Of a DNA stretch of 64,000 bases, positions 1 to 64,000 are shown in pieces (position 1 is the first letter of the stretch; each line of letters opens with the position of its first letter). The translations under genes were made by a program, and so were the position numbers. The DNA comes from Priestia megaterium (GTDB taxonomy: Bacteria > Bacillota > Bacilli > Bacillales > Bacillaceae_H), in contig NZ_CP023317.1 of the NCBI RefSeq assembly GCF_009497655.1, forward strand, positions 2,137,501 through 2,201,500. Direction: 5' to 3'. The notes under the pieces are model-generated. The model searched no databases. It worked only from the letters and a program-made list of their open reading frames with translations, and was not told where the DNA came from.

Positions 1-1
1 C

Positions 2-370
2 TATCATTACACATACTACACTATGGAGCACTTTAAAAAATTGCTCCCACACGCTGACTTATTTTTTATTATGGGAGCCGACTTACTGCAAGATATTGGT
101 GAGGGCAAGTGGAAGAAAGCAGATGAACTTATTAGTGAAAACCAGTTTATCATCATGGCAAGAGAGGGAATAGACATGTTGAAAGCTATTAGTCATTCTC
201 CTTTGCTTCGAAATTATGACGACGGCCGGTTTCAGCTTCTTGATAAGGGGCTTGCAATGGAAATCAGCTCTACTTATATTCGTCAAGAATTTGCCAGGGG
301 CGGAGAACCACGATATTTAATGCCTGATCTCTGTTATTTTTATAGTAAAGAACATGGTTTGTATCAGTAA
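2..370 (+). CDS. nadD: Nicotinate-nucleotide adenylyltransferase-like protein, 5' end cut off
   Basis: C-terminal part of a NadD-like nucleotidyltransferase, which would convert nicotinate mononucleotide plus ATP to deamido-NAD. The frame is open to the window edge, with codons before the first Met at 23, so the gene starts outside the window. The visible part carries the ISSTYIRQ segment, which matches the ISSTxIR signature that binds ATP phosphates in this family, and a C-terminal Y-Y/F-S-KEHGLY-like tail. It lies 34 bp upstream of nadE, so the last two steps of NAD synthesis would be made together. The N-terminal HxGH motif is not visible, so activity cannot be judged from this part. Confidence 0.78.
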
Positions 371-404
371 GAAATCTACATATAATGGAAGGAGAGCATG
401 TATC

Positions 405-1226
405 ATGTCAGACATGCAAGAAAAAATAAGAAAAGAGCTACATGTGAAATCTGAAATTGATCCAGCACAAGAAATTCGTGCCCGCGTTGATTTTTTGAAA
501 AACTACCTAAAGTCAGCAAATGCAAAAGGCTTTGTATTAGGTATAAGCGGAGGGCAGGACTCTAGTTTAGCTGGACGATTAGCGCAGATTGCTGTAGACG
601 AATTGCGAAAAGAAGAATATGAAGCAAAATTTGTAGCCGTTCGCTTGCCTCATGGCACGCAGCATGATGAAGCGGATGCGAAGGCGTCACTAGAATTTAT
701 TAAACCTAATGAAACATATACATTTAATATTAAAAACACGGTGGAAGCATTTGAAAGTTCGTTTACAGGTTCTACAGATATAGCACTGTCTGATTTTCAT
801 AAAGGAAATGTCAAAGCACGTACGCGTATGATTGTACAGTATGCAATCGGAGGAGAAAACGGCCTTTTAGTTATCGGAACCGATCATGCAGCAGAAGCAG
901 TAACAGGCTTTTTTACAAAATACGGAGATGGCGGAGCAGACGTGCTGCCTCTAACGGGATTAACAAAACGTCAAGGAAAAGCATTGCTAAAAGAATTAGG
1001 TGCAGATAAACGATTGTACGAAAAAGTACCAACCGCTGACTTATTAGATAATAGTCCTGGTCAATCTGATGAAACGGAACTAGGAATTTCTTATGATGAA
1101 CTAGACGATTATTTGGAAGGAAAAGAAGTATCACAAGAAGCCGTTGAAAAAATTGAACAGCGCTATCGTATTACTGAACATAAGCGTCAGTTACCGGCTA
1201 GCATGTTTGATGAATGGTGGAAATGA
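405..1226 (+). CDS. nadE: Ammonia-dependent NAD synthetase NadE
   Basis: Cytoplasmic NAD+ synthetase of 273 residues that amidates deamido-NAD using ATP and ammonia. The PP-loop motif SGGQDSS is at residues 48-54. The length and the absence of a glutaminase domain match the ammonia-dependent Bacillus enzyme. The open frame extends to 354, but ATG 405 is preceded by GGAAGGAGAG at a proper distance, and the family N-terminus begins here. It follows the nadD-like gene and ends in a strong terminator, so these two appear to form the end of one transcript. Confidence 0.95.
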
Positions 1227-1231
1227 GAGAA

Positions 1232-1268
1232 ATGCCCATATTAGGTATATCTAATATGGGCATTATTT
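1232..1268 (+). terminator. Terminator after nadE
   Basis: A 13-bp A/T-rich perfect stem (ATGCCCATATTAG paired with its complement) with a short loop, followed by a T-rich tract, six bases after the nadE stop. Confidence 0.85.
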
Positions 1269-1342
1269 TGACTGATTTCTTTCATAAAACAAAAAAGTGG
1301 CGGAAAAAGTGTAATTTAACAAATTGTTTTCTCATACACACT

Positions 1343-1370
1343 TTGTTATTCTTACGCACTTTGGTATAAT
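1343..1370 (+). promoter_or_regulatory. Sigma-A promoter of the S1-domain gene
   Basis: TTGTTA at 1343-1348 and a perfect TATAAT at 1365-1370 with a 16-bp spacer, about 38 bp before the start codon at 1408. A GAGGAGG ribosome site follows at 1391-1397. Confidence 0.7.
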
Positions 1371-1407
1371 GAAGTGCTTTTAATATTATTGAGGAGGAAC
1401 ATTTTTT

Positions 1408-1845
1408 ATGGCAGTTGAAGTAGGTAGCAAGGTACAAGGTAAAGTAACAGGTATTACTAATTTTGGAGCATTTGTAGAATTACCTGGAGGTCAAACTGGG
1501 CTTGTACATATTAGTGAGGTAGCTGACAGCTATGTAAAAGACATTAATGACCATCTTAAAGTTGGTCAAGAAATTGAAGTGAAAGTCGTTAATGAGAAAG
1601 ACGGAAAAATTGGATTATCGATTAAAAAAGCGATAGATAAACCGGAAAGACCCTCATCTTCTTATTCACAACGCCCGCCACGTCAGGCAAGAAATAATGA
1701 TAATCGTTCTAAAAGCAACTTCCAACCAAAGGAAAACTTCGAACAAAAAATGGCGCGTTTCTTAAAAGATAGTGAAGATAATTTATCTACACTAAAACGC
1801 AGCACTGAATCAAAACGAGGTGGCAGAGGCGGAAGACGCGGATAA
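1408..1845 (+). CDS. S1-domain RNA-binding protein (YabR/GSP13 family)
   Basis: A 145-residue protein with one S1 OB-fold domain (about residues 4-75, with VQGKVTGITNFGAFVEL and GLVHISEVAD typical of S1 domains). A basic, low-complexity linker follows, then a tail ending in SKRGGRGGRRG that should bind RNA. The tail resembles Bacillus YabR more than YugI (GSP13). YabR normally sits beside divIC, so this may be a paralogue, and I leave the symbol blank. It is monocistronic, with its own promoter and terminator. The role in RNA or ribosome binding is inferred from the family. Confidence 0.85.
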   Translation: MAVEVGSKVQGKVTGITNFGAFVELPGGQTGLVHISEVADSYVKDINDHLKVGQEIEVKVVNEKDGKIGLSIKKAIDKPERPSSSYSQRPPRQARNNDNRSKSNFQPKENFEQKMARFLKDSEDNLSTLKRSTESKRGGRGGRRG

Positions 1846-1879
1846 ATCCCTTCCACTCTAACTACTTTATTATATAGTT

Positions 1880-1916
1880 GAAGCAAGCCAGTAAAAATTG
1901 GCTTGCTTCTTTTTTG
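1880..1916 (+). terminator. Terminator after the S1-domain gene
   Basis: An 11-bp perfect stem (GAAGCAAGCCA and complement) with an 8-nt loop, followed by TTTTTT. Confidence 0.88.
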
Positions 1917-1964
1917 TGATAGCTTAAGTACATACGCTAGAAGAGTAAAGAGAAGGTTAAGCAC

Positions 1965-2048
1965 TTACTTAGTTGTAAAGTAGATGCCAATCGTGACAAG
2001 AGATGAAAGAAGATCAAGGATGAGTAGGATGAAATTTAAATCTATCAT
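1965..2048 (-). CDS. Possible 27-residue single-pass membrane peptide
   Basis: A small frame on the minus strand starts at ATG 2048, preceded by AGGGAGGT at a 7-nt distance, which is a very good ribosome site. It encodes a short acidic or polar start, about 20 hydrophobic residues and a polar YFTTK end. No homologue is recognised. Size and shape recall type I toxins or small regulatory membrane peptides, but nothing more specific supports that. It lies alone in an AT-rich intergenic stretch. Confidence 0.45.
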   Translation of the reverse strand: MIDLNFILLILDLLSSLVTIGIYFTTK

Positions 2049-2585
2049 AATCATACCTCCCTTTTTGCGAGCGTTGACGTTAGTATCTGCACGAACTACT
2101 TTTATTATTCGTAATTTTTAAAAATTTCATTTAATTAAATGTGATATTTAATATTTAATTAAACTATGTTCTAAATAATAATTAATAAAATAAAAAACGC
2201 TTATAAGAACAATTTTCTTAAAATAATAAAAAAACCTTATAAGTAAACGAAGAGAAAGTAGGAATGAGTCCCTCATCGAAATAGCTAAATTAACAGAAAA
2301 TCGTCAGTATTCTTGTATATTCATCTAATTTTTTCATAATTTTAGGAATAAAAAAGTGCTGAAAAAGCAAAGAACAGACAAAATTCTTCCTTTTTTGAGC
2401 AGTAGTGCTCAATTTGGAGAAATATATAAAATGATTCCATAGACTCAAGGATTTTATAGTAATATATAGAACTTCCATACTATTCTAGTTTTTAGCTCAT
2501 TAGCTAAGTAAAAGATGCGTATGTTTTGGGGATGAAGACATACATAGTCGTACGAATTATAGAGAGAAATGGAGAGGGAAAAACG
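2049..2585. other. AT-rich intergenic region before vpr
   Basis: About 540 bp, very A+T rich, with repeated TTTAATTAAAT-like and CTTATAAG words near 2130-2250. No convincing gene is visible; the minus frame at 2290-2478 has no ribosome site. It presumably carries the vpr promoter, but I could not fix one with confidence. Confidence 0.5.
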
Positions 2586-4997
2586 ATGAAAAAAGTATCA
2601 ATTCGGGCTGTATTGAGTACAGTAGCATTTTCGGTTGCTTTATCTTCTTTTGCAATGGGAGCATCGGCTAATGGAAATTCAAAGCCGGCGCTGGAACCGT
2701 CACTAGTTAAAATTCAAGGAGACTATAACTTAAAATCGGCTAAAAAAGTAAAAGTTATTGTGGAGTTAAATGAAGAGTCTGTAGCGGAAGCCAAGAAAAA
2801 AGGAGTAGCGCAAAGTAAAGGAAAGATTAAAAAAGCGCGTGACGAAGTGAAAAAAGAACTTTCAAAAGCTTCTAAAACTTCAAAAGTAAAGCGAGAATAC
2901 GACCAAGTGTTTTCTGGGTTTTCAGCGGAACTTCCGGCTAATGACCTTGAAAAAGTAGCAAGTTTACCTGGAGTAAAAGCTATTTATCCAAGCGTTGAAT
3001 ATCATACAACAGAAGTGAAATCGAAAGAAGTGAGCGCCGAAGAATACGGTTCTGAAATGGATAAAAGCATTTACTACGTGGGAGCAGATCAAGCGTGGAA
3101 ATCAGGATATACAGGTAAAAATATGACCGTAGCTGTTATCGATACAGGCGTTGATTACGACCACCCGGATTTAAAGTCGGCGTTTGAGAAATATAAAGGA
3201 TGGGATTTTGTTGATGATGACAAAGACCCTCAAGAAACGCCGGCTGGAGATCCAAAAGGCGAAGCGACAACGCACGGTACGCACGTAGCGGGAACAATTG
3301 CAGCGGACGGGAAAATTAAAGGGATAGCTCCTGATGCTCATTTACTTGCGTATCGTGTACTAGGCCCAGGAGGAACAGGTTCAACAGAAGACGTAATTGC
3401 CGGTATTGAACGTGCGGTAGAAGACGGGGCGGATGTAATGAACCTGTCGCTTGGAGATACGATTAATAATCCGGACTTGGCAACGAGTATTGCATTAGAT
3501 TGGGCAATGGAAGAAGGAGTAGTAGCCGTTACATCAAATGGAAACAGTGGACCAGCTAACTGGACAGTAGGCTCTCCGGGAACGTCTCGTGAAGCTATTT
3601 CAGTTGGTGCGACTCAGCTTCCTTACAATTTGTATAAAACGACATTAACCGTAGATAACGCAAGCTATGCTTCAGCTGAAGTAATGGGCTTTCCAAACGA
3701 CAAGGCGTTACTGGATGCAAGCGGTAAAAATTATGAATTTGTCCCTGTCGGACTTGGAAAACCAGAAGACTTTGAAGGAAAGGATGTAAAAGGAAAAGTA
3801 GCGGTTATTTCCCGCGGTGACATTGCATTTGTAGATAAAGTTGACAATGCGAAAAAAGCCGGCGCTGTTGCAACGGTCATTTACAATAACGTAGAAGGAA
3901 CAATTCCTGATATTCCAGGTACATCTCTGCCGAGTATTCGCCTATCGAAAGCCGATGGACAAGCTTTGATAGCTTCTTTAGCAAAAGGATCCGTCACCGG
4001 CTCTTTTAACGCAACATTTGATCAGACAGTCGATGAAACAATGGCTGACTTTTCGTCTCGCGGACCCGTTGTGGATACGTGGATGATTAAGCCGGACATT
4101 TCGGCACCGGGAGTCGATATTATCAGTACAGTGCCAACAGATGATCCGAGCAATCCTCATGGATATGGATCAAAACAAGGCACAAGTATGGCCGCACCGC
4201 ACGTAGCAGGAGCAGCAGCGTTAATTTTACAGGCGCATCCCAATTATAAAGTAGAAGACGTAAAAGCATCTTTAATGAACACAACGGAACTGCTTCGTGA
4301 CCGCAACGGGCTCATTTACCCTCATAATACGCAAGGTGCAGGAAGCATGCGCGTAGTAGATGCAATTAAAGCAAAAACGCTTATCACCCCAGGAAGTCAC
4401 TCGTACGGCGTCTTTTATAAAGATAAAGGGAAACAAGTAGAAAAACAAAGCTTTAAGATTAAAAATCTATCAAATCACAGTCAAAAATACTCGGTCAAAG
4501 TGAAATTTAAGAAAAGCCATCAAGCAATTGACGTTAAATCAACAAACGATTTAGTTGTTAATGCAGGAAAAACGCAAAAAGTAAATCTCAATGTAAAAGT
4601 AGATGCGGGGAAATTATCTCCTGGCTATTACGAAGGGACCATTACGGTAAGTAACAATAAAGAAACGTACGATGTTCCAACGATCTTATTTGTAAAAGAG
4701 CCGGATTATCCTCGCGTTACTTCTGCGTATGTAGATGTACTAGGAAATGGCTCATTTGAATACGGCAGTTATTTACCAGGAGGAGCAGAGAAGCTTAGCT
4801 ATTACATTTACGATGCAACGCTAGAAAAAGGGGAATTGTTAAGTTCGTATACGAATGTAGGAAAAGGATTCTCTAGCGCAACGTGGGACGGAAAAATTAA
4901 TGGTGAAGCTCTTCCAGCGGGAACGTATTATTTATACGCAGAAGCAGTAAAAGCAGGTCAGACGACCGGTTCTTTAGGAGAATTTGAAATTCAATAA
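2586..4997 (+). CDS. vpr: Secreted subtilisin-type serine protease Vpr
   Basis: Extracellular S8 serine protease of 803 residues, close to the 806 of Bacillus Vpr. A Sec signal peptide ends near ASA at about residue 28. An inhibitor I9 propeptide covers about 55-140. The catalytic triad is Asp186 (VIDTG), His230 (HGTHVAG) and Ser534 (GTSMAAPHVAG). A protease-associated (PA) insert lies at about 370-480, between His and Ser, as in Vpr, and a beta-rich C-terminal part follows. ATG 2586 follows GGAGAGGG and starts the signal peptide; the longer open frame from 2526 has neither feature. Single gene, terminated by a hairpin shared with bdhA. Confidence 0.93.
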   Translation: MKKVSIRAVLSTVAFSVALSSFAMGASANGNSKPALEPSLVKIQGDYNLKSAKKVKVIVELNEESVAEAKKKGVAQSKGKIKKARDEVKKELSKASKTSKVKREYDQVFSGFSAELPANDLEKVASLPGVKAIYPSVEYHTTEVKSKEVSAEEYGSEMDKSIYYVGADQAWKSGYTGKNMTVAVIDTGVDYDHPDLKSAFEKYKGWDFVDDDKDPQETPAGDPKGEATTHGTHVAGTIAADGKIKGIAPDAHLLAYRVLGPGGTGSTEDVIAGIERAVEDGADVMNLSLGDTINNPDLATSIALDWAMEEGVVAVTSNGNSGPANWTVGSPGTSREAISVGATQLPYNLYKTTLTVDNASYASAEVMGFPNDKALLDASGKNYEFVPVGLGKPEDFEGKDVKGKVAVISRGDIAFVDKVDNAKKAGAVATVIYNNVEGTIPDIPGTSLPSIRLSKADGQALIASLAKGSVTGSFNATFDQTVDETMADFSSRGPVVDTWMIKPDISAPGVDIISTVPTDDPSNPHGYGSKQGTSMAAPHVAGAAALILQAHPNYKVEDVKASLMNTTELLRDRNGLIYPHNTQGAGSMRVVDAIKAKTLITPGSHSYGVFYKDKGKQVEKQSFKIKNLSNHSQKYSVKVKFKKSHQAIDVKSTNDLVVNAGKTQKVNLNVKVDAGKLSPGYYEGTITVSNNKETYDVPTILFVKEPDYPRVTSAYVDVLGNGSFEYGSYLPGGAEKLSYYIYDATLEKGELLSSYTNVGKGFSSATWDGKINGEALPAGTYYLYAEAVKAGQTTGSLGEFEIQ

Positions 4998-4999
4998 AT

Positions 5000-5037
5000 A
5001 AAAAAAGAGTGCCAGTCTAACTGACACTCTTTTTTTA
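5000..5037. terminator. Bidirectional terminator between vpr and bdhA
   Basis: A stem with one mismatch (AGAGTGCCAG against CTGACACTCT), flanked by A-runs on the left and T-runs on the right, so it can serve the two convergent genes. Confidence 0.8.
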
Positions 5038-5811
5038 TTGAGCCGTATATCCTCCATCGATCACAGCAGCTTGGCCGGTGACGCCTTTTGCTAAATCACT
5101 TGCTAAAAACATTGCGTAGTCTGCAATTTCATCAACTGCCAGCAAGCGTTTTTGAGGAACAAGAGGATAAATAACTTCTTCTAGTACTTTTTCAAGCGCT
5201 ACATTTCGCGTACGTGCTAAATCTTTTAATTGATTTTGAACAAGCGGTGTATCAACATAACCAGGGCAAATCGCATTTACCGTAATGCCGTGCTCCGCAC
5301 CTTCAAGAGCAGCCACTTTCGTTAAGCCAATCACGCCGTGCTTAGCACTGTTGTATGCCGCTTTTCCTGAGAAACCAATCAATCCGTTAATGGAAGACAT
5401 GTTCAAAATGCGGCCGAATTTTTGCTTTTTCATAATAGGAAACGCATGCTTAGTCGCAACAAAAGGTGCAACAAGCATAATTTTCGTTAAAAGTTCAAAT
5501 TTTTCAGTAGGAAATTCTTCGAGCGGGGAAACAAATTGCATGCCAGCATTGTTAATTAATACATCAAGGCGGCCATATGTTTCAACCGTTTGAGCAATCA
5601 TTTGTTCAATGTCACTTTCATTTGTCACATCTGCTTTAATGCCTAATGCTTCGTAGCCTTTTGTCTTCAATTTGTCTGCTGCTTTCTTAACTCCGTCTTC
5701 ATTCAAGTCAGTTAAGACAACAGTCGCTCCGTCTTCAGCAAAGCGCTCACCAATTTGATAACCAATACCTTGAGCTGCACCTGTAATTAACACAATTTTG
5801 TTTTCAACCAT
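5035..5811 (-). CDS. bdhA: D-3-hydroxybutyrate dehydrogenase (SDR)
   Basis: Short-chain dehydrogenase of 258 residues that interconverts 3-hydroxybutyrate and acetoacetate with NAD(H), in polyhydroxybutyrate or ketone-body metabolism. The Rossmann motif TGAAQGIG is at about residues 10-17, NNAG at about 90, and the catalytic Ser and the YxxxK motif (YNSAKHG) at about 140-160. The PGYVDTPLVxxQ segment and the QxAxxDGGYTAQ end are characteristic of hydroxybutyrate dehydrogenases. The start follows GGGGGAAAAAACG. Likely monocistronic. Confidence 0.88.
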   Translation of the reverse strand: MVENKIVLITGAAQGIGYQIGERFAEDGATVVLTDLNEDGVKKAADKLKTKGYEALGIKADVTNESDIEQMIAQTVETYGRLDVLINNAGMQFVSPLEEFPTEKFELLTKIMLVAPFVATKHAFPIMKKQKFGRILNMSSINGLIGFSGKAAYNSAKHGVIGLTKVAALEGAEHGITVNAICPGYVDTPLVQNQLKDLARTRNVALEKVLEEVIYPLVPQKRLLAVDEIADYAMFLASDLAKGVTGQAAVIDGGYTAQ

Positions 5812-5894
5812 CGTTTTTTCCCCCTTATATGTAGATGATATAAAATCGCTTACTTTTCCATTTTATCAAAAATTATCTTAATTTAGCGAGTATT

Positions 5895-6176
5895 TTAACT
5901 GTACTTTACGCGAAAAGAATGGGTGTGGGAAGGGGTGTTTACTACCTTTACTTCCACATTGCTGACAGAAGCGAACGGCGAGGGACCTTTTTTAATTTCT
6001 TCAATAAATTTTTGGATATTACTTTCTTCACCTTCAGCATCAATTTCTACTTTTTGATCTTCTCGATTTCGTACCCATCCGTTAATGGAGCATTCCATTG
6101 CTTTTAGCTGCGTGTAGTGACGGAACCCAACCCCTTGAACGCGTCCGTCTACAATCATATGCACATGTTTTTTCAC
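5895..6176 (-). CDS. acyP: Acylphosphatase
   Basis: A 93-residue cytoplasmic acylphosphatase that hydrolyses acyl phosphates. The signature GRVQGVGFRHY with the phosphate-binding Arg, and GWVRN with the catalytic Asn, are both present. The frame is open to a GTG at 6185, but GTG 6176 has GAGGTG six bases upstream and gives the normal family length. Monocistronic, upstream of and divergent from the MFS gene. Confidence 0.9.
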   Translation of the reverse strand: MKKHVHMIVDGRVQGVGFRHYTQLKAMECSINGWVRNREDQKVEIDAEGEESNIQKFIEEIKKGPSPFASVSNVEVKVVNTPSHTHSFRVKYS

Positions 6177-6316
6177 TGTTCTCACCTCACAGGCAATTTT
6201 CCCTTTTTTATAAAAAAGAAAACAACTATAATTTTACTTTTCACTGTATAATAGAAAAAGACATTGTAAGACTTTAACAGTTTTAATGTAGATTAAATAA
6301 GAAAGAAGGGTTATGA

Positions 6317-7534
6317 ATGCAAGCAGCAGCACGAACGCAGCAAGCGCAGCCGGCGACGATTTACCGTATTTTATTTGCTATTAGTTTAGGACATTTTCTA
6401 AATGATTGTATGCAGTCTGTTATACCGGCACTTTTTCCAGTCCTTGAAAAATCGATGAATTTAAACTACACGCAAATCGGCTGGATTGCCTTTGCTTTAA
6501 ACATGACGTCATCGATTATGCAGCCGGTATTCGGCGTATTTGCCGATAAGCGTCCCTCGCCGTTTTTATTGCCAATTGCAATGTGTTTAAGCATGATTGG
6601 TATGGTTGGACTCGCTTTAGCGCCAAATTTTTATTTTGTGATTATATCTGTTTTATTTGTAGGATTCGGATCCGCTATTTTTCACCCGGAAGGTTCTCGC
6701 GTAGCGTATATGGCAGCAGGAGGAAAGCGGGGGCTGGCACAGTCTATTTATCAAGTTGGCGGGAATACTGGACAGTCGATGGCTCCGCTGTTTACGGCAT
6801 TTATCTTTATCGGACTTGGTCAGTTTGGAACAATTTGGTTTACGTTAATTGCAGGTATTGGCGTAGTGGTTTTATACAGCGTGTCTAAATGGTATAAATC
6901 AGAGTTAGCTACTCGTCAACGCTTGAAGAAAAAGCAGTCAGATGCTTCATTTACGATGAACAAGCAAATTATTTTTGCGATTGGACTTTTAATTTTTCTC
7001 GTTTTTGCACGTTCATGGTACGGAGCAGGCATCCTTAATTTCTTTCAGTTTTATATTATTGAAAAATTTAATTTGCCTATCAAAAGCGCTCAGCTTTACG
7101 TTTTTTTATTTATGATTGCAGGGGTGTTTGGAACATTCTTTGGAGGTCCGCTTGCCGATCGTTTCGGAAAACGAAATATTTTATTGTTTTCTATGTTAGG
7201 GTCAGTACCGTTTACTTTATTACTCCCTCACGTTTCTCTCGGAGTCGCAGCGCCTCTTTTAATACTAATCGGCTTTATTCTCCAGTCAAGTTTCAGCGTC
7301 ACGGTCGTCTATGCTCAAGAGCTGATGCCGGGGAAAATTGGCTTGGTTTCCGGCTTAATTGTAGGGCTTGCTTTTGGGATGGGAGCTTTAGGAGCTGTTG
7401 TATTCGGTAAATTAGCCGATGTCTTCAGCCTTCAGTTTATTATGCTGTTTTGCAGCTATTTACCAATCCTAGGGCTGTTAACATGGCTGTTGCCGAGCGA
7501 TAAGCGTGTGAAAGAAATACACGAAGCAAAATAA
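6317..7534 (+). CDS. MFS transporter, fosmidomycin-resistance (Fsr/YfnC) family
   Basis: A 405-residue membrane protein with twelve predicted helices and a cytoplasmic loop near residues 195-215. The FHPEGSRVAYMAAG segment and the N-terminal GHFLNDCMQSVIPALFP segment are hallmarks of the Fsr drug-efflux branch of the major facilitator superfamily. The likely role is proton-coupled efflux; the substrate cannot be read from sequence. A TATAAT at 6247-6252 may be the -10 element. The gene ends in its own terminator. Confidence 0.85.
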   Translation: MQAAARTQQAQPATIYRILFAISLGHFLNDCMQSVIPALFPVLEKSMNLNYTQIGWIAFALNMTSSIMQPVFGVFADKRPSPFLLPIAMCLSMIGMVGLALAPNFYFVIISVLFVGFGSAIFHPEGSRVAYMAAGGKRGLAQSIYQVGGNTGQSMAPLFTAFIFIGLGQFGTIWFTLIAGIGVVVLYSVSKWYKSELATRQRLKKKQSDASFTMNKQIIFAIGLLIFLVFARSWYGAGILNFFQFYIIEKFNLPIKSAQLYVFLFMIAGVFGTFFGGPLADRFGKRNILLFSMLGSVPFTLLLPHVSLGVAAPLLILIGFILQSSFSVTVVYAQELMPGKIGLVSGLIVGLAFGMGALGAVVFGKLADVFSLQFIMLFCSYLPILGLLTWLLPSDKRVKEIHEAK

Positions 7535-7541
7535 GAAAAAG

Positions 7542-7575
7542 AAAAAGCAAACGCGCCTTAGCATTTGCTTTTTTT
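7542..7575 (+). terminator. Terminator after the MFS gene
   Basis: A-rich left arm (AAAAAGCAAA) paired with TTTGCTTTTT across a 12-nt loop, followed by T residues. Confidence 0.7.
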
Positions 7576-7664
7576 ATGAGCGTGAAGCAAATTTCAAGAC
7601 GAATTCATATTTTTCTCCTACAATAGATACAATAGAAATTGAAAATCGAAAGGAAGAATCAGCT

Positions 7665-8675
7665 ATGATTAAGCTAAGCGTATTGGATCAGTCTCCAGTT
7701 TCAAGCGGATCAACACCAAAGGAAGCGTTAAAACGTACGGTGGAACTGGCAAAATTAACGGAAAAGTTGGGCTACCACCGCTTTTGGGTAGCGGAACATC
7801 ATAATACGAACGGTCTTGCAGGCTCATCTCCAACTCTTTTAATGACGCACTTAGCTTCTCAAACGAGCCGAATCCGAATTGGATCTGGAGGAGTCCTTCT
7901 TCCTCAATACAGTCCGTATAAAGTAGCAGAAGATGCTCAGCTGCTTGAAAATCTGTTTCCGAACCGAATCGATTTAGGTCTTGGACGCTCACCGGGAGGA
8001 GATGCGCTGACGCGGCTAGCGCTTACAGATGGAGTACGTAAAAGCCTCAATGAATTTCCGCGTCAAATTCAGGCGTTAAAAGGGCATCTTGAGCATAATT
8101 TGCCGTCTGATCATCCGTATTACGGTGTGACAGCTTATCCGTTAAGTGAAACAAAGCCGGAACTGTGGCATCTTGGTATCAATAAAAGAGGAGCAAGATC
8201 AGCTGCTGAGCTGGGCATTTCTTTTACGTTTGGACACTTTATTTATTCAGTTGGTGGACAAGAAGCCATTCGTCATTATAAACAAGAATTTATCCCTTCT
8301 TCGTATCAATCAAAGCCTAAAACCAACGTATGTGTATTTGTTGTATGTGCAGAAACAACAGAAGAAGCCGAGGAGCACGCCAAAACGCTAGATGATTGGC
8401 TGTTGAAAGTAGCCAAAGGCGGAGACACAACGGTTTCATCGATAGAAGAAGTGCGCAATCGTTCTTATTCAGAAGAAGAGCTTAAAAAAATAAGCACCAA
8501 TCGTCCTCGTATGATCGTAGGAAATCCAGCTGAAGTAAAACAAGGATTAACGCAGCTGCAGCAAAAATACGATAACGACGAATTTTTAATTATTACAAAT
8601 ATCCATGATTATGAAGCAAAAAAGAAGTCTTATCAACTGCTTGCAGAGCTATTTCCTCAACCCTCATTTTTCTAA
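7665..8675 (+). CDS. Luciferase-like (LLM class) flavin-dependent oxidoreductase
   Basis: A 336-residue bacterial luciferase-like monooxygenase of the single-chain type seen in Bacillus YwcH/YceB. Family features are the start LSVLDQSPV, YHRFWVAEHHN (about 39-49), IRIGSGGVLLPQYSP (about 72-86) and RIDLGLGRSPGGD (about 105-117), which shape the FMN site. It is predicted to be cytoplasmic and to use reduced FMN. The substrate is unknown. ATG 7665 follows AAAGGAAG. Confidence 0.85.
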   Translation: MIKLSVLDQSPVSSGSTPKEALKRTVELAKLTEKLGYHRFWVAEHHNTNGLAGSSPTLLMTHLASQTSRIRIGSGGVLLPQYSPYKVAEDAQLLENLFPNRIDLGLGRSPGGDALTRLALTDGVRKSLNEFPRQIQALKGHLEHNLPSDHPYYGVTAYPLSETKPELWHLGINKRGARSAAELGISFTFGHFIYSVGGQEAIRHYKQEFIPSSYQSKPKTNVCVFVVCAETTEEAEEHAKTLDDWLLKVAKGGDTTVSSIEEVRNRSYSEEELKKISTNRPRMIVGNPAEVKQGLTQLQQKYDNDEFLIITNIHDYEAKKKSYQLLAELFPQPSFF

Positions 8676-8735
8676 GAAAAAGATGGGGTTTTTTTACGTA
8701 ATTAAATGTTAGAATATTTAAAAAGGAGGAGTGAC

Positions 8736-9365
8736 ATGCAAGTAGAGCAAAAAAGTGTAAGCAGCCAAACTAATAAGATTACCTATACATATATTAAAAC
8801 AGGAGGGCCTCGCATTTGCTTTATGTTTTCAGGGCTAGGCTATACGTACGAAAAGCCCCTGTTGTATTATGTAACGATGCTGATGATAAAACACGGAATT
8901 GACGTGGTTCAGATTCACTATACATATTCAAAAGAGCTGATGACAAAGTCTACAGATGAGATTGCAGACGTTATGATGAAAGACATTTGTTTAGTGCTGC
9001 AGGACGTTTTGCCTCAAAATAGCTATAAAGATATCATATTTGCAGGGAAATCGCTTGGGACCATTCCTCTAATTCAGCGAGTTATGAAAGATGAAGTTTA
9101 CAAAGACGCAGTGATGCTTTTACTGACGCCGCTTTTAACAAGAACAGAACTGTTTGAAAGTTTACTAAAAAGCTCTCACAAAGGTCTTCTTGTAATAGGA
9201 AGTGGTGATCACTATTATACTGAAGAAGTTTATCGATTAAAAACAAATCCAATGAATATTGCAGTCATCGAAAATGCCGATCATTCATTGGATGTTTTGT
9301 ATGCTCCAGCAGAATCGTTAAGGGTGCTGGGAACCGTTTTGGACGGCATAGAACAGCTTCTGTGA
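8736..9365 (+). CDS. Alpha/beta hydrolase of unknown substrate
   Basis: A 209-residue cytoplasmic protein with an alpha/beta-hydrolase core: a strand ending FMFSGLGYTYE, the nucleophile elbow FAGKSLGT (Ser within GKSLG), and late DHY and ENADHSLD segments that can supply the acid and the catalytic His. The fold is clear, but I do not recognise a characterised close relative. ATG 8736 is chosen over the open frame from 8706 because AAAAGGAGGA sits just before it. It is 27 bp upstream of the AraC-type gene and could be co-transcribed with it. Confidence 0.72.
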   Translation: MQVEQKSVSSQTNKITYTYIKTGGPRICFMFSGLGYTYEKPLLYYVTMLMIKHGIDVVQIHYTYSKELMTKSTDEIADVMMKDICLVLQDVLPQNSYKDIIFAGKSLGTIPLIQRVMKDEVYKDAVMLLLTPLLTRTELFESLLKSSHKGLLVIGSGDHYYTEEVYRLKTNPMNIAVIENADHSLDVLYAPAESLRVLGTVLDGIEQLL

Positions 9366-9392
9366 GACAGGAAATAAGGAAAGGAGAACAAA

Positions 9393-10109
9393 ATGGATAC
9401 GCTACGTGAAATTATTTGCGAAAAAAGAGCCTACAGCTATTCACCTCATACTCATGATCATAACTACAGTCAGCTTTTGTTTCCGCTAGCAGGTGCTCTT
9501 GATATTCAAGCAAGCGAGCAGCACTTAACGCTGCAAGAAGGATGCTTTTACATTCCGCCTCGTCAACTGCATACGTATCAAGCTAAAAATACAAATGAAT
9601 GTTTGGTTGTTGATATTCCTTTGAAATTTACAGAAAGTGCGCATCTTTCTCAAGAAGCAGCTTTTATTCAATGGGATTCAACGTGGAAAGCACTTCGCTA
9701 CCTGTTACTTGAGGGGCTTCAAAAAAGCACTGACAGGGGGGCGCTTGAAGATTTAGTCCGTTACGTTCAGCATTATTTGCCAAAGAAACAAACGTTTAAA
9801 TCCATTGATTACCTTCATGCTAACTTCAATCAAGAGTTAAATATAGAAAGTCTTGCTAAGCTGGAAAATTATCATCCTGCCTATTTTTCCACTTGGTTTA
9901 AACAAAAAACGGGTTATTCGCCTCAAAGCTATGTAGCGCATATACGTTTAAATAAAGCAAAAGAACTGCTAAAAGAGAGCAGCTACTCGGTAACGTATAT
10001 TGCGCATGAAGTGGGCTATCACAGCTTGTCTTCATTTACGAAATGGTTTGCAAAACAAGAAGGAGTCTCACCCACGCAATATCGAAGTATCTTAAAAACA
10101 GACAAATAA
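9393..10109 (+). CDS. AraC-family transcriptional regulator
   Basis: A 238-residue regulator. The N-terminal cupin-like sensor domain (about 10-80) has HTHDHNYSQLLFPLAG and a GCFYIPPRQLHTY segment. The C-terminal AraC DNA-binding domain (about 135-235) has two helix-turn-helix units, the second ending in GYHSLSSFTKWFAKQEGVSPTQYR. The next gene, 64 bp downstream on the same strand, is an EamA transporter. Such pairs usually mean the regulator controls the exporter; this is inference. Confidence 0.9.
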   Translation: MDTLREIICEKRAYSYSPHTHDHNYSQLLFPLAGALDIQASEQHLTLQEGCFYIPPRQLHTYQAKNTNECLVVDIPLKFTESAHLSQEAAFIQWDSTWKALRYLLLEGLQKSTDRGALEDLVRYVQHYLPKKQTFKSIDYLHANFNQELNIESLAKLENYHPAYFSTWFKQKTGYSPQSYVAHIRLNKAKELLKESSYSVTYIAHEVGYHSLSSFTKWFAKQEGVSPTQYRSILKTDK

Positions 10110-10173
10110 GATCATAAAAGCGGAAAAACTTTTTTCTTTCTTTTAGCTATGATAAAAGAAAGGAGATGAAACG

Positions 10174-11058
10174 ATGAATACTTCATTATCAAAAATACTT
10201 ATTTTATGTGCCGCAGTTTTGTGGGGAACAACAGGAACCGCCCAAGCTTTAGCATCTGCTGAAGCGCATTCCGTGGCTATTGGAGCCGTACGTTTAGCGG
10301 TAGGGGGACTATCGCTTCTTACAGCTTGTCTTATACAAAGAAAGAATGTGGACGTAAGACGTCTTCCTATTTTGCCTCTTGCGGTTGCTGCAGCAAGTAT
10401 GGCCGCTTATCAGCCTTTATTTTTTTCAGCTGTCATTGAAACGGGTGTTGCAGTAGGAACAATGGTGGCAATCGGCAGTGCGCCTGTTTTATCAGGAGTA
10501 TTAGATTACATAGTGTACCGCAAGAAACCTACAAAAAAATGGTTGCTTGCTACGGTTACTGGTATTATAGGGTGCAGCTGCTTGTTGTTAAAAAAAGATA
10601 CTCAAATCGACGTGATAGGTTTGGGTATGGCTATAGGAGCAGGGACGTCTTTTGCTTGCTATACGACTGTTAATAAAAAAATTGTTCAGCATGTTGATCC
10701 GCAAGTAGGAGCTTCGCTTGTGTTTACAGCCGCCGCTGTTTTACTGATTCCATGCTGGTTTATGTATGATATGAGCTGGCTAGCCTCTTTAAATGGAATA
10801 GGCATCGCTCTTCACTTAGGAATACTTACGACGGCGCTTGCTTATGTATTATTTTCTACAGCGCTTAAGTCGGTGCAAGCGTCTACCGCCGTGACGTTAT
10901 CGCTAGCAGAGCCTGTTACCGCTTTTTTACTTGGCGTCTTTTTTTTAGGAGAATCTCTAACTTTGGTAAACATATGCGGAGCAGCACTAGTATTTGCTAG
11001 CTTAGCGTTTTTAACGTATTCTCCGAAGTCATCGCTAAATCAAGAGGTGCGTATATAG
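10174..11058 (+). CDS. EamA-family (DMT) transporter
   Basis: A 294-residue inner-membrane protein with ten predicted helices arranged as two EamA repeats (about 8-135 and 150-285). WGTTGTAQALA near the N-terminus and SLAEPVTAFLLGVFFLGESL near the end are typical. The family exports amino acids or metabolites; the substrate is unknown. ATG 10174 follows AAAGGAGATG. The gene is probably regulated by the adjacent AraC protein and ends in a bidirectional terminator. Confidence 0.85.
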   Translation: MNTSLSKILILCAAVLWGTTGTAQALASAEAHSVAIGAVRLAVGGLSLLTACLIQRKNVDVRRLPILPLAVAAASMAAYQPLFFSAVIETGVAVGTMVAIGSAPVLSGVLDYIVYRKKPTKKWLLATVTGIIGCSCLLLKKDTQIDVIGLGMAIGAGTSFACYTTVNKKIVQHVDPQVGASLVFTAAAVLLIPCWFMYDMSWLASLNGIGIALHLGILTTALAYVLFSTALKSVQASTAVTLSLAEPVTAFLLGVFFLGESLTLVNICGAALVFASLAFLTYSPKSSLNQEVRI

Positions 11059-11093
11059 AAAATCCCCTTTCTCTATAGAAAGGGGATTTTTTA
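11059..11093. terminator. Bidirectional terminator between the EamA and ABC-F genes
   Basis: A 14-bp perfect stem (AAAATCCCCTTTCT with complement) with a CTAT loop, A-rich on one side and T-rich on the other, between two convergent genes. Confidence 0.92.
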
Positions 11094-12713
11094 TTAAGCG
11101 TACATGCTAGCTACTTGTTTTTGCAGGTTGCTGTCTTCTAAATACTCATCGTACGTCATTTGCTTGTCAATTACTCCGTTTGGCGTAATTTCAATTACAC
11201 GATTTGCAATCGTTTCAACGAACTGATGGTCATGAGATGTGAAAATCATTGAACCTTTGTAGCTGATAAGTCCATTATTTAGTGCTGTGATTGATTCTAA
11301 GTCAAGGTGATTCGTAGGATCGTCTAGTAAAAGAACGTTTGAACCGCTTAGCATCATTTTAGAAAGCATACAGCGAACTTTTTCTCCTCCGGAAAGAACG
11401 TTGGCTTTTTTCAACACTTCTTCACCAGAGAATAGCATTCTGCCTAAGAAACCGCGTAAGAAGCTTTCGCTTTGGTCATTAGGTGAATATTGACGCAGCC
11501 AGTCTACTAAGTTTAAGTCTCCGTTTTCAAAGTACTCGGAGTTATCTTTAGGGAAGAAGGCTTGAGACGTTGTGACACCCCACTTGTACGTACCGCTGTC
11601 CGCTTCCATTTCACCCATTAAAATCTTCATTAATGTTGAATTTGCAAGTTCGTTTCGGCCTACAAGAGCAATTTTATCATCTTTATTCATAATAAAGCTT
11701 ACGTTATCAAGTACTTTTACGCCGTCAATTGTTTTTGTTAGACCTTCAACGCGAAGTACGTCATTTCCAATCTCACGTTCCGGCGTGAAGTTCACGTACG
11801 GATAGCGACGAGAAGAAGGACGGATGTCATCTAATGAAATTTTATCAAGCAATTTTTTACGAGACGTTGCTTGTTTTGATTTCGATGCATTTGCGCTAAA
11901 GCGAGCGATAAAGGCTTGAAGCTCTTTAATTTTTTCTTCTTTTTTCTTATTCGCATCTGACGCCATTTTTTGTGCTAATTGACTTGATTCATACCAGAAA
12001 TCATAGTTACCAACGTAGACTTGGATTTTACTGAAGTCAAGGTCAGCAATGTGCGTACATACTTTGTTTAAGAAGTGACGGTCATGTGATACAACAATGA
12101 CTGTGTTTTCAAAGTTAATTAAGAACTCTTCTAACCATTGAATTGCTTGGATATCCAAGTTATTCGTAGGCTCATCTAGAAGTAATACATCAGGTTTTCC
12201 GAATAAAGCTTGTGCAAGAAGCACTTTTACTTTTTCACTACCCGTTAGTTCAGCCATTTTTTTGGCGTGAAGATCTTCAGAAATACCTAATCCTTTTAAA
12301 AGAATAGCCGCTTCTGATTCTGCTTCCCAACCGTTTAATTCAGCAAATTCACCTTCAAGCTCAGCTGCTTTCATTCCGTCTTCATCTGTGAAGTCTGCTT
12401 TCATATAAATAGCATCTTTTTCTTGCATTACTTCATAAAGGCGAGCGTGCCCCATAATAACGGTTTTCATAACTTCTTGATCTTCATATTCGAAGTGGTT
12501 CTGTTTTAAGACAGCAAGGCGTTCGCCAGGGCCCATATGTACATCACCAGTCTGAGATTCAATTTCACCAGATAAAATTTTTAAAAACGTTGATTTTCCA
12601 GCACCGTTTGCGCCGATTAATCCATAGCAGTTACCAGGCGTGAATTTAATATTCACATCTTCAAATAACTTTCGGTCGCCAAATCGTAAACTTACATTAC
12701 TAACTGTAATCAT
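11094..12713 (-). CDS. ykpA: ABC-F family ATPase (YkpA/YbiT-like)
   Basis: A soluble twin-ATPase of 539 residues in the ABC-F class, which acts on ribosomes rather than in transport. The first domain has GANGAGKST (Walker A), LTGSEKVKV in place of LSGGQ, and LLLDEPTNNLD. A basic coiled linker with the SANASKSKQATSRKK segment lies at about 245-285. The second domain has LSGGEKVR, but GRNELANST in place of a Walker A, so the Lys is missing, and LLLDDPTNHLD with Asp at the catalytic Glu position. ATG 12713 follows a GGAGGA site; the frame from 12737 reads through that site. Monocistronic. Confidence 0.88.
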   Translation of the reverse strand: MITVSNVSLRFGDRKLFEDVNIKFTPGNCYGLIGANGAGKSTFLKILSGEIESQTGDVHMGPGERLAVLKQNHFEYEDQEVMKTVIMGHARLYEVMQEKDAIYMKADFTDEDGMKAAELEGEFAELNGWEAESEAAILLKGLGISEDLHAKKMAELTGSEKVKVLLAQALFGKPDVLLLDEPTNNLDIQAIQWLEEFLINFENTVIVVSHDRHFLNKVCTHIADLDFSKIQVYVGNYDFWYESSQLAQKMASDANKKKEEKIKELQAFIARFSANASKSKQATSRKKLLDKISLDDIRPSSRRYPYVNFTPEREIGNDVLRVEGLTKTIDGVKVLDNVSFIMNKDDKIALVGRNELANSTLMKILMGEMEADSGTYKWGVTTSQAFFPKDNSEYFENGDLNLVDWLRQYSPNDQSESFLRGFLGRMLFSGEEVLKKANVLSGGEKVRCMLSKMMLSGSNVLLLDDPTNHLDLESITALNNGLISYKGSMIFTSHDHQFVETIANRVIEITPNGVIDKQMTYDEYLEDSNLQKQVASMYA

Positions 12714-12737
12714 GTATGAGCAGTCCTCCAAATTCAA

Positions 12738-13093
12738 TATCTATAAAATTATACCATTCTTTTGAGATAAGAGCGATATGAATACAATATTTCAAACATA
12801 AAGTGTAACCGACACTTTAAGCACTCGTCAACCATTTAAGGGATTTTTTGAGCGGTAACGCTTGATTATTCTAGCATTCACCAAAACTTTGAGCAGCAAA
12901 CTAGTATATCTAAGCCTTCAGTAAGCAGCTCTTTTTCATTTTTAAGATGGATGTTGTATTCCTTTGTATAAGAAACAAAAAGAAGAATAATACTACCTGG
13001 TAAATAAAAGAATTTCTATGAAGTAAACACTGATATTTTACGGATGCTTATTTCTAAAGTTGGTTTGATATAGACATAAATAGGGTGATGATT
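12738..13093. other. Intergenic region upstream of ykpA and the first ger operon
   Basis: About 350 bp between divergent genes. On the minus strand a TATAAT lies at 12753-12748, about 35 bp before ykpA, and is probably its -10 element. A small hairpin (AAAGTGT, 5-nt loop, ACACTTT) is at 12800-12818. I see no gene and could not place a sigma-G promoter for the ger operon with confidence. Confidence 0.4.
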
Positions 13094-13219
13094 ATGTGGA
13101 AATTAGTTGTTTCCTATCTTCCAGAAGGGCCAGTTTTTATACAAGCAGTTCTGGTTTTTTTCATCCCGTATATAATCTACAAATTATTAAGCGGGATTCG
13201 TAATTCAGAGGAAGAGTGA
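13094..13219 (+). CDS. 41-residue membrane peptide leading the first ger operon
   Basis: A small frame with an AGGGTG site six bases before ATG 13094. It encodes a short N-terminus, one hydrophobic helix (about 12-32) and a charged SGIRNSEEE tail. Its TGA overlaps the ATG of the downstream gerA-type gene (TGATG), so translation is probably coupled. No homologue is recognised by eye. Position and coupling suggest an accessory subunit or leader peptide of the germinant receptor; this is inference. Confidence 0.6.
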
Positions 13220-14796
13220 TGAAAGTGAAAAAATGGAGATCAACAATAAAAAAAATAGGAAACCATGCGAATGAAAAGGAAAACAAAAAGGAATTTACAT
13301 CTCAAAATTCATCTAATCATGTTACGGATCATTTAGCTTTAACTCTAAAAGCAGTTAAAAATGAAATTGGTCATAACTCCGACGTTCATTTTCGGGAGTT
13401 TATTATAGGACGTACAGGCATTCAGGCAGCTATTATTTTTGTAGAGGGGCTATCAGATAAAGATCTTATTGAAAAACATATTTTGTCATCATTGATGGCT
13501 GATTTTTCAAAAGAATACCAACAGGATCAGCTTTACGTAAAGGAAAGCCTTTCAAAACAGTTTATTAAAAGCCAAGTATTATCAATCAGTGATGTAGAAG
13601 AGGTTCATTTCATTAAAGAAGTAACATCAAAAGTCTTAACAGGATCTACGGCTCTTTTAATTGACGGAATATCACCTGCTTTAATTCTTGGTACAAGCAA
13701 AGTGAAAACAAGGACGATTGAAGAGCCCGTATCAGAAGCATTAGTGAGAGGGCCGAGAGTAGGCTTCACTGAATCTTTAAGTGATAATACTTCTTTATTA
13801 AGAGGAAGCGGAGACATTGAAAATTTGTCGCTGGTGAAATTTCAAGTAGGAAAGCGTTCCAAAAAAGACTTAGTTGTTGCTTACATAAAGGAAATTGTTG
13901 ATCCAGAACTAGTTGAAAAAGTAGAAAAACGAATTAAAAAAATTGATCTTGATAATGTACCGGAGTCAGGATATGTGGAACAACTCATTGAAGATAATTA
14001 CCTTAGCCTATTTCCTCAGGTGCAGAATACGGAGCGTCCTGATCGTGTAATTGCTGCTTTGATGGAAGGGAGAGTAGCCATCTTATTAGACGGGACGCCT
14101 TTTGCTTTGATTGCCCCCGTTACGTTTAGCATGATGCTACAGTCGCCGGAAGATTATTATGAAAGGTGGATTCCCGGTACATTTATTCGTTTTCTTCGTT
14201 ATATTGCAGTAGTTCTTTCCCTTTTTACACCGGCTTTGTATATTGCTTTTATTTCGTTCCACCCAGGGATGATTCCGACTAAATTGGCTATTTCCATTAT
14301 AGGAACAAAGTCTGGAGTGCCGTTTCCAGCCCTTATAGAAGCCTTATTCATGGAAATAGCTATCGAAATCTTGAGAGAAGCTGGACTCAGGTTACCAAAA
14401 CCAATTGGTCCAGCAATGGGAATTGTCGGTGGATTAATTATTGGAGAAGCTGCTGTGCAGGCAGGGATTGTTAGCCCTATTTTAGTGATTATTGTGGCGT
14501 TAACTGCCATTTCATCGTTTGCTATTCCGCAATATAGCGTCGGGATTTCATTGCGTATTCTTCGCTTCATAGCTATGCTATGCGCTGCCATACTTGGATT
14601 ATACGGCGTCGTTTTATTTTTCCTTTTTATGACCAGTCATTTGGTGAAACTAAAAAGTTTTGGCGTATCTTACATGAGTCCAGCGGTACCCTATCGTTTA
14701 AGTGAATGGAAAGACTTGATGGTCCGTATGCCTCTTATGATGATGAAAAGACGTCCAAAGATGATGCACACCAAAGATTCTCTACGAAAAGGATAG
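13219..14796 (+). CDS. Spore germinant receptor A subunit (GerA family)
   Basis: A 525-residue GerAA-type subunit of a spore inner-membrane germinant receptor. It has a long hydrophilic N-terminal region (about 1-300, including the [11 protein letters not shown] and [18 protein letters not shown] segments conserved in the family) followed by four to five membrane helices (about 325-490) with [22 protein letters not shown] and the [20 protein letters not shown] stretch. GAGGAAG precedes ATG 13219. First full gene of an A-B-C operon. Receptors of this class trigger germination by nutrients in the mature spore; the germinant cannot be told from sequence. Confidence 0.93.
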
Positions 14797-14802
14797 CAGC
14801 TT

Positions 14803-15930
14803 ATGATAAAAGGAAGTGAATCAGAGGTAATGATAAATTCAAAAGATCGTATTACGACGCCACAAACAGCTATTATTGTCATCAATTTTATACTTGGAAC
14901 TGGTATTCTGACGTTGCCTCGAACAGCTGCGGAACAAGTGAAAACACCAGATGTGTGGTTAACTGTTATTCTAGGAGGAATAGTCACCATGATAGCAGCG
15001 ATAATCATGGTGAAGTTAAGCGGGAAATTCCCTGGAAAGACGTTTTATCAATACAGTAAAGAAATTACAGGGAAATGGTTGAGTAAGTTAATTAGCTTAC
15101 TTATGATAGGTTATTTTTTACTGCTTGGTGGTTTTCACGCTCGTTCATTGGCAGAAGTAACCGGATATCTCTTGCTGGAAGGAACGCCGACGTGGGCTAT
15201 TATTATGCCATTCATGTGGATAAGCCTCTATTTAATTAGAGGGGGCATTAATCCGATCGCTCGACTGTTTGAAATTATATTCCCTATTACCGTTATTCTT
15301 TTTTTACTGGTAGCTTTTATGAGTATGAAAATATTTGAAATAGATAATCTGCGCCCCGTACTTGGATCAGGAGTCCTTCCTGTACTAAAAGGGGTAAAAA
15401 CAACTGCTCTTGCATTCACCGGTCCTGAAATCATGTTAATCATTTTAGCTTTTATGAAAGAACCGCACAAAGCAGGAAAAGCTGTGCTAGTTGGAATTAC
15501 TATTCCTATATTTATTTATGTGATTACTGTTGTAATGGTGATTGGAGCGTTATCGATTGATGGAGTAGTAGTAAGAACATGGCCAACGCTTGATTTAATA
15601 AGGAGTTTTGAGCTGACAGGCTTGATTTTTGAACGATTTGATTCCTTGCTGCTAGTTGTATGGATCATGCAGATGTTTGCTTCTTTTACTATTAACCATT
15701 ACGCCGCTTCATTAGGACTGTCTCAGCTTTTCCAAAAAAACATTCATCCATTTATGTATGGTTTGCTTCCGGTCATATATCTTATTTCCATGATTCCTAA
15801 AAATATTAATGATGTATTTAAATTGGGAGATATGATTGGCAATATCGCCTTAGTTTTATTTGGCTTTTTGCCGCTGCTTCTTCTCATTATTTCAAAAGTA
15901 AAGGGAGTAAAATATGAAACAAACCTTTAA
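14803..15930 (+). CDS. Spore germinant receptor B subunit (GerB family permease)
   Basis: A 375-residue integral membrane subunit with about ten helices, of the GerAB branch of the amino acid/polyamine permease superfamily. The start TTPQTAIIVINFILGTGILTLPR is typical of the family. It is thought to form the germinant-binding channel part of the receptor. It starts 6 bp after the A subunit gene. ATG 14830 is an alternative start that trims nine residues. The 3' end overlaps the C subunit gene by 17 bp, so the operon is translationally coupled. Confidence 0.92.
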   Translation: MIKGSESEVMINSKDRITTPQTAIIVINFILGTGILTLPRTAAEQVKTPDVWLTVILGGIVTMIAAIIMVKLSGKFPGKTFYQYSKEITGKWLSKLISLLMIGYFLLLGGFHARSLAEVTGYLLLEGTPTWAIIMPFMWISLYLIRGGINPIARLFEIIFPITVILFLLVAFMSMKIFEIDNLRPVLGSGVLPVLKGVKTTALAFTGPEIMLIILAFMKEPHKAGKAVLVGITIPIFIYVITVVMVIGALSIDGVVVRTWPTLDLIRSFELTGLIFERFDSLLLVVWIMQMFASFTINHYAASLGLSQLFQKNIHPFMYGLLPVIYLISMIPKNINDVFKLGDMIGNIALVLFGFLPLLLLIISKVKGVKYETNL

Positions 15931-17125
15931 CCATTTCCAGTACCTATTGGTTTTGTTTTCTGTTTTTTTGCTCTTTCCTCTGGCAGGCTGCTGGAGCAGT
16001 CATGAAATTGAAGAGCAAAGTTTTGGAGTGGGTGTGGCCTATGATAAAGGTAAGGAGTCCATAGCTGAAAAAGAATTTGATGAACAAGGAGAAGGGTATA
16101 CTAAAAAGAACTTGATTACGTCAACTTATCAACTTATCACTCCTCAAGTCGCAAGTTCAACCACTAAACAAGGAGGACCGCAGCAGAAATCTTACGTAAA
16201 TATTTCGGAAACAGGAGATTCTCCTTTTCAAATGCTTCGTGAATTATCTTTAAGAAGTGACACTCCTTTAACTAGTCCTCATATGAAAGTAATGGTTATC
16301 AGTGAGGCCCTTGCACGAGCGTATAGTTTAGAGCAATTAGTGGACCAAACTCTTCGGGACAATGATTTTAGACCTAGTTGCCTTGTGTTTATTAGTAAAG
16401 GAAGAGCTAGCGACACGTTAGAATCAAAAACAGCAGGAGAGATCCCAGCTTTTCACCTGTATGGAATGATAGACAATACGTATCGAACAACGCGGGTTTT
16501 ACCGCCCATGCCGCTTATTAAATTAGCAAGCAAGATTCAAACTGGATCTAGTTTTCTGTTGCAAAATGTATTATCAGCAAATGGAGAAATCAAATTTGCG
16601 GGTGCTGGTATAATTAAAGGGGAAACAAGCAAAATGATTGGTTTTTTGAATGAAGAAGAACTAGATGGTTTGGCTTGGATTACAGGGAAAGGGAAAGGCG
16701 GGCTAGTAAAAAGCTTTGATAAAAAGACCGGTCAGCTGATTGTATATGAAATAGAGTCTATGAAAAGTCACATTCAACCCCATGTTAAAGGAGATAATAT
16801 CTCTTTTGATGTACACATTGAATCAGTGGGAAGGCTATCTGAAAGTTGGATGACCTCAGGGAGCTCTTTTAATAATCAATTTTTACAGAATGCGCAAAAA
16901 ACTTCAGAAAAAAAAGTAAAGTACCTGGTAAGAAACGTACTAGAAAAAATGCAAACAAAATATAAAGTTGATGTTGCAGGTTTCGGAAATCAATTGAGAA
17001 TTAAGCAGCCTAGAACATGGATGAGGGTCAAAGGAAATTGGGATCAAACATTTAGTGAAGTGCCAATTAACTATGATGTGAAGTTAACGATTAAAGATTA
17101 TGGAGCATCCGGATCAAAAAAGTAA
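15914..17125 (+). CDS. Spore germinant receptor C subunit (GerC lipoprotein)
   Basis: A 403-residue GerAC-type lipoprotein. The signal peptide ends in the lipobox LAGC followed by WSSHEIEEQ, the usual GerC start of the mature protein. It is anchored by lipid to the outer face of the spore inner membrane and completes the A-B-C receptor. C-terminal sequence such as DVAGFGNQLRIKQPRTW matches the last domain of the family. Last gene of the operon, followed by a shared terminator. Confidence 0.93.
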   Translation: MKQTFNHFQYLLVLFSVFLLFPLAGCWSSHEIEEQSFGVGVAYDKGKESIAEKEFDEQGEGYTKKNLITSTYQLITPQVASSTTKQGGPQQKSYVNISETGDSPFQMLRELSLRSDTPLTSPHMKVMVISEALARAYSLEQLVDQTLRDNDFRPSCLVFISKGRASDTLESKTAGEIPAFHLYGMIDNTYRTTRVLPPMPLIKLASKIQTGSSFLLQNVLSANGEIKFAGAGIIKGETSKMIGFLNEEELDGLAWITGKGKGGLVKSFDKKTGQLIVYEIESMKSHIQPHVKGDNISFDVHIESVGRLSESWMTSGSSFNNQFLQNAQKTSEKKVKYLVRNVLEKMQTKYKVDVAGFGNQLRIKQPRTWMRVKGNWDQTFSEVPINYDVKLTIKDYGASGSKK

Positions 17126-17242
17126 GCACCTGACTGTAACTTTGCTTATCGTTATGTCAAAAATGAAAAAAACCTAAAAAAATAATAATCTCGGAACTTC
17201 CCACGAAATACTCATCGTATGCTTCGTACAGAGCCTTCAACA

Positions 17243-17290
17243 AACAACAAATAAGAGCTGCCGGTTTTCGACAGCTCTTATTTGTTGTTA
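17243..17290. terminator. Bidirectional terminator between the ger operon and ytoQ
   Basis: A long perfect inverted repeat with 18-bp arms at 17243-17260 and 17272-17289 and an 11-nt loop. The right arm overlaps the ytoQ stop codon, and A- and T-rich ends allow use from both sides. Confidence 0.88.
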
Positions 17291-17728
17291 TTCAAAAATA
17301 TAAGCTAGTGCTTGAAGAGCCTGTTCTGGCGTTTCGACTACAACTTGGGCTTTGTTTGACAGTTCTTTAAGCGGGTGGTGCAGTTTTTCAGGGCGAACCA
17401 AAATTAGCGGTTTATCTAATGCGATGGCTGTCGCCGCATCCATTGCGCTGTTCCACTGTTTGTATTTTTCACCAAATAAAGCAATGACCACATCAGATTT
17501 TTTAAGGAGCACCTGCGTGCGTAAATTATTAATTTGAGAAGCAGCTTCATCTTTTAAGACAGCGTTAGGCTGTTTTCCTAAAATTTCTTCTCCAATGTTG
17601 TCGGAGCGGTCATGGTCTGTCATGGGACCGACAAAGGTAAGGGGAAGGTTTAATTGTTCCGCTTGGTTTTTAATTTCGTCTCGCCAGTTATCGTGAATTT
17701 GCCCGGCAAGGTATACGGTTAAGTTCAT
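17288..17728 (-). CDS. ytoQ: YtoQ family protein
   Basis: A 146-residue cytoplasmic protein matching Bacillus YtoQ in length and motifs (YLAGQIHDNWRDEI at the start, FVGPMTDHDRSDNIGE, SDVVIALFGEKYKQWNSAMDA, and DKPLILVRPE). The Rossmann-like layout recalls nucleoside 2-deoxyribosyltransferase-type folds, but no function is established that I know of. Monocistronic, with the bidirectional terminator at its 3' end. Confidence 0.85.
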   Translation of the reverse strand: MNLTVYLAGQIHDNWRDEIKNQAEQLNLPLTFVGPMTDHDRSDNIGEEILGKQPNAVLKDEAASQINNLRTQVLLKKSDVVIALFGEKYKQWNSAMDAATAIALDKPLILVRPEKLHHPLKELSNKAQVVVETPEQALQALAYIFE

Positions 17729-17895
17729 TATGTAGAAGTCCTCCTCTAACTAAGATTTGTTTTATTTTATCAAATGTAAGCGGATAATACGAATGATTTG
17801 AATGGGCTACTTTTCCAAAAATAAGGTTATAGTAGACAAATAGTTAAAAAAGAGAAACAATAGAAGGCGTATTGCTAATTAAAGAAAGGATGTAC

Positions 17896-18810
17896 ATGAT
17901 GACAGAAACAGTGCTACAAGTAGATCATGTCAGTAAAGTAATTGGGAAGAAAACCATTTTGCATGATGTATCCTTATCGGTTGAGCGCGGTGAGATTTTC
18001 GGATTGCTTGGTCCGAACGGATCTGGAAAAACAACGCTCATTCGTACCGTCGTAGGACTCATTAAAGAAACAAAGGGAACAATTACCGTCAATGGGTTTC
18101 CTTTAAAAGAACAGTTTACATCAGCTATGAAATCAATTGGAGCGATTATTGAAAATCCTGAGTTTTATGATTATCTGACGGGCTATCAAAATTTAAAACA
18201 CTTTGCGAATATGCATGAAGGGATCACAGCAGAACGCTTGGATGAAGTGATTGCGCTAGTAAAGCTTGAAAACAGCATTCATGCAAAAGTGAAGACGTAT
18301 TCCCTTGGGATGAGACAGCGTTTAGGAGTAGCTCAAGCTATTTTACATAGGCCTGCATTGCTTTTACTAGACGAACCAACAAATGGTCTAGACCCAGCGG
18401 GAATGAGAGAATTTCGTACATATTTACAAACCCTCTGCAGGGAAGAAGGTATTTCAATTTTAATCGCGAGCCACTTATTAAAAGAAGTGGAAGCATTATG
18501 TGACCGCGTTGGTATTATTCAAAACGGCGAGTTAAAAGCTGTTCAAGATCTATCTCCAAATCGTCAAGATCAAGGGATGTATGTAGAATTTGAAGTATCT
18601 GACGTGCAACAAGCAGCGGATCTTTTATCTCAAGAATTCCAAGTAACAATAAAATCCGATAGTATTGATGTAGTGATTATGAAAGAACAAATTCCAGCTG
18701 TGAATAGAAAATTAGTGGACAGCGATATTTTAGTCTACCGAATCACTCCTGTTTATGAGACGCTTGAAGATTCGTTTATGTCCGTTACGGAGGGAGAGCA
18801 CCATGCTTAA
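17896..18810 (+). CDS. ABC transporter ATP-binding protein
   Basis: A 304-residue ATPase with Walker A GPNGSGKTT, signature YSLGMRQRLG and Walker B LLLLDEPTNGLDP, in the bacitracin/lantibiotic-export-like group (BcrA type). A C-terminal extension follows the ATPase core. ATG 17896 is chosen because AAAGG sits six bases before it, although the frame is open from 17872. It overlaps the permease gene by 8 bp. The export substrate is unknown; no regulator or kinase gene sits beside it. Confidence 0.9.
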   Translation: MMTETVLQVDHVSKVIGKKTILHDVSLSVERGEIFGLLGPNGSGKTTLIRTVVGLIKETKGTITVNGFPLKEQFTSAMKSIGAIIENPEFYDYLTGYQNLKHFANMHEGITAERLDEVIALVKLENSIHAKVKTYSLGMRQRLGVAQAILHRPALLLLDEPTNGLDPAGMREFRTYLQTLCREEGISILIASHLLKEVEALCDRVGIIQNGELKAVQDLSPNRQDQGMYVEFEVSDVQQAADLLSQEFQVTIKSDSIDVVIMKEQIPAVNRKLVDSDILVYRITPVYETLEDSFMSVTEGEHHA

Positions 18811-19570
18811 GTTAATTCAAAATGAACATATGAAATGGTTTTACAAAAGAAGTACAAAAGTCACGTTTATTACAATCGGCATCTTAACTCTTTGTATGGC
18901 TCTTTTAATGAAGAAAGTAGCAAACAGCGCAGGAACGGAAGACAACATATTGAATTTCCTGTCATTTAGTGCAGGCATGCTGATCCTCGTTCAATTTTTC
19001 GCGCTTGCTGTTGGAGGATCAATGGTTGCAAAAGAGTTTGAAGCGGGTACCATTAAGCTTCTTTTAATTCGCCCTGCTAGACGTTCAACGATTTTAACGT
19101 CCAAGTACATAACGCTCATTTTAATTAGCTTGTATTATTTGCTGAGCTATTTGCTTTTTTCGTTTGTATGGGGAGCATTGTTCTTTGGATTTGCCAGTCT
19201 AGAAGGAGATGCGCAGCTGCTTAAAAACATTACGCTTACGTATGACAGCGCGTATATGGAAACGTTTATGATGATGACGTTTGCTTTTATGCTGTCGTCT
19301 TTATTTAGAAACAGCGCGCTTGCTTCAAGTCTAGCTATTGTCGTAAGTATTGGGGCGAAAGCAGTAACTGGGATAGTATCACAGTTTGGTCTATGGTGGG
19401 GGAAATTTTTACTGTTCGCCAACACAAACTTTGTGCAGTATATGGACGGAATGAAGACGATGTTTGACGGAATGACAATTCCATTTTCAATCTTTATCTT
19501 AGTTGCACACTTTGTCTTCTTTATGGGGGTAGCATGGGTGGCGTTTTTAAAACGTGACGTAGCTAATTGA
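18803..19570 (+). CDS. ABC-2 type transporter permease
   Basis: A 255-residue membrane subunit with six predicted helices, partner of the ATPase encoded just upstream (8-bp overlap). The KEFEAGTIKLLLIRPARRSTILTSKY stretch between helices 2 and 3 is the usual ABC-2 coupling region. ATG 18803 follows GGAGGG. Together the two subunits would export an unknown compound, or confer resistance to one. Confidence 0.88.
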   Translation: MLKLIQNEHMKWFYKRSTKVTFITIGILTLCMALLMKKVANSAGTEDNILNFLSFSAGMLILVQFFALAVGGSMVAKEFEAGTIKLLLIRPARRSTILTSKYITLILISLYYLLSYLLFSFVWGALFFGFASLEGDAQLLKNITLTYDSAYMETFMMMTFAFMLSSLFRNSALASSLAIVVSIGAKAVTGIVSQFGLWWGKFLLFANTNFVQYMDGMKTMFDGMTIPFSIFILVAHFVFFMGVAWVAFLKRDVAN

Positions 19571-19610
19571 TGTGAGAATTTTCACACTATATATTTTTCT
19601 AAAATAGCAT

Positions 19611-19639
19611 TTGACAATTAAATAAAAAGAGATTACAGT
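19611..19639 (+). promoter_or_regulatory. Sigma-A promoter of the SAM-riboswitch transcript
   Basis: A perfect TTGACA at 19611-19616, a 17-bp spacer and TACAGT at 19634-19639. The predicted start of transcription lies about 25 bp before the riboswitch. Confidence 0.75.
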
Positions 19640-19670
19640 AGTGAAAGACTATTTTTAAAACAACTACAAA

Positions 19671-19779
19671 CTTCTTATCAAGAGAGACGGAGGGACTGGC
19701 CCTACGATGTCTCGGCAACTGGCTGTACGCAGTGCGGTGCCAAATCCAGCAGACGATGTTTCGTTTGGAAGATGAGAAG
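19671..19779 (+). promoter_or_regulatory. SAM-I (S-box) riboswitch
   Basis: A classic S-box leader. P1 pairs 19671-19679 with 19771-19779 over nine bases. Conserved blocks are ATCAAGAGAGACGGAGGGA, the GATGTCTCGGCAAC-like segment, GGTGCCAAATCCAGCAG and GAAGATGAGAAGG, in the usual order. SAM binding should stabilise P1 and let the downstream terminator form, shutting off the transporter gene when methionine/SAM is plentiful. Confidence 0.96.
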
Positions 19780-19802
19780 GGTAATCTTATGATACAAATA
19801 AG

Positions 19803-19839
19803 AGACCTCTTCTTATCAATAAGAAGAGGTCTTTTTTTA
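19803..19839 (+). terminator. Riboswitch-controlled terminator
   Basis: A 13-bp perfect stem (AGACCTCTTCTTA at 19803-19815 with complement at 19820-19832), a TCAA loop and a T-run. It lies between the S-box aptamer and the start codon at 19864. The CTTCTTATCA word recurs in both P1 and this stem, as expected for mutually exclusive pairing. Confidence 0.92.
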
Positions 19840-19863
19840 TTACGTAAACAAGAGGTGTTAAGA

Positions 19864-21174
19864 ATGGAACAACAAAAAGGAAACGGCTGGGCGCTGTTAC
19901 CGCTGGGCGTCTTTTTAGTCCTGTTTGTCGGATCAGGAATTATAACGGGAGATTTTTATAAGCTGCCTGTATTAGTAGCTATTATCATTGCAGCCATTGT
20001 GGCGCTGGCTATGAACCGCAAAGATTCACTTAATGTAAAAGTGGAACGATTTGCTAAAGGAGCAGGGCATCCTGATATCATTATTATGGTACTTATTTTT
20101 ATTTTAGCAGGTGCTTTTTCTCAAGTCGCTAAAGGCATGGGAGCTGTTGATTCAACGGTAAACTTAGCTCTGTCTGTTCTTCCGCAAAGCTTAGTGGTAG
20201 TCGGAATCTTTGTTATTGGCGCATTCATTTCAATTTCGATGGGAACGTCAATGGGAACAATTGCTGCATTAGGGCCTATCGCTGTAGGAATCAGTGAGCA
20301 GGCGCATGTATCCATTACATTGGCAATTGCTGCCGTTGTTGGTGGTGCAATGTTTGGAGATAATTTATCCGTAATCTCTGATACGACCATTGCAGCAGTT
20401 CGTACGCAAAAAACAAATATGTCAGATAAATTAAAAGTAAACTTTTTTATCGTACTTCCTGCAGCGATTGTTACGGTAGTTTTATTACTTGTAATGACGC
20501 TAGGCAATACGTCATCAGTAGAAATTAAAGATTTTAGCTGGTTTAAAATCTTGCCTTATGTCGGCGTACTAGTTGCTGCCATATTTGGTGCAAACGTATT
20601 AAGCATTTTAACCGGAGGAATTGTATTAGCCGGCTTGATTGGATTAGCTGACGGAAGCTACACGCTTTCTTCTCTTGCTAAAACTGTGACAGAAGGTATT
20701 GGCGGAATGTCGGAATTAATTATTTTATCTCTTTTAATTGGCGGAATGGTTGAACTCATTCGCTATAACGGCGGTATTCAGTTCTTATTGAACTTATTAA
20801 CACGACGCATTCAAACAAAAAAAGGCGGAGAATTCAGTATCGCTGGATTGGTAAGTTTAACTAATTTAGCCACGGCTAATAACACGATTTCAATTATTAC
20901 AGCAGGTCCGTTAGCGAAAGAAATCTCTGATAAGTATTCAATTGATAATCGTAAATCAGCCAGTCTGCTCGACTTGTTTTCATGCAGCGTTCAAGGGCTT
21001 ATCCCTTACGGTGCACAAATGCTTCTAGCAGCAGGATTTGCTAAAGTTTCACCAATTGAGATTATTCCATTTACATTCTATCCAATGTTAACAGCGGTTT
21101 GCGGTATCATTGCGATTGTAATTGGCTTTCCTCGTTTAAATAAAAAATCAAAATCATCTAAAGAAGCTGCGTAA
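19864..21174 (+). CDS. NhaC-family transporter, probable methionine transporter (MetT-like)
   Basis: A 436-residue membrane protein with about eleven helices in the NhaC Na+/H+ antiporter superfamily (GTSMGTIAALGPIA and GGAMFGDNLSVISDTT are typical). It sits directly behind a SAM-I riboswitch. S-box-controlled members of this superfamily have been proposed by comparative genomics as methionine transporters (MetT), so methionine uptake is the best guess rather than sodium export. GAGGTG precedes ATG 19864. Function is inferred from regulation, not shown by sequence alone. Confidence 0.85.
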   Translation: MEQQKGNGWALLPLGVFLVLFVGSGIITGDFYKLPVLVAIIIAAIVALAMNRKDSLNVKVERFAKGAGHPDIIIMVLIFILAGAFSQVAKGMGAVDSTVNLALSVLPQSLVVVGIFVIGAFISISMGTSMGTIAALGPIAVGISEQAHVSITLAIAAVVGGAMFGDNLSVISDTTIAAVRTQKTNMSDKLKVNFFIVLPAAIVTVVLLLVMTLGNTSSVEIKDFSWFKILPYVGVLVAAIFGANVLSILTGGIVLAGLIGLADGSYTLSSLAKTVTEGIGGMSELIILSLLIGGMVELIRYNGGIQFLLNLLTRRIQTKKGGEFSIAGLVSLTNLATANNTISIITAGPLAKEISDKYSIDNRKSASLLDLFSCSVQGLIPYGAQMLLAAGFAKVSPIEIIPFTFYPMLTAVCGIIAIVIGFPRLNKKSKSSKEAA

Positions 21175-21178
21175 TATC

Positions 21179-21215
21179 AAACCCTTAAAAAGAACATTCT
21201 TTTTAAGGGTTTTTT
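21179..21215. terminator. Terminator after the MetT-like gene
   Basis: 16-bp perfect arms (21179-21194 and 21197-21212) and a T-run. It also touches the stop codon of the small minus-strand frame that follows, so it can work in both directions. Confidence 0.9.
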
Positions 21216-21342
21216 ACTGTTTGAAAAAATCAGTCGGCTTTTTTTCATCTAGCTCCTTCCAAAGTGTCTCATTTTGTTTAAGTGCATAAGCCGCTCCTCC
21301 GATTTCAATTCCGCATAATAAAATGAATAATAAAATACCCAT
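21214..21342 (-). CDS. 42-residue small membrane protein
   Basis: A minus-strand frame with AAGGAGG seven bases before ATG 21342. It encodes an N-terminal hydrophobic helix (MGILLFILLCGIEIGGAAYA) and a charged tail ending KKPTDFFKQ. The ribosome site is near-consensus and the 3' end coincides with a terminator, which supports a real gene. No function is recognised. Confidence 0.65.
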   Translation of the reverse strand: MGILLFILLCGIEIGGAAYALKQNETLWKELDEKKPTDFFKQ

Positions 21343-21411
21343 GATATGACCTCCTTATATAAGTGAATAAAAACATGATTGTAACGGGTTTAGCTTATTG
21401 CTGTTTCACTT

Positions 21412-21443
21412 TATAATGAGAATAAAGTATGAAACGCGTTTCA
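21412..21443 (+). promoter_or_regulatory. Promoter -10 element and LacI-type operator
   Basis: A TATAAT at 21412-21417 is followed by a perfect 14-bp palindrome, TGAAACGCGTTTCA, at 21430-21443. The central CG is typical of LacI/CcpA-family operators. The palindrome lies just after the expected transcription start of the LacI-type gene that begins at 21467, so autorepression is likely. The -35 hexamer is poor. Confidence 0.75.
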
Positions 21444-21466
21444 GCGCAAGAGAAAAAGGTGAAAAC

Positions 21467-22426
21467 ATGACAAATATCCGAGATATCGCAAAAAAAGCTG
21501 GTGTATCTGTTTCGACCGTGTCACGGGTTTTAAATCATCATCCGTATGTAAAAGAAGAAAAGCGCCGTCTGGTAGAAGAAGTAATTCAAGAACTTAATTA
21601 CGAACAAAACATTAATGCCGTTCACTTATCAAAAGGGAAAACAAATATGATTGCTGTCGTCTTGCCTTTTATTAATCATCCTTATTTCAGTCTGCTTTTA
21701 GAAGGAGTGGCCTCTCAAGCGTTAGAAAAGCAGTATCAGCTTGTTATTTGTCAGACGAACTATGATGTAAAAAAAGAAGAAGAAGCGCTTCATATGCTAA
21801 AAACAAAGCAGGTTGATGGAGTGATTATTTGTTCTAGAGCAGGCAGCTGGAGCACGATTGAATATTATCAGCAGTACGGGCCGATAGCCGTGTGCGAAAA
21901 CGTACAAAATCGTTCTATTCGCTCCGTATACGTTGATCATTATGCAGCTTTTAAGAAAGCGCTCATGTATTTAAAAGAAAAAGGATATACGGATATTGGC
22001 TACTGTATTGGAAGAATGACGGGTACAAATAGTCAACAGAGGCAGCAAGCATACAAAGAATATGTAGAAAGAATAAATGAGCCTTATCATCCGGAATGGG
22101 TGTTTCAAGGCTGTTTGAACGTGACAGATGGTGAAAAAGTGGTGAAAAAATTGGTGCAGATGAAAAATCGGCCTCAGGCGCTTTTAGTAACAAACGATCA
22201 AGTCGCTATTGGTATAAAAGCTCAGTGCGAACAAGCGGGTATATCAGTTCCAGGCGATTTAGCTATTATTGGTTTTGATAATCATCCGCTTTCTTCTTAT
22301 TTACAAATCACAACGATCGAACTTCCTCTCAAAGAAATGGGCGAAACGCTTTTTAAACTAGTTAGGAGCAAGGATCCTCAAAAAATTGAGCTTCCTTTTC
22401 GGTTTATTGAGCGTAAAAGCGTATAA
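21467..22426 (+). CDS. LacI/GalR-family transcriptional regulator
   Basis: A 319-residue repressor. The N-terminal helix-turn-helix reads NIRDIAKKAGVSVSTVSRVLN (residues 3-23), with a hinge near residue 50 and a periplasmic-binding-protein-like effector domain over about 60-315. It resembles Bacillus DegA-type regulators. AAAAGGTG precedes ATG 21467; upstream open frame to 21398 is not needed. It is monocistronic with a likely operator over its own promoter. No sugar operon is adjacent, so the effector and other targets are unknown. Confidence 0.9.
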   Translation: MTNIRDIAKKAGVSVSTVSRVLNHHPYVKEEKRRLVEEVIQELNYEQNINAVHLSKGKTNMIAVVLPFINHPYFSLLLEGVASQALEKQYQLVICQTNYDVKKEEEALHMLKTKQVDGVIICSRAGSWSTIEYYQQYGPIAVCENVQNRSIRSVYVDHYAAFKKALMYLKEKGYTDIGYCIGRMTGTNSQQRQQAYKEYVERINEPYHPEWVFQGCLNVTDGEKVVKKLVQMKNRPQALLVTNDQVAIGIKAQCEQAGISVPGDLAIIGFDNHPLSSYLQITTIELPLKEMGETLFKLVRSKDPQKIELPFRFIERKSV

Positions 22427-22517
22427 ATTCTTGATGATCTCACCACGTGTTTTTATCGGATAAAATGAGTAAAAGCGGACATCATACGAGTAAAGAAAGA
22501 AGAAAAGGATGATGATC

Positions 22518-22760
22518 GTGGAGAAAAAAGAATATCAAGTAGGAGATCAAGTATTTGTTATTTACCGAAATCCTCATACGGCAAACGTTGCCAATATTAA
22601 TCAAGCTGAAATTGTTGAACATCCTGAAAATAAAGGTGAAAAAGCGTTGTTTCTGCATGAGTCTTATCATTTGTTAGCTGAAGATGATGCTGTGTATTCA
22701 ACGTATGAAGAAGCAGAGAACATGTATAACAAGATATTTGATTATGAACAATATGATTGA
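22518..22760 (+). CDS. splA: SplA, regulator of spore photoproduct lyase
   Basis: An 80-residue protein matching Bacillus SplA (79 residues), with QVGDQVFVIYRNPHTANVANI and ALFLHESYHLLAEDDAVY. SplA is a TRAP-like negative regulator of the splAB operon. GTG 22518 is preferred over ATG 22509/22512 because AAAAGG lies nine bases before it and it gives the normal length. splB follows 109 bp downstream, with a hairpin in between, so attenuation between the two genes is possible. A CATACGA word at 22483-22489 resembles a sigma-G -10, but no -35 is properly spaced. Confidence 0.85.
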   Translation: MEKKEYQVGDQVFVIYRNPHTANVANINQAEIVEHPENKGEKALFLHESYHLLAEDDAVYSTYEEAENMYNKIFDYEQYD

Positions 22761-22762
22761 CG

Positions 22763-22792
22763 AAAGGCTCTCTTAAATAGAGAGTCTTTTTT
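22763..22792 (+). terminator. Hairpin with T-run between splA and splB
   Basis: A 10-bp stem with one G-U pair (AAGGCTCTCT against AGAGAGTCTT), then TTTT. It lies inside the expected splAB transcription unit, so it may be a partial terminator or the target of SplA-mediated attenuation. Confidence 0.7.
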
Positions 22793-22869
22793 GATGTGGA
22801 AAATAATTACCATGGATAGAGTCTTTTTATTTTTCAAACGCTATTAGTATTAGAAAAAAGGAAGTGTAC

Positions 22870-23901
22870 ATGATGATAAAACCTTTTGTACCTCAATTAG
22901 TATACATTGAGCCAGGGGCAATGGAGTACCCGCTTGGTGTTCAATTAAAAGAAAAATTTGAGAAGATGGGAATTGAAATTCGTCAAACAACTTCTCATAA
23001 TCAAGTGCGTAATATACCGGGAAAGAATGATTTGCAAAAATACCGCAATGCCAAGTCTACTTTAGTAGTTGGTGTGCGTAAAACCTTGAAATTTGATACA
23101 TCTAAACCGTCAGCTGAATATGCAATACCTTTTGCAACAGGGTGTATGGGGCACTGTCACTATTGTTATTTGCAGACAACAATGGGAAGCAAACCGTATA
23201 TTCGCACGTACGTGAATGTTGAAGAAATATTAGGTCAAGCAGAGCAATATATGCAGGAAAGAGCCCCTCAAATAACGCGATTTGAAGCGGCTTGTACATC
23301 TGATATCGTAGGAATTGATCATTTAACACATTCATTAAAGCGCGCGATTGAATATTTTGGAGAAAGTGAACTAGGTCAACTGCGTTTTGTGACTAAATTT
23401 CATCACGTGGATCATTTATTGGATGCTAAACATAATGGTCGCACGCGCTTTCGCTTTAGCATAAACGCAGATTATGTTATAAAAAACTTTGAACCTGGTA
23501 CATCTCCTCTTGATTACAGGATTGAAGCTGCTAATAAAGTTGCAAAAGCCGGATATCCACTTGGCTTTATTGTGGCGCCTATTTACATCCATGAAGGTTG
23601 GCAAGAGGGATACCGTCAGCTGTTTGAAAAGCTTGATGCTTCTATACCTGAAGAGTCAAGAGATGATATTACATTTGAAATGATTCAGCATCGCTTTACC
23701 AAGCCGGCCAAACGAGTGATTGAGAAAAACTATCCGAAAACAAAGCTTGAGATGAATGAAGAAGAGCGCCGCTACAAATGGGGGCGTTACGGGATTGGAA
23801 AGTATGTATACGCAAAAGATGAAGAACAAGAATTGAGAGAGACGTTGGAATATTACATTGATCAGTATTTTCCAAATGCGAAAATCGAGTATTTTACGTA
23901 A
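22870..23901 (+). CDS. splB: Spore photoproduct lyase SplB
   Basis: A 343-residue radical-SAM DNA repair enzyme that reverses the 5-thyminyl-5,6-dihydrothymine dimer during spore germination. The 4Fe-4S cluster cysteines are Cys92, Cys96 and Cys99 (CMGHCHYC), and the hydrogen-donor Cys142 lies in AACTSDIVG. Each is one residue beyond the Bacillus subtilis numbering. ATG 22870 is chosen over GTG 22864 from the spacing to AAAAGG. Normally expressed in the forespore together with splA. Confidence 0.96.
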   Translation: MMIKPFVPQLVYIEPGAMEYPLGVQLKEKFEKMGIEIRQTTSHNQVRNIPGKNDLQKYRNAKSTLVVGVRKTLKFDTSKPSAEYAIPFATGCMGHCHYCYLQTTMGSKPYIRTYVNVEEILGQAEQYMQERAPQITRFEAACTSDIVGIDHLTHSLKRAIEYFGESELGQLRFVTKFHHVDHLLDAKHNGRTRFRFSINADYVIKNFEPGTSPLDYRIEAANKVAKAGYPLGFIVAPIYIHEGWQEGYRQLFEKLDASIPEESRDDITFEMIQHRFTKPAKRVIEKNYPKTKLEMNEEERRYKWGRYGIGKYVYAKDEEQELRETLEYYIDQYFPNAKIEYFT

Positions 23902-24052
23902 TTATTCTACAGTAATTGAAAAGTTATTTTGACATCTTAGTCGAGATAGCTTTTCAATTTTTAATGTGAAAAATAAATTGGTTGCTAATAAGCTGAAAAA
24001 AGAGGTTATTTGTATCTCTTGTCGTATTACATACATAAGGGAGGTGACTGAG

Positions 24053-24496
24053 ATGTTAAAAAATGAAGAGTTTGCGCTAACAAAAGAATTAACAAAAGAA
24101 CAGCAAGAAGCTGCACGAAATTTTATTCAAGTGTTGTTCCAAGAAGATTTATCTGAATTTTGGAACATATTATGTGATATCGATAAGTCTCGTATTTACG
24201 GCTTGTATGAAGCAAACCACTATTACGATTCGGATGTTGAACTACATGGATTTGTACAAGAAATTAGAGATAATGTAAGAGCGGTTTATGCGCCTCTTCA
24301 AGGGCAAGGAGGTATTTCGACGAAGGTTCGATATACAAACGAAGGAAAGATGTATGTATACATATTAGGAAGTGGCGAAAACCCTAAGGTATATCCTGTT
24401 GGATTAATGCCTGAGACCTACATTGAAGAAGAACGTTTTTCTCAGCGTCTTCAAATTAGCATTTATAACGATGAGTTTCGAAACGTTGCGCTGTAA
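24053..24496 (+). CDS. Conserved hypothetical protein, 147 residues
   Basis: A soluble, acidic protein with no signal peptide or membrane helix and no motif I recognise. AAGGGAGGTGACTGAG before ATG 24053 is a very strong ribosome site; the open frame from 23966 lacks one. Segments such as ELTKEQQEAARNFIQVLFQED and MYVYILGSGENPKVYPV suggest an alpha/beta fold. Located between splB and a second small unknown gene. Confidence 0.75.
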   Translation: MLKNEEFALTKELTKEQQEAARNFIQVLFQEDLSEFWNILCDIDKSRIYGLYEANHYYDSDVELHGFVQEIRDNVRAVYAPLQGQGGISTKVRYTNEGKMYVYILGSGENPKVYPVGLMPETYIEEERFSQRLQISIYNDEFRNVAL

Positions 24497-24597
24497 ATTA
24501 TATATAAATGGAAAAATAAAGAATAATAAAATTAATTTGTTAAAATAGCAATATTTGGGGTATGTAATAGGTATAACACTAAAAAGGGGTGAAAGAA

Positions 24598-24834
24598 ATG
24601 CATTATTATCGTATTTCAGAGGGAGACCATGAAGAGTATTGTGAAACGATTCTGCTTCATGAAAAGAAGTTTTGCAAAGAAACATTTCAATCTATGGTGC
24701 GAGAAGCAATGAACAATAAGCCAGGTAAAATTGACCGTGTGGATATTGTTAAATATTTAATTGGTCATCATAGCTTTCAAGTAGCCCATATCGAAGCGGG
24801 ATTTCACAGTACATACAGCGAGAAAGTGACATAA
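24598..24834 (+). CDS. Small hypothetical protein, 78 residues
   Basis: A 78-residue soluble protein rich in His, Glu and Tyr (starts MHYYRISEGDHEEYCETI). AAAAAGGGGTG lies just before ATG 24598. Function unknown. It has no membrane segment or known domain. A His/Cys-containing metal-binding role is possible but unsupported. Confidence 0.7.
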   Translation: MHYYRISEGDHEEYCETILLHEKKFCKETFQSMVREAMNNKPGKIDRVDIVKYLIGHHSFQVAHIEAGFHSTYSEKVT

Positions 24835-25007
24835 AAAATGCAGCACATCCTATACAACGAACTTTTCTTTTGAAAAGGGCGCTGTATTTTTTTTTGCTAA
24901 AAATAGAATGTTTTTAAGTGATATTCCTTTTAATGGTATAATAGTTAAGTGCTGTAAGGTATACATATAAAAATCACAAATACTTTAAAGAGGAAGGGTG
25001 AGGAAAT

Positions 25008-26660
25008 ATGGAAAACGAAAGAATAGAAGAGCTTGAACGAAAAATAAGCAGTTTAGAAGAAGACGTAGCCAAGCTAAAGTCGCTTGTATATAAAACAAAT
25101 TCTCCAAGACCAGCAGTTCACGCTCCTCCCAAGCTGCGCCAGGAGACGACTAAACGTCCTGCTCAAACAGCAGCTAAAAGCTCACAGGCAATAGAAGAGC
25201 CTGTTGATTGGGAAAAAGTCCTTTTTCAAACATGGCTGCCGAGAATTTTTATTTTCGTATTTATTATTGGCGTGCTATGGGGATTTAAAGCAGCCTCTGA
25301 CTATGGATTAATGAATGAAAAAGCAAAAGTTGTTCTCGGTTTCGTTGTTTCGATAGGTTTTGCTGTGACAGGTCATTTTCAAATCAAAAAGGGTAGGCTG
25401 GTGCTCGGGCAAGTACTTGTAGGAGGAGCTATTCCTATTCTCATGTTAACGACGTTTGCGATGCATAGCCTATATCATTTAGCAGGACCAACGCTTGCTT
25501 TTATGCTAAATGCGAGTTGGATCATCTTAGGAATTGCAGCAACAGTCTTTTATCGTTCACAGGCATTAGGGATTATTAGCGCGGTTGGAGGCGTACTAGT
25601 TCCTTTTCTTATTGAAAGTAATTCGCCTAATGCTCTGGTTTTCATTGGCTATGAAACGCTTCTGTATATTGCCTTTTTATATGTGGCAATCAAACAAAAA
25701 TATTCAATTTTATATGTTCTTTCCGCGGTACTATTAAATCTTACGCTACTCATTTATTACTCGTTTGTTGGTGATAATGGTGTAAAAGCGTTATTAGGTA
25801 TGGCGATTCTGATTCAGCATTTATGCTTAATTTCTAGCTTTTTTCTATCACAATCCGTACTCCAAGTATATGCGTTTACCCTTCTATCGAGTTTAGCAGT
25901 TACGTACGGCTGGCTGCTTGCCGTTTTTGACGATGGCACGACCACCATGGTGCTGCTTGCGCTAGTTATTATTTACGCATTAGGTGTTTACACAGTAAGA
26001 AGTTCTAAAGAGAAATTTGAATTTTTTATTACCTATTTAATTGTTGCAGTAGCGTTTTTTATTCATCAGCTCGTCGATTTAAGAGAAGGAGTCATTTTAT
26101 ATGTGATTCAAGGACTTGCTGTTTACTATATCGCCATGACGTATAAAAATCTACTTCATCAACTGTTTTCTTATACGATTTATATACTGAGTGCCACGTA
26201 TATCTTAGTTACGCCAATCGAACAAGTGCTGTCTCTTCCGACATTAAATTGGGTTGTTATGTTAGCTTCTATTCTAGTATTTGTATGGATCAGTATTCAA
26301 AAAACAGAAAAAGATGAGCACGATACGTTCAAAATTGGAGGAAGTATTGTTTTTTCTATTCTTTCTTTAATTTTTGTAACGGAAGTGACGGTCGCTGGAA
26401 CCACTGATCTTTCCGCTAATACACAAACGCTTATTATGACGGCTGTTTGGTTATGCTTGTCCATTGCTGCATTCGTAATAGGATCACTTCGAAATTTTAA
26501 AACAGCAACATATGTCGGCGTGGGCATTTTGTTCTTAACACTTTTTAAACTCGTTTTATATGATTTACCTTTTATCCCAATGGCTATACGAGCCTTGTTA
26601 TTTATCGTTTTAGGAGCTATCGGTTTAATTATCTCGCGACTATTTTATAAAAAGAAGTAG
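25008..26660 (+). CDS. DUF2339 polytopic membrane protein
   Basis: A 550-residue protein. The N-terminal coiled-coil (about 1-30, IEELERKISSLEEDVAKLKSL) is followed by a Pro/Ala/Gln linker, then about sixteen membrane helices from residue 78 to the end. WEKVLFQTWLPRIF followed by GVLWGFKAASDYGLMNEKAKV is typical of DUF2339 proteins, whose function is unknown. A TATAAT at 24937-24942 may be the -10 element, and GAGGAAGGGTG is the ribosome site. Monocistronic with its own terminator. Confidence 0.88.
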   Translation: MENERIEELERKISSLEEDVAKLKSLVYKTNSPRPAVHAPPKLRQETTKRPAQTAAKSSQAIEEPVDWEKVLFQTWLPRIFIFVFIIGVLWGFKAASDYGLMNEKAKVVLGFVVSIGFAVTGHFQIKKGRLVLGQVLVGGAIPILMLTTFAMHSLYHLAGPTLAFMLNASWIILGIAATVFYRSQALGIISAVGGVLVPFLIESNSPNALVFIGYETLLYIAFLYVAIKQKYSILYVLSAVLLNLTLLIYYSFVGDNGVKALLGMAILIQHLCLISSFFLSQSVLQVYAFTLLSSLAVTYGWLLAVFDDGTTTMVLLALVIIYALGVYTVRSSKEKFEFFITYLIVAVAFFIHQLVDLREGVILYVIQGLAVYYIAMTYKNLLHQLFSYTIYILSATYILVTPIEQVLSLPTLNWVVMLASILVFVWISIQKTEKDEHDTFKIGGSIVFSILSLIFVTEVTVAGTTDLSANTQTLIMTAVWLCLSIAAFVIGSLRNFKTATYVGVGILFLTLFKLVLYDLPFIPMAIRALLFIVLGAIGLIISRLFYKKK

Positions 26661-26664
26661 CTAG

Positions 26665-26700
26665 AAGATGAAGAGAAATTCTTCATCTTTATTTATTATA
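26665..26700 (+). terminator. Terminator after the DUF2339 gene
   Basis: A 10-bp perfect stem (AAGATGAAGA, 5-nt loop, complement) and a T-rich tail. Confidence 0.8.
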
Positions 26701-26787
26701 ATATGATTATGTAAACTTAATCTTGAAGTCGTACAAAAAGTATACAATCATGTATAATGGAACAAGTGAATTGGAGGTATACATAAA

Positions 26788-28869
26788 ATGAAATCACTTG
26801 TATTAGCAGAAAAGCCAAGTGTAGCACGTGATCTTGCGCGCGTGCTTGGCAGCACACAAACAAAAAAAGGGTATATTGAAGGGCCAAAGTATGTCGTAAC
26901 ATGGGCACTCGGCCATTTAGTTGAATTACAAACACCAGAGGATTATGATAACCAATATAAAACATGGCGATTAGAAGATCTGCCAATTATGCCTGAGAAA
27001 ATGAAACTAAAAGTAATTCGTAAAGTGAGCTCTCAGTTTCGTACAGTATCCGATCTAGCAAAAAGAAAGGATATTGGCGAGTTAATTATTGCGACTGATG
27101 CAGGGCGTGAAGGAGAGCTTGTAGCACGCTGGATTATGGAAAAGGTACGCTGGAACAAGCCGTTTAAACGTCTTTGGATTTCGTCTCAAACGGACAAAGC
27201 GATTCGTGACGGGTTTAAACAGCTAAAACCAGGAAAAGAGTTTAATCGTTTGTATGATTCAGCAGTTTGCCGTTCAGAAGCCGATTGGCTTATCGGTTTA
27301 AACGTAACGAGAGCGTTAACGACTAAATACGAAGAACCATTATCAGCAGGACGTGTACAAACACCGACGCTTGCGATGATAATTGAGCGTGAACAAGTAA
27401 TTAACACATTCAAACCTAGTGAATATTGGACGCTTACAGCTCAGTTTTCGTCGTTTGAAGCAGCTTGGCAAAAGGGCAGTGAAAAGCGCATTTTTGATGA
27501 AAAACGTGCAAAAGAGCTGCACTCAAAATTATCAGGTGAAGCAGTTGTGCAAACAATCAAGCGTAAAATGCATAAAGAAGCGCAGCCGCTTCCTTATGAC
27601 TTAAATGAACTGCAGCGCGACGCTAATAAACGCTTTAACTTCTCTGCTAAGAAGACATTAAATGTACTTCAAAAATTGTACGAACAGCATAAGTTAGTCA
27701 CGTATCCACGTACAGATTCTCGTTATTTAACAACAGATATGGTTTCCACTATGAAAGAGCGCTTGGAAAGCATCTCTGCTGTATATAAAGAAGAAATTCG
27801 TCCAATTTTAAAAAATGCACAGCTGCCAAAGCGAGTGGTTAATAATGAAAAAGTAAGTGATCACCATGCGATTATCGTAACGGATCAGCCTGTGTTTTTA
27901 CAGGACTTATCAGCTGATGAACGAAAGCTGTATGACTTAATTGCAAAGCGATTTATTTCATTGTTTTATCCTGCATATGAGTATGAAGTGGTTAAAGCAG
28001 AGCTTGAAGTAAACGGGGAACTGTTGGTAGCGAGCGGAAAGCAAGTTGTGAATGCAGGCTTCAAAAAAGTTTCTGGTGGAGACTCAGAAGCAACGGTGAA
28101 GCTGCCTGATATGAAAGAAGGCAGCAAGCTGCTCATTCAAAATGTAACGATGAAAAGTGCATTTACAGAGCCGCCGCAGCGCTATACAGAAGCCGATCTT
28201 CTTGGACAAATGGAAAAACACAACTTAGGTACGCCGGCAACACGCGCAGATATTATTGAAAAACTTCTGCAAAACGAATCCATTGATCGCCAAAATAACC
28301 GTCTGCACGCAACAAAAAAAGGAAAGCAGCTGATTGACTTGGTAGCAGACGAGTTAAAGTCTCCTGAGCTTACGGCTAAATGGGAACGTGACTTAGAAGC
28401 AATTGCTAAAGGAAAAGGAAATGCAAAAGAGTTTTTAACGAATATTCGCGAACAAACAGAAAAGCTTGTCAAGCAAGTGAAAACAAGTAATCAAACGTAC
28501 AAACCCCATAATTTAACGGGCTCTAAATGCCCAGAATGCGGTTCGTTCTTAAAAGAAAAGAAAACAAAGCAAGGAAGAGTGCTCGTTTGTTCAAGCCTTG
28601 AGTGCAGCTATAGACGCGCAAAAGACCCTAAATTATCGAACCGACGCTGTCCGCAGTGTCATAAACGAATGGAAATTCATTCAGGAAAAGCTGGGACGTA
28701 CTTCCAGTGCCGTTCATGTCAAGTAGTGGAAAAAGCTGAGGACAAAAAGAAAAAGATTTCAAAGCGAGAAGAACGAAAGCTTCTTAACAAATACAACGAT
28801 GACGGAGCATTTGGTTCGAGCTTGGGAGATGCTTTAAAACAAGCTCTTCAAGATAAAAAAGATAATTAA
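26788..28869 (+). CDS. topB: DNA topoisomerase III
   Basis: A type IA topoisomerase of 693 residues. The N-terminal Toprim domain (about 2-135) begins SLVLAEKPSVARDLARVLG and contains IIATDAGREGELVARW with the metal-binding acidic residues. The cleavage domain has catalytic Tyr306 in TYPRTDSRYL. Two Cys4-type zinc-ribbon units lie at about 575-655 (CPECGSF and RCPQCHKRM). It relaxes negative supercoils and decatenates DNA. Single gene with GGAGG site and terminator. A TATAAT at 26753-26758 may be its -10 element. Confidence 0.95.
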   Translation: MKSLVLAEKPSVARDLARVLGSTQTKKGYIEGPKYVVTWALGHLVELQTPEDYDNQYKTWRLEDLPIMPEKMKLKVIRKVSSQFRTVSDLAKRKDIGELIIATDAGREGELVARWIMEKVRWNKPFKRLWISSQTDKAIRDGFKQLKPGKEFNRLYDSAVCRSEADWLIGLNVTRALTTKYEEPLSAGRVQTPTLAMIIEREQVINTFKPSEYWTLTAQFSSFEAAWQKGSEKRIFDEKRAKELHSKLSGEAVVQTIKRKMHKEAQPLPYDLNELQRDANKRFNFSAKKTLNVLQKLYEQHKLVTYPRTDSRYLTTDMVSTMKERLESISAVYKEEIRPILKNAQLPKRVVNNEKVSDHHAIIVTDQPVFLQDLSADERKLYDLIAKRFISLFYPAYEYEVVKAELEVNGELLVASGKQVVNAGFKKVSGGDSEATVKLPDMKEGSKLLIQNVTMKSAFTEPPQRYTEADLLGQMEKHNLGTPATRADIIEKLLQNESIDRQNNRLHATKKGKQLIDLVADELKSPELTAKWERDLEAIAKGKGNAKEFLTNIREQTEKLVKQVKTSNQTYKPHNLTGSKCPECGSFLKEKKTKQGRVLVCSSLECSYRRAKDPKLSNRRCPQCHKRMEIHSGKAGTYFQCRSCQVVEKAEDKKKKISKREERKLLNKYNDDGAFGSSLGDALKQALQDKKDN

Positions 28870-28874
28870 CGTAG

Positions 28875-28906
28875 AAGTGCGATACCATGGTATCGCACTT
28901 TTTTGG
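28875..28906 (+). terminator. Terminator after topB
   Basis: A perfect stem (AAGTGCGATACC with complement) with almost no loop beyond CATGG, then TTTTTT. Confidence 0.85.
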
Positions 28907-28950
28907 TATAATATGGATTAAGTGATGAGTAAGCAAGGTGGCGTGGAACA

Positions 28951-29388
28951 ATGAAAAGAAAAAGCAGGGGAATGAATCGGTTAATCGCGTTCTTTATAGT
29001 AGGAACGATGGTACTAATCATTTTAGCTATCTTAATGGGAAGCTACTTTTTTGGTTTTATAGGCTTCCTTAGAGTGATGGGAGTGGAGTATGACTCTTAC
29101 TGGGCCATATGTTTATTTCTATTTTTTATTTTTGTGTTTGGCTCTTTCACAGAGCTTTTTTCAAAGGCGCTTATTTTTTTAATGAAGAATGCTAGGATGA
29201 ACAGAGTATTATTTGTAGCATCTGCGGCTTTTGTGGACATATTTTTTACTTTTCTATCGGTTTATATAGCAGACTTGCTTGTAAGCGGAATCCGTGTATC
29301 TATTTTAGCGATGATTATTTTATCCGGTTTATTTTTTTTGTTAGAGAGTGCATTGGATAGTGAGTTTCTACGTGAAAAAACAAGCTGA
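28951..29388 (+). CDS. YrvL-like small membrane protein
   Basis: A 145-residue protein with four predicted membrane helices (about 10-35, 48-72, 85-108 and 115-137). GSYFFGFIGFLRVMGVEYDSYWAICLF resembles the Bacillus regulatory protein YrvL, an anti-sigma-like membrane protein. I rate the family match as moderate. No sigma-factor gene is next to it. AAGGTGG precedes the ATG; a TATAAT at 28907-28912 is a likely -10 element. Confidence 0.62.
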   Translation: MKRKSRGMNRLIAFFIVGTMVLIILAILMGSYFFGFIGFLRVMGVEYDSYWAICLFLFFIFVFGSFTELFSKALIFLMKNARMNRVLFVASAAFVDIFFTFLSVYIADLLVSGIRVSILAMIILSGLFFLLESALDSEFLREKTS

Positions 29389-29486
29389 TGAAATTGTTCA
29401 TCAGCAGCGCATCAACAAAAAAAGTGCATCATATCAAGCTTCAATGCTATTTAAAGAACCCTGTAACATATTTTTTTAAAAAAGTA

Positions 29487-29502
29487 TGTGATTTTTTTCA
29501 CA
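29487..29502. promoter_or_regulatory. Rex-type operator box 1
   Basis: TGTGAT-N4-TTCACA, one mismatch from the TGTGAA-N4-TTCACA Rex core. It lies just upstream of the -35 element of the nox promoter. Confidence 0.6.
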
Positions 29503-29508
29503 TATATC

Positions 29509-29537
29509 TTGAAAAAGAACAAACATGTTTGTATAAT
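29509..29537 (+). promoter_or_regulatory. Sigma-A promoter of nox
   Basis: TTGAAA at 29509-29514, a 17-bp spacer and a perfect TATAAT at 29532-29537. The predicted start near 29544 gives an 85-nt leader. Confidence 0.78.
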
Positions 29538-29554
29538 AAGAATTGTAAAAGATA

Positions 29555-29570
29555 TGTGAAACATTTCACA
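29555..29570. promoter_or_regulatory. Rex-type operator box 2
   Basis: TGTGAA-ACAT-TTCACA, a perfect match to the Rex half-sites, placed about 11 bp after the predicted transcription start of nox, where a bound repressor would block the polymerase. Confidence 0.75.
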
Positions 29571-29575
29571 ATATA

Positions 29576-29591
29576 TGTGAAAAACTTCACA
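29576..29591. promoter_or_regulatory. Rex-type operator box 3
   Basis: TGTGAA-AAAC-TTCACA, again a perfect match in both half-sites. Its centre is 21 bp from box 2, two helical turns, so two dimers can bind the same face. Confidence 0.75.
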
Positions 29592-29628
29592 AATTATATT
29601 TTCTATAATCCTAAGGGGGATATCATCT

Positions 29629-30963
29629 ATGAAAATTGCAGTAGTAGGGTGTACACATGCAGGAACAGCAGCAGTAAAAAATATGGCAGAACTTTATCCA
29701 GAAGCTAAAATTACAGTTTATGAGCGAAATGATAATGTTTCATTTTTGTCTTGTGGAATTGCGCTCTATGTAGGCGGGGTCGTAAAAGATGCAAATGGTT
29801 TATTTTACTCTTCACCGTCTGAATTGCAAGAGATGGGTGTAAATATGAAAATGAAACACGAAGTGACGAATATTGATACAGAAGACAAAAAAATAGCGGT
29901 GCGAAACTTAGAAACAAACGAAGAATTTGAAGATACATTTGATAAATTAGTGATGACAACTGGATCATGGCCGATTATTCCAAACCTTGAAGGCATCGAT
30001 TTAAATAATGTTGTGCTTTGTAAAAACTATCAGCATGCTAATCACATTATCGAAAAAGCAAAACAAGCAAAAAAAATCGCCGTAATTGGTGCGGGTTATA
30101 TTGGTGCAGAATTAGTAGAAGCCTTTGAAGTGTATGGAAAAGAAGTCACGTTCATTGATAGTGCTGATCGTATTTTAAATAAATATCTTGATCCAGAGTT
30201 TACAAGCTTGATGGAAACGGAATTTAAAAAGCGGGGAGTTACATTAGCATTAAACCAAGCGGTTACTAAATTTGCAGGCAGCGATGGATCTGTTGAAAAA
30301 GTAGTGACAACTGCAGGTGAATATGAAGCGGATCTTGTTATTTTGTGTGTTGGCTTTCGTCCAAACACAGACTTAGTAAAAGGGCAGGTAGACATGCTTC
30401 CAAACGGCGCAATTGTGGTTGATGAATATATGCAAACAAGCAAAAAAGATATATTTGCGGCCGGAGATAGCTGTGCGATTTACTACAATCCGATTAAGAA
30501 ACATGCCTATATTCCGCTTGCTACAAATGCGGTTAGAATGGGAACATTAGTTGCTCAAAACCTTGTTAAACCGACGATCAAGTATATGGGAACACAAGGA
30601 ACATCAGGCTTGCATATTTATGATTACAATGTTGCATCTACCGGCATAACTGAAACAGCGGCTTCTCTTTTTGATATGAATGTGAAAAGTATCACAATAT
30701 CAGAAAATAACCGACCAGAATTCATGCCAACGTACGAAAATATTACGTTAAAAGTAGTATATGAAGAAGAAACGAGACGAATTGTAGGTGCACAGGTTAT
30801 TTCTAAAATTGATGCTACTCAAGCAATTAATACATTGTCCGTATGCGTACAGCAGGAAATGACGATCGATGAGCTTGGCTTTATGGACTTTTTCTTTCAA
30901 CCCCACTTTAATAAGCCTTGGCATTTCTTAAACCAAGCAGGGCTTCAAGCGCTTCAAGCATAA
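29629..30963 (+). CDS. nox: Water-forming NADH oxidase (Nox)
   Basis: A 444-residue FAD-dependent pyridine nucleotide-disulfide oxidoreductase that oxidises NADH with oxygen to give water. It has an N-terminal FAD fold (VGCTHAGTAA), a single redox Cys in SFLSCGIALY (Nox-like, not the SFANCGLPY of CoA-disulfide reductases), an NADH-binding motif VIGAGYIGAELVEAF near residue 150, a second FAD motif IFAAGDSCA near 280, and the C-terminal dimerisation domain ending FFFQPHFNKPWHFL. AAGGGGG precedes the ATG. Three Rex boxes suggest derepression when NADH is high, matching the NAD-regenerating role. The terminator is supplied by the adjacent repeat. Confidence 0.9.
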   Translation: MKIAVVGCTHAGTAAVKNMAELYPEAKITVYERNDNVSFLSCGIALYVGGVVKDANGLFYSSPSELQEMGVNMKMKHEVTNIDTEDKKIAVRNLETNEEFEDTFDKLVMTTGSWPIIPNLEGIDLNNVVLCKNYQHANHIIEKAKQAKKIAVIGAGYIGAELVEAFEVYGKEVTFIDSADRILNKYLDPEFTSLMETEFKKRGVTLALNQAVTKFAGSDGSVEKVVTTAGEYEADLVILCVGFRPNTDLVKGQVDMLPNGAIVVDEYMQTSKKDIFAAGDSCAIYYNPIKKHAYIPLATNAVRMGTLVAQNLVKPTIKYMGTQGTSGLHIYDYNVASTGITETAASLFDMNVKSITISENNRPEFMPTYENITLKVVYEEETRRIVGAQVISKIDATQAINTLSVCVQQEMTIDELGFMDFFFQPHFNKPWHFLNQAGLQALQA

Positions 30964-31304
30964 AAAAAGAGGCTGGGACAAAAGTAGTTGAGTCCAAGTA
31001 AAAAACGAACCATTCATCAACCTGTTCGATGAGTGGTTCGCTTTTTTTGTGATGGTGTACATCGTTTTATTTGTTTCGTTCCTTCTAGCAATTGATTGGA
31101 GGGCAAGGCGAAGACTCCTGCGGGAAAAGCGGAACAGGTGAGACCCCGCAGGAGCGAAAGCGACGAGGAGGCTCAGCGGCCGCCTGCGGAAAGCGAAGCC
31201 TTGCACGGAAATCAATTGCCGTGTCATAAGCAGTCCAGAGCTCATGTATCTCATTTGTTCGTCTTTCGATTGGATTTATTTCGTTATGTCTCAACCTTTT
31301 TTTA
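30962..31304. repeat. Long intergenic repeat, copy 1 (MITE-like)
   Basis: About 343 bp, nearly identical to the copy at 48.65 kb. The ends are imperfect inverted repeats (AAAAAAAGAGGCTGGGACA at the left; the complement of the right end reads AAAAAAAGGTTGAGACA). The left third contains a hairpin terminator. The GC-rich middle contains CTCCTGCGGG pairing with CCCGCAGGAG, a foldable core. No plausible protein is encoded; frames through it show no domain. The left end abuts the nox stop codon and the right end supplies the last codon and stop of the minus-strand GerB-type gene. Confidence 0.85.
31006..31048 (+). terminator. Terminator inside repeat copy 1, serving nox
   Basis: A 13-bp stem with one G-T pair (31006-31018 with 31028-31040), a 9-nt loop and a seven-T run, 43 bp after the nox stop. 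The same structure is present in copy 2. Confidence 0.85.
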
Positions 31305-32438
31305 TGTGGATTTTATTATCTTTTTTATTTTTATTTTAGCTGGTTTAAAACGAATCCATCCTATGATAAGAAGAATAAAAGGATATAAAGCTCCCATCAA
31401 AAAACTATAGGGAATCCACGTTTCGGCTAACCATGTTTTTTGATAGGTAATGGTTGGGTACACAATAATGGAAAAAGTCGTAACAATTAATCCCATCGGT
31501 AACGTTAGAAATCGAGTTTCATTGATGTTAAAAATATGACAAAGTCCAGCGATGGAAGCATGAAAATAAAGAGAAACTTTAAAGAAAAGAGTAAGAAACC
31601 ATATAATGGCAATAATTACCTCGATTCCTTGCAAAAAATTTCCCACCTCAATTCGCTTAGCCATTTCATATACGGGAAACATGGTAGTTGAAGAATGATA
31701 AGAACCAATAACGATTATACAAGAAAAAATAACAATTACCATAATAAATCCACCTAGCAGGCTGCCGCTCATTAAAGCTTTAGCTCCTTTTTCAGGTTTT
31801 CTTAAATGAAGGGGGAAAATCATCATCAAAGGAGCAAAAGTAAAATAAGTAATGCTAAGAAAGATAAGAACCGAATGAGTCAGCGGCTTTAAGTGAATGT
31901 CCATTAAAGGCATAAGATTTTCAAGTTTCATTTGAGGAGTTAGTGAAAAAATAAAAATCCCGAGAAGGCCAACAAACCACGGGAAAAAGATTTCACAGCA
32001 GCGTGCAATTGTTTCTAGCCCGAGTCTTGCCCCGAAAACAACCACAAGCATAAAAATAATGTGAATAGCAAGCAGCGGCGTTTCCATCATAATATGGGTA
32101 TTTAAAAAACTTCCGACGTAGTATACAATGCGGCTGCACGTTATGACAGTAGATAGGACAAATAAACAAGATACACCTTTTCCTAGATATTTTCCAAATA
32201 CTACATCATTGATTTCTACCAGATTTTTATCTTTAAATAAAAGTCCGAGAGCTATATATACTTTCACTAATACAAATCCGCATGCTACTCCAAGGATAGC
32301 CGGAATCCAAGCGGTTTGCTTAGAATCAACAGTCATAGCCGCTGGAGCAATAACAATTGTGCTTCCAATTGTATAAAGCATGACGAGCATGCGAAATTGA
32401 ATCGTTGAAATTTTAACTACAGGTTTCACGGTATTCAC
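31302..32438 (-). CDS. Orphan GerB-type germinant permease, module 2
   Basis: A 378-residue membrane protein with about ten helices of the GerAB/spore-germination permease family (KISTIQFRMLVMLYTIGSTIV at the start, IEVGNFLQGIEVIIAIIWF near 265). It has no A or C subunit gene nearby. It is clearly paralogous to the product of 32785-33906, with which it shares length, termini and many motifs such as TMFPxYExxxRIxVGNFLQG. The last residues run into the inverted-repeat end of repeat copy 1. Orphan B subunits can swap into receptors built from other A and C subunits, as known in P. megaterium. Confidence 0.88.
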   Translation of the reverse strand: MNTVKPVVKISTIQFRMLVMLYTIGSTIVIAPAAMTVDSKQTAWIPAILGVACGFVLVKVYIALGLLFKDKNLVEINDVVFGKYLGKGVSCLFVLSTVITCSRIVYYVGSFLNTHIMMETPLLAIHIIFMLVVVFGARLGLETIARCCEIFFPWFVGLLGIFIFSLTPQMKLENLMPLMDIHLKPLTHSVLIFLSITYFTFAPLMMIFPLHLRKPEKGAKALMSGSLLGGFIMVIVIFSCIIVIGSYHSSTTMFPVYEMAKRIEVGNFLQGIEVIIAIIWFLTLFFKVSLYFHASIAGLCHIFNINETRFLTLPMGLIVTTFSIIVYPTITYQKTWLAETWIPYSFLMGALYPFILLIIGWIRFKPAKIKIKKIIKST

Positions 32439-32454
32439 TTCCTCGTCTTACGTA

Positions 32455-32688
32455 TTAAGATAATAAATGAAGTAAAAATATGCTGATTGGTCTAAAGATA
32501 GCAGCTGATAAATCAGAAGGATTTGGAACATACAAACCCAGTGCTTTACAGATGCTTACGGACGTTCCAATTACAAGAACTGTGTAGAATAGCCATAATT
32601 CTTTCTTCGCTTTTTTTTGCCGTAAGTTAGGTACTTCAAACCAAATGACGAGCGTGCAAACAATAAGTAACCCGAATACCCCTAGCAT
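32455..32688 (-). CDS. 77-residue membrane protein paired with GerB permease, module 2
   Basis: A small protein with two hydrophobic helices (about 1-17 and 29-49) and an amphipathic C-terminus. It shares length and the NPSDLSAAIFRPIS pattern with the product of 33929-34162 (NPSDWVEAMFQPLS), so the two are paralogues. It sits 16 bp upstream of the GerB-type gene in the same direction. A role as small receptor subunit is inferred from the pairing. Confidence 0.75.
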   Translation of the reverse strand: MLGVFGLLIVCTLVIWFEVPNLRQKKAKKELWLFYTVLVIGTSVSICKALGLYVPNPSDLSAAIFRPISIFLLHLLS

Positions 32689-32784
32689 AGACTAGCTCCT
32701 ATACATGAATAATTAATGTTATATTTTCCAGAAAAATAACTACTTATACTGAAGGTGCATTCTCTATTAAAGGTTTTTGATTTT

Positions 32785-33906
32785 TTAGTCGCTGTTAGAA
32801 GAATGCTGCTTTTTGTTTTGAATAAATCCTGCAATTAAAAGGAAAAGCGGATATAAGATGCCTACAAGTAAGCTGTAGGGAATCCACGTTTTTGTATCCC
32901 AATCTTTTTGATAAGAAACGCTTGGATACACAATAAGGGAAAGTGTAATCATGATGAGTGCGACTGGAAAAGAAAATAGCTTGTAGTCCTTTATATGAAA
33001 TACATTGGCAAACCCCAAAAGAGTAGCGTAAAAGTAAATGCAAAGCTTAAAAAAGAGAGTAATAAACCACAAAATAGCAATGACTACTTCAATTCCTTGA
33101 AGAAAGTTTCCTACATCAATTCTTCTTCCTAATTCATAGCTTGGAAACATGGTGATTTGGGAGTAATAAGGACCAAGCACTAAAATTCCGAGTAAGATTA
33201 ACGTAACCATCACTAGTCCACCGGCTATATTCCCTATATAAAAAGATTGAGTGGACTTTTTTGTGTCTGGTGTATGGGAAGGGAAAATCATAAGCAGAAT
33301 CGTATAAGTCAAAGAACTCATGCTTAAAAACGTTAAAACAGCCCGAATAAAAGCTTTTGGATGTATTTCGAACACAGGCTGAATATGCTCTATTTTAATT
33401 TGCGGAATCATAGACAAAATCAGAAGTCCGAACAATCCGACAAACCAAGGGAATAAAATCTCGGCACTTCGTGCAATAACTTCTATTCCTAGGCGTACTC
33501 CTACGATAACCACACTCATAAACGCAATGTGGATGGCTGTAAGCGGCGTGTAGGGAAGAATTTGTGTAGTGAGAAAATTCCCTACATAGTAAAGAACTTG
33601 ACTGCTGATAAACAAATTGGATAATACAAAAACAGCAGAAACAATCTTTCCAAACAGTTTACCTAAAATTTTTTCGTTCATTTCCATCAGCGTAAGCGTT
33701 GGAAACATTTTTCCTAGTGAGGTAAAAAGCAAAACTAAGCCAATTCCTGATGCTACACCGAAAAGTGCTGCAATCCAGGCGTCTTGATGAGCATCAGCCG
33801 TAATAGCAGCAGGCACAACAATAATTGTGCTTCCGATGCTATATAAAGTTACTAGCTTGCGAAATTGCGCAGCCGAAATATTGATTTCATTAAGCAAAAT
33901 GAGCAC
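32785..33906 (-). CDS. Orphan GerB-type germinant permease, module 1
   Basis: A 373-residue GerAB-family permease with about ten helices (SAAQFRKLVTLYSIGSTIIVVPAAIT at the start, FPSYELGRRIDVGNFLQG near 260, a basic QNKKQHSSNSD end). The frame starts at GTG 33906, one base after an AAAGGA site; TTG 33897 has better spacing and would trim three residues. It pairs with the upstream 77-residue gene and appears to be the tandem duplicate of the pair at 31302-32688. No A or C subunit gene is adjacent. Confidence 0.88.
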   Translation of the reverse strand: MLILLNEINISAAQFRKLVTLYSIGSTIIVVPAAITADAHQDAWIAALFGVASGIGLVLLFTSLGKMFPTLTLMEMNEKILGKLFGKIVSAVFVLSNLFISSQVLYYVGNFLTTQILPYTPLTAIHIAFMSVVIVGVRLGIEVIARSAEILFPWFVGLFGLLILSMIPQIKIEHIQPVFEIHPKAFIRAVLTFLSMSSLTYTILLMIFPSHTPDTKKSTQSFYIGNIAGGLVMVTLILLGILVLGPYYSQITMFPSYELGRRIDVGNFLQGIEVVIAILWFITLFFKLCIYFYATLLGFANVFHIKDYKLFSFPVALIMITLSLIVYPSVSYQKDWDTKTWIPYSLLVGILYPLFLLIAGFIQNKKQHSSNSD

Positions 33907-33928
33907 ATCCTTTTGCCATATACACGAA

Positions 33929-34162
33929 TTAAGTGATCCAACGGAATAATAAGTGACTTAAAGGCTGAAACATTGCTTCTACCCAATCAGAAGGGTTCGG
34001 TAGAGGCAGCCGAAAGATTTTTGCAAGAGCGATCATGATACTGATTGTCATGAATACAATAAAAATTTTCCGTTCTTTTTTATGAGAGTGTTGAGGTAAT
34101 CTTTTTATTTCCATCCATATAATCCCTGCACAAATGATCAAAAAGGAAAGAAACAAGTGCAT
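33929..34162 (-). CDS. 77-residue membrane protein paired with GerB permease, module 1
   Basis: A small two-helix protein (about 1-16 and 30-50) with a basic loop (KRLPQHSHKKERK) between the helices and the C-terminal NPSDWVEAMFQPLS motif shared with its paralogue. It begins the four-gene minus-strand block, 22 bp upstream of a GerB-type gene. The ribosome site is weak (GGGGTT). Function unknown; germination context is clear. Confidence 0.75.
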   Translation of the reverse strand: MHLFLSFLIICAGIIWMEIKRLPQHSHKKERKIFIVFMTISIMIALAKIFRLPLPNPSDWVEAMFQPLSHLLFRWIT

Positions 34163-34407
34163 GCAGTCAACCCCAATATATTTTGACGTTCAAATAGGCT
34201 ATTCGTATGATGTCCGCTAAAGAAAGTGATTATACATTTATGTAAAATATAGAAAGTATTTCAAGGGATAAAAGATATCATTGGACGCTCTTAAATAATA
34301 AAGGAATTTGTTATGCGGAATATTTACGCAGCTTCAACCTATCGAAACGTCGTATGAATAAGTGGAAAAATGCCACACTATAGAGTGAACAAATGGAAAG
34401 GAGCACT

Positions 34408-34680
34408 ATGATGAAAAAATTCCCATATAACAAAGATAAACAACAATCATTTCAAGCAGCACAGCAGGGGCATAAAGAAGCAGTAGATGCATATGAACAG
34501 GCAAATGAAGCTAAAAATGATGCATCGTATGGACATGAAGCGAAGCAAGCGATAGGTGAAGTGAACGAAGCCTCTCAGCAAATCGAAAATGCGCTTGAAA
34601 ATGCTTCTGAAACACAGCGTCAGCGTTTAACTGAGTTTCAGCAAGACATAAAAGATATGGAAAACGACCTTAATCAATAA
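34408..34680 (+). CDS. Small hydrophilic coiled-coil protein, 90 residues
   Basis: A highly charged, Gln/Ala/Glu-rich protein without membrane helix (MMKKFPYNKDKQQSFQAAQQ at the start, then heptad-like helices to the end). GGAAAGGAG lies before ATG 34408; the frame from 34393 is not needed. I recognise no family. The low-complexity, heat-stable look would fit a small spore or stress protein, but that is a guess. It ends 56 bp before a terminator. Confidence 0.68.
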   Translation: MMKKFPYNKDKQQSFQAAQQGHKEAVDAYEQANEAKNDASYGHEAKQAIGEVNEASQQIENALENASETQRQRLTEFQQDIKDMENDLNQ

Positions 34681-34735
34681 AAGAGTAGCTGTTTTACTTA
34701 GACTTACAGCAGGTTCACAATAGAGTATAAATTGC

Positions 34736-34769
34736 AAAAGCAGAAGATAATGAACTTCTGCTTTTTTTT
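34736..34769 (+). terminator. Terminator after the coiled-coil gene
   Basis: An 11-bp perfect stem (AAAAGCAGAAG and complement) with an 8-nt loop, followed by an eight-base pyrimidine run of T. Confidence 0.85.
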
Positions 34770-34810
34770 ATTGGCAGAGTGAATGTAGGTTTCGTGTATA
34801 TAATGGCTTT

Positions 34811-34920
34811 TAGCAGTTGTTTGGAGGGCAAGGCGAAGGCTCCTATAGGGAAAACAGAATAGGTGAGACCCTGCAGGAGCGGAAGCGAAGGCTTGCACGG
34901 AAATCAACAGTAGTGTAACA
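34811..34920. repeat. Shrunken copy of the long intergenic repeat
   Basis: About 110 bp matching the middle of the long repeats: GGAGGGCAAGGCGAAG, GGTGAGACCCTGCAGGAGC and CTTGCACGGAAATCAA occur in the same order. The segment holding GACGAGGAGGCTCAGCGG is deleted and the inverted-repeat ends are missing. A decayed relic. Confidence 0.75.
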
Positions 34921-35014
34921 AATAATCCATCGTTCCATTCTTATTTTAAAAGGTATAGAAGTTAAAAAAGTAAGAATCCTAATAAAAACAGAACGATAAG
35001 AATGGAAAGGGATT

Positions 35015-36442
35015 GTGACAGGAAACATGCTAATAAATATACTAATAATGATTGTCGTATTGTACTTCATATATGTATTCGTAACTGCAGTGGTACTGTT
35101 TTATGTCCCTTTGCACAAGGGAAAAGACTTAAAAGTAATGAATACTGAGAATTTTTACGGAAAGAAAGAATCCACAGACCGTGTTATGCTTTTGGAAAAC
35201 GGTTATTTTTCAGGGCTTGTTCGGATGCAGATGATTCAAGAAGCGAGGCATACAATCGATATTGCGTACTTTTCCATCGGCAAAGGTCGTTCGTCGGATT
35301 TACTTATGGGTGCTTTATTCGAAGCTGCGGACCGAGGTATACGTATTCGAGTGCTGTTAGACGGGATCTCTCATGGGCTAAAAGGCAAGAGAAAAAATGT
35401 TCTTTATGCTCTAGCTTTCCACAATAATATTGAATTAAAGTACTATGAGCCCTTTACTATTCTTAAACCTTGGACATGGCATAACCGTCTTCACGATAAA
35501 ATAATAGTAGTCGATGGCCAATTAGGTATTAGTGGAGGACGAAATATCGGAGATAAATACTTGGCCAGTCAACCGGATAAAAATTTTGTCTATGACCGTG
35601 ATGTGCTGATTTATAATACAAAGCAAGAAAGTAATAGTGTCATTCTCTCAATGGAGAAGTATGTAGAGAAATTATGGAACCACCCGTATACGCGCAAAGC
35701 TTTTCCAAAGCTTAAGAAAACTAAACAATTTCGTGGCCTTTCAGGAAAGAAATTGTTAATAGATCAATACGAAGAGGCCAAAAAAGCAAACGAACCCTTT
35801 GTCCATCCTTATATTGTATGGAGAGAATCAACGATGCCTACAAGAAAGGTTTCTTTTATTGCAAATCCTATTCAAAGAATGAATAAAAGCCCTTTTATAT
35901 GGAAAACGTTTATTAAGCTTTCTGAGCAAGCTGAAAAATCCATTGTCGTTCAAAGTCCTTATATTGTACCAACAAAAGAGATGGAACAGTATATAGATAA
36001 GTCAGTAAAATCTAAAGTGCAAAGAATTATTTTAACGAATTCTATTACGTCCACTCCGAATGCTATGGCTTTTTCTGCATACTTAGGAGTGAAAAACCGC
36101 GTCATAAAAGCGGCTTCAAAGCTTTATGAATATCAACAGCCTTATTCCATTCACGGGAAATCCGTTGTTTACGACCAGCGTTTGAGCGCAGTTGGTTCTT
36201 TTAACTTAGATTCACGTTCTGTATTTTTAAATACTGAATCTATGGTTATGATAGATAGTGAAGAATTTGCAGCCGAGCTAACAGGGGCTATTGAAACTAA
36301 AATTTCTCACAGTACGCTTGTGGGAAATGAGGGGGAACCTGTGGGTTTTAATACGGATTCTCAAAAAAACGTGCCTCCTGTAAAATCTGCACTCCTCCAT
36401 ATTCTTTCAGTCTTCACGCGATTTTGGAGACATTTTGTATAG
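35015..36442 (+). CDS. Phospholipase D-family protein (cardiolipin synthase-like)
   Basis: A 475-residue protein with one N-terminal membrane helix (about 5-30) and two HKD catalytic motifs: His160 in HDKIIVVDG and His380 in HGKSVVYD, each followed by the GGRNIGD or GSFNLDSRS segment of the family. It is probably a phosphatidyltransferase or phospholipase at the membrane. It is not a canonical Cls, which has two N-terminal helices. The start is uncertain: GTG 35015 after AAAGGGA, or ATG 35027. Monocistronic. Confidence 0.85.
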   Translation: MTGNMLINILIMIVVLYFIYVFVTAVVLFYVPLHKGKDLKVMNTENFYGKKESTDRVMLLENGYFSGLVRMQMIQEARHTIDIAYFSIGKGRSSDLLMGALFEAADRGIRIRVLLDGISHGLKGKRKNVLYALAFHNNIELKYYEPFTILKPWTWHNRLHDKIIVVDGQLGISGGRNIGDKYLASQPDKNFVYDRDVLIYNTKQESNSVILSMEKYVEKLWNHPYTRKAFPKLKKTKQFRGLSGKKLLIDQYEEAKKANEPFVHPYIVWRESTMPTRKVSFIANPIQRMNKSPFIWKTFIKLSEQAEKSIVVQSPYIVPTKEMEQYIDKSVKSKVQRIILTNSITSTPNAMAFSAYLGVKNRVIKAASKLYEYQQPYSIHGKSVVYDQRLSAVGSFNLDSRSVFLNTESMVMIDSEEFAAELTGAIETKISHSTLVGNEGEPVGFNTDSQKNVPPVKSALLHILSVFTRFWRHFV

Positions 36443-36536
36443 TTCTGCACTTTTCCTGAAAAAGTGCTTTTGCAGAAAGCTTATAAAAATAAATGGTAGA
36501 GGATAAAAGGTGCTGCAACTGGTGGTGGGAAGTGTG

Positions 36537-36567
36537 AAAAGCTGTGATATGCCTCACAGTTTTTTTG
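36537..36567 (+). terminator. Terminator upstream of the tRNA cluster
   Basis: A short stem (CTGTGA, 6-nt loop, TCACAG) flanked by A's and followed by seven T's, about 95 bp after the phospholipase D-family gene. Confidence 0.6.
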
Positions 36568-36605
36568 AAGTCGCCAGTACTAGTCATGATTCATAAAAAG
36601 ACCTA

Positions 36606-36637
36606 TTGACGAAATTCCATATATGTTTTATTATAAT
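36606..36637 (+). promoter_or_regulatory. Promoter of the tRNA cluster
   Basis: TTGACG at 36606-36611 with TATTAT at 36629-36634 (17-bp spacer) or TATAAT at 36632-36637 (20-bp spacer), about 45 bp before the first tRNA. Confidence 0.65.
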
Positions 36638-36681
36638 ATAGCGTCGTCAATAAACGAGGTTCTTTTGAAGAAATCATTTCT

Positions 36682-36755
36682 AGGGGCATAGTTTAAAGGT
36701 AGAACTACGGTCTCCAAAACCGTCAGTGTGGGTTCGATTCCTACTGCCCCTGCCA
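36682..36755 (+). tRNA. tRNA-Trp (anticodon CCA)
   Basis: A cloverleaf with the acceptor stem AGGGGCA/TGCCCCT, an anticodon loop CTCCAAA with CCA at 36714-36716, a T-arm GTTCGATTC and an encoded 3' CCA. Its D-arm and T-arm are standard. Confidence 0.95.
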
Positions 36756-36781
36756 TTTTGGAGTTATTTTTCAATTCACAC

Positions 36782-36863
36782 GCGGGTGTGGCGGAATTGG
36801 CAGACGCGCTAGACTTAGGATCTAGTGTCTTATGACGTGGGGGTTCAAGTCCCTTCACCCGCA
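36782..36863 (+). tRNA. tRNA-Leu (anticodon TAG)
   Basis: Acceptor stem GCGGGTG/CACCCGC, anticodon loop CTTAGGA with TAG, a long variable arm as expected for leucine, and T-loop GTTCAAGTC. The CCA end is not encoded. Confidence 0.95.
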
Positions 36864-36883
36864 TCTTTACTTTTATATATTGC

Positions 36884-36955
36884 GCGGAAGTAGTTCAGTG
36901 GTAGAACACCACCTTGCCAAGGTGGGGGTCGCGAGTTCGAACCTCGTCTTCCGCT
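36884..36955 (+). tRNA. tRNA-Gly (anticodon GCC)
   Basis: Acceptor stem GCGGAAG/CTTCCGC, anticodon loop TTGCCAA with GCC flanked by CCACC/GGTGG, T-loop GTTCGAACC. CCA is not encoded. Last of three tRNAs, followed by a terminator. Confidence 0.95.
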
Positions 36956-36962
36956 TCTTTTC

Positions 36963-36995
36963 AAAAGCAGTTTGCATGTGCAAACTGCTTTTTTT
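36963..36995 (+). terminator. Terminator after the tRNA cluster
   Basis: A 14-bp perfect stem (AAAAGCAGTTTGCA and complement) with a two-base loop and T-run, eight bases after tRNA-Gly. Confidence 0.92.
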
Positions 36996-37170
36996 GTTGT
37001 AGAAATAAAGATTTTTACTATGCTGTTTTTAATTAGAAATAGTTTATTCAATCAGTGCTGCTTATACGTATTGCTTTCATGAATATACACATATTATTGG
37101 GGTTACATTAAAAGCTAATGAACGATACGTGAAGACGTCTAATATGGTTTTTAAGATAGGGGAGAGTCCT

Positions 37171-38571
37171 ATGGAATCTAGTTGGTTTTCAATTATACCG
37201 TTTTTAATTGTTATTCCAATAGCTATTTTCACCAAACAAGTGCTGCCAGGGTTGTTTTTAGGCTTATTAGTAGGCGCTTATTTGATTGATCATTCGATTG
37301 TCGGAGGTGTTGAAAAGTTACTTCACTACGTTGTACAAGCTCTTAGAAATAAAAGTAATATAGAAATCGTTGTCTTTTTATACGCGTTTTCAGGGCTTAT
37401 CGGAATGATTAAGATGGCTGGAGGAGTTAAAGGTTTTGTGGAAACAGCTGCAGAAAGAATTGATACAAGAAAAAAAGCTCTTATTTTAACCTATGTTTCA
37501 ACCATTGGAACATTCAGTGCTCCCACCTTTCGTTTTGTGACGATCGCGCCCATTATGAGAGCGCTGCTGAAAAAAGTGAAAATGACGACAGCAGAGCTAG
37601 GGTTTGTTATTGAAACAACTGCTACTCCTGTTATCGTCTTAATTCCCGTGGCAACGGCATTTGTGGGATATATGGTCTCAATCATTCAAATGGCAATTGA
37701 TCATCAAGGCATAAAACAAGACGCTTATTCTTTGTTTATTCAAAGCATTCCTTATAATTTCTTTTCGATTGTGATTATTTTAGTAGGGATTTATTTCAGC
37801 TTTTTTCATCATTCAACGTCTACGGCTCCTATGAAGCTCGAGGAAGAAGACGAAAAAGATTGGCATGATTGTCATCCTTGCGTATCGAAGGATTTGCCTT
37901 CTAAGCCTTGGAATTTGTTAGTACCTTTACTTGTTGTGATTTCACTTACCTTACTTTTAACATGGTGGAGTGGACATCGTAAGAGTCACACCTTTTTTGA
38001 AGCATTTATTAAAGCAGACGTGTTAGAAGCGATGGTAGTAGCTTTAATTATGACTACGTTAATTACCCTCATTTTTTTCTTGTTTCAGCGCTTTACATTA
38101 CAGAATTTGCTTAATGGTTTTATCACAGGAGGCAATGACTTGATGTCCGTTATTTTGTTGTTATCGGTAGTATGGGGATTATCCGCTGTGACAGAAGACT
38201 TAGGTTTTTCAAATTTCGTGACGGCACATTCTAAGTGGATTCCTCAAATGTTTGTCACTCCGTTCATGTTTATCTTTGGAGCCGCTATTTCTTACTTTAT
38301 CGGATCTGCTTGGGGAACGTGGGGGATTTTAATGCCGCTTGGCGTATCGCTTGCAAGTTCTGCAGATCTTTCTTTGCCGTTAATTATCGGTGCGGTGTTT
38401 GCGAGCGGTTCCTTTGGAGCGTTTTCTTCACCTTTAAGCGATGATACGAATACCATCGCCAAAATATTAGATTTATCTGTTATTGAATATGCCAAATATA
38501 AATTAAAGCCAGCTTTAATTGCAGCGGGAATAACAGTTGCTTTCTATCTTGTTGTATCTTTCTTATTTTGA
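37171..38571 (+). CDS. NhaC-family Na+/H+ antiporter-like protein
   Basis: A 466-residue membrane protein with about eleven helices and an acidic cytoplasmic loop (LEEEDEKDWHDCHPC at about 225-240). It belongs to the NhaC-like ion transporter superfamily (FSSPLSDDTNTIAKILDLS near the end is diagnostic). No riboswitch precedes it, so sodium/proton exchange or organic-acid/H+ exchange are both open. ATG 37171 follows AGGGGAGAG; upstream frame to 37129 lacks a ribosome site. Monocistronic. Confidence 0.85.
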   Translation: MESSWFSIIPFLIVIPIAIFTKQVLPGLFLGLLVGAYLIDHSIVGGVEKLLHYVVQALRNKSNIEIVVFLYAFSGLIGMIKMAGGVKGFVETAAERIDTRKKALILTYVSTIGTFSAPTFRFVTIAPIMRALLKKVKMTTAELGFVIETTATPVIVLIPVATAFVGYMVSIIQMAIDHQGIKQDAYSLFIQSIPYNFFSIVIILVGIYFSFFHHSTSTAPMKLEEEDEKDWHDCHPCVSKDLPSKPWNLLVPLLVVISLTLLLTWWSGHRKSHTFFEAFIKADVLEAMVVALIMTTLITLIFFLFQRFTLQNLLNGFITGGNDLMSVILLLSVVWGLSAVTEDLGFSNFVTAHSKWIPQMFVTPFMFIFGAAISYFIGSAWGTWGILMPLGVSLASSADLSLPLIIGAVFASGSFGAFSSPLSDDTNTIAKILDLSVIEYAKYKLKPALIAAGITVAFYLVVSFLF

Positions 38572-38594
38572 ATGAGAAAAATAGCCGTCTAGTA

Positions 38595-38717
38595 TCAATT
38601 TTTCATTTTTTTTAATTTAAAGTATGCATACAGTCCTAATGACAGGCACACTAGGATGATACAAGTAAGCGGAAATAAGATGGTATTAACAAAATGATCA
38701 TAAAACCATATATACAC
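38595..38717 (-). CDS. 40-residue membrane peptide after the second ger operon
   Basis: A minus-strand frame starting at GTG 38717 (GAGGTG six bases before), 51 bp downstream of the B-subunit gene. It has a short polar start, a single hydrophobic helix (about 12-33) and a basic FKLKKMKN end. ATG 38723 is an alternative start. It could be a fourth cistron of the receptor operon. No homologue is recognised. Confidence 0.55.
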   Translation of the reverse strand: MYIWFYDHFVNTILFPLTCIILVCLSLGLYAYFKLKKMKN

Positions 38718-38768
38718 GCACATCACCTCAATAATTTTAACGCCATTTTTTTATTTAGTAGAGATACA

Positions 38769-39869
38769 CTATCTGTGCTGCTTCTTCCTATTCTTCAAAA
38801 AGGCGATAATCAGAAGCAGTAGGGGTACGATAGAAAATAGCGGCATATGCAAAAGAAATCTCGCTACGTGTAGTCCTTCATAAAGGTGTTCTTGAAAATT
38901 ACTAGCGATTGTAATCGACAAAAATAACACAATGATGCCTAAAGGATACGCTAGACGTGAAGGAGATTTAATTTTAAATAAAGTAGCTGTACCTATTATA
39001 GAAGCATAAAACAAGATGCTAACTTTGAAATAAATCCCAATCACCATAGCGAACATAAAAAATACATCTAGACGCTCTAAAAAATCAGCTACTTGGATCG
39101 TTTGGACAGTACTAAGAAGAGGGAACTGTGATCTTGTCGTCAGATCAACTCCAAGCACGCTAATGTTAATGATCATCGTAATAATTAGATTAATTCCGCT
39201 TAATCCCGTTGCGCATAGCATGGTGACACTTGCTTTTTTGGGATTGCTCAAATAAGGAAGAAGCATGGTAAATACAATAGCCTCTGTGAAAGGAAAATAC
39301 AGCGTTTCGGTTAAAGCAATTTTTGCAACAGGGAGCACTCCTTCTTTTAATACCGGCTGTAAGTTCTTAAAATCAATTAATCCTGAGCTAATAATTAAAA
39401 TGAAGCCTGCAACAGCCAGAAAATACATAAAAATAAACAGAAGCTCTCCTGACCTCGCTATCGCTTCAATTCCTTTTCGTGTTATATAGATAATGACCAG
39501 CATTAATAAAGCATTAGCAATAAATAAAGGCGTATCGGGATAAGCAAAGGTAAGAAGCATTTCTCCGAAATCTCTTAGAACTCGTGATGCATCGTATAAA
39601 AAATAAACAATATATACGAATGCAAGAAGCGTTCCCAGTACCTTACCTAAAATTTTCTGCATATACTCTGTAGGCAGGAGGTCCGGATAGTAGGAATAGA
39701 GCTTATGATAGACTAAGAAGAAAAAAAAGCTGAACAGCATTCCAATTAAAATAGCTAGCCATGCATCTTGCTTCGCTCTCATTGCAAGAGGAACTAATAA
39801 AGCGCTCCCCAGTTCGAATAATACCATGAGAATGAATAATTGAGTGGCGCTGATTTTTGCTTTTTCCAT
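38769..39869 (-). CDS. Spore germinant receptor B subunit, second operon
   Basis: A 366-residue GerAB/GerKB-type permease with about ten helices (KISATQLFILMVLFELGSALLVP at the start, VADFLERLDVFFMFAMVIGIYFK near 270). Third gene of an A-C-B operon on the minus strand, 20 bp after the C subunit gene. The family lies in the amino acid permease superfamily and is thought to bind the germinant. The A-C-B order is that of Bacillus gerK and yfkQRST. Confidence 0.92.
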   Translation of the reverse strand: MEKAKISATQLFILMVLFELGSALLVPLAMRAKQDAWLAILIGMLFSFFFFLVYHKLYSYYPDLLPTEYMQKILGKVLGTLLAFVYIVYFLYDASRVLRDFGEMLLTFAYPDTPLFIANALLMLVIIYITRKGIEAIARSGELLFIFMYFLAVAGFILIISSGLIDFKNLQPVLKEGVLPVAKIALTETLYFPFTEAIVFTMLLPYLSNPKKASVTMLCATGLSGINLIITMIINISVLGVDLTTRSQFPLLSTVQTIQVADFLERLDVFFMFAMVIGIYFKVSILFYASIIGTATLFKIKSPSRLAYPLGIIVLFLSITIASNFQEHLYEGLHVARFLLHMPLFSIVPLLLLIIAFLKNRKKQHR

Positions 39870-39889
39870 ATAGCCAGAACCTCCTTACC

Positions 39890-41113
39890 TCATTGTTGTT
39901 TTTCTTTTACGCTAGAGAGAAACGATTTATTGCGCAGACCCGTTCGGCGAATGTAAGCTTCTACTGTAACGTCTACATCTAATTTTGGAAAATAAACGTC
40001 ATCCCATTCTGATTTGAATTTTTCCCACTGATTGGGGCGCGTGCGTTCCAGTGCTTCTCCAAACCCAAAGATGTCAACTTTGTCTGTCTGAGCTTGTTTA
40101 ATAGCTGTTTGTAATTCTTTTTTTATTTCTTTACCTGCAGCTTTTTCCATTTTTTTGATTACGGCAGGTTGACGTGTATCAACAGGGACCTCCACTTCTC
40201 CAAGATCGCCTTCTACGCGAGTGTGAACGGACACGTAAGGTTTTCCTTTTTTCATTTTTACAGATACATCCGTTTTTTGACGAACTGTTTGATAGGCAAG
40301 CGCTTCTTTTTTTCCTTTCCAATCTATATTAATATCCGTTCCTTGTATTTTATCAAGAATCCAAACGCTGCCTCTGGCTGGACTATTGTACAACCAGTCG
40401 ATTAACTTTCCATTTTTAAAAACAGCAATGCCAGAAGCACGAAGGGTAGCTTCTGGTGCGCTTTGCTGGAGGTTATCTAATTTTTCTGCTTGTTGAGGAT
40501 TTCCAACTAAACGAAAACCCGAGACTAGTGCTTCTCCTCCGGGAGATTCGAGAGACCTCATCACTTCTTGAAAGGAAACCTTTAGATTTTCTCCCCATTT
40601 TCTTTGAGTGAACTCCAGCGTTTTCATAATTTTGTTTGCTGGAATTTTATCGACAGGCGTTAGTGCTTTTACCAAATCAGCAGCACTTGACTGGTTTGCG
40701 ATGACTAGGGAAGTCGTAATTCGAAATTCAGGATCGCGATCAATAGAATCAATAAGAATGTTAATTCCTTCTTCACGCGCTAGTTTTTCTCCGATCACGA
40801 CTAAGTTGGTATGGGCATAATAAAGTCTTCGGGAAATTCTAGCTGAAGCGCGTCTGCTTGCTTCAACTAAATTATCGCCAGAAGCAGAATAGATCGTAAC
40901 AGGCGGACTTTGGGTACCGCCGCCCCCTTGTAAGCCAGCTACGTTTCCCGGGTTAATAATTTGAAAGGTAAGCTCATACCGTCCGTTTTTCGTTTTATCA
41001 ATGCCCATTGCCGATACAAATGCAAGGTCTGTTAATTCTTTTTTACTCCAGCAGCTCGTAAGCAATACCATCATTATGGTCATTACCAGTAAAAATAAAC
41101 TTTTACGTTTCAT
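39890..41113 (-). CDS. Spore germinant receptor C subunit (lipoprotein), second operon
   Basis: A 407-residue GerC-type lipoprotein. The lipobox LTSC puts the lipidated Cys at residue 21, followed by WSKKELTDLAFVSAMGIDK. ATG 41113 is chosen because AAAGGTG sits seven bases before it; the frame from 41131 lacks a site. It overlaps the A-subunit gene by 11 bp. The C-terminal DIFGFGEALERTRPNQW block is typical of the family. Confidence 0.93.
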   Translation of the reverse strand: MKRKSLFLLVMTIMMVLLTSCWSKKELTDLAFVSAMGIDKTKNGRYELTFQIINPGNVAGLQGGGGTQSPPVTIYSASGDNLVEASRRASARISRRLYYAHTNLVVIGEKLAREEGINILIDSIDRDPEFRITTSLVIANQSSAADLVKALTPVDKIPANKIMKTLEFTQRKWGENLKVSFQEVMRSLESPGGEALVSGFRLVGNPQQAEKLDNLQQSAPEATLRASGIAVFKNGKLIDWLYNSPARGSVWILDKIQGTDINIDWKGKKEALAYQTVRQKTDVSVKMKKGKPYVSVHTRVEGDLGEVEVPVDTRQPAVIKKMEKAAGKEIKKELQTAIKQAQTDKVDIFGFGEALERTRPNQWEKFKSEWDDVYFPKLDVDVTVEAYIRRTGLRNKSFLSSVKEKQQ

Positions 41114-42725
41114 TTTGATCACCTTTTTCAAGTTCCTGGTTAATCATACCTCTTGAAGAAGGAGGCTCAGGCTTTTGATGTTTGCTTTGACGAACTTTGT
41201 TATCACTAATTAATTTAGGTCTTCTTCTCATCGTCCACCAAGGTAACCGCAGCAATGTATCTTCATTGCTTGCAGGAATAAAGGGTGCTAATGGGGTCAT
41301 GTAAGGAACACCAAATGAACGTAAGCTGCATAGGTGTCCAACCCCCATTAAAAGAATAAGGATAATGCCATAGAAACCGAATGTAGCCGCTCCTAGTATA
41401 AATAAAAAACGAATTAAACGCGCTGAAATAGCCATATCGAAAGATGGTGTGGCAAAGCTAGCAATGGCTGTAATCGATACAATAATAACCATAGCTGGTG
41501 AGACAATCCCTGCTTGAACTGCTGCTTGCCCAATAACAAGAGCTCCAACGATCGATACAGCTGAGCCGATAGCTTTTGGTAAACGAATACCTGCTTCACG
41601 CAAAATTTCAAAGGTGACTTCCATAAAAAAAGCTTCCACGAACGCGGGAAATGGAACGGATTCTCGCTGTGCTGCAAGAGCTACAATAAGCGTTGTAGGT
41701 ACCATCTCTTGATGAAATGTTGTAACCGCTACATACGTAGCAGGCGCGATAAGTGAAATCATAAACATAAACACCCGCAAAAGACGAATGGACGTGGCAA
41801 TATCAAAGCGTGCGTAGTAATCTTCAGCCGATTGGAAAAATTGAATGAACAACGCTGGAGCAATAAGGACAAAAGGAGTTCCGTCCACAAAAATAGCAAT
41901 TCTTCCTTCCAAAAGGTTACCCGCCACCACATCGGGTCTTTCTGTGTTGTAAATAGTGGGAAAAGGAGTGACCGTTTGATCTTCAATCAGCTGCTCAACA
42001 TAACCTGATTCCAAAATACTATCAATATCAATGTTTTTTAATCGCTTTCGAATTTCTTTCACAACTTTATCGTTTGCGATGCCATGAATATACATAAGAG
42101 TGACATCCGTTTTAGTTACTCGGCCAATCTTCATCGACTCTAGCCATAAGTCGGGTGTTTTAATAATTCGGCGCACCATGGCTAAGTTTGTGCCAATAGA
42201 CTCAGTAAAGGCACCTTTTGGTCCCCGCACTACCATTTGGGTAGTAGATTCTGAAATGGCACGCTTTTCACCGCCTTGTGTACTCACGCTGAGTACGCGG
42301 TTTATGCCGTCGACAATAAGAAGGCTATCGCCTGACATCAAAGAAGAAAGTAAATCATTCCAGTTGTCTGCAAACGATACGTTGCCGATTGTGACGATGT
42401 CTTCGGAGATTAACTCTAATGCATTTTGATCGTTTAGGTCATTTTTTTGATTATCTTTCATCAGAGACTGCAGTAAGTAATCTTGAATAGCCTGATTATC
42501 TACAATCCCTTCTATATAGACGATAGCAGCAGCCAAGCTGTTATTGACACCTAGTTTAAAATGACGAATCACAATATCTGAGCTGTTTCCAGTTTTTTCT
42601 TTAATTAAGGTAAGGTTCTCCGACAGCAGATTCTTAAGAGAAGAAGCTGTTTGTTCGCTGTTTGTTTGATCTGCCTGAGGTTCAAGCTTATTTTTAAGTT
42701 TTTGATTTTTAAAAAACGAAGGCAT
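41103..42725 (-). CDS. Spore germinant receptor A subunit, second operon
   Basis: A 540-residue GerAA/GerKA-type subunit. The hydrophilic N-terminal domain carries the DGINRVLSVSTQGGEKRAI and ESTTQMVVRGPKGAFTESIG blocks, and four to five helices follow over about 315-480 ([39 protein letters not shown]). ATG 42725 is preferred to the open frame from TTG 42767 because AAGGGTG precedes it. First gene of the minus-strand A-C-B operon, divergent from the D-subunit-like gene. Confidence 0.93.
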   Translation of the reverse strand: MPSFFKNQKLKNKLEPQADQTNSEQTASSLKNLLSENLTLIKEKTGNSSDIVIRHFKLGVNNSLAAAIVYIEGIVDNQAIQDYLLQSLMKDNQKNDLNDQNALELISEDIVTIGNVSFADNWNDLLSSLMSGDSLLIVDGINRVLSVSTQGGEKRAISESTTQMVVRGPKGAFTESIGTNLAMVRRIIKTPDLWLESMKIGRVTKTDVTLMYIHGIANDKVVKEIRKRLKNIDIDSILESGYVEQLIEDQTVTPFPTIYNTERPDVVAGNLLEGRIAIFVDGTPFVLIAPALFIQFFQSAEDYYARFDIATSIRLLRVFMFMISLIAPATYVAVTTFHQEMVPTTLIVALAAQRESVPFPAFVEAFFMEVTFEILREAGIRLPKAIGSAVSIVGALVIGQAAVQAGIVSPAMVIIVSITAIASFATPSFDMAISARLIRFLFILGAATFGFYGIILILLMGVGHLCSLRSFGVPYMTPLAPFIPASNEDTLLRLPWWTMRRRPKLISDNKVRQSKHQKPEPPSSRGMINQELEKGDQNET

Positions 42726-42871
42726 AAATGAAAGCACCCTTACTATAGTTTTTATTAATTTGACCAAAAACCGTATAATTATGTAATTTTTAACAAAATA
42801 TCTTTTGCATGACGGTAAATGAAAATGACGACCCTATGAGGTAAGTAACCATTAGGTAAGGAGTGAAAGGA

Positions 42872-43096
42872 ATGAAAATTATTGGAGTTAGCCTGCTGCT
42901 ATTTGGATCTGTGATTGCTCTTTCTGTAGGAATTGATCTTTTTCAAGGAGCGAACGTACTGCAGGCACTATACAATGCTTTAAGCCCGTTTCGTGTAATG
43001 GAAGTGGCCGAATTATTTGTCCTTTTTTCTCTTTTGTTTTTCTTTTTTGCAGAGTCGCTTTACCTTGTTTTAAAGAAGCGTCAACAAAAGCACTAG
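42872..43096 (+). CDS. Germinant receptor D-subunit-like small membrane protein
   Basis: A 74-residue protein with two hydrophobic helices (about 2-24 and 45-67) and a basic KKRQQKH end, the layout of GerD-subunit (GerKD-type) proteins that modulate GerA-family receptors. It is divergent from, and 146 bp away from, the A-subunit gene. ATG 42872 follows AAGGAG with 8-nt spacing. Assignment rests on topology and location. Confidence 0.72.
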   Translation: MKIIGVSLLLFGSVIALSVGIDLFQGANVLQALYNALSPFRVMEVAELFVLFSLLFFFFAESLYLVLKKRQQKH

Positions 43097-43178
43097 TAAC
43101 TTGGTGCAAAGAGGTTTTTATCTCTTCGCTATCGAAACAAGCGTATAGAAAGATAGCTTTGAGATAGGGGAGAACCAC

Positions 43179-43691
43179 ATGAACATTGAGACTAGCAGAC
43201 TACTAATACGCAAATTTAAATATGAAGATTGGCAAGATGTCTACACATATACTTCTGATGCTAATGTCATGAAATACATACCAGAAGGTGTTTTTAGTAA
43301 GGATGATGCGAAGAAATTTGTAAATGAAAATATGAAAGAAAACGTTAAAAATTTTCCAGTTTTATTAAAAAACGAAAAAATCCTAATTGGTCATATCGTC
43401 TTTTTCAACTATTTTGAGGACCATACTTATGAAATTGGCTGGGTATTTAATTCCCTCTATCATCAGAAAGGATATGCGTCAGAAGCGGCAAAAGCAATCG
43501 TGGACTATGGCTTTAATACAATGAAACTGCATCGGGTTATTGCTACTTGTCAACCTGAGAATATTTCTTCTTATCGTGTTATGGAGAAGATCGGGATGAG
43601 AAGAGAAGGGTATTTCAAAAAATGTATTCCAACTGAAAAAGGATGGTGGGATGAATATTATTACGCGATTTTAAAGGAAGAGTGGAAATGA
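43179..43691 (+). CDS. GNAT N-acetyltransferase (RimJ/RimL type)
   Basis: A 170-residue acetyl-CoA-dependent acetyltransferase. ETSRLLIRKFKYEDWQDVYTYTSD at the start, EIGWVFNSLYHQKGYASEAAKAIVDYGF (acetyl-CoA loop) and HRVIATCQPENISSYRVMEKIGMRREG are the RimJ/RimL-like signatures. The substrate could be a ribosomal or other protein amino group or a small amine. GGGGAG precedes the ATG. Confidence 0.9.
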   Translation: MNIETSRLLIRKFKYEDWQDVYTYTSDANVMKYIPEGVFSKDDAKKFVNENMKENVKNFPVLLKNEKILIGHIVFFNYFEDHTYEIGWVFNSLYHQKGYASEAAKAIVDYGFNTMKLHRVIATCQPENISSYRVMEKIGMRREGYFKKCIPTEKGWWDEYYYAILKEEWK

Positions 43692-43771
43692 GCTTTACTC
43701 TTAAGGAATTACATTTTACGAGTTGTAAAGATGAAAACAAGCCCAATTTTTAAAAAATGAGCAGGACAGCA

Positions 43772-43800
43772 AACCAAAACGTCTAGGCAGACATACAATA
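43772..43800 (+). promoter_or_regulatory. Sigma-K promoter of the YjcZ-type gene
   Basis: AACC at 43772-43775, a 16-bp spacer and CATACAATA at 43792-43800, matching the mACm-N16-CATAnnnTA consensus of the mother-cell sporulation sigma factor. The start codon lies 80 bp downstream. Confidence 0.7.
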
Positions 43801-43879
43801 ACCTATCCATGAGAAACACCCCATGTTTGAACCTTCTTTGTTTTAGCAACAGAAAATTACGTTGAAAGGGAGTGCTTGT

Positions 43880-44002
43880 ATGTCTAATGCTGGATGTGGA
43901 TTTGGTTCTGGTTTCGCTTTATTAGTTGTATTATTTATTCTATTAGTAATTATCGGATGTAGTTGTTATAGCGGTGGTTACGGTGGCGGCTACGGCTGCT
44001 AA
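43880..44002 (+). CDS. YjcZ-family sporulation peptide, 40 residues
   Basis: A tiny protein: a polar Gly/Cys-rich start (MSNAGCGFGSGFALLVVLF), one hydrophobic helix, then GCSCYSGGYGGGYGC. This is the pattern of the YjcZ/SscA small spore proteins. GAAAGGGAG precedes ATG 43880, and a sigma-K-type promoter and a good terminator frame it. Confidence 0.88.
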   Translation: MSNAGCGFGSGFALLVVLFILLVIIGCSCYSGGYGGGYGC

Positions 44003-44016
44003 TTAGATCACTGAAT

Positions 44017-44046
44017 AGCCTAAAGAAATTTCTTTAGGCTTTTTTG
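44017..44046 (+). terminator. Terminator after the YjcZ-type gene
   Basis: A 10-bp perfect stem (AGCCTAAAGA, AATT loop, complement) and six T's, 15 bases after the stop. Confidence 0.9.
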
Positions 44047-44212
44047 TGTTTTAAACGTCCGTTAGCTTTTAAGAGAATTACTTACCCATTAGCGGCTATG
44101 ATGAACGGTTGAACAATTAAAAACCCTATTACGATCGATATCTGCTATACTTTTAATAAAGATAATAACGCTTACATTTATGAAGAAGCAAACAAAAAAG
44201 AGAGGGCATAAG

Positions 44213-46339
44213 GTGAACTTTCCTATTTCGAAAAGTATTACAACTAAATATCTTCTTTTATTTACGGTTATTTTAATTGTACCGGGCATCATCATTTATT
44301 ACATCATTACGGGTTATGCAAGCAAAATTATTAAAGAAGATGTAAAGGTTCAAAACATTGCAAGTAAAGATATTATAGCTAAAAGGCTGAATTCAGAAAT
44401 TGAGCATGTGGCTTCGCAGCTGCAGCTTATTGCAGGAGAGGGGCTAGAGTCAGATCTTAACATAAATAGAATGTATAACCGAGCTAAACAAGCAAATTCA
44501 CAAAGTTCAGTTATTCATTCCATTTACTATATCAATGAACAAAAACGCGTAAAGTTTGAAACGCCTTTTGCTTCAAGTCAAAACAATTTAATTTATCATC
44601 ACCCTAATTTTACCCAGGTGTATTGGACACATACGTACGCTTTATCGGATCTTATTCAAAATTATCGTCATCAAAAAGTAGTAACCATTTCTGTACCCGT
44701 TCTTACTAAGGATAAAGAATTTAAAGGAATTATTGTTGCAGAACTAAGCCGGGATTATTTATCAGAGGTGTTAAAAAGCGTCAGCCTGTCACGAGGACAC
44801 TTCGGTTTTTTAGCAGATCGCAAAGGAAATGTCATCGCATCTACAAGCGATAAGCAGCTTAACAAGAAGTTTTCAGTAGACAAAATACCAAACGTTTCTG
44901 GCTATACTCAAATAAATCATAATGGACAAGAGAGTTTAGCAGCTTATCAAACGAACCAAGAAGGCTGGAACTTGGTTTATGGTGTACCGACTAACGTAGC
45001 CTTTTCTCCTTTACATAAATTATCTCTTTTACTGCGCGTTAGTTTTATTAGTATATTGCTGCTTGCTTTATTTTTTATATGGTTAGGCATCAAAAATATT
45101 TTACAGCCAATCGTAAAGCTTACAAGCTATGCAAAAACGTACCGGAATTCTCAAACGTTCGTGCCATTAAATAAAGAAGCGCCGGCAAGGGATGATGAGC
45201 TGAGTATATTGACACGTACAATTATTGAAATGGGAAATAGCAATTATGAAAAACAAAAAATGCTTGAGCAAAGTGAGAGATACCTTCACGATGTATTAGA
45301 AGGAATTCCTTATGGAATTATTACAATTGACCCGAGGAGTAAAATTACATACGTGAATCAGCAGTTTGAAAGAATGGTTGCTTTTCAGCGTCAGGACATG
45401 ATTGGTGTTAACTTAGAAGATTTACCAATAAAATCGGAAAGCGTAGATTTTATTTTGCTTCACACATTGGCATCGGGAAAAGACATGGAAGAGGTAGAAA
45501 GCTATATTCTCGATTCAGACGGCAGAAAAAGAATTGTTAAAGTTACGACCTCTACTTTTTATACCGACACAAGTGAAGTGATGGGGATTATCGCGGTCAT
45601 GCAAGATATTACCGAAATAAAGCAGTTACAGCTAAGACTGCAGCAAAGTGATAAGCTGGCGTCTATTGGGCAAATTACGGCAGGAATTGCCCACGAAATA
45701 AAGAATCCTCTAGCCATTTTATCAGGATCAGCTGAACTTTTGCTAGATGAAGCGGAAGAAAGCGCCTGCTCAGAAGAAGTAAAAGAGCTTGCTGCGGATG
45801 TATTCATCGTTGTAAACCGTCTCAAAGAGATTACAAATAATTTTCTTAATTTTGCAAACATGAGTCAAAAGAAAAAGAAGGAAGTGTCACTTGTACAAGT
45901 GTTAGAAGAAGTGTTTCATTTACTGCGTTTAAAGTGTAATGAAGCAAACATTAGCATTGTAAAAGACTTTGAGGAAAAATGTTTGATTGCAGGGGTCTAT
46001 GATCAATTGATTCAAGTGTTTTTAAATATTGTCTTAAACGCAATGGAAGCAATGGATGAGGGCGGGTATATTATCGCTTCGATTCAAACGATGAATATGA
46101 ACGAAGAATATGTGGTTGTTCGTATAGAAGATACGGGTTCAGGCATTAACAAGCAGGACTTAGAGTGGCTGTTTAATCCCTTTTACTCAACGAAAGAAAC
46201 AGGTTCAGGACTAGGGTTAACGATTGCAAGAGATATTGTAAAAGAACATGGAGGAGAATTATTTATTGAAAGTATAGAAGGCAAAGGGACAACCATTACA
46301 TGTCGTTTTCCCAAACAGAAAAATACAAAAGGAGGCTAA
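44213..46339 (+). CDS. Sensor histidine kinase (extracellular Cache-type sensor, PAS, HisKA)
   Basis: A 708-residue membrane kinase. It has TM1 at about 12-34, an extracellular Cache-type sensor at about 35-268 with an internal SRGHFGFLADRKGNVIAST block, TM2 at about 270-292, a HAMP-like linker, a PAS domain at about 355-460, a HisKA dimer domain with phospho-acceptor His494 (GIAHEIKNPLAIL) and a HATPase domain with N, G1 and G2 boxes (NAMEAM, EDTGSGI, GSGLGLTI). GTG 44213 follows GAGAGGG; ATG 44180 has no ribosome site. It lies 5 bp upstream of the sigma-54 activator. It probably phosphorylates that activator on sensing an external ligand. Confidence 0.93.
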   Translation: MNFPISKSITTKYLLLFTVILIVPGIIIYYIITGYASKIIKEDVKVQNIASKDIIAKRLNSEIEHVASQLQLIAGEGLESDLNINRMYNRAKQANSQSSVIHSIYYINEQKRVKFETPFASSQNNLIYHHPNFTQVYWTHTYALSDLIQNYRHQKVVTISVPVLTKDKEFKGIIVAELSRDYLSEVLKSVSLSRGHFGFLADRKGNVIASTSDKQLNKKFSVDKIPNVSGYTQINHNGQESLAAYQTNQEGWNLVYGVPTNVAFSPLHKLSLLLRVSFISILLLALFFIWLGIKNILQPIVKLTSYAKTYRNSQTFVPLNKEAPARDDELSILTRTIIEMGNSNYEKQKMLEQSERYLHDVLEGIPYGIITIDPRSKITYVNQQFERMVAFQRQDMIGVNLEDLPIKSESVDFILLHTLASGKDMEEVESYILDSDGRKRIVKVTTSTFYTDTSEVMGIIAVMQDITEIKQLQLRLQQSDKLASIGQITAGIAHEIKNPLAILSGSAELLLDEAEESACSEEVKELAADVFIVVNRLKEITNNFLNFANMSQKKKKEVSLVQVLEEVFHLLRLKCNEANISIVKDFEEKCLIAGVYDQLIQVFLNIVLNAMEAMDEGGYIIASIQTMNMNEEYVVVRIEDTGSGINKQDLEWLFNPFYSTKETGSGLGLTIARDIVKEHGGELFIESIEGKGTTITCRFPKQKNTKGG

Positions 46340-46344
46340 AAAAC

Positions 46345-47691
46345 ATGGAGAATAAGTGCAGTGTGTTAATGATTGATGATGAACAGAACCTTTGTAAGCT
46401 GGTAGCCAAAAAGCTTCAGAAATCTGGTTTTCATACGCACGCGGCATATACTGGAGGAAAAGGAATCGAAATGGCTAAAACGCTGGATATCGATGTGGTG
46501 ATACTAGATTATATGCTTCCGGATATGACGGGGATCGATGTGTTAAAGAAGTTAAAAGAGGTAACGCAATCAAAAGTAATCATGCTTACTGCATACGGAA
46601 ATGTTGAGAGCGCTGTGCAATCTATGAAAATAGGGGCTGCTGATTATTTGAATAAGCCTGTTGAACTTGAAGAACTAAAGAATATTATTGCTTCGCTATG
46701 TACGGACAAGCAACCGGATGCCGTGATGGAAAAAGGTAAAGACAAAGACTTTATTTCAAAAAGCTCAGAAATGAACAAGTTAGTGGAAATGGTAGAGTAC
46801 GTAAAAGATACAGACGCTAGCATTTTAATTCTAGGTGAAAGCGGAGTAGGTAAAACCGCGATGGCTAAATGGATACATGAGCAGAGTCATAGAAAAAACA
46901 GTCCTTTTGTGGCTATCAACTGCGCAGCCATACCAGAAGCCCTTCTTGAAAGTGAACTGTTTGGCTATAGAAAAGGAGCGTTTACAGGGGCTGCTTCTTC
47001 TCAAAAAGGAAAGTTTTCTGCTGCGGACGGCGGTACAATCTTTTTAGATGAAATTGGAGAAATTTCGTTAAGCATGCAGGCAAAGCTATTGCATGTAATC
47101 GAAGAAAAAAAAGTAATGCAGCTCGGAAGCAACGAGTATGAATCCTTGGACGTCCGAATTATTTCAGCTACAAATAAACCGCTTCAACAGTTAGTAGAAC
47201 AAAAGAAATTTCGGGAAGATTTATACTATCGATTAAATTTAATGGAGATCACCATTCCTCCTCTAAGGCACCGAAAAGAAGATATTGAGCCGCTCATTCA
47301 TCACCACATTATAAAGTTAAATACAAAATACAATAAGACGCTTACTGTTTCAAACGCGGCACTTCAACAGCTAATTTCTTATGAGTGGCCGGGAAATATT
47401 CGTGAGCTGTTAAATGCGATTGAAAGAGTTCATATTTTAAAACGGTATGGGACAATTGAGCTCTCTGATTTAACATATCTTTTTAATAAGCAAGAGTCTC
47501 ATTCATATAGGAATCAGCAGGTGAAAGCAAAACAAACAAACTTATCACATGCATTAGGTGAAGTAGAGGAAGAAATGATTAAAAACGCTCTTGAAGAAAT
47601 GAAAGGCAATCAAACGAAAGCAGCTCAAAAACTAGGAATTGCTCGCCATACGTTAATTTATAAAATGAAAAAAATGGGTCTTAAATTTTAG
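46345..47691 (+). CDS. Sigma-54-dependent response regulator (NtrC family)
   Basis: A 448-residue enhancer-binding activator. The receiver domain (about 4-118) has Asp55 as phosphorylation site (VVILDYMLPD) and Lys in LNKPVE. The AAA+ domain (about 138-370) has Walker A GESGVGKT at 164-171, the sigma-54 contact loop GAFTGA at 211-216, and the arginine-finger segment EDLYYRLN. The C-terminal Fis-type helix-turn-helix (about 410-445) reads NQTKAAQKLGIARHTLIYKMKKMG. It follows the kinase by 5 bp (GGAGG site). It should activate sigma-54 promoters from upstream sites; the only strong candidate in this window is 1.4 kb downstream. Confidence 0.95.
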   Translation: MENKCSVLMIDDEQNLCKLVAKKLQKSGFHTHAAYTGGKGIEMAKTLDIDVVILDYMLPDMTGIDVLKKLKEVTQSKVIMLTAYGNVESAVQSMKIGAADYLNKPVELEELKNIIASLCTDKQPDAVMEKGKDKDFISKSSEMNKLVEMVEYVKDTDASILILGESGVGKTAMAKWIHEQSHRKNSPFVAINCAAIPEALLESELFGYRKGAFTGAASSQKGKFSAADGGTIFLDEIGEISLSMQAKLLHVIEEKKVMQLGSNEYESLDVRIISATNKPLQQLVEQKKFREDLYYRLNLMEITIPPLRHRKEDIEPLIHHHIIKLNTKYNKTLTVSNAALQQLISYEWPGNIRELLNAIERVHILKRYGTIELSDLTYLFNKQESHSYRNQQVKAKQTNLSHALGEVEEEMIKNALEEMKGNQTKAAQKLGIARHTLIYKMKKMGLKF

Positions 47692-47700
47692 AAAAAGGAT

Positions 47701-48645
47701 ATGAAAGAAATGACCTATCGTAAAATATTCAGCTTACTAGTACTGTGTTTTACAGTACTGGGAGCATGTCAGCAGCACAGTACTACCCCTCTTAGGGAAG
47801 AAAAGAAGTCTCTCGATTCTGTTAGTATTACAGTTGGGTCGAAATCTATGACAGAGCAATATCTACTAATGAAAATGACCGCGCTTCTATTAAAAGAACA
47901 AGGAGCTACTGTACACGAAAGGCGCTTTTTAGACAGCGATTCTATTCGAAAAGCAAGCTTGGCGGGCTATATTGATATGTACTGGGAATATACGAGTACG
48001 GCAAGGATTGTGCATCAAAACCAAGAGCCGGTTTATAATGAAAAAAAGTTGTATCAGCTGGTGAAAGAAACGGATGCGAAAAACCACTTAACGTGGCTGA
48101 ACACTAGCCATTTTAACAGCAGCTGGGGGGTTTTAGTTAACCGTTCTTTTGCAAAGGAGCATCATTTAAACTCTGTTTCTGACTTGATTTCCTACATAAA
48201 AAAGCAAAATAAAGAAGTAAAGATAGCTACAAACAATGAATTTCTAAAAAGAAAAGACGGCTTGATGCAATTAGCTAATAACTATGAGTTAAAGTCCGTT
48301 TCAACTGAAATCATTGGAATCGATTCAGAAATTATTCCTTTGGCGGTGAAAGAAGGCAGAGTAGACGTAGGGATTGGAATGATATCTGATAGTCGAATTC
48401 AAGCATACGACCTTGTGTTACTAAAGGAAGATCAATCTCTTTTTCCGCCTTATTATGCGGCTCCTGTAGTAAAACAATCATTAGCAAGCCGTTATCCGTC
48501 TGTTGTTTCCACTTTAAATGAACTATCAAGTAAACTAACGAATAAAAAGATGGTAGAGCTGAATTACCAAGTTGATATTTTACACAAAGACGTATCAGAT
48601 GTTGCCTATAAATTTTTACTGGAAAATCACTTGATTACTCGTTGA
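47701..48645 (+). CDS. Orphan betaine/choline-type substrate-binding lipoprotein
   Basis: A 314-residue lipoprotein of the OpuAC/OpuCC-type (QAT) binding protein family. The lipobox LGAC is followed by QQHS, then SITVGSKSMTEQYLLMKMTALLL, GYIDMYWEYTSTA and SHFNSSWGVLVNRSFAKEH, all typical of the family. No ABC permease or ATPase gene is next to it. It starts 9 bp after the response regulator, so it belongs to the regulatory operon. ATG 47710 is an alternative start with a better spacing. It may deliver ligand to the kinase sensor; that is inference. Confidence 0.85.
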   Translation: MKEMTYRKIFSLLVLCFTVLGACQQHSTTPLREEKKSLDSVSITVGSKSMTEQYLLMKMTALLLKEQGATVHERRFLDSDSIRKASLAGYIDMYWEYTSTARIVHQNQEPVYNEKKLYQLVKETDAKNHLTWLNTSHFNSSWGVLVNRSFAKEHHLNSVSDLISYIKKQNKEVKIATNNEFLKRKDGLMQLANNYELKSVSTEIIGIDSEIIPLAVKEGRVDVGIGMISDSRIQAYDLVLLKEDQSLFPPYYAAPVVKQSLASRYPSVVSTLNELSSKLTNKKMVELNYQVDILHKDVSDVAYKFLLENHLITR

Positions 48646-48653
48646 TAGATATA

Positions 48654-48999
48654 ATAAAAAAAGAGGCTGGGACAAAAGTAGTTGAGCCCAAGTAAAAAAC
48701 GAACCATTCATCAACCTGTTTGATGAGTGGTTCGTTTTTTTTGTGATGGTGCATATCGTTTTATTTGTTTCGTTGCTTCTAGCAGTTGATTTGGAGGGCA
48801 AGGCGAAGACTCCTGCGGGAAAAGCGGAACAGGTGAGACCCCGCAGGAGCGAAAGCGACGAGGAGGCTCAGCGGCCGCCCGCGGAAAGCGAAGTCTTGCA
48901 CGGAAATCAATTGCGGTGTCATAAGCAGTCCAGCTCATGTATCTCATTTGTTCGTCTTTCAATTGGATTTATTTCGTTATGTCTCAACCTCTTTTTTAT
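48654..48999. repeat. Long intergenic repeat, copy 2 (MITE-like)
   Basis: About 346 bp, differing from copy 1 at roughly twenty positions. It has the same terminator at its left end, GC-rich core with CTCCTGCGGG/CCCGCAGGAG, and inverted-repeat ends (AAAAAAAGAGGCTGGGACA; complement of the right end AAAAAAGAGGTTGAGACA). It lies between the binding-protein gene and the upstream activator sites of the sigma-54 operon. The protein frames through it are not plausible genes. Confidence 0.85.
48700..48742 (+). terminator. Terminator inside repeat copy 2, ending the regulatory operon
   Basis: A 13-bp stem (48700-48712 with 48722-48734) followed by eight T's, 55 bp after the binding-protein gene. It separates the regulatory operon from the catabolic one. 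Confidence 0.85.
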
Positions 49000-49006
49000 T
49001 GTAGAG

Positions 49007-49023
49007 TGTAGAAAATTTCTACA
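49007..49023. promoter_or_regulatory. Upstream activator site 1
   Basis: A perfect palindrome, TGTAGAAAATTTCTACA, 8 bp after the repeat and about 83 bp from the -24 element. Its position and symmetry fit a binding site for the NtrC-type activator. Confidence 0.7.
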
Positions 49024-49029
49024 GTTAAT

Positions 49030-49046
49030 TGTGTGAATTTTCTACA
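49030..49046. promoter_or_regulatory. Upstream activator site 2
   Basis: TGTGTGAATTTTCTACA keeps one full half-site (TTTCTACA) and the outer TGT of site 1. Its centre is 23 bp from site 1, about two helical turns, as usual for paired enhancer sites. Confidence 0.65.
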
Positions 49047-49095
49047 ATTTATTTTTTGTTTTCTATTAAGTATTGATTACATCAATCATTTAAAC

Positions 49096-49112
49096 TTGGC
49101 ACGCATCTTGCA
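49096..49112 (+). promoter_or_regulatory. Sigma-54 (-24/-12) promoter
   Basis: TTGGCACGCATCTTGCA matches the sigma-54 consensus TGGCAC-N5-TTGCA exactly, with GG at 49098-49099 and GC at 49110-49111 at the required 12-bp offset. The start codon of the first operon gene is about 50 bp downstream, behind an AAGGAG site. Confidence 0.95.
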
Positions 49113-49163
49113 ATAGATATAAGTGAAAGTAAAAATGCTGAAATGTAAGGAGATTAGTATTCA

Positions 49164-50309
49164 ATGAAAATTACGGGAATAGAGATCAAACATTATTTAC
49201 TGCCTTTAAATCCGCCTTTTAAAGCAGCTTGGGACCCCGAGCCCCGCAAGAAGTTTGCTTCTACCGTTGTCTATGTACATACGGATGAAGGAATAACGGG
49301 AGTGGGATCAGGAGATTTAATGATGGGGCTTGAGGGACATGAACATTTGTTTATCGGTCAAGATCCTTTTGCCATTGAACGACATGCACAAGTGATACAA
49401 AATATAGATTTTCACTATGGAAGATGCTGGCCGCTTGATTTAGCTCTATGGGATTTGATGGGAAAAGCAACAAAACAGCCCGTCTATAAACTGCTTGGAG
49501 CCCGATCTAACAAGCTTCTCGCTTATGCTTCAACGGGAGAAATCGTGACTCCTGAAGAACGTGCGGAACGTGCGGTTCGATTTGTAGAGCAAGGGTTCAA
49601 AGCAATGAAAATTCGTTTTCATCACAAAGATGTAAAAGACGATATTCAAGTAGTGGAAGCGGTCAGAAAAGCAGTTGGCGACAAGCTAGAAATTATGGTT
49701 GACGCAAATCAAGGATGGAAAATGCCTTGGGACGTTGAACGGACGTGGGATTTAAAAATGGCCTATCAAGTAGCGAAAGAACTTGAAGAGCTGAAAGTTT
49801 TTTGGCTTGAAGAACCACTGCCTTCTCATCAGTTTGAACTGATGGCAAAACTTCGGGACTCAGTAGGTATTCGAATCGCAGGGGGAGAGATGAACCGTCA
49901 TATGCATGACTTTAGAGAGTTGAACAAAGTAAATGCATTAGACGTCTATCAGCCGGATGTAGCATTGTCAGGAGGAATTACGCAAACGAAAAAAGTTGCG
50001 GATCTTGTTCAAGGAAGCGGCGCTTGGTTCAGCCCGCATACATGGACAAACGGCATTGGTTTACTGGCAAATTTACATCTAGCAGCGGCGGTCAGCCACT
50101 GTCCGTATTTAGAATTTCCTTATGATCCTCCGGCATGGTCTAACGAACGGAGAGATTATATTCAGCAAAAACCACTTATGATCGACAAAGATGGTTACTT
50201 AGTAGCTCCAGAACAGCCGGGTTTAGGTATCGATTTGGATGAAGAAGCTTTAAAGCAGTACGAAATTAATCATTTCTACGTGGGTGAAAAAAATACAGTT
50301 TCTATTTAA
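49164..50309 (+). CDS. Enolase-superfamily enzyme (mandelate racemase subgroup)
   Basis: A 381-residue mandelate racemase/muconate-lactonizing family enzyme. Metal ligands are Asp180 (MVDANQGW), the EEP pair Glu216/Glu217 (FWLEEPL) and Glu242 (GGEMNRH). Bases are Lys149 (KIR, a KxR form) and the His-Asp dyad Asp265 (YQPDVALSGG) and His292 (SPHTWTNG), which places it in the mandelate racemase subgroup. The chemistry is proton abstraction next to a carboxylate: an epimerisation or a dehydration. The substrate is unknown. First gene of the sigma-54 operon. Confidence 0.9.
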   Translation: MKITGIEIKHYLLPLNPPFKAAWDPEPRKKFASTVVYVHTDEGITGVGSGDLMMGLEGHEHLFIGQDPFAIERHAQVIQNIDFHYGRCWPLDLALWDLMGKATKQPVYKLLGARSNKLLAYASTGEIVTPEERAERAVRFVEQGFKAMKIRFHHKDVKDDIQVVEAVRKAVGDKLEIMVDANQGWKMPWDVERTWDLKMAYQVAKELEELKVFWLEEPLPSHQFELMAKLRDSVGIRIAGGEMNRHMHDFRELNKVNALDVYQPDVALSGGITQTKKVADLVQGSGAWFSPHTWTNGIGLLANLHLAAAVSHCPYLEFPYDPPAWSNERRDYIQQKPLMIDKDGYLVAPEQPGLGIDLDEEALKQYEINHFYVGEKNTVSI

Positions 50310-50332
50310 CTGATATAAAGGGTGAACACAAA

Positions 50333-51766
50333 ATGAAGAAATATAGTGCTTATATAAACGGAGAATTTGTTCAAAGCAGCAATCAAATGAATGTTACGTA
50401 CCCAGGAACGGGTGAAGTCGTAGCCCAAGTCTCTTCCTGCAGTATAGAAGAAACAGAGCACGCTGTTTATTGCGCTAAACAAGCTTTTAAAGAGTGGAAG
50501 CTTCGTCCTTCATATGACCGGTCTGAACAAATTAAAAAATTTTTAACAAACATGAAAACAGAAGAACATATTGAACGCATTGGAACAGCTATTACACAGG
50601 AAATGGGAAAACCTTTAAATGCAGCGAAATCAGAGGTGTTTTACGGAGCGGAGCTTGGCGAATACCAAACTCAGTGGGCAAGACGCATTGAAGGTCACGT
50701 AGTAGACAGCGATAACGTAAAAGAAAAGATTATTTCTTATAAAGAGCCTCTTGGCGTAGTCGCGGTGATTGTACCTTGGAATTTTCCAATTTATGTTTTG
50801 ATGAGAAAAATCGTGCCGGCGCTTGTCGCAGGTAATACGGTTGTAGTCAAGCCAAGCGTAAAATCTTCTTTATCTGCTTTAGCATTAGCGGAGTGCATTC
50901 ATCAATCCGGCTTTCCAAAAGGTGTTATTAATATCGTAACAGGTATGGATGACATTGTAGGAGAAACGTTAACTTCATCTCCTGATGTGAACATGGTGAC
51001 ATTTACCGGAAGTACTAAAGTAGGCAAAGGCATTATGGAAAAATGCTCTCGTCATATGATCCGGACATCGCTTGAATTAGGCGGAAAAGCTCCTGCTATT
51101 GTAATGGAAGATGCCGATATTGATTTAGCGGTTGAAGCAATTAAGGGAGGCAGGTTAGCTAACTCCGGTCAAGTCTGCAATAATACTGAGCGTGTATACG
51201 TTCATAAAAGTGTAAAAGAAGCGTTTACTACTAAACTATTGAAAGCGTTTCAAAATGTAGAAGTGAAAGATGGTTTGGCTAATCCAGATGCAGAAATGAG
51301 CTGTCTGATTAACAAATCTGAAGCAAATCGCGTTCATCAAATGGTACTTGAGGCCGCAGAAGAAGGAGCCGCTATATTATGCGGAGGCTATTTGCTAGAG
51401 GAATTAGGTGACAGCTTTTATCCGCCAACGCTATTAGATCAGTGCACGCAACAAATGAACATCGTGCAAAAAGAAGTGTTTGGACCCGTTCTTCCAATTA
51501 TCTCGTTTGAATCTCTTGAAGAAGCAATTGATCTAGCGAACGATTCTGAATACGGCTTAACCGCTAATGTATATACATCCAGCTATCGCTACGTAATGGA
51601 GCTGACTACGCAGCTAGAATGCGGTGAAGTATACGTGAACCGCCAGCAGGGCGAGGCGTATCAAGGCTATCACTCCGGATGGAAGCAGTCGGGAATCGGC
51701 GGAGACGATGGCAAGCATGGATTTGAAGAGTTTTTACAGGTAAAAACAGTTTATATGAAATTTTAA
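50333..51766 (+). CDS. NAD(P)-dependent aldehyde dehydrogenase 1
   Basis: A 477-residue aldehyde dehydrogenase, closest in look to lactaldehyde/glycolaldehyde dehydrogenases. PWNFPIY (Rossmann start), GSTKVGKGIMEKC, the general base in LELGGKAP and catalytic Cys282 in GQVCNNTE are present, and so is EVFGPVLPIISF near the C-terminus. It oxidises an aldehyde to an acid in the cytoplasm. The second gene of the operon, 23 bp after the enolase-family gene. Confidence 0.92.
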   Translation: MKKYSAYINGEFVQSSNQMNVTYPGTGEVVAQVSSCSIEETEHAVYCAKQAFKEWKLRPSYDRSEQIKKFLTNMKTEEHIERIGTAITQEMGKPLNAAKSEVFYGAELGEYQTQWARRIEGHVVDSDNVKEKIISYKEPLGVVAVIVPWNFPIYVLMRKIVPALVAGNTVVVKPSVKSSLSALALAECIHQSGFPKGVINIVTGMDDIVGETLTSSPDVNMVTFTGSTKVGKGIMEKCSRHMIRTSLELGGKAPAIVMEDADIDLAVEAIKGGRLANSGQVCNNTERVYVHKSVKEAFTTKLLKAFQNVEVKDGLANPDAEMSCLINKSEANRVHQMVLEAAEEGAAILCGGYLLEELGDSFYPPTLLDQCTQQMNIVQKEVFGPVLPIISFESLEEAIDLANDSEYGLTANVYTSSYRYVMELTTQLECGEVYVNRQQGEAYQGYHSGWKQSGIGGDDGKHGFEEFLQVKTVYMKF

Positions 51767-51789
51767 TTTTAAAAAGCAGGTGAACACAG

Positions 51790-53118
51790 GTGGAGAAAAC
51801 GCGTGTGGAAGAAGATAGTGTAGGAAAAGTTGAGCTCCCAGCAGAGGTTTTGTATGGCATTCAGACGGCCCGGACAATTGAAAATTTATCATTTTCTAAT
51901 AAAAGATTGCATGAATATCCGGACTACGTGTATGCACTGTTAACCGTAAAAAAAGCAGCTGCCTTAACAAATGTAGAAGCTAGCGTAATTCCAAAAGACA
52001 TTGGAGAATCCATATCAAATGCATGTGACCAATTGCAAAGCACTGCTTATCAACATCATTTTTTGATTGATGTGCTGCACGGCGGAGGCGGTATTGGGAC
52101 GAATATGAATGTGAACGAAGTAATAGCAGGCTGGATAAACCAGCAGTGGCCACATCATCTTCCCGTTCATCCGATTGAACATGTAAATGCATCTCAATCA
52201 ACTTCTGATGTTTGTCATACCGCTATTCGAATTGCGATTATTAAAAGCTATCATTTTTTAGAAAAAGAAATGGAGCATCTCCATTCTATTCTTCAAAAAA
52301 AGATTGAAGAGTTCCAGCCTGTGATGACAATCGCAAGGACTTGCTTGCAAGATGCGATGAGTATTTCGCTTAGTAATATATTCAGCGGATATGAAGCGGT
52401 TTTTTCACGGCGTACGCACTATTTAAAAAGAGCTGCAGAAGAACTGCACGCTGTTAATCTTGGAGGTACGGTTATTGGCTCTGGGACGGGAGCATCAGAA
52501 ATATACCGAAGTAAAGTCGTTCAGCAGCTGTCTCGTCTATCTGGTATGGGGCTTTACCACCGCGCTAATTTATTTGATGCAGCACAAAATATTGATGATT
52601 TAGCTAATGTTTCGAACGAATTAAAACAGCTGGCTACATCTTTTATAAAATTTGCTAAAGATTTAAGACTGCTGTCTTCCGGACCAGAAGCTGGCTTTGG
52701 AGAAATTCAATTGCCGTCTGTTCAAGCAGGTTCCTCATTTTTTCCGGGCAAAGTCAACCCGGTTGTACCAGAAACGTTGATTCAATGCTGTTTTCAAGTG
52801 TTAGGGTGTGACAGAACCGTTCAAGCTGCCCTTGAACATGGAGAATTGAATTTAAATGTATTTGAAGGAGCTGCTGGAATTAATATTTTAGACAGCATTC
52901 AGTTTTTAACAAAAGCTGTAAGGAATTTTGCGACTTTTTGTGTGCAAGATTTATCAGCTAATTCAGAGCGCTGTCAGCAGCTTTCTCAATCGTTTATTCC
53001 ATTGATTGTAGAAATGAAAGAAAAGCATGGCTACAGCCGCGTTGCAGATCGTTTAAAAAAGACAGGATATGAAGGACTCAAAAAATGGAGGGAACGTGAA
53101 TATGACAAAACTAAATGA
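51790..53118 (+). CDS. Aspartase/fumarase-superfamily lyase
   Basis: A 442-residue lyase. The family start VEEDSVGKVELPAEVLYGIQTARTIEN resembles AspA/FumC. HVNASQSTSDVCHTAIRIA and the catalytic-loop signature GSSFFPGKVNPVVPE at about 314 are present. Phe replaces the usual Met at position five of that signature. This superfamily eliminates ammonia, water or an amine from a dicarboxylate-like substrate, and a member (ergothionase) releases trimethylamine. GTG 51790 follows AGGTG. The gene overlaps the next by 17 bp. An amine-lyase role here is inference. Confidence 0.87.
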   Translation: MEKTRVEEDSVGKVELPAEVLYGIQTARTIENLSFSNKRLHEYPDYVYALLTVKKAAALTNVEASVIPKDIGESISNACDQLQSTAYQHHFLIDVLHGGGGIGTNMNVNEVIAGWINQQWPHHLPVHPIEHVNASQSTSDVCHTAIRIAIIKSYHFLEKEMEHLHSILQKKIEEFQPVMTIARTCLQDAMSISLSNIFSGYEAVFSRRTHYLKRAAEELHAVNLGGTVIGSGTGASEIYRSKVVQQLSRLSGMGLYHRANLFDAAQNIDDLANVSNELKQLATSFIKFAKDLRLLSSGPEAGFGEIQLPSVQAGSSFFPGKVNPVVPETLIQCCFQVLGCDRTVQAALEHGELNLNVFEGAAGINILDSIQFLTKAVRNFATFCVQDLSANSERCQQLSQSFIPLIVEMKEKHGYSRVADRLKKTGYEGLKKWREREYDKTK

Positions 53119-54628
53119 AAAAACCTTATTTAAAGGAATGGAACAACCTGCATTGGTATGGGCAAAAGAGTGGCTGAAAGAGCCTAAAAAACTATACATC
53201 AACGGCAAGTGGCAAGAGAGTTCAAGCGGCGAATTAATAGATTCTATTAACCCTGCAAACGGAGAAATTAATGGTCAAATTCAAAGTGCAGCAAAACAAG
53301 ATATCGATGAAGCAGTAGCCTCAGCTAGACACGCGTTTGACCACGGTCCTTGGCCAAGCGTTACAAGAAAAGAACGCGCGCGAATCTTAAGAGAAATAAG
53401 CAGCTTAATTAAAAAACATCAGGCAGAGCTCGCCACATTAGAGTCTCTTGATAACGGCAAGCTTTATACAGAATCATACCATGATGATGTGCAAGAAGCG
53501 TCCGATTTATTTGAGTATTACGCTGGCTGGACGGATAAATATTACGGTGAAAATAATCCGGTGGAAGGAGATTTTGTGAGTTATACAACCCGCGATCCGA
53601 TCGGTGTATGCGGTCAAATTGTACCATTTAACTTTCCAATCGATATGGCCGCATGGAAACTAGCGCCGGCTCTAGCAATGGGGAACACCGTTATTTTAAA
53701 GCCGTCTAGCACCACATCTTTTTCTGCGATTCGCTTGGTAGAAATCATCGATGAAGCAAACATCTTACCGCCAGGTGTTTTAAATTTAATTCTAGGAAAA
53801 GGATCGATTGGTTCTCATATCAGCCGTCATATGGGAGTTGATAAAGTATCTTTTACTGGAAGCACAGGAGTAGGCAAACAATTGGTTCACGATTCTGCTG
53901 ACTCTAATTTAAAGCCTGTCACGCTTGAGCTTGGAGGGAAATCACCTAATATTATCTTTAGCGATGCACCGGATTTGAATGAAGCGATTGAACGTTCTTT
54001 TTACGGCTTGTTTACACATAAAGGAGAAAAATGCTCAGCGCCTACGCGCTTGTTAGTACAGCGTGACATTTATAAGCAAGTAGTTGATAAGCTAGCAGAT
54101 TATGCAAATAGCTACAAGTGCGGCAACCCTTTTGATCCTGATTCAAATCAAGGAGCTCAAGTCTCTGAATCTCATATGCAGTCAATCTTGCACTATATCG
54201 AGAGTGGCATACGTGAAGGAGCTACGCTAGCAGCGGGCGGCGAGCGCGATATGAGCGGAGATAATAAGCACGGGTATTTTATCCGTCCTACTATTTTTGC
54301 AGATGTTGATAATAAGATGACTATTGCACAAGAAGAAATTTTTGGCCCTGTCCTGTGTGTGATTCCATTTGATACAGAAGATGAAGCGGTGCAAATTGCG
54401 AATGATACGATTTATGGTTTAGCAGCTGGACTCTGGACAAAAGATGTATCAAGAGCCAATCGTGTAGCAAAAAAGCTAGAAGCAGGCATGGTTTTTATCA
54501 ATAAATACGGCTGCTATGATTTTGCTAGCCCGTTTGGAGGATGGAAACAAAGCGGATGGGGGAAAGAATATGCGATTCATTCTCTTCAATCTTACACAAA
54601 AGTAAAAGCAATATGGATGGCTTATTAA
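53102..54628 (+). CDS. NAD(P)-dependent aldehyde dehydrogenase 2
   Basis: A 508-residue aldehyde dehydrogenase of the betaine-aldehyde/phenylacetaldehyde type. VPFNFPID (cofactor strand), SFTGSTGVGKQLV, LELGGKSPNII with the general base and catalytic Cys311 in GEKCSAPTR are visible. It has about 25 extra residues at the N-terminus (start at ATG 53102, GGAGG site inside the upstream gene). The second aldehyde oxidation enzyme of the operon, different from the first by sequence. Confidence 0.92.
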   Translation: MTKLNEKTLFKGMEQPALVWAKEWLKEPKKLYINGKWQESSSGELIDSINPANGEINGQIQSAAKQDIDEAVASARHAFDHGPWPSVTRKERARILREISSLIKKHQAELATLESLDNGKLYTESYHDDVQEASDLFEYYAGWTDKYYGENNPVEGDFVSYTTRDPIGVCGQIVPFNFPIDMAAWKLAPALAMGNTVILKPSSTTSFSAIRLVEIIDEANILPPGVLNLILGKGSIGSHISRHMGVDKVSFTGSTGVGKQLVHDSADSNLKPVTLELGGKSPNIIFSDAPDLNEAIERSFYGLFTHKGEKCSAPTRLLVQRDIYKQVVDKLADYANSYKCGNPFDPDSNQGAQVSESHMQSILHYIESGIREGATLAAGGERDMSGDNKHGYFIRPTIFADVDNKMTIAQEEIFGPVLCVIPFDTEDEAVQIANDTIYGLAAGLWTKDVSRANRVAKKLEAGMVFINKYGCYDFASPFGGWKQSGWGKEYAIHSLQSYTKVKAIWMAY

Positions 54629-54649
54629 ATTAAAAAGCTGGAGGAAAGT

Positions 54650-55819
54650 ATGATGAAGATGAAAGCAGCGGTCATGACGGGCGTTAATGCGCCTCTTGAA
54701 ATTTTAGCGGTGGATTTAGCAGCACCAAAAGCCAATGAAGTACTTGTGAAAATAGAAGCAACGGGCGTGTGTCATAGTGATTTAAATGCTTTGGAAGATC
54801 CTTCTACACCAACGCCTACTATTTTAGGACACGAAGGTGCAGGTATTGTAACGGCAGTCGGTTTGAATGTAAAAACGGTAAAAGTAGGAGATAAAGTAGC
54901 GCTTAGCTGGGTTCCTTACTGCGGCACGTGTGAGTTTTGTGTGACGGGGGCCGTACATCTGTGTGATTCAGCTTTTGGTCCGATGTTTAACGGAACGCTG
55001 TTAGACGGTACCTCTCGATTAAGCAAAGATGGAGAGCTGGTTTTTCACAACTCGCTGCTTTCCACTTTTGCTGAATATGCGGTGGTGCCGGAAATGTCTT
55101 GTATTAAGCTTCCTGATGAGATGCCGATGGCTCAAGCCTCTTTAATTGGATGCGGTGTAGCGACGGGGTACGGAGCAGCTGTAAACGCAGCCAAAGTTAC
55201 GCCGGGTTCTACCGTAGCCGTCTTTGGCATCGGAGGAGTAGGCATTAACGCCATTCAAGGGGCTCGGATTGCAGGAGCGAGCAAAATTATTGCATGCGAT
55301 GTAAAACCAGCTAATTTGGAACTTGCTAAAACATTCGGAGCTACTCATACGATAAATGTAGCTTCAGAAGAAGCAAGTGAAGCTTTAAAAGCTTTAACAG
55401 GAGGCCACGGCGTCCATTTCGCGATTGACTGCTCGGGTCATACAAAAGCTACTGAATCTGCTTGGAATGGAACGAGAAAAGGAGGCACGGTAGTTGTAGT
55501 AGGAGCCTTTAACCCATCCATGTCTATCAGTTTACCAGGCGGAGGGTTTCATCGTGTCGGCAAAATATTGAAAGGAAGCTTTTACGGAGACACGCAGCCG
55601 TTTCGTGATTTCCCTAAAATTGCTCAGCTTTATTTAGACGGAAAATTTATGTTAGACGAACTGATTCTTGGGCGCATGCAGCTTGACGATATTAACGAAG
55701 CTTTTCAATCATTTCACGATTGTAATTGTGTAAACGTAGGCCGGTCAGTAATCGAATTTCCATCAATTGCATCTCAAGATTCGTTAGAAAACGGAGATGA
55801 ATTTGACATCGTTTCATAA
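54650..55819 (+). CDS. Zinc-dependent alcohol dehydrogenase
   Basis: A 389-residue medium-chain dehydrogenase, in the class III/NDMA-dependent-like group. Catalytic zinc ligands lie in GVCHSDLNALED and GHEGAG, and the structural zinc Cys cluster in CGTCEFCVTGAVHLC. The NAD-binding motif is VFGIGGVGINA. A C-terminal 20-residue extension is present. It would oxidise an alcohol (or reduce an aldehyde) in the pathway. GGAGG lies five bases before the ATG. Confidence 0.9.
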   Translation: MMKMKAAVMTGVNAPLEILAVDLAAPKANEVLVKIEATGVCHSDLNALEDPSTPTPTILGHEGAGIVTAVGLNVKTVKVGDKVALSWVPYCGTCEFCVTGAVHLCDSAFGPMFNGTLLDGTSRLSKDGELVFHNSLLSTFAEYAVVPEMSCIKLPDEMPMAQASLIGCGVATGYGAAVNAAKVTPGSTVAVFGIGGVGINAIQGARIAGASKIIACDVKPANLELAKTFGATHTINVASEEASEALKALTGGHGVHFAIDCSGHTKATESAWNGTRKGGTVVVVGAFNPSMSISLPGGGFHRVGKILKGSFYGDTQPFRDFPKIAQLYLDGKFMLDELILGRMQLDDINEAFQSFHDCNCVNVGRSVIEFPSIASQDSLENGDEFDIVS

Positions 55820-55848
55820 TGTAAATGAGCTAAGAAAGGGGAAAAACA

Positions 55849-57036
55849 ATGAATTCAGTATTTGAATTTACAACAAAAACAAGCATAGCGTATGGAGTAG
55901 ACCGAGCTTTGCAAATTGGAAAAGATGTTGAAGCAGTGAGCGGGGAAAAAAGAGCCGTGTTAGTGACGGATCCAGGGGTAATAAAAGTTGGTTTAGCAGA
56001 CATTGCATTGAAAGCGCTTCAAAATAATGGTGTAGAAACGTTCGTTTTTCATGATGTGAAAAGTGATCCTACGGCCGCTTCAATAGATGCTGCTGCACAG
56101 CTTATTCGTGAACAACAGATAAAGTGCGTCATTGGTCTTGGAGGCGGTTCAGCTATGGACGTGGCTAAAATGGCTGCGCTAGTTGCAGGTGATCAGTATG
56201 AAACGATGCATTATGCTCTCATGGCGAACCCTTTTGCGAAAAAGAAAGTGAAAACGATTATGCTTCCCACTACTTCCGGTACAGGAGCAGAAGTCACGAG
56301 CACGGTTGTCTTCTCTACACATAATCAAGTCAAGGTGTGGGCGTGGGATCAAGATATGGCACCGGAACTAGCGATACTAGAACCGCGATTTACTACAAAA
56401 CTGCCGGATTTCTTGACAGCTGCCACTACGTTAGATGCGCTTGTACATGCAATTGAAGCATGCACAGGCAAGCGTACGAACCCTTTTATTCAAGCGCTGA
56501 GCCTTCAAGCGATTTCATTAGTGAGTCAAAATTTAGAAACAGCTCTGCAACAACCTGAAAACTTAGAGGCAAGAGGAAACCTCGCGATAGCGGCAACGCT
56601 TGCAGGAATGGCAATCGAACAAGGAGGAACGGGGCTTGCACACTGCATAGGACACGCCTTGGGAACAGTCGGGAAAATCCATCACGGCCGTGCGGTTTCA
56701 ATTGCCTTGCACGCTGTGTACGACTGGAATACTGAAGGTGCAGTGGAACTGTATGCAGACGTAGCAAGAGCTTTGGGAGTAAAAGAAACATTTTCAACGA
56801 AGGAAGAGCTTGCTTATGCAGGGGCAGAAGAATTTAAGCGTCTAGTGGCTGTAAGTGGATTAAACCTTGCGATTGGAGAGGGGCATGAACCGGCTGTGAA
56901 CATCTCTGACTTTGTGGACGTGATGCTTTCAGTTGAAAATGAACCGATGAGAGTAAATAATGCACGTTTTGCCAGTGAAGATGATTTACAGCAGTTTGCA
57001 CATGCAATTATGAGCGTAGGAGCGTCGAAAGTTTGA
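55849..57036 (+). CDS. Iron-containing alcohol dehydrogenase
   Basis: A 395-residue group III (Fe-dependent) alcohol dehydrogenase. GLGGGSAMDVAKMAAL near residue 95 is the NAD-binding motif. PTTSGTGAEVTSTVVF, TTLDALVHAIEACTGK, and the metal-binding His residues in LAHCIGHALG and HHGRAVSIALH are all present. Members include GbsB choline dehydrogenase and 1,3-propanediol or 3-hydroxypropionate dehydrogenases, so the substrate stays open. AAAGGGG precedes the ATG. Confidence 0.92.
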   Translation: MNSVFEFTTKTSIAYGVDRALQIGKDVEAVSGEKRAVLVTDPGVIKVGLADIALKALQNNGVETFVFHDVKSDPTAASIDAAAQLIREQQIKCVIGLGGGSAMDVAKMAALVAGDQYETMHYALMANPFAKKKVKTIMLPTTSGTGAEVTSTVVFSTHNQVKVWAWDQDMAPELAILEPRFTTKLPDFLTAATTLDALVHAIEACTGKRTNPFIQALSLQAISLVSQNLETALQQPENLEARGNLAIAATLAGMAIEQGGTGLAHCIGHALGTVGKIHHGRAVSIALHAVYDWNTEGAVELYADVARALGVKETFSTKEELAYAGAEEFKRLVAVSGLNLAIGEGHEPAVNISDFVDVMLSVENEPMRVNNARFASEDDLQQFAHAIMSVGASKV

Positions 57037-57043
57037 TAGAAGC

Positions 57044-57070
57044 ACATACCGTTTCCAAGAAGCGGTATGT
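57044..57070 (+). other. Intercistronic hairpin without T-run
   Basis: ACATACCG at 57044-57051 pairs with CGGTATGT at 57063-57070 across an 11-nt loop, in the 66-bp gap before the transporter gene. Without a T-tract it is more likely an mRNA processing or stability element than a terminator. Confidence 0.55.
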
Positions 57071-57102
57071 ACCATCTCATTAATTAGGCAGGAGGAAGCG
57101 TA

Positions 57103-58668
57103 ATGAAAAAGATCAGACATGCTGTATTTTGGCCTCCATTTTTATTGTTAATTGGAGCTGCATTACTAAGTTTTACAAACCGTGAAACATTTACTACAGT
57201 TACAACTAATGCAAATAATTGGGTTATTTCCAATCTAGGCTGGCTGTTTAGCATTAGCGGGCTGCTGATGGTAATTGCATGCATTGGTGTTTATTTTTCA
57301 CCGCTTGGCAATGTTAAAATAGGAGGACCTGATGCAAAACCCATTCTTAAATTTGGCAACTGGTTTGCGATTACCTTATGTACAACAATAGCTGCAGGCG
57401 TTACGTTTTGGGGGATTGTGGAACCGATTTACCATGTATCTGCACCTCCTGAATCGTTAGGAATTAAACCGAATTCTCCAGAAGCAGCCATTTTCTCTAT
57501 GTCTTCTATGTATCTTCACTGGACCATTTCGCCATATGCAATTTATTGCGTACCTGCAATTGTATTTGCATTTGCTTATTACAATATGAAAAAACCGTTC
57601 AGTCTAGGGTCTACGCTAGCTCCGATTTTAGGGGATAAAATTAACGGGAAAACAGGAAAAGTAATTGATGCAGTATGTTTGTACACTCTTGCTCTTGGAA
57701 TGGCCTCTTCTCTTGGAACGAGTGTTTTAAATTTAGCAGGAGGCGTTAATCATTTGAGCGGTATTGCCAGCAACCCTTTACTGTGGGCGATTATAACGGC
57801 TGCCGTTACCATTACCTTTATTTTATCCGCATCAAGCGGCTTAATGAAAGGAATTAGAATTTTATCAGATATTAATATGAAAGCATTCTATGGAATTGCC
57901 ATCTTTATCTTTATTGTAGGACCAAGCTCTTATATTTTAAATTTAGGAACGGAATCGGCGGGTAATTATTTTACTCATTTTTTTGAAAAAAGTTTATTTA
58001 CAGGAGCGGCAGCAGGTGATACGTGGCCGCAGTCATGGACTACTTTTTATTGGGCAAGCTGGTTTTCATGGGCCGCTATCACCGCATTATTTTTAGGAAG
58101 AATTGCATATGGATATAAAGTGAAAACGATGATTCTTGTTAACTTTATTTTACCAGCCTTTTTTGGAGGCGTATGGATGACGATATTTGGCGGAACATCG
58201 ATTCATATGCAAATGACAGGAGGGGAACTCGCAGATATTATGGCACAAAACGGGCCTGAAGCCGTTTTGTATGCAGTATTTGCTGCTTTACCATTTGCGA
58301 AATTTGTTATTCCGTTCTACTTGTTTATCGTGTTCATTTCCTTCGTTACAGCCGCGGATTCTAACATGGAAGCGATGGGCGGAATCAGTTCATCGGGGAT
58401 TTCTCCTCAAAGTCCGTCTCCGGGCATTATGATTAAAGTAGTATGGGGTGTGACCGTAAGTTTGGTAGGATGGGTAATGATTAGTTTTGCAAAGCTAGAC
58501 GGAATTAAAATGTTAGCCAATCTAGGAGGAGTTCCTGCACTGTTTTTAGGTATAGGTGTTCTTATTGCGTTAGTCAAAATTGCTCAAAATCCAGCCAAAT
58601 ACGATCGAACTACAAAGGTAGATAAAAATGCTGCGATTAAAGAAGCGGATGAAACAAAAGCTGTATAA
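57103..58668 (+). CDS. BCCT-family transporter
   Basis: A 521-residue secondary transporter of the betaine/carnitine/choline family, with twelve predicted helices. The TM4 region reads MYLHWTISPYAIY and TM8 reads FYWASWFSWAAITALFLGRIAYG, where BetP/BetT-type proteins have YWAWWISW-like aromatic boxes. One Trp is Ser here and a usual Trp near HWT is replaced by Pro. Substrate may thus differ from glycine betaine or choline. Last gene of the operon, with GGAGG site and own terminator. Confidence 0.92.
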   Translation: MKKIRHAVFWPPFLLLIGAALLSFTNRETFTTVTTNANNWVISNLGWLFSISGLLMVIACIGVYFSPLGNVKIGGPDAKPILKFGNWFAITLCTTIAAGVTFWGIVEPIYHVSAPPESLGIKPNSPEAAIFSMSSMYLHWTISPYAIYCVPAIVFAFAYYNMKKPFSLGSTLAPILGDKINGKTGKVIDAVCLYTLALGMASSLGTSVLNLAGGVNHLSGIASNPLLWAIITAAVTITFILSASSGLMKGIRILSDINMKAFYGIAIFIFIVGPSSYILNLGTESAGNYFTHFFEKSLFTGAAAGDTWPQSWTTFYWASWFSWAAITALFLGRIAYGYKVKTMILVNFILPAFFGGVWMTIFGGTSIHMQMTGGELADIMAQNGPEAVLYAVFAALPFAKFVIPFYLFIVFISFVTAADSNMEAMGGISSSGISPQSPSPGIMIKVVWGVTVSLVGWVMISFAKLDGIKMLANLGGVPALFLGIGVLIALVKIAQNPAKYDRTTKVDKNAAIKEADETKAV

Positions 58669-58670
58669 AT

Positions 58671-58704
58671 AAAAGCAAGGAGAACTTACTCCTTGCTTTT
58701 TTAT
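58671..58704. terminator. Terminator ending the sigma-54 operon
   Basis: A 12-bp perfect stem (AAAAGCAAGGAG with complement), a 6-nt loop and T-rich 3' end. A-rich on the other side, so it also serves the convergent VanW-family gene. Confidence 0.92.
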
Positions 58705-58707
58705 GTT

Positions 58708-59646
58708 TTAATCAGCAATGTCACTATGAACATGTGATTTAGGTTTTTTCTCTTTTGGCAAGGGTTCATTAGAAGACCAAGGCACGCGGCGAGGCTTATA
58801 TTCAATCGCATCGGTAGAATAAACGGCTACGCTTACGACTCCGCCTTGCACCTGTGCTCGAATCAACAAAGGATCACTATACGTATTTTTAAAATGAAAG
58901 TCAGGTCCATACCAGCTGACGGTAGCGTCTCGCCCAGGAGGTACGTAGGAAACACTGCGGCTGTGGGAGTAGCGCTGCGTAATCGTGACGCCAGCGTTAT
59001 CGACGGCGTTAAATAAAGTAGAAGAAACTTGGCAAATTCCTCCTCCAACTCCTTCAGAATACTCTCCTTTTACAATGATTGGGGCACGCATATACCCTTT
59101 TGCTGCCGTTCTTTTTCCAACGGTTTGATTAAAAGAGAAAACTTCCCCAGGAAATATGACGCTGCTGTCTAGTGATTCAGCTGCAAGAGAAATATTGTGA
59201 GAACGATTTTTATTATGGGGGTTAAATACCGTATGATAATGACCGATTTGCTTAATACGAATCGTTGCAAGCAGCTCCTTATCCACGCGAGGCGGAACAG
59301 GAAGCGTCGGGATTTCTAAGATTGACGTACCGCCGTTAAAAAAATAAGTATAAAATTTCTCCGCAAAATCTTTATGATATAGTTTGACACCCGCTTGCTC
59401 AGGAACAATTTGTCCGCTTTTATCAATGCGGGCATTTATGGGCTCTCTATATGTTTTTTTATCCAATTCTTTTAGAAGAAGATTGTATCGATCATAATCC
59501 ACCATGGGTACAGGAAGAAGAGGTACTACCACTTTGTCCCGTTCAATCCGTTCAATTGGTTTACCGTCATGAGTAATAGAGAGGTGGTCTTGTGTAGAAA
59601 GAGGTTGAATAAGCATTAAAAGTCCAACCATCCAAGTGAAATTCAT
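58708..59646 (-). CDS. VanW-family secreted protein (YoaR-like)
   Basis: A 312-residue protein with an N-terminal signal or anchor helix (about 1-18). The VanW domain lies at about 140-265, with SLAAESLDSSVIFPGEVFSFNQTVGKRTAAKGY and GGGICQVSSTLFNA as its hallmark. It ends in a Pro/Lys-rich tail. VanW proteins are cell-wall associated and of unclear biochemistry; Bacillus YoaR is similar in size. Single gene, convergent with the sigma-54 operon. Confidence 0.85.
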   Translation of the reverse strand: MNFTWMVGLLMLIQPLSTQDHLSITHDGKPIERIERDKVVVPLLPVPMVDYDRYNLLLKELDKKTYREPINARIDKSGQIVPEQAGVKLYHKDFAEKFYTYFFNGGTSILEIPTLPVPPRVDKELLATIRIKQIGHYHTVFNPHNKNRSHNISLAAESLDSSVIFPGEVFSFNQTVGKRTAAKGYMRAPIIVKGEYSEGVGGGICQVSSTLFNAVDNAGVTITQRYSHSRSVSYVPPGRDATVSWYGPDFHFKNTYSDPLLIRAQVQGGVVSVAVYSTDAIEYKPRRVPWSSNEPLPKEKKPKSHVHSDIAD

Positions 59647-59824
59647 ATCATATACCTCGCTTTCACCTGTTAGTATGAATAAAATGAACCGTTTAATGTA
59701 TAGGATTCACAAGCTCTTTTTTGTATTATTTTCCATGAGACGAGCGTGTAAAAATTTCTATTTATAATTGTATGTGTACTTTCGCATATTACATAGAGAA
59801 ACTACAAGGTAATGAGGGTAGACA

Positions 59825-60640
59825 ATGATAAAATTAATGATTTTAGTCTTTATGCTTATTAGTTTTTTTGTGCATCCCCAAAAGATGAAAGCAGAAGAAA
59901 ACCTTACGTACTTTCCGGTAAGCGACACAGGAAAAGTATTAAAGTGGAAACGTGTAGAAACCTTACTGCCAAAGGGAAAAAAATTTAAAGTAATCGATGT
60001 AGAAACCGGTTTTTACTTTTATGTGCAGCGAAGAGCAGGCTCACACCACGCAGATGTTCAGCCGCTTACACGTCAAGATACGAAAGTAATGAAGCACTTA
60101 TATAATGGAAAATGGAGCTGGAACCGAAGAGCTGTTCTTATTCCATTTAAAGGAAAAATGCTTGCAGCTTCCATGAATGGAATGCCTCATGGAGCCGGTG
60201 CGCTTGACAATGGGTTCCCCGGTCATTTTTGCATTCATTTTGCAGGAAGTACGACTCACAAGTCCCAAAATGTAGATCCAGGTCATCAGTTAATGGTATT
60301 AAAAGCAGGAGGAAAGCTTGATGAATATGCATTAAAAGCTGAGCCGGCAGAAGTCGTCAATATGTTTTTAACCGGATTAAAGCAAGATGACGATGCCTTA
60401 ATGCAGCCGGTTTTGCGCGTAAAGCAAGAGCATAAGCTATGGGCAAAGCTGCATAGTATCTCCACCATTTATTATAAAACGGACTTATTTCATGCAAAAA
60501 AGTATAAAACAAAAGAGAAAATCTCCGTAGATTGCCTTATTTATTACGAAAATAAAGGGGCTCACAAGACAACGATGGTTTTTACTTTAAAAAGAAATCC
60601 GTTAACAAACGGGTGGGAAATTTCTTCTCTTACACTGTAA
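59825..60640 (+). CDS. Secreted protein of unknown function, 271 residues
   Basis: The N-terminal signal peptide (about 1-23, ending near MKAEE) is followed by a soluble domain. The middle carries HADVQPLTRQDTKVM, PHGAGALDNGFPGHFCIHFAGSTTH and a DPGHQ segment, in which the His, Asp and Cys residues recall a peptidoglycan-active or hydrolase site. The C-terminal part (about 175-271) resembles a small beta-rich domain. I do not recognise a named family. Monocistronic with its own terminator. Confidence 0.75.
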   Translation: MIKLMILVFMLISFFVHPQKMKAEENLTYFPVSDTGKVLKWKRVETLLPKGKKFKVIDVETGFYFYVQRRAGSHHADVQPLTRQDTKVMKHLYNGKWSWNRRAVLIPFKGKMLAASMNGMPHGAGALDNGFPGHFCIHFAGSTTHKSQNVDPGHQLMVLKAGGKLDEYALKAEPAEVVNMFLTGLKQDDDALMQPVLRVKQEHKLWAKLHSISTIYYKTDLFHAKKYKTKEKISVDCLIYYENKGAHKTTMVFTLKRNPLTNGWEISSLTL

Positions 60641-60655
60641 TGAACCATTATTTTT

Positions 60656-60692
60656 TAAAAACACATCTGACAGAAAACAGATGTGTTTTTAA
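60656..60692 (+). terminator. Terminator after the secreted-protein gene
   Basis: A 13-bp perfect stem (AAAAACACATCTG with complement) with a loop of about 8 nt and T-run. Confidence 0.9.
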
Positions 60693-60827
60693 TCATTTGT
60701 TTAGCTCTTTAGCCGTTTGCAATGTTATAGTGAAAAACATACTTACATACGATAGAAAAGAATTAAAAAGGGTATAAGTAATAATATTACTCTTTCTACA
60801 AAGAACTTTACAGCACGAAAGGAGAGG

Positions 60828-63005
60828 GTGTTTATTTTTTCATATTGGTTTAGTCGCTTAGTCGCTGCAGATCCTGGACGAAAAAGGCTCAAAACAGCTT
60901 CTAAAGCTACAATCAGTGTCATTACAGCGGTCGTTATTATGCTGATTGTATTAAAAGCAGCGGGAAGCTCTCAAATTACCGCTGCTATTTTATCCGGCGT
61001 AATCGGCCTGATGGGTATATTGGTTGTAAATGATGAAACAACAAAAGCAAAAAAAGTGACAACCGTCTTAGTAGCACTTTCTAGCGCCGTTTCTCTTGGA
61101 ATTGGCTCGTTTTTATCACGATATGGACAAGCAGAAAATGTTTTTCTCGTTCTATTGGTGTTTTTGTCTTTTTATTTACAGAAATTTGGTATTCGCTACT
61201 TCTCTCTGTCGATGGTAGCATTTATGTCGTTTTATTTTGCTTCTATTTTACACGTTACATTTTCTCAGCTGCCGTGGCTGTTAGCTGGCGTTATAGTAGG
61301 AGCCTGCTGTGCATTTATCTATAATTTTGTTATTTTTAAAGACCGGCCTTCCAACGTGCTAAGGTCTTCAATGAAATCCTTTCATATTCAAGTAAATTTG
61401 GTGCTTGATTTAATTATTGAGTTAATTCAAAAGAAACAAATTGAACCAGCTCAAATCAAACAGTATAACCGCAATATTAAAAAACTAGCGGAGTATGCCC
61501 GTGTAGCATCAGAAGAGCTTGGAAATACAGATCCTCACGACATATGGCCTGGCGTAACAGCTGAGCAAATGCGCCTTTATGTATTTGATACAGTGATGCT
61601 GCTGCAGACATATTCTCCGGCGATCCGAAAACTCAGTGAATTAAAGGCATTTAATCATTTTGATATTCAGCAGGTGCTGTTAAAGCTAGTGGAATCGATT
61701 CGCGAAGCAGAGGTATTAAATGAAAATCCTACTCATTCCTTAACGGATGCAGCTCAGCATTTGCAAGAGCTGCGCCAAAAATTAAGCGAACTCGAACCTC
61801 AAGACGAAAGGTATAAAGACTGGCTTTACTTAATACGCCGTATCGAAACGATATCAAATCATGTCATTGATGAAGCGTATGAGCTGCAGCAAGCAATTGT
61901 GAAACAAGAAAAACAGCCTCAAAAAGAAGCGGAAGAACAAGAAGACGAAGAGGATAATGATGAAGAAAAAGGATTAAAACCGTCTACGAAAAAGTCTATT
62001 CAAGCGGTCATCACTGCTGTTGCGACATTAATATTTGGCTCGTTTTTATCTCCATCGCATCAATATTGGGCGCTCTTAGCAGGCTATTTAGTGCTTCTCG
62101 GTACAGAAACGATAGGAAGTACGTTTGTAAAAGCCGTGCAGCGAAGCGTAGGCACGCTTTTAGGAGCAGCTGTCGGCTTTGTTGTTGCAAGCTACGTTTC
62201 CCCTGGAATACTTGAAGTAACGCTGCTTTTTATCTGTGTGTTTATGGCTTTTTATTTCTTTCCCATTACGTATTCGTTTATGAGTTTTTGGATTACGATG
62301 ATGCTGGCCTTTATGTATGACATGCTTCTTGGCGGAATTTCAGAGAGTTTATTGCTGGCCCGCGTGTTAGATACGGTCGTAGGAGTTGGAATTGGCTTAG
62401 CCGTATCTGCTCTTGTGTTTCCTAAAAGAACAAGAGATAAAATAACCGACACTTCAGTAGAATACGTAGCGGCTTTAAAAGAATTTGTTCATACTTATTT
62501 ACATCGTTTTACGAATCAGTACGCATTTGCCAATTTAGCTGATAAAGGAATGGAATTAGAAAAAAAGCTAAAACAGCTTCATGTCGATTCAGATCCTATT
62601 ATCAAAGGTTTCGTTGGCCGTTCACGTCTTCAGCAATTTTTAACTGTTTTTACCGCTATTAATTATTACGCTAAGCATTTGGTGGCATCTTCTACTAGAA
62701 ACGAAGCTTTTTATAAGGAAGCAGAATTTCATGGCGTAGTAAAGGAAGTGGAAGAGAAAGTGGCAAGCAACTTCACTCAGCTTGAAAAAGCATTACGAGG
62801 AGAAAGAGGAACGTATGTATACACGCTTGAAGATGTAAGACAAAAGATTGAACAATCTTTAGATTATTTTGATACGTCCGTTCAATCAAGAAACTTACAG
62901 CATCTGCAGCTGCTGCATAACATTTATTACGTATGGAAAATCAATCAATCGGTTGTTCACTTAGCCAAAGAGCTAGGAGCAGAAGAAATAAGCAATGAAG
63001 AATAA
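60828..63005 (+). CDS. FUSC-type membrane protein (aromatic acid exporter-like)
   Basis: A 725-residue protein with two membrane blocks of about six helices (about 25-165 and 390-530), each followed by a helical cytoplasmic region; a very acidic linker (EEQEDEEDNDEEKG) sits just before the second block. This duplicated plan matches FUSC/YccS-type or aromatic-acid exporter family proteins. It may export aromatic acids or other small molecules. GTG 60828 is the only start with a ribosome site (AAAGGAG) nearby. Confidence 0.85.
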   Translation: MFIFSYWFSRLVAADPGRKRLKTASKATISVITAVVIMLIVLKAAGSSQITAAILSGVIGLMGILVVNDETTKAKKVTTVLVALSSAVSLGIGSFLSRYGQAENVFLVLLVFLSFYLQKFGIRYFSLSMVAFMSFYFASILHVTFSQLPWLLAGVIVGACCAFIYNFVIFKDRPSNVLRSSMKSFHIQVNLVLDLIIELIQKKQIEPAQIKQYNRNIKKLAEYARVASEELGNTDPHDIWPGVTAEQMRLYVFDTVMLLQTYSPAIRKLSELKAFNHFDIQQVLLKLVESIREAEVLNENPTHSLTDAAQHLQELRQKLSELEPQDERYKDWLYLIRRIETISNHVIDEAYELQQAIVKQEKQPQKEAEEQEDEEDNDEEKGLKPSTKKSIQAVITAVATLIFGSFLSPSHQYWALLAGYLVLLGTETIGSTFVKAVQRSVGTLLGAAVGFVVASYVSPGILEVTLLFICVFMAFYFFPITYSFMSFWITMMLAFMYDMLLGGISESLLLARVLDTVVGVGIGLAVSALVFPKRTRDKITDTSVEYVAALKEFVHTYLHRFTNQYAFANLADKGMELEKKLKQLHVDSDPIIKGFVGRSRLQQFLTVFTAINYYAKHLVASSTRNEAFYKEAEFHGVVKEVEEKVASNFTQLEKALRGERGTYVYTLEDVRQKIEQSLDYFDTSVQSRNLQHLQLLHNIYYVWKINQSVVHLAKELGAEEISNEE

Positions 63006-63034
63006 AAAACCAGCGAATACTTCGCTGGTTTTTA
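63005..63034. terminator. Bidirectional terminator after the FUSC gene
   Basis: A 13-bp perfect stem (AAAAACCAGCGAA and complement) with a TAC loop. A- and T-rich flanks serve both convergent genes; the right end includes the stop codon of the holin-like gene. Confidence 0.9.
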
Positions 63035-63325
63035 GTCTGATGAATAAGGAGACGTATCTTTTCTAATCGTTCTCCACGTTGTTTTAAGACCTGCATAGCT
63101 TCCAATTGCGGCGTATCCATAAAAATATCCCATAAACAATCCGGCAATAATATGATGAGGGTGACTGATCAATACTGAAAAAAGCACGCCGACAGCTAAA
63201 GCGATAGTCGGAACAAATTGCTTTTTAGGATGAAAAAGCCATTTGATCAGCTGCGTCACGATTAATACGACAGGAACACCAATGACTGCGTCCCAAAAAT
63301 TTGTATGAATTGTAGGGAAATCCAT
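63032..63325 (-). CDS. Phage-holin-like small membrane protein, 97 residues
   Basis: Three hydrophobic segments (about 12-32, 40-57 and 60-82) and a basic C-terminal tail. VPVVLIVTQLIKWLF followed by FVPTIALAVGVLFSVLI and a GLFMGYFYGYAAIGSYAGLKTT segment has the layout of holin-like proteins of Bacillus phages. No lysin or other phage gene is near, so it may be a domesticated or chromosomal homologue. ATG 63325 follows GAGGTG. Confidence 0.7.
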   Translation of the reverse strand: MDFPTIHTNFWDAVIGVPVVLIVTQLIKWLFHPKKQFVPTIALAVGVLFSVLISHPHHIIAGLFMGYFYGYAAIGSYAGLKTTWRTIRKDTSPYSSD

Positions 63326-63389
63326 GTTCAAGCACCTCGTTAAATGTGTTGGATGTAAGATTATCTATGCTGTTTTACCTAAGAACACT

Positions 63390-63944
63390 TCAATTAGAGT
63401 TATGAGGGGCTCCAGGTGGATAATAATAAGGCGGAATTTTGAGCCATCCTTTTTGCTGCATTAGAATTTTTATTTTTGATCCTAATATGACCTTTTCAGT
63501 GTGGAATTTCAACCACATTAGTCCAATATCGGTTCTAATAGATTGTCCCATATTCGTGCTGCACATGACGATATTAGAGGCAATTTTTATAGATATTAAG
63601 TTAGCGATTTCAGAATCCGTGGCTTTTGCTCCTAATGGAATACTGTTAGGGTCGGATTTCGGTTTGGTAGCCGGTATTTCAGGAAGGGGAATTCCTTCTT
63701 TAATCATTAATTTTTTTAGTGTATCAATCTGAGATTCAGCCAGGTTTTTTGAGTCTTGAGCAAGCTTAAGCAGTTCACTGTTGGTTGTTGTATTAAGACA
63801 AGTTTCTAAGGCAGGTATTTCTTCCGCTAAAGCAGTAAAATACAGCCAGCATCCCATAGTCTCACCGATATGTGGGCGAGGGGGCGGATCATCTGTAGAA
63901 GAGTTCTTTATATAATCAAGTAGTGTCTCAATGACGTTAATCAT
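63390..63944 (-). CDS. DUF3231 family protein
   Basis: A 184-residue soluble helical protein. LKKLMIKEGIPLPEIP, GAKATDSEIANLISIKIA, SIRTDIGLMWLKFH and GWLKIPPYYYPPGAP are the conserved blocks of DUF3231 proteins, common in spore-forming Bacillaceae and likely ferritin-like helical bundles. Function unknown. Complete in the window. The last 56 bp of the window after it hold nothing I can name. Confidence 0.85.
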   Translation of the reverse strand: MINVIETLLDYIKNSSTDDPPPRPHIGETMGCWLYFTALAEEIPALETCLNTTTNSELLKLAQDSKNLAESQIDTLKKLMIKEGIPLPEIPATKPKSDPNSIPLGAKATDSEIANLISIKIASNIVMCSTNMGQSIRTDIGLMWLKFHTEKVILGSKIKILMQQKGWLKIPPYYYPPGAPHNSN

Positions 63945-64000
63945 AACTTTTCACCCTTTATATAGTTTATGCATCTTCATTATTACCTTCAGCAGAAAAG

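Follow-up and report, generated by a model that had tools for sequence, protein, structure and literature searches.

A sigma-54 promoter with paired 17-bp palindromes predicted to link a two-component system to a catabolic operon in Priestia megaterium

The window, a stretch of 64,000 nucleotides of the Priestia megaterium genome that was analyzed as a whole, contains genes for a sensor histidine kinase (HK), an NtrC-type response regulator (RR), and an OpuAC-type lipoprotein (SBP). These genes are followed by two palindromes, a sigma-54 promoter, and a catabolic operon of seven genes at 49164-58668 in the order ENO-ALDH-LYA-ALDH-ADH-FeADH-BCCT (Table 1). Although the open reading frame of the response regulator begins at 46300, its conserved start, MENKCS, is found at 46345. 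The NtrC-type gene had been described as adjacent to the promoter in an earlier reading made from the sequence alone (the sequence-only reading). It is a neighboring gene but not an immediately adjacent one, with the lipoprotein gene, a terminator, and a repeat element in between. The repeat is present in at least 40 genomic copies at 93-100% identity.

Table 1. Genes, predicted sites, and other features of the locus (window coordinates)
Feature	Coordinates	Strand	Basis or remark
Sensor histidine kinase: dCache_1 extracytoplasmic domain, PAS, HisKA, HATPase_c	44180..46339	+	Pfam; orthologues adjoin RR in other loci
NtrC-type (group I) response regulator: receiver, AAA+ with GAFTGA, Fis-type HTH	46345..47691	+	Pfam, alignment
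OpuAC-type lipoprotein (lipobox LGAC), quaternary-amine-binding fold	47701..48645	+	Pfam
Intrinsic terminator (strong)	48695..48739	+	Splits regulator operon from catabolic operon
GC-rich intergenic repeat element, 121 bp	48785..48905		Between terminator and operators
Activator operator 1 (predicted), TGTAGAAAATTTCTACA = TGTAGAAA-A-TTTCTACA	49007..49023		Perfect 17-bp palindrome
Activator operator 2 (predicted), TGTGTGAATTTTCTACA	49030..49046		13/16 defined positions match operator 1
Sigma-54 promoter, TTGGCACGCATCTTGCA (-24/-12)	49096..49112	+	Exact consensus; conserved in orthologous promoters
Predicted transcription start	49123	+	About 12 nt after -12 GC, inferred from sigma-54 promoter geometry
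Enolase-superfamily (MR/MLE) enzyme	49164..50309	+	First operon gene
Aldehyde dehydrogenase 1	50333..51766	+	
Aspartase/fumarase-superfamily lyase	51790..53118	+	
Aldehyde dehydrogenase 2	53069..54628	+	Nearest: betaine-aldehyde dehydrogenase model (below its cutoff)
Zinc alcohol dehydrogenase	54650..55819	+	
Iron alcohol dehydrogenase	55849..57036	+	Nearest: GbsB model (below its cutoff)
BCCT-family transporter	57103..58668	+	

In the response regulator, the receiver domain (PF00072) was located at residues 22-130, and D11, D12, D55, and K104 were invariant, thereby indicating that the phosphoacceptor aspartate is present. The sigma-54-interacting AAA+ domain (PF00158) scored 236 bits, with the GAFTGA loop present in the alignment, and the Fis-type HTH (PF02954) was found at 419-458. 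AtoC was the best NCBIfam model for this protein; the scores against AtoC (399 bits, cutoff 714), PrdR (361 bits, cutoff 795), and NtrC (357 bits, cutoff 559) were all below the equivalog cutoffs. The cognate histidine kinase gene adjoined the regulator gene in all loci bearing the latter. The host genome contains about a dozen strong sigma-54 activator genes and encodes sigma-54 itself in two rpoN (PF04552) genes (G000 C1:884255 and C1:4788471). More than one rpoN match was also observed in the genomes of loci L025, L033, and L034.

The sequence-only reading had reported an exact sigma-54 consensus preceded by a perfect 17-bp palindrome and a half-conserved copy of it, and all of these elements were found at the positions it had given. 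The pattern TGGCACN5TTGCW, with the -24 GG and the -12 GC, was exact at 49097-49112, and the full word TTGGCAC-GCATC-TTGCA spans 49096-49112. The two operators are 23 bp apart, start to start. From their centers (49015 and 49038) to the first T of TTGGCAC downstream, the distance is 81 and 58 bp, respectively, so the previously given distance of 70 to 90 bp is only approximate; relative to the predicted start near 49123, the centers lie at about -108 and -85. The exact palindrome TGTAGAAAATTTCTACA occurs once in the 5.24-Mb genome. Palindromy or the sequence alone is weak evidence for an operator, because three perfect 17-bp palindromes are present within the 64-kb window and 0.85 matches to the palindrome with at most three mismatches are expected per shuffled window. 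Genome-wide, 19 exact consensus TGGCACN5TTGCW sites were found, several of them in unlike context. An intergenic RNA hairpin in place of a DNA operator was ruled out on geometry, because one base is too short a loop to close an 8-bp stem. In addition, an extra TGTAGAG half-site at 49000-49006 abuts operator 1, and just ahead of the -24 element, ATTGATTACATCAAT at 49072-49086 forms an imperfect palindrome that is not conserved in L025.

Next, we examined the conservation of this arrangement in 34 enolase-encoding loci. Other genomes of the same family were unusable as a comparison set, with the enolase gene in 0 of 15. Many loci of Bacillaceae and Paenibacillaceae had the HK-RR-SBP trio beside the operon; others lacked it. 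In all loci with a GAFTGA- or GSFTGA-bearing regulator (L025, L026, L033, L034, L040-L042, L049, L050, L052, L103, and L114), the SBP gene was followed by a sigma-54 promoter, which in turn was preceded by paired 17-bp dyads 22-24 bp apart. The Peribacillus locus L025 carries TGTAGGAATTTTCTACA and TGTAGAAAATTTCTACA, plus a third full dyad 18 bp upstream of the pair. At the 19 enolase loci without an adjacent regulator, the sigma-54 score was no higher than 10/13 within 400 bp of the enolase gene, and the same limit held within 400 bp at five Cohnella loci whose regulator has no GAFTGA motif. The dyads were found only at loci with an adjacent orthologous regulator gene and were absent at operon copies without a neighboring regulator; as the loci are mutually related, they should not be counted as independent events. 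When the regulator alignment was used in a class-level search, L103 came up as one new locus with every part of the arrangement, whereas L102 from the same search was left out of the regulator-bearing count because its regulator frame holds a stop. In L102, two tandem sigma-54 promoters that fit the pattern lie at 7400-8740, each with a window-type dyad pair, and the in-frame stop of the regulator is a TGA. L101 is a repeat of L041. L104-L110 were set aside as a paralogous NtrC-type group with a different TGTAAA/TTTACA-like word. The regulators of this group (L104-L108, and L109 and L110) have the recognition helix SRQ/KQ with TGTAAA/TTTACA-type dyads, and in L104-L108 the regulator gene is immediately followed by a consensus sigma-54 promoter.

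The palindromic word had also been proposed as a search motif for further targets. We scanned 397 genomes with the pattern TGTAGNANNNTNNNACAN{3,9}TGTNNNANNNTNNNACA, alongside a reversed control. Three genomes matched, compared to zero in the control, and the three matches were the window, an L025-type locus, and L114, all at this promoter type. L114 was unknown beforehand and showed the same HK-RR-SBP-promoter-operon order, with identities of 49% (HK), 57% (RR), 47% (SBP), and 55% (lyase). Its promoter, TTGGCACAATCCTTGCA, is located between the SBP and LYA genes, and the site centers are 58 and 82 bp upstream. The L114 gene set consists of a lyase, an aldehyde dehydrogenase, an alcohol dehydrogenase, and a transporter, without an enolase gene; thus, the enolase is accessory in L114. 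At the level of sequence, the proposed motif was thus confirmed blind, by retrieval of a locus that carries the same regulator. The suggested scan for additional targets was therefore productive in another genome, but in the host genome the motif marked only this promoter. The best match within 250 bp upstream of the other consensus sigma-54 sites of the genome was 12/16, and no two-mismatch palindrome in the same genome coincided with an exact consensus sigma-54 site. A wider regulon in the host genome was unsupported, as no operator-like sites were seen at the other exact sigma-54 promoters. Because the motif marks only this promoter in its own genome, the predicted regulon consists of one operon.

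The distance from the center of the proximal dyad to the first T of TTGGC was 47-48, 58-59, or 69-71 bp across loci, and these classes are steps of approximately one helical turn. With near-copies collapsed and a period range chosen post hoc, a fraction of 5e-5 of random placements showed such clustering. These one-turn steps between species make enhancer phasing testable with natural promoters. The half-sites also varied with the recognition helix of the regulator. TGT half-sites were found in 34 of 36 cases for regulators with an RHT(A)L helix, and TGC half-sites, often paired with a TGTAAA half, in 18 of 28 for those with an RNT/RNA helix. This covariation of operator and helix is hard to explain otherwise and suggests that the regulator reads the dyads. 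The proposal that the neighboring NtrC-type activator binds the palindromes is supported by the co-occurrence of orthologues, the absence of the dyads without the regulator, and the helix covariation.

Altogether, 49007-49112 is very probably the enhancer and sigma-54 promoter of the catabolic operon under the control of a dedicated two-component system, as indicated by the sites, the promoter, the co-occurring regulator, the conserved geometry, the specificity of the motif, and the operator differences between helix classes, all taken from sequence and its comparison. The mechanism would be ordinary, a sigma-54 enhancer under two-component control, and the system itself has apparently not been described before. 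Alternatively, the palindromes could be bound by another factor, a repressor or a CcpA-like global regulator, with the NtrC-type regulator acting elsewhere or from solution. The palindromes are generic operator shapes, and cre-like words were noticed by eye nearby in some Paenibacillus and Cohnella relatives; however, a separate factor would hardly account for dyads that are present only beside the orthologous regulator gene, stand in constant register with the sigma-54 promoter, vary with the recognition helix of that regulator, and were returned by the motif-only scan at such loci only, and we consider this explanation improbable. There is an equally small likelihood that the regulator also, or mainly, represses through the site pair, for example in its unphosphorylated form, as some NtrC-family proteins, such as Caulobacter NtrC, both repress and activate (PMC10274813). 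However, the two sites are 58 and 81 bp away from the -24 element, on its upstream side, do not extend into the promoter, and overlap with no recognizable sigma-A promoter of the window. Accidental matches in AT-rich DNA between genes, a reading for which the numbers of perfect palindromes in the window and consensus sites in the genome could speak, are refuted to near certainty: about a dozen loci in Bacillaceae and Paenibacillaceae conserve the paired sites together with the promoter, and the paired motif at the observed spacing arose in 0 of 300 Markov-resampled upstream sequences, for this promoter and nearly all others.

The function of the system was then considered from the protein families. 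The operon probably serves the catabolism of a quaternary ammonium compound, choline- or betaine-like, because the fold of the binding protein is combined with a BCCT or OpuC-like transporter and betaine-aldehyde-dehydrogenase-like enzymes. In some of the relatives' operons, an OpuC-like ABC transporter takes the place of the BCCT transporter. No permease or ATPase gene was seen beside the OpuAC-type lipoprotein gene, and the family assignments point to the lipoprotein as the probable ligand-sensing partner of the kinase. A PDB search for relatives of the enolase returned no chain at E 1e-40, so no substrate was obtained from solved structures, and a literature search for a name of the system found no paper. 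Under the enhancer model, an external quaternary-ammonium-type ligand would be sensed by the lipoprotein together with the dCache kinase, which would in turn phosphorylate the NtrC-type regulator. Regulator dimers on both 17-bp dyads would assemble into an AAA+ oligomer, and through DNA looping the GAFTGA loops would contact RNA polymerase-sigma-54 at the promoter and lead to the open complex, so that transcription from the predicted start would switch on the operon. Another sigma-54 activator gene (PAS, GSFTGA) was observed 4-10 kb past the end of the window (L088, 4290-8401), followed by TGGCATGCATTTTGCA and by genes for an agmatinase-like ureohydrolase and an aldehyde dehydrogenase; this is a probable second sigma-54 catabolic unit nearby.

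The regulator shares with NtrC/NtrB at glnA and other group I activators (AtoC, ZraR, and DctD) the order of receiver, AAA+ (GAFTGA), and Fis HTH, with the cognate kinase alongside, and the 17-bp tandem dyads located some 60-110 bp upstream of a -24/-12 promoter. It differs from them in its operator word, TGTAGAAA-N-TTTCTACA, and in the associated OpuAC lipoprotein. The dyads of enteric glnA are spaced by about 32 bp, compared to 22-24 bp here. As in Bacillus GbsAB/OpuC, the locus encodes betaine-aldehyde-dehydrogenase-like and GbsB-like enzymes, an OpuAC-fold binding protein, and a BCCT or OpuC-like transporter, although all scores here were below the named equivalog cutoffs; in contrast to that system, an enolase-superfamily enzyme and an aspartase-like lyase are present, with control by sigma-54. 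The sigma-54 regulons of Clostridiales likewise include Firmicute activators with a Fis-type HTH and upstream activating sequence motifs from comparative genomics; only approximately 10% of those activators are two-component regulators, and the main text of that study mentions neither betaine nor palindromes (PMC6615313). Two-component sigma-54 activators of Bacilli seem to be little studied in the literature found. On the present comparison, this activator would now be linked to a defined operator, whose pairs are spaced by 22-24 bp, to a defined target operon, and to a likely class of ligand.

The layout is conserved in several bacterial genera beside the same sensor genes, and one genus, Cohnella, has apparently rewired it. 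In five loci of this genus (L030, L031, L032, L056, and L057), twelve residues including the GAFTGA loop are deleted from the regulator. All five regulators also read GNISEL in place of the sensor-II motif GNIREL, with loss of the arginine, and four of them lack the second arginine of RxDLYYR. These regulators form one derived clade nested among GAFTGA-bearing relatives (support 100/100). The rpoN gene was absent from four of the five Cohnella genomes, the fifth having one, and no sigma-54 promoter was found ahead of the operon in the five loci. The paired dyads are kept (TGCGCATTTTTTTTACA-CCTTTT-TGCCTAATGTTTGCGCA, 23 bp apart) and are followed by a conserved CATAAT, which implies a start that places the dyad centers at about -77 and -54. 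The parsimonious reading is an apparent switch to sigma-A control, in which the sigma-A step is itself predicted. This would likely represent a natural promoter conversion, in which the activator lost GAFTGA and other ATPase residues, the target lost its -24/-12 elements, and four of the five genomes lost rpoN, with the operators retained by a sigma-A-type -10 and approximately four helical turns closer to the start. Activation of sigma-A promoters by an NtrC lacking GAFTGA was reported for Rhodobacter capsulatus and argued for Caulobacter (PMC10274813), and the Cohnella loci resemble these cases in having regulators without the L1 loop and promoters without a sigma-54 element. Unlike in those NtrCs, the loss in Cohnella accompanies the loss of rpoN in four of the five genomes, the ancestral paired operators persist beside CATAAT, and the regulator and pathway are different ones. 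If this reading is true, the same regulator-operator pair would work by two activation mechanisms in sister genera, and the Cohnella orthologues would provide a natural before-and-after pair for the change of a sigma-54 circuit into a sigma-A circuit.
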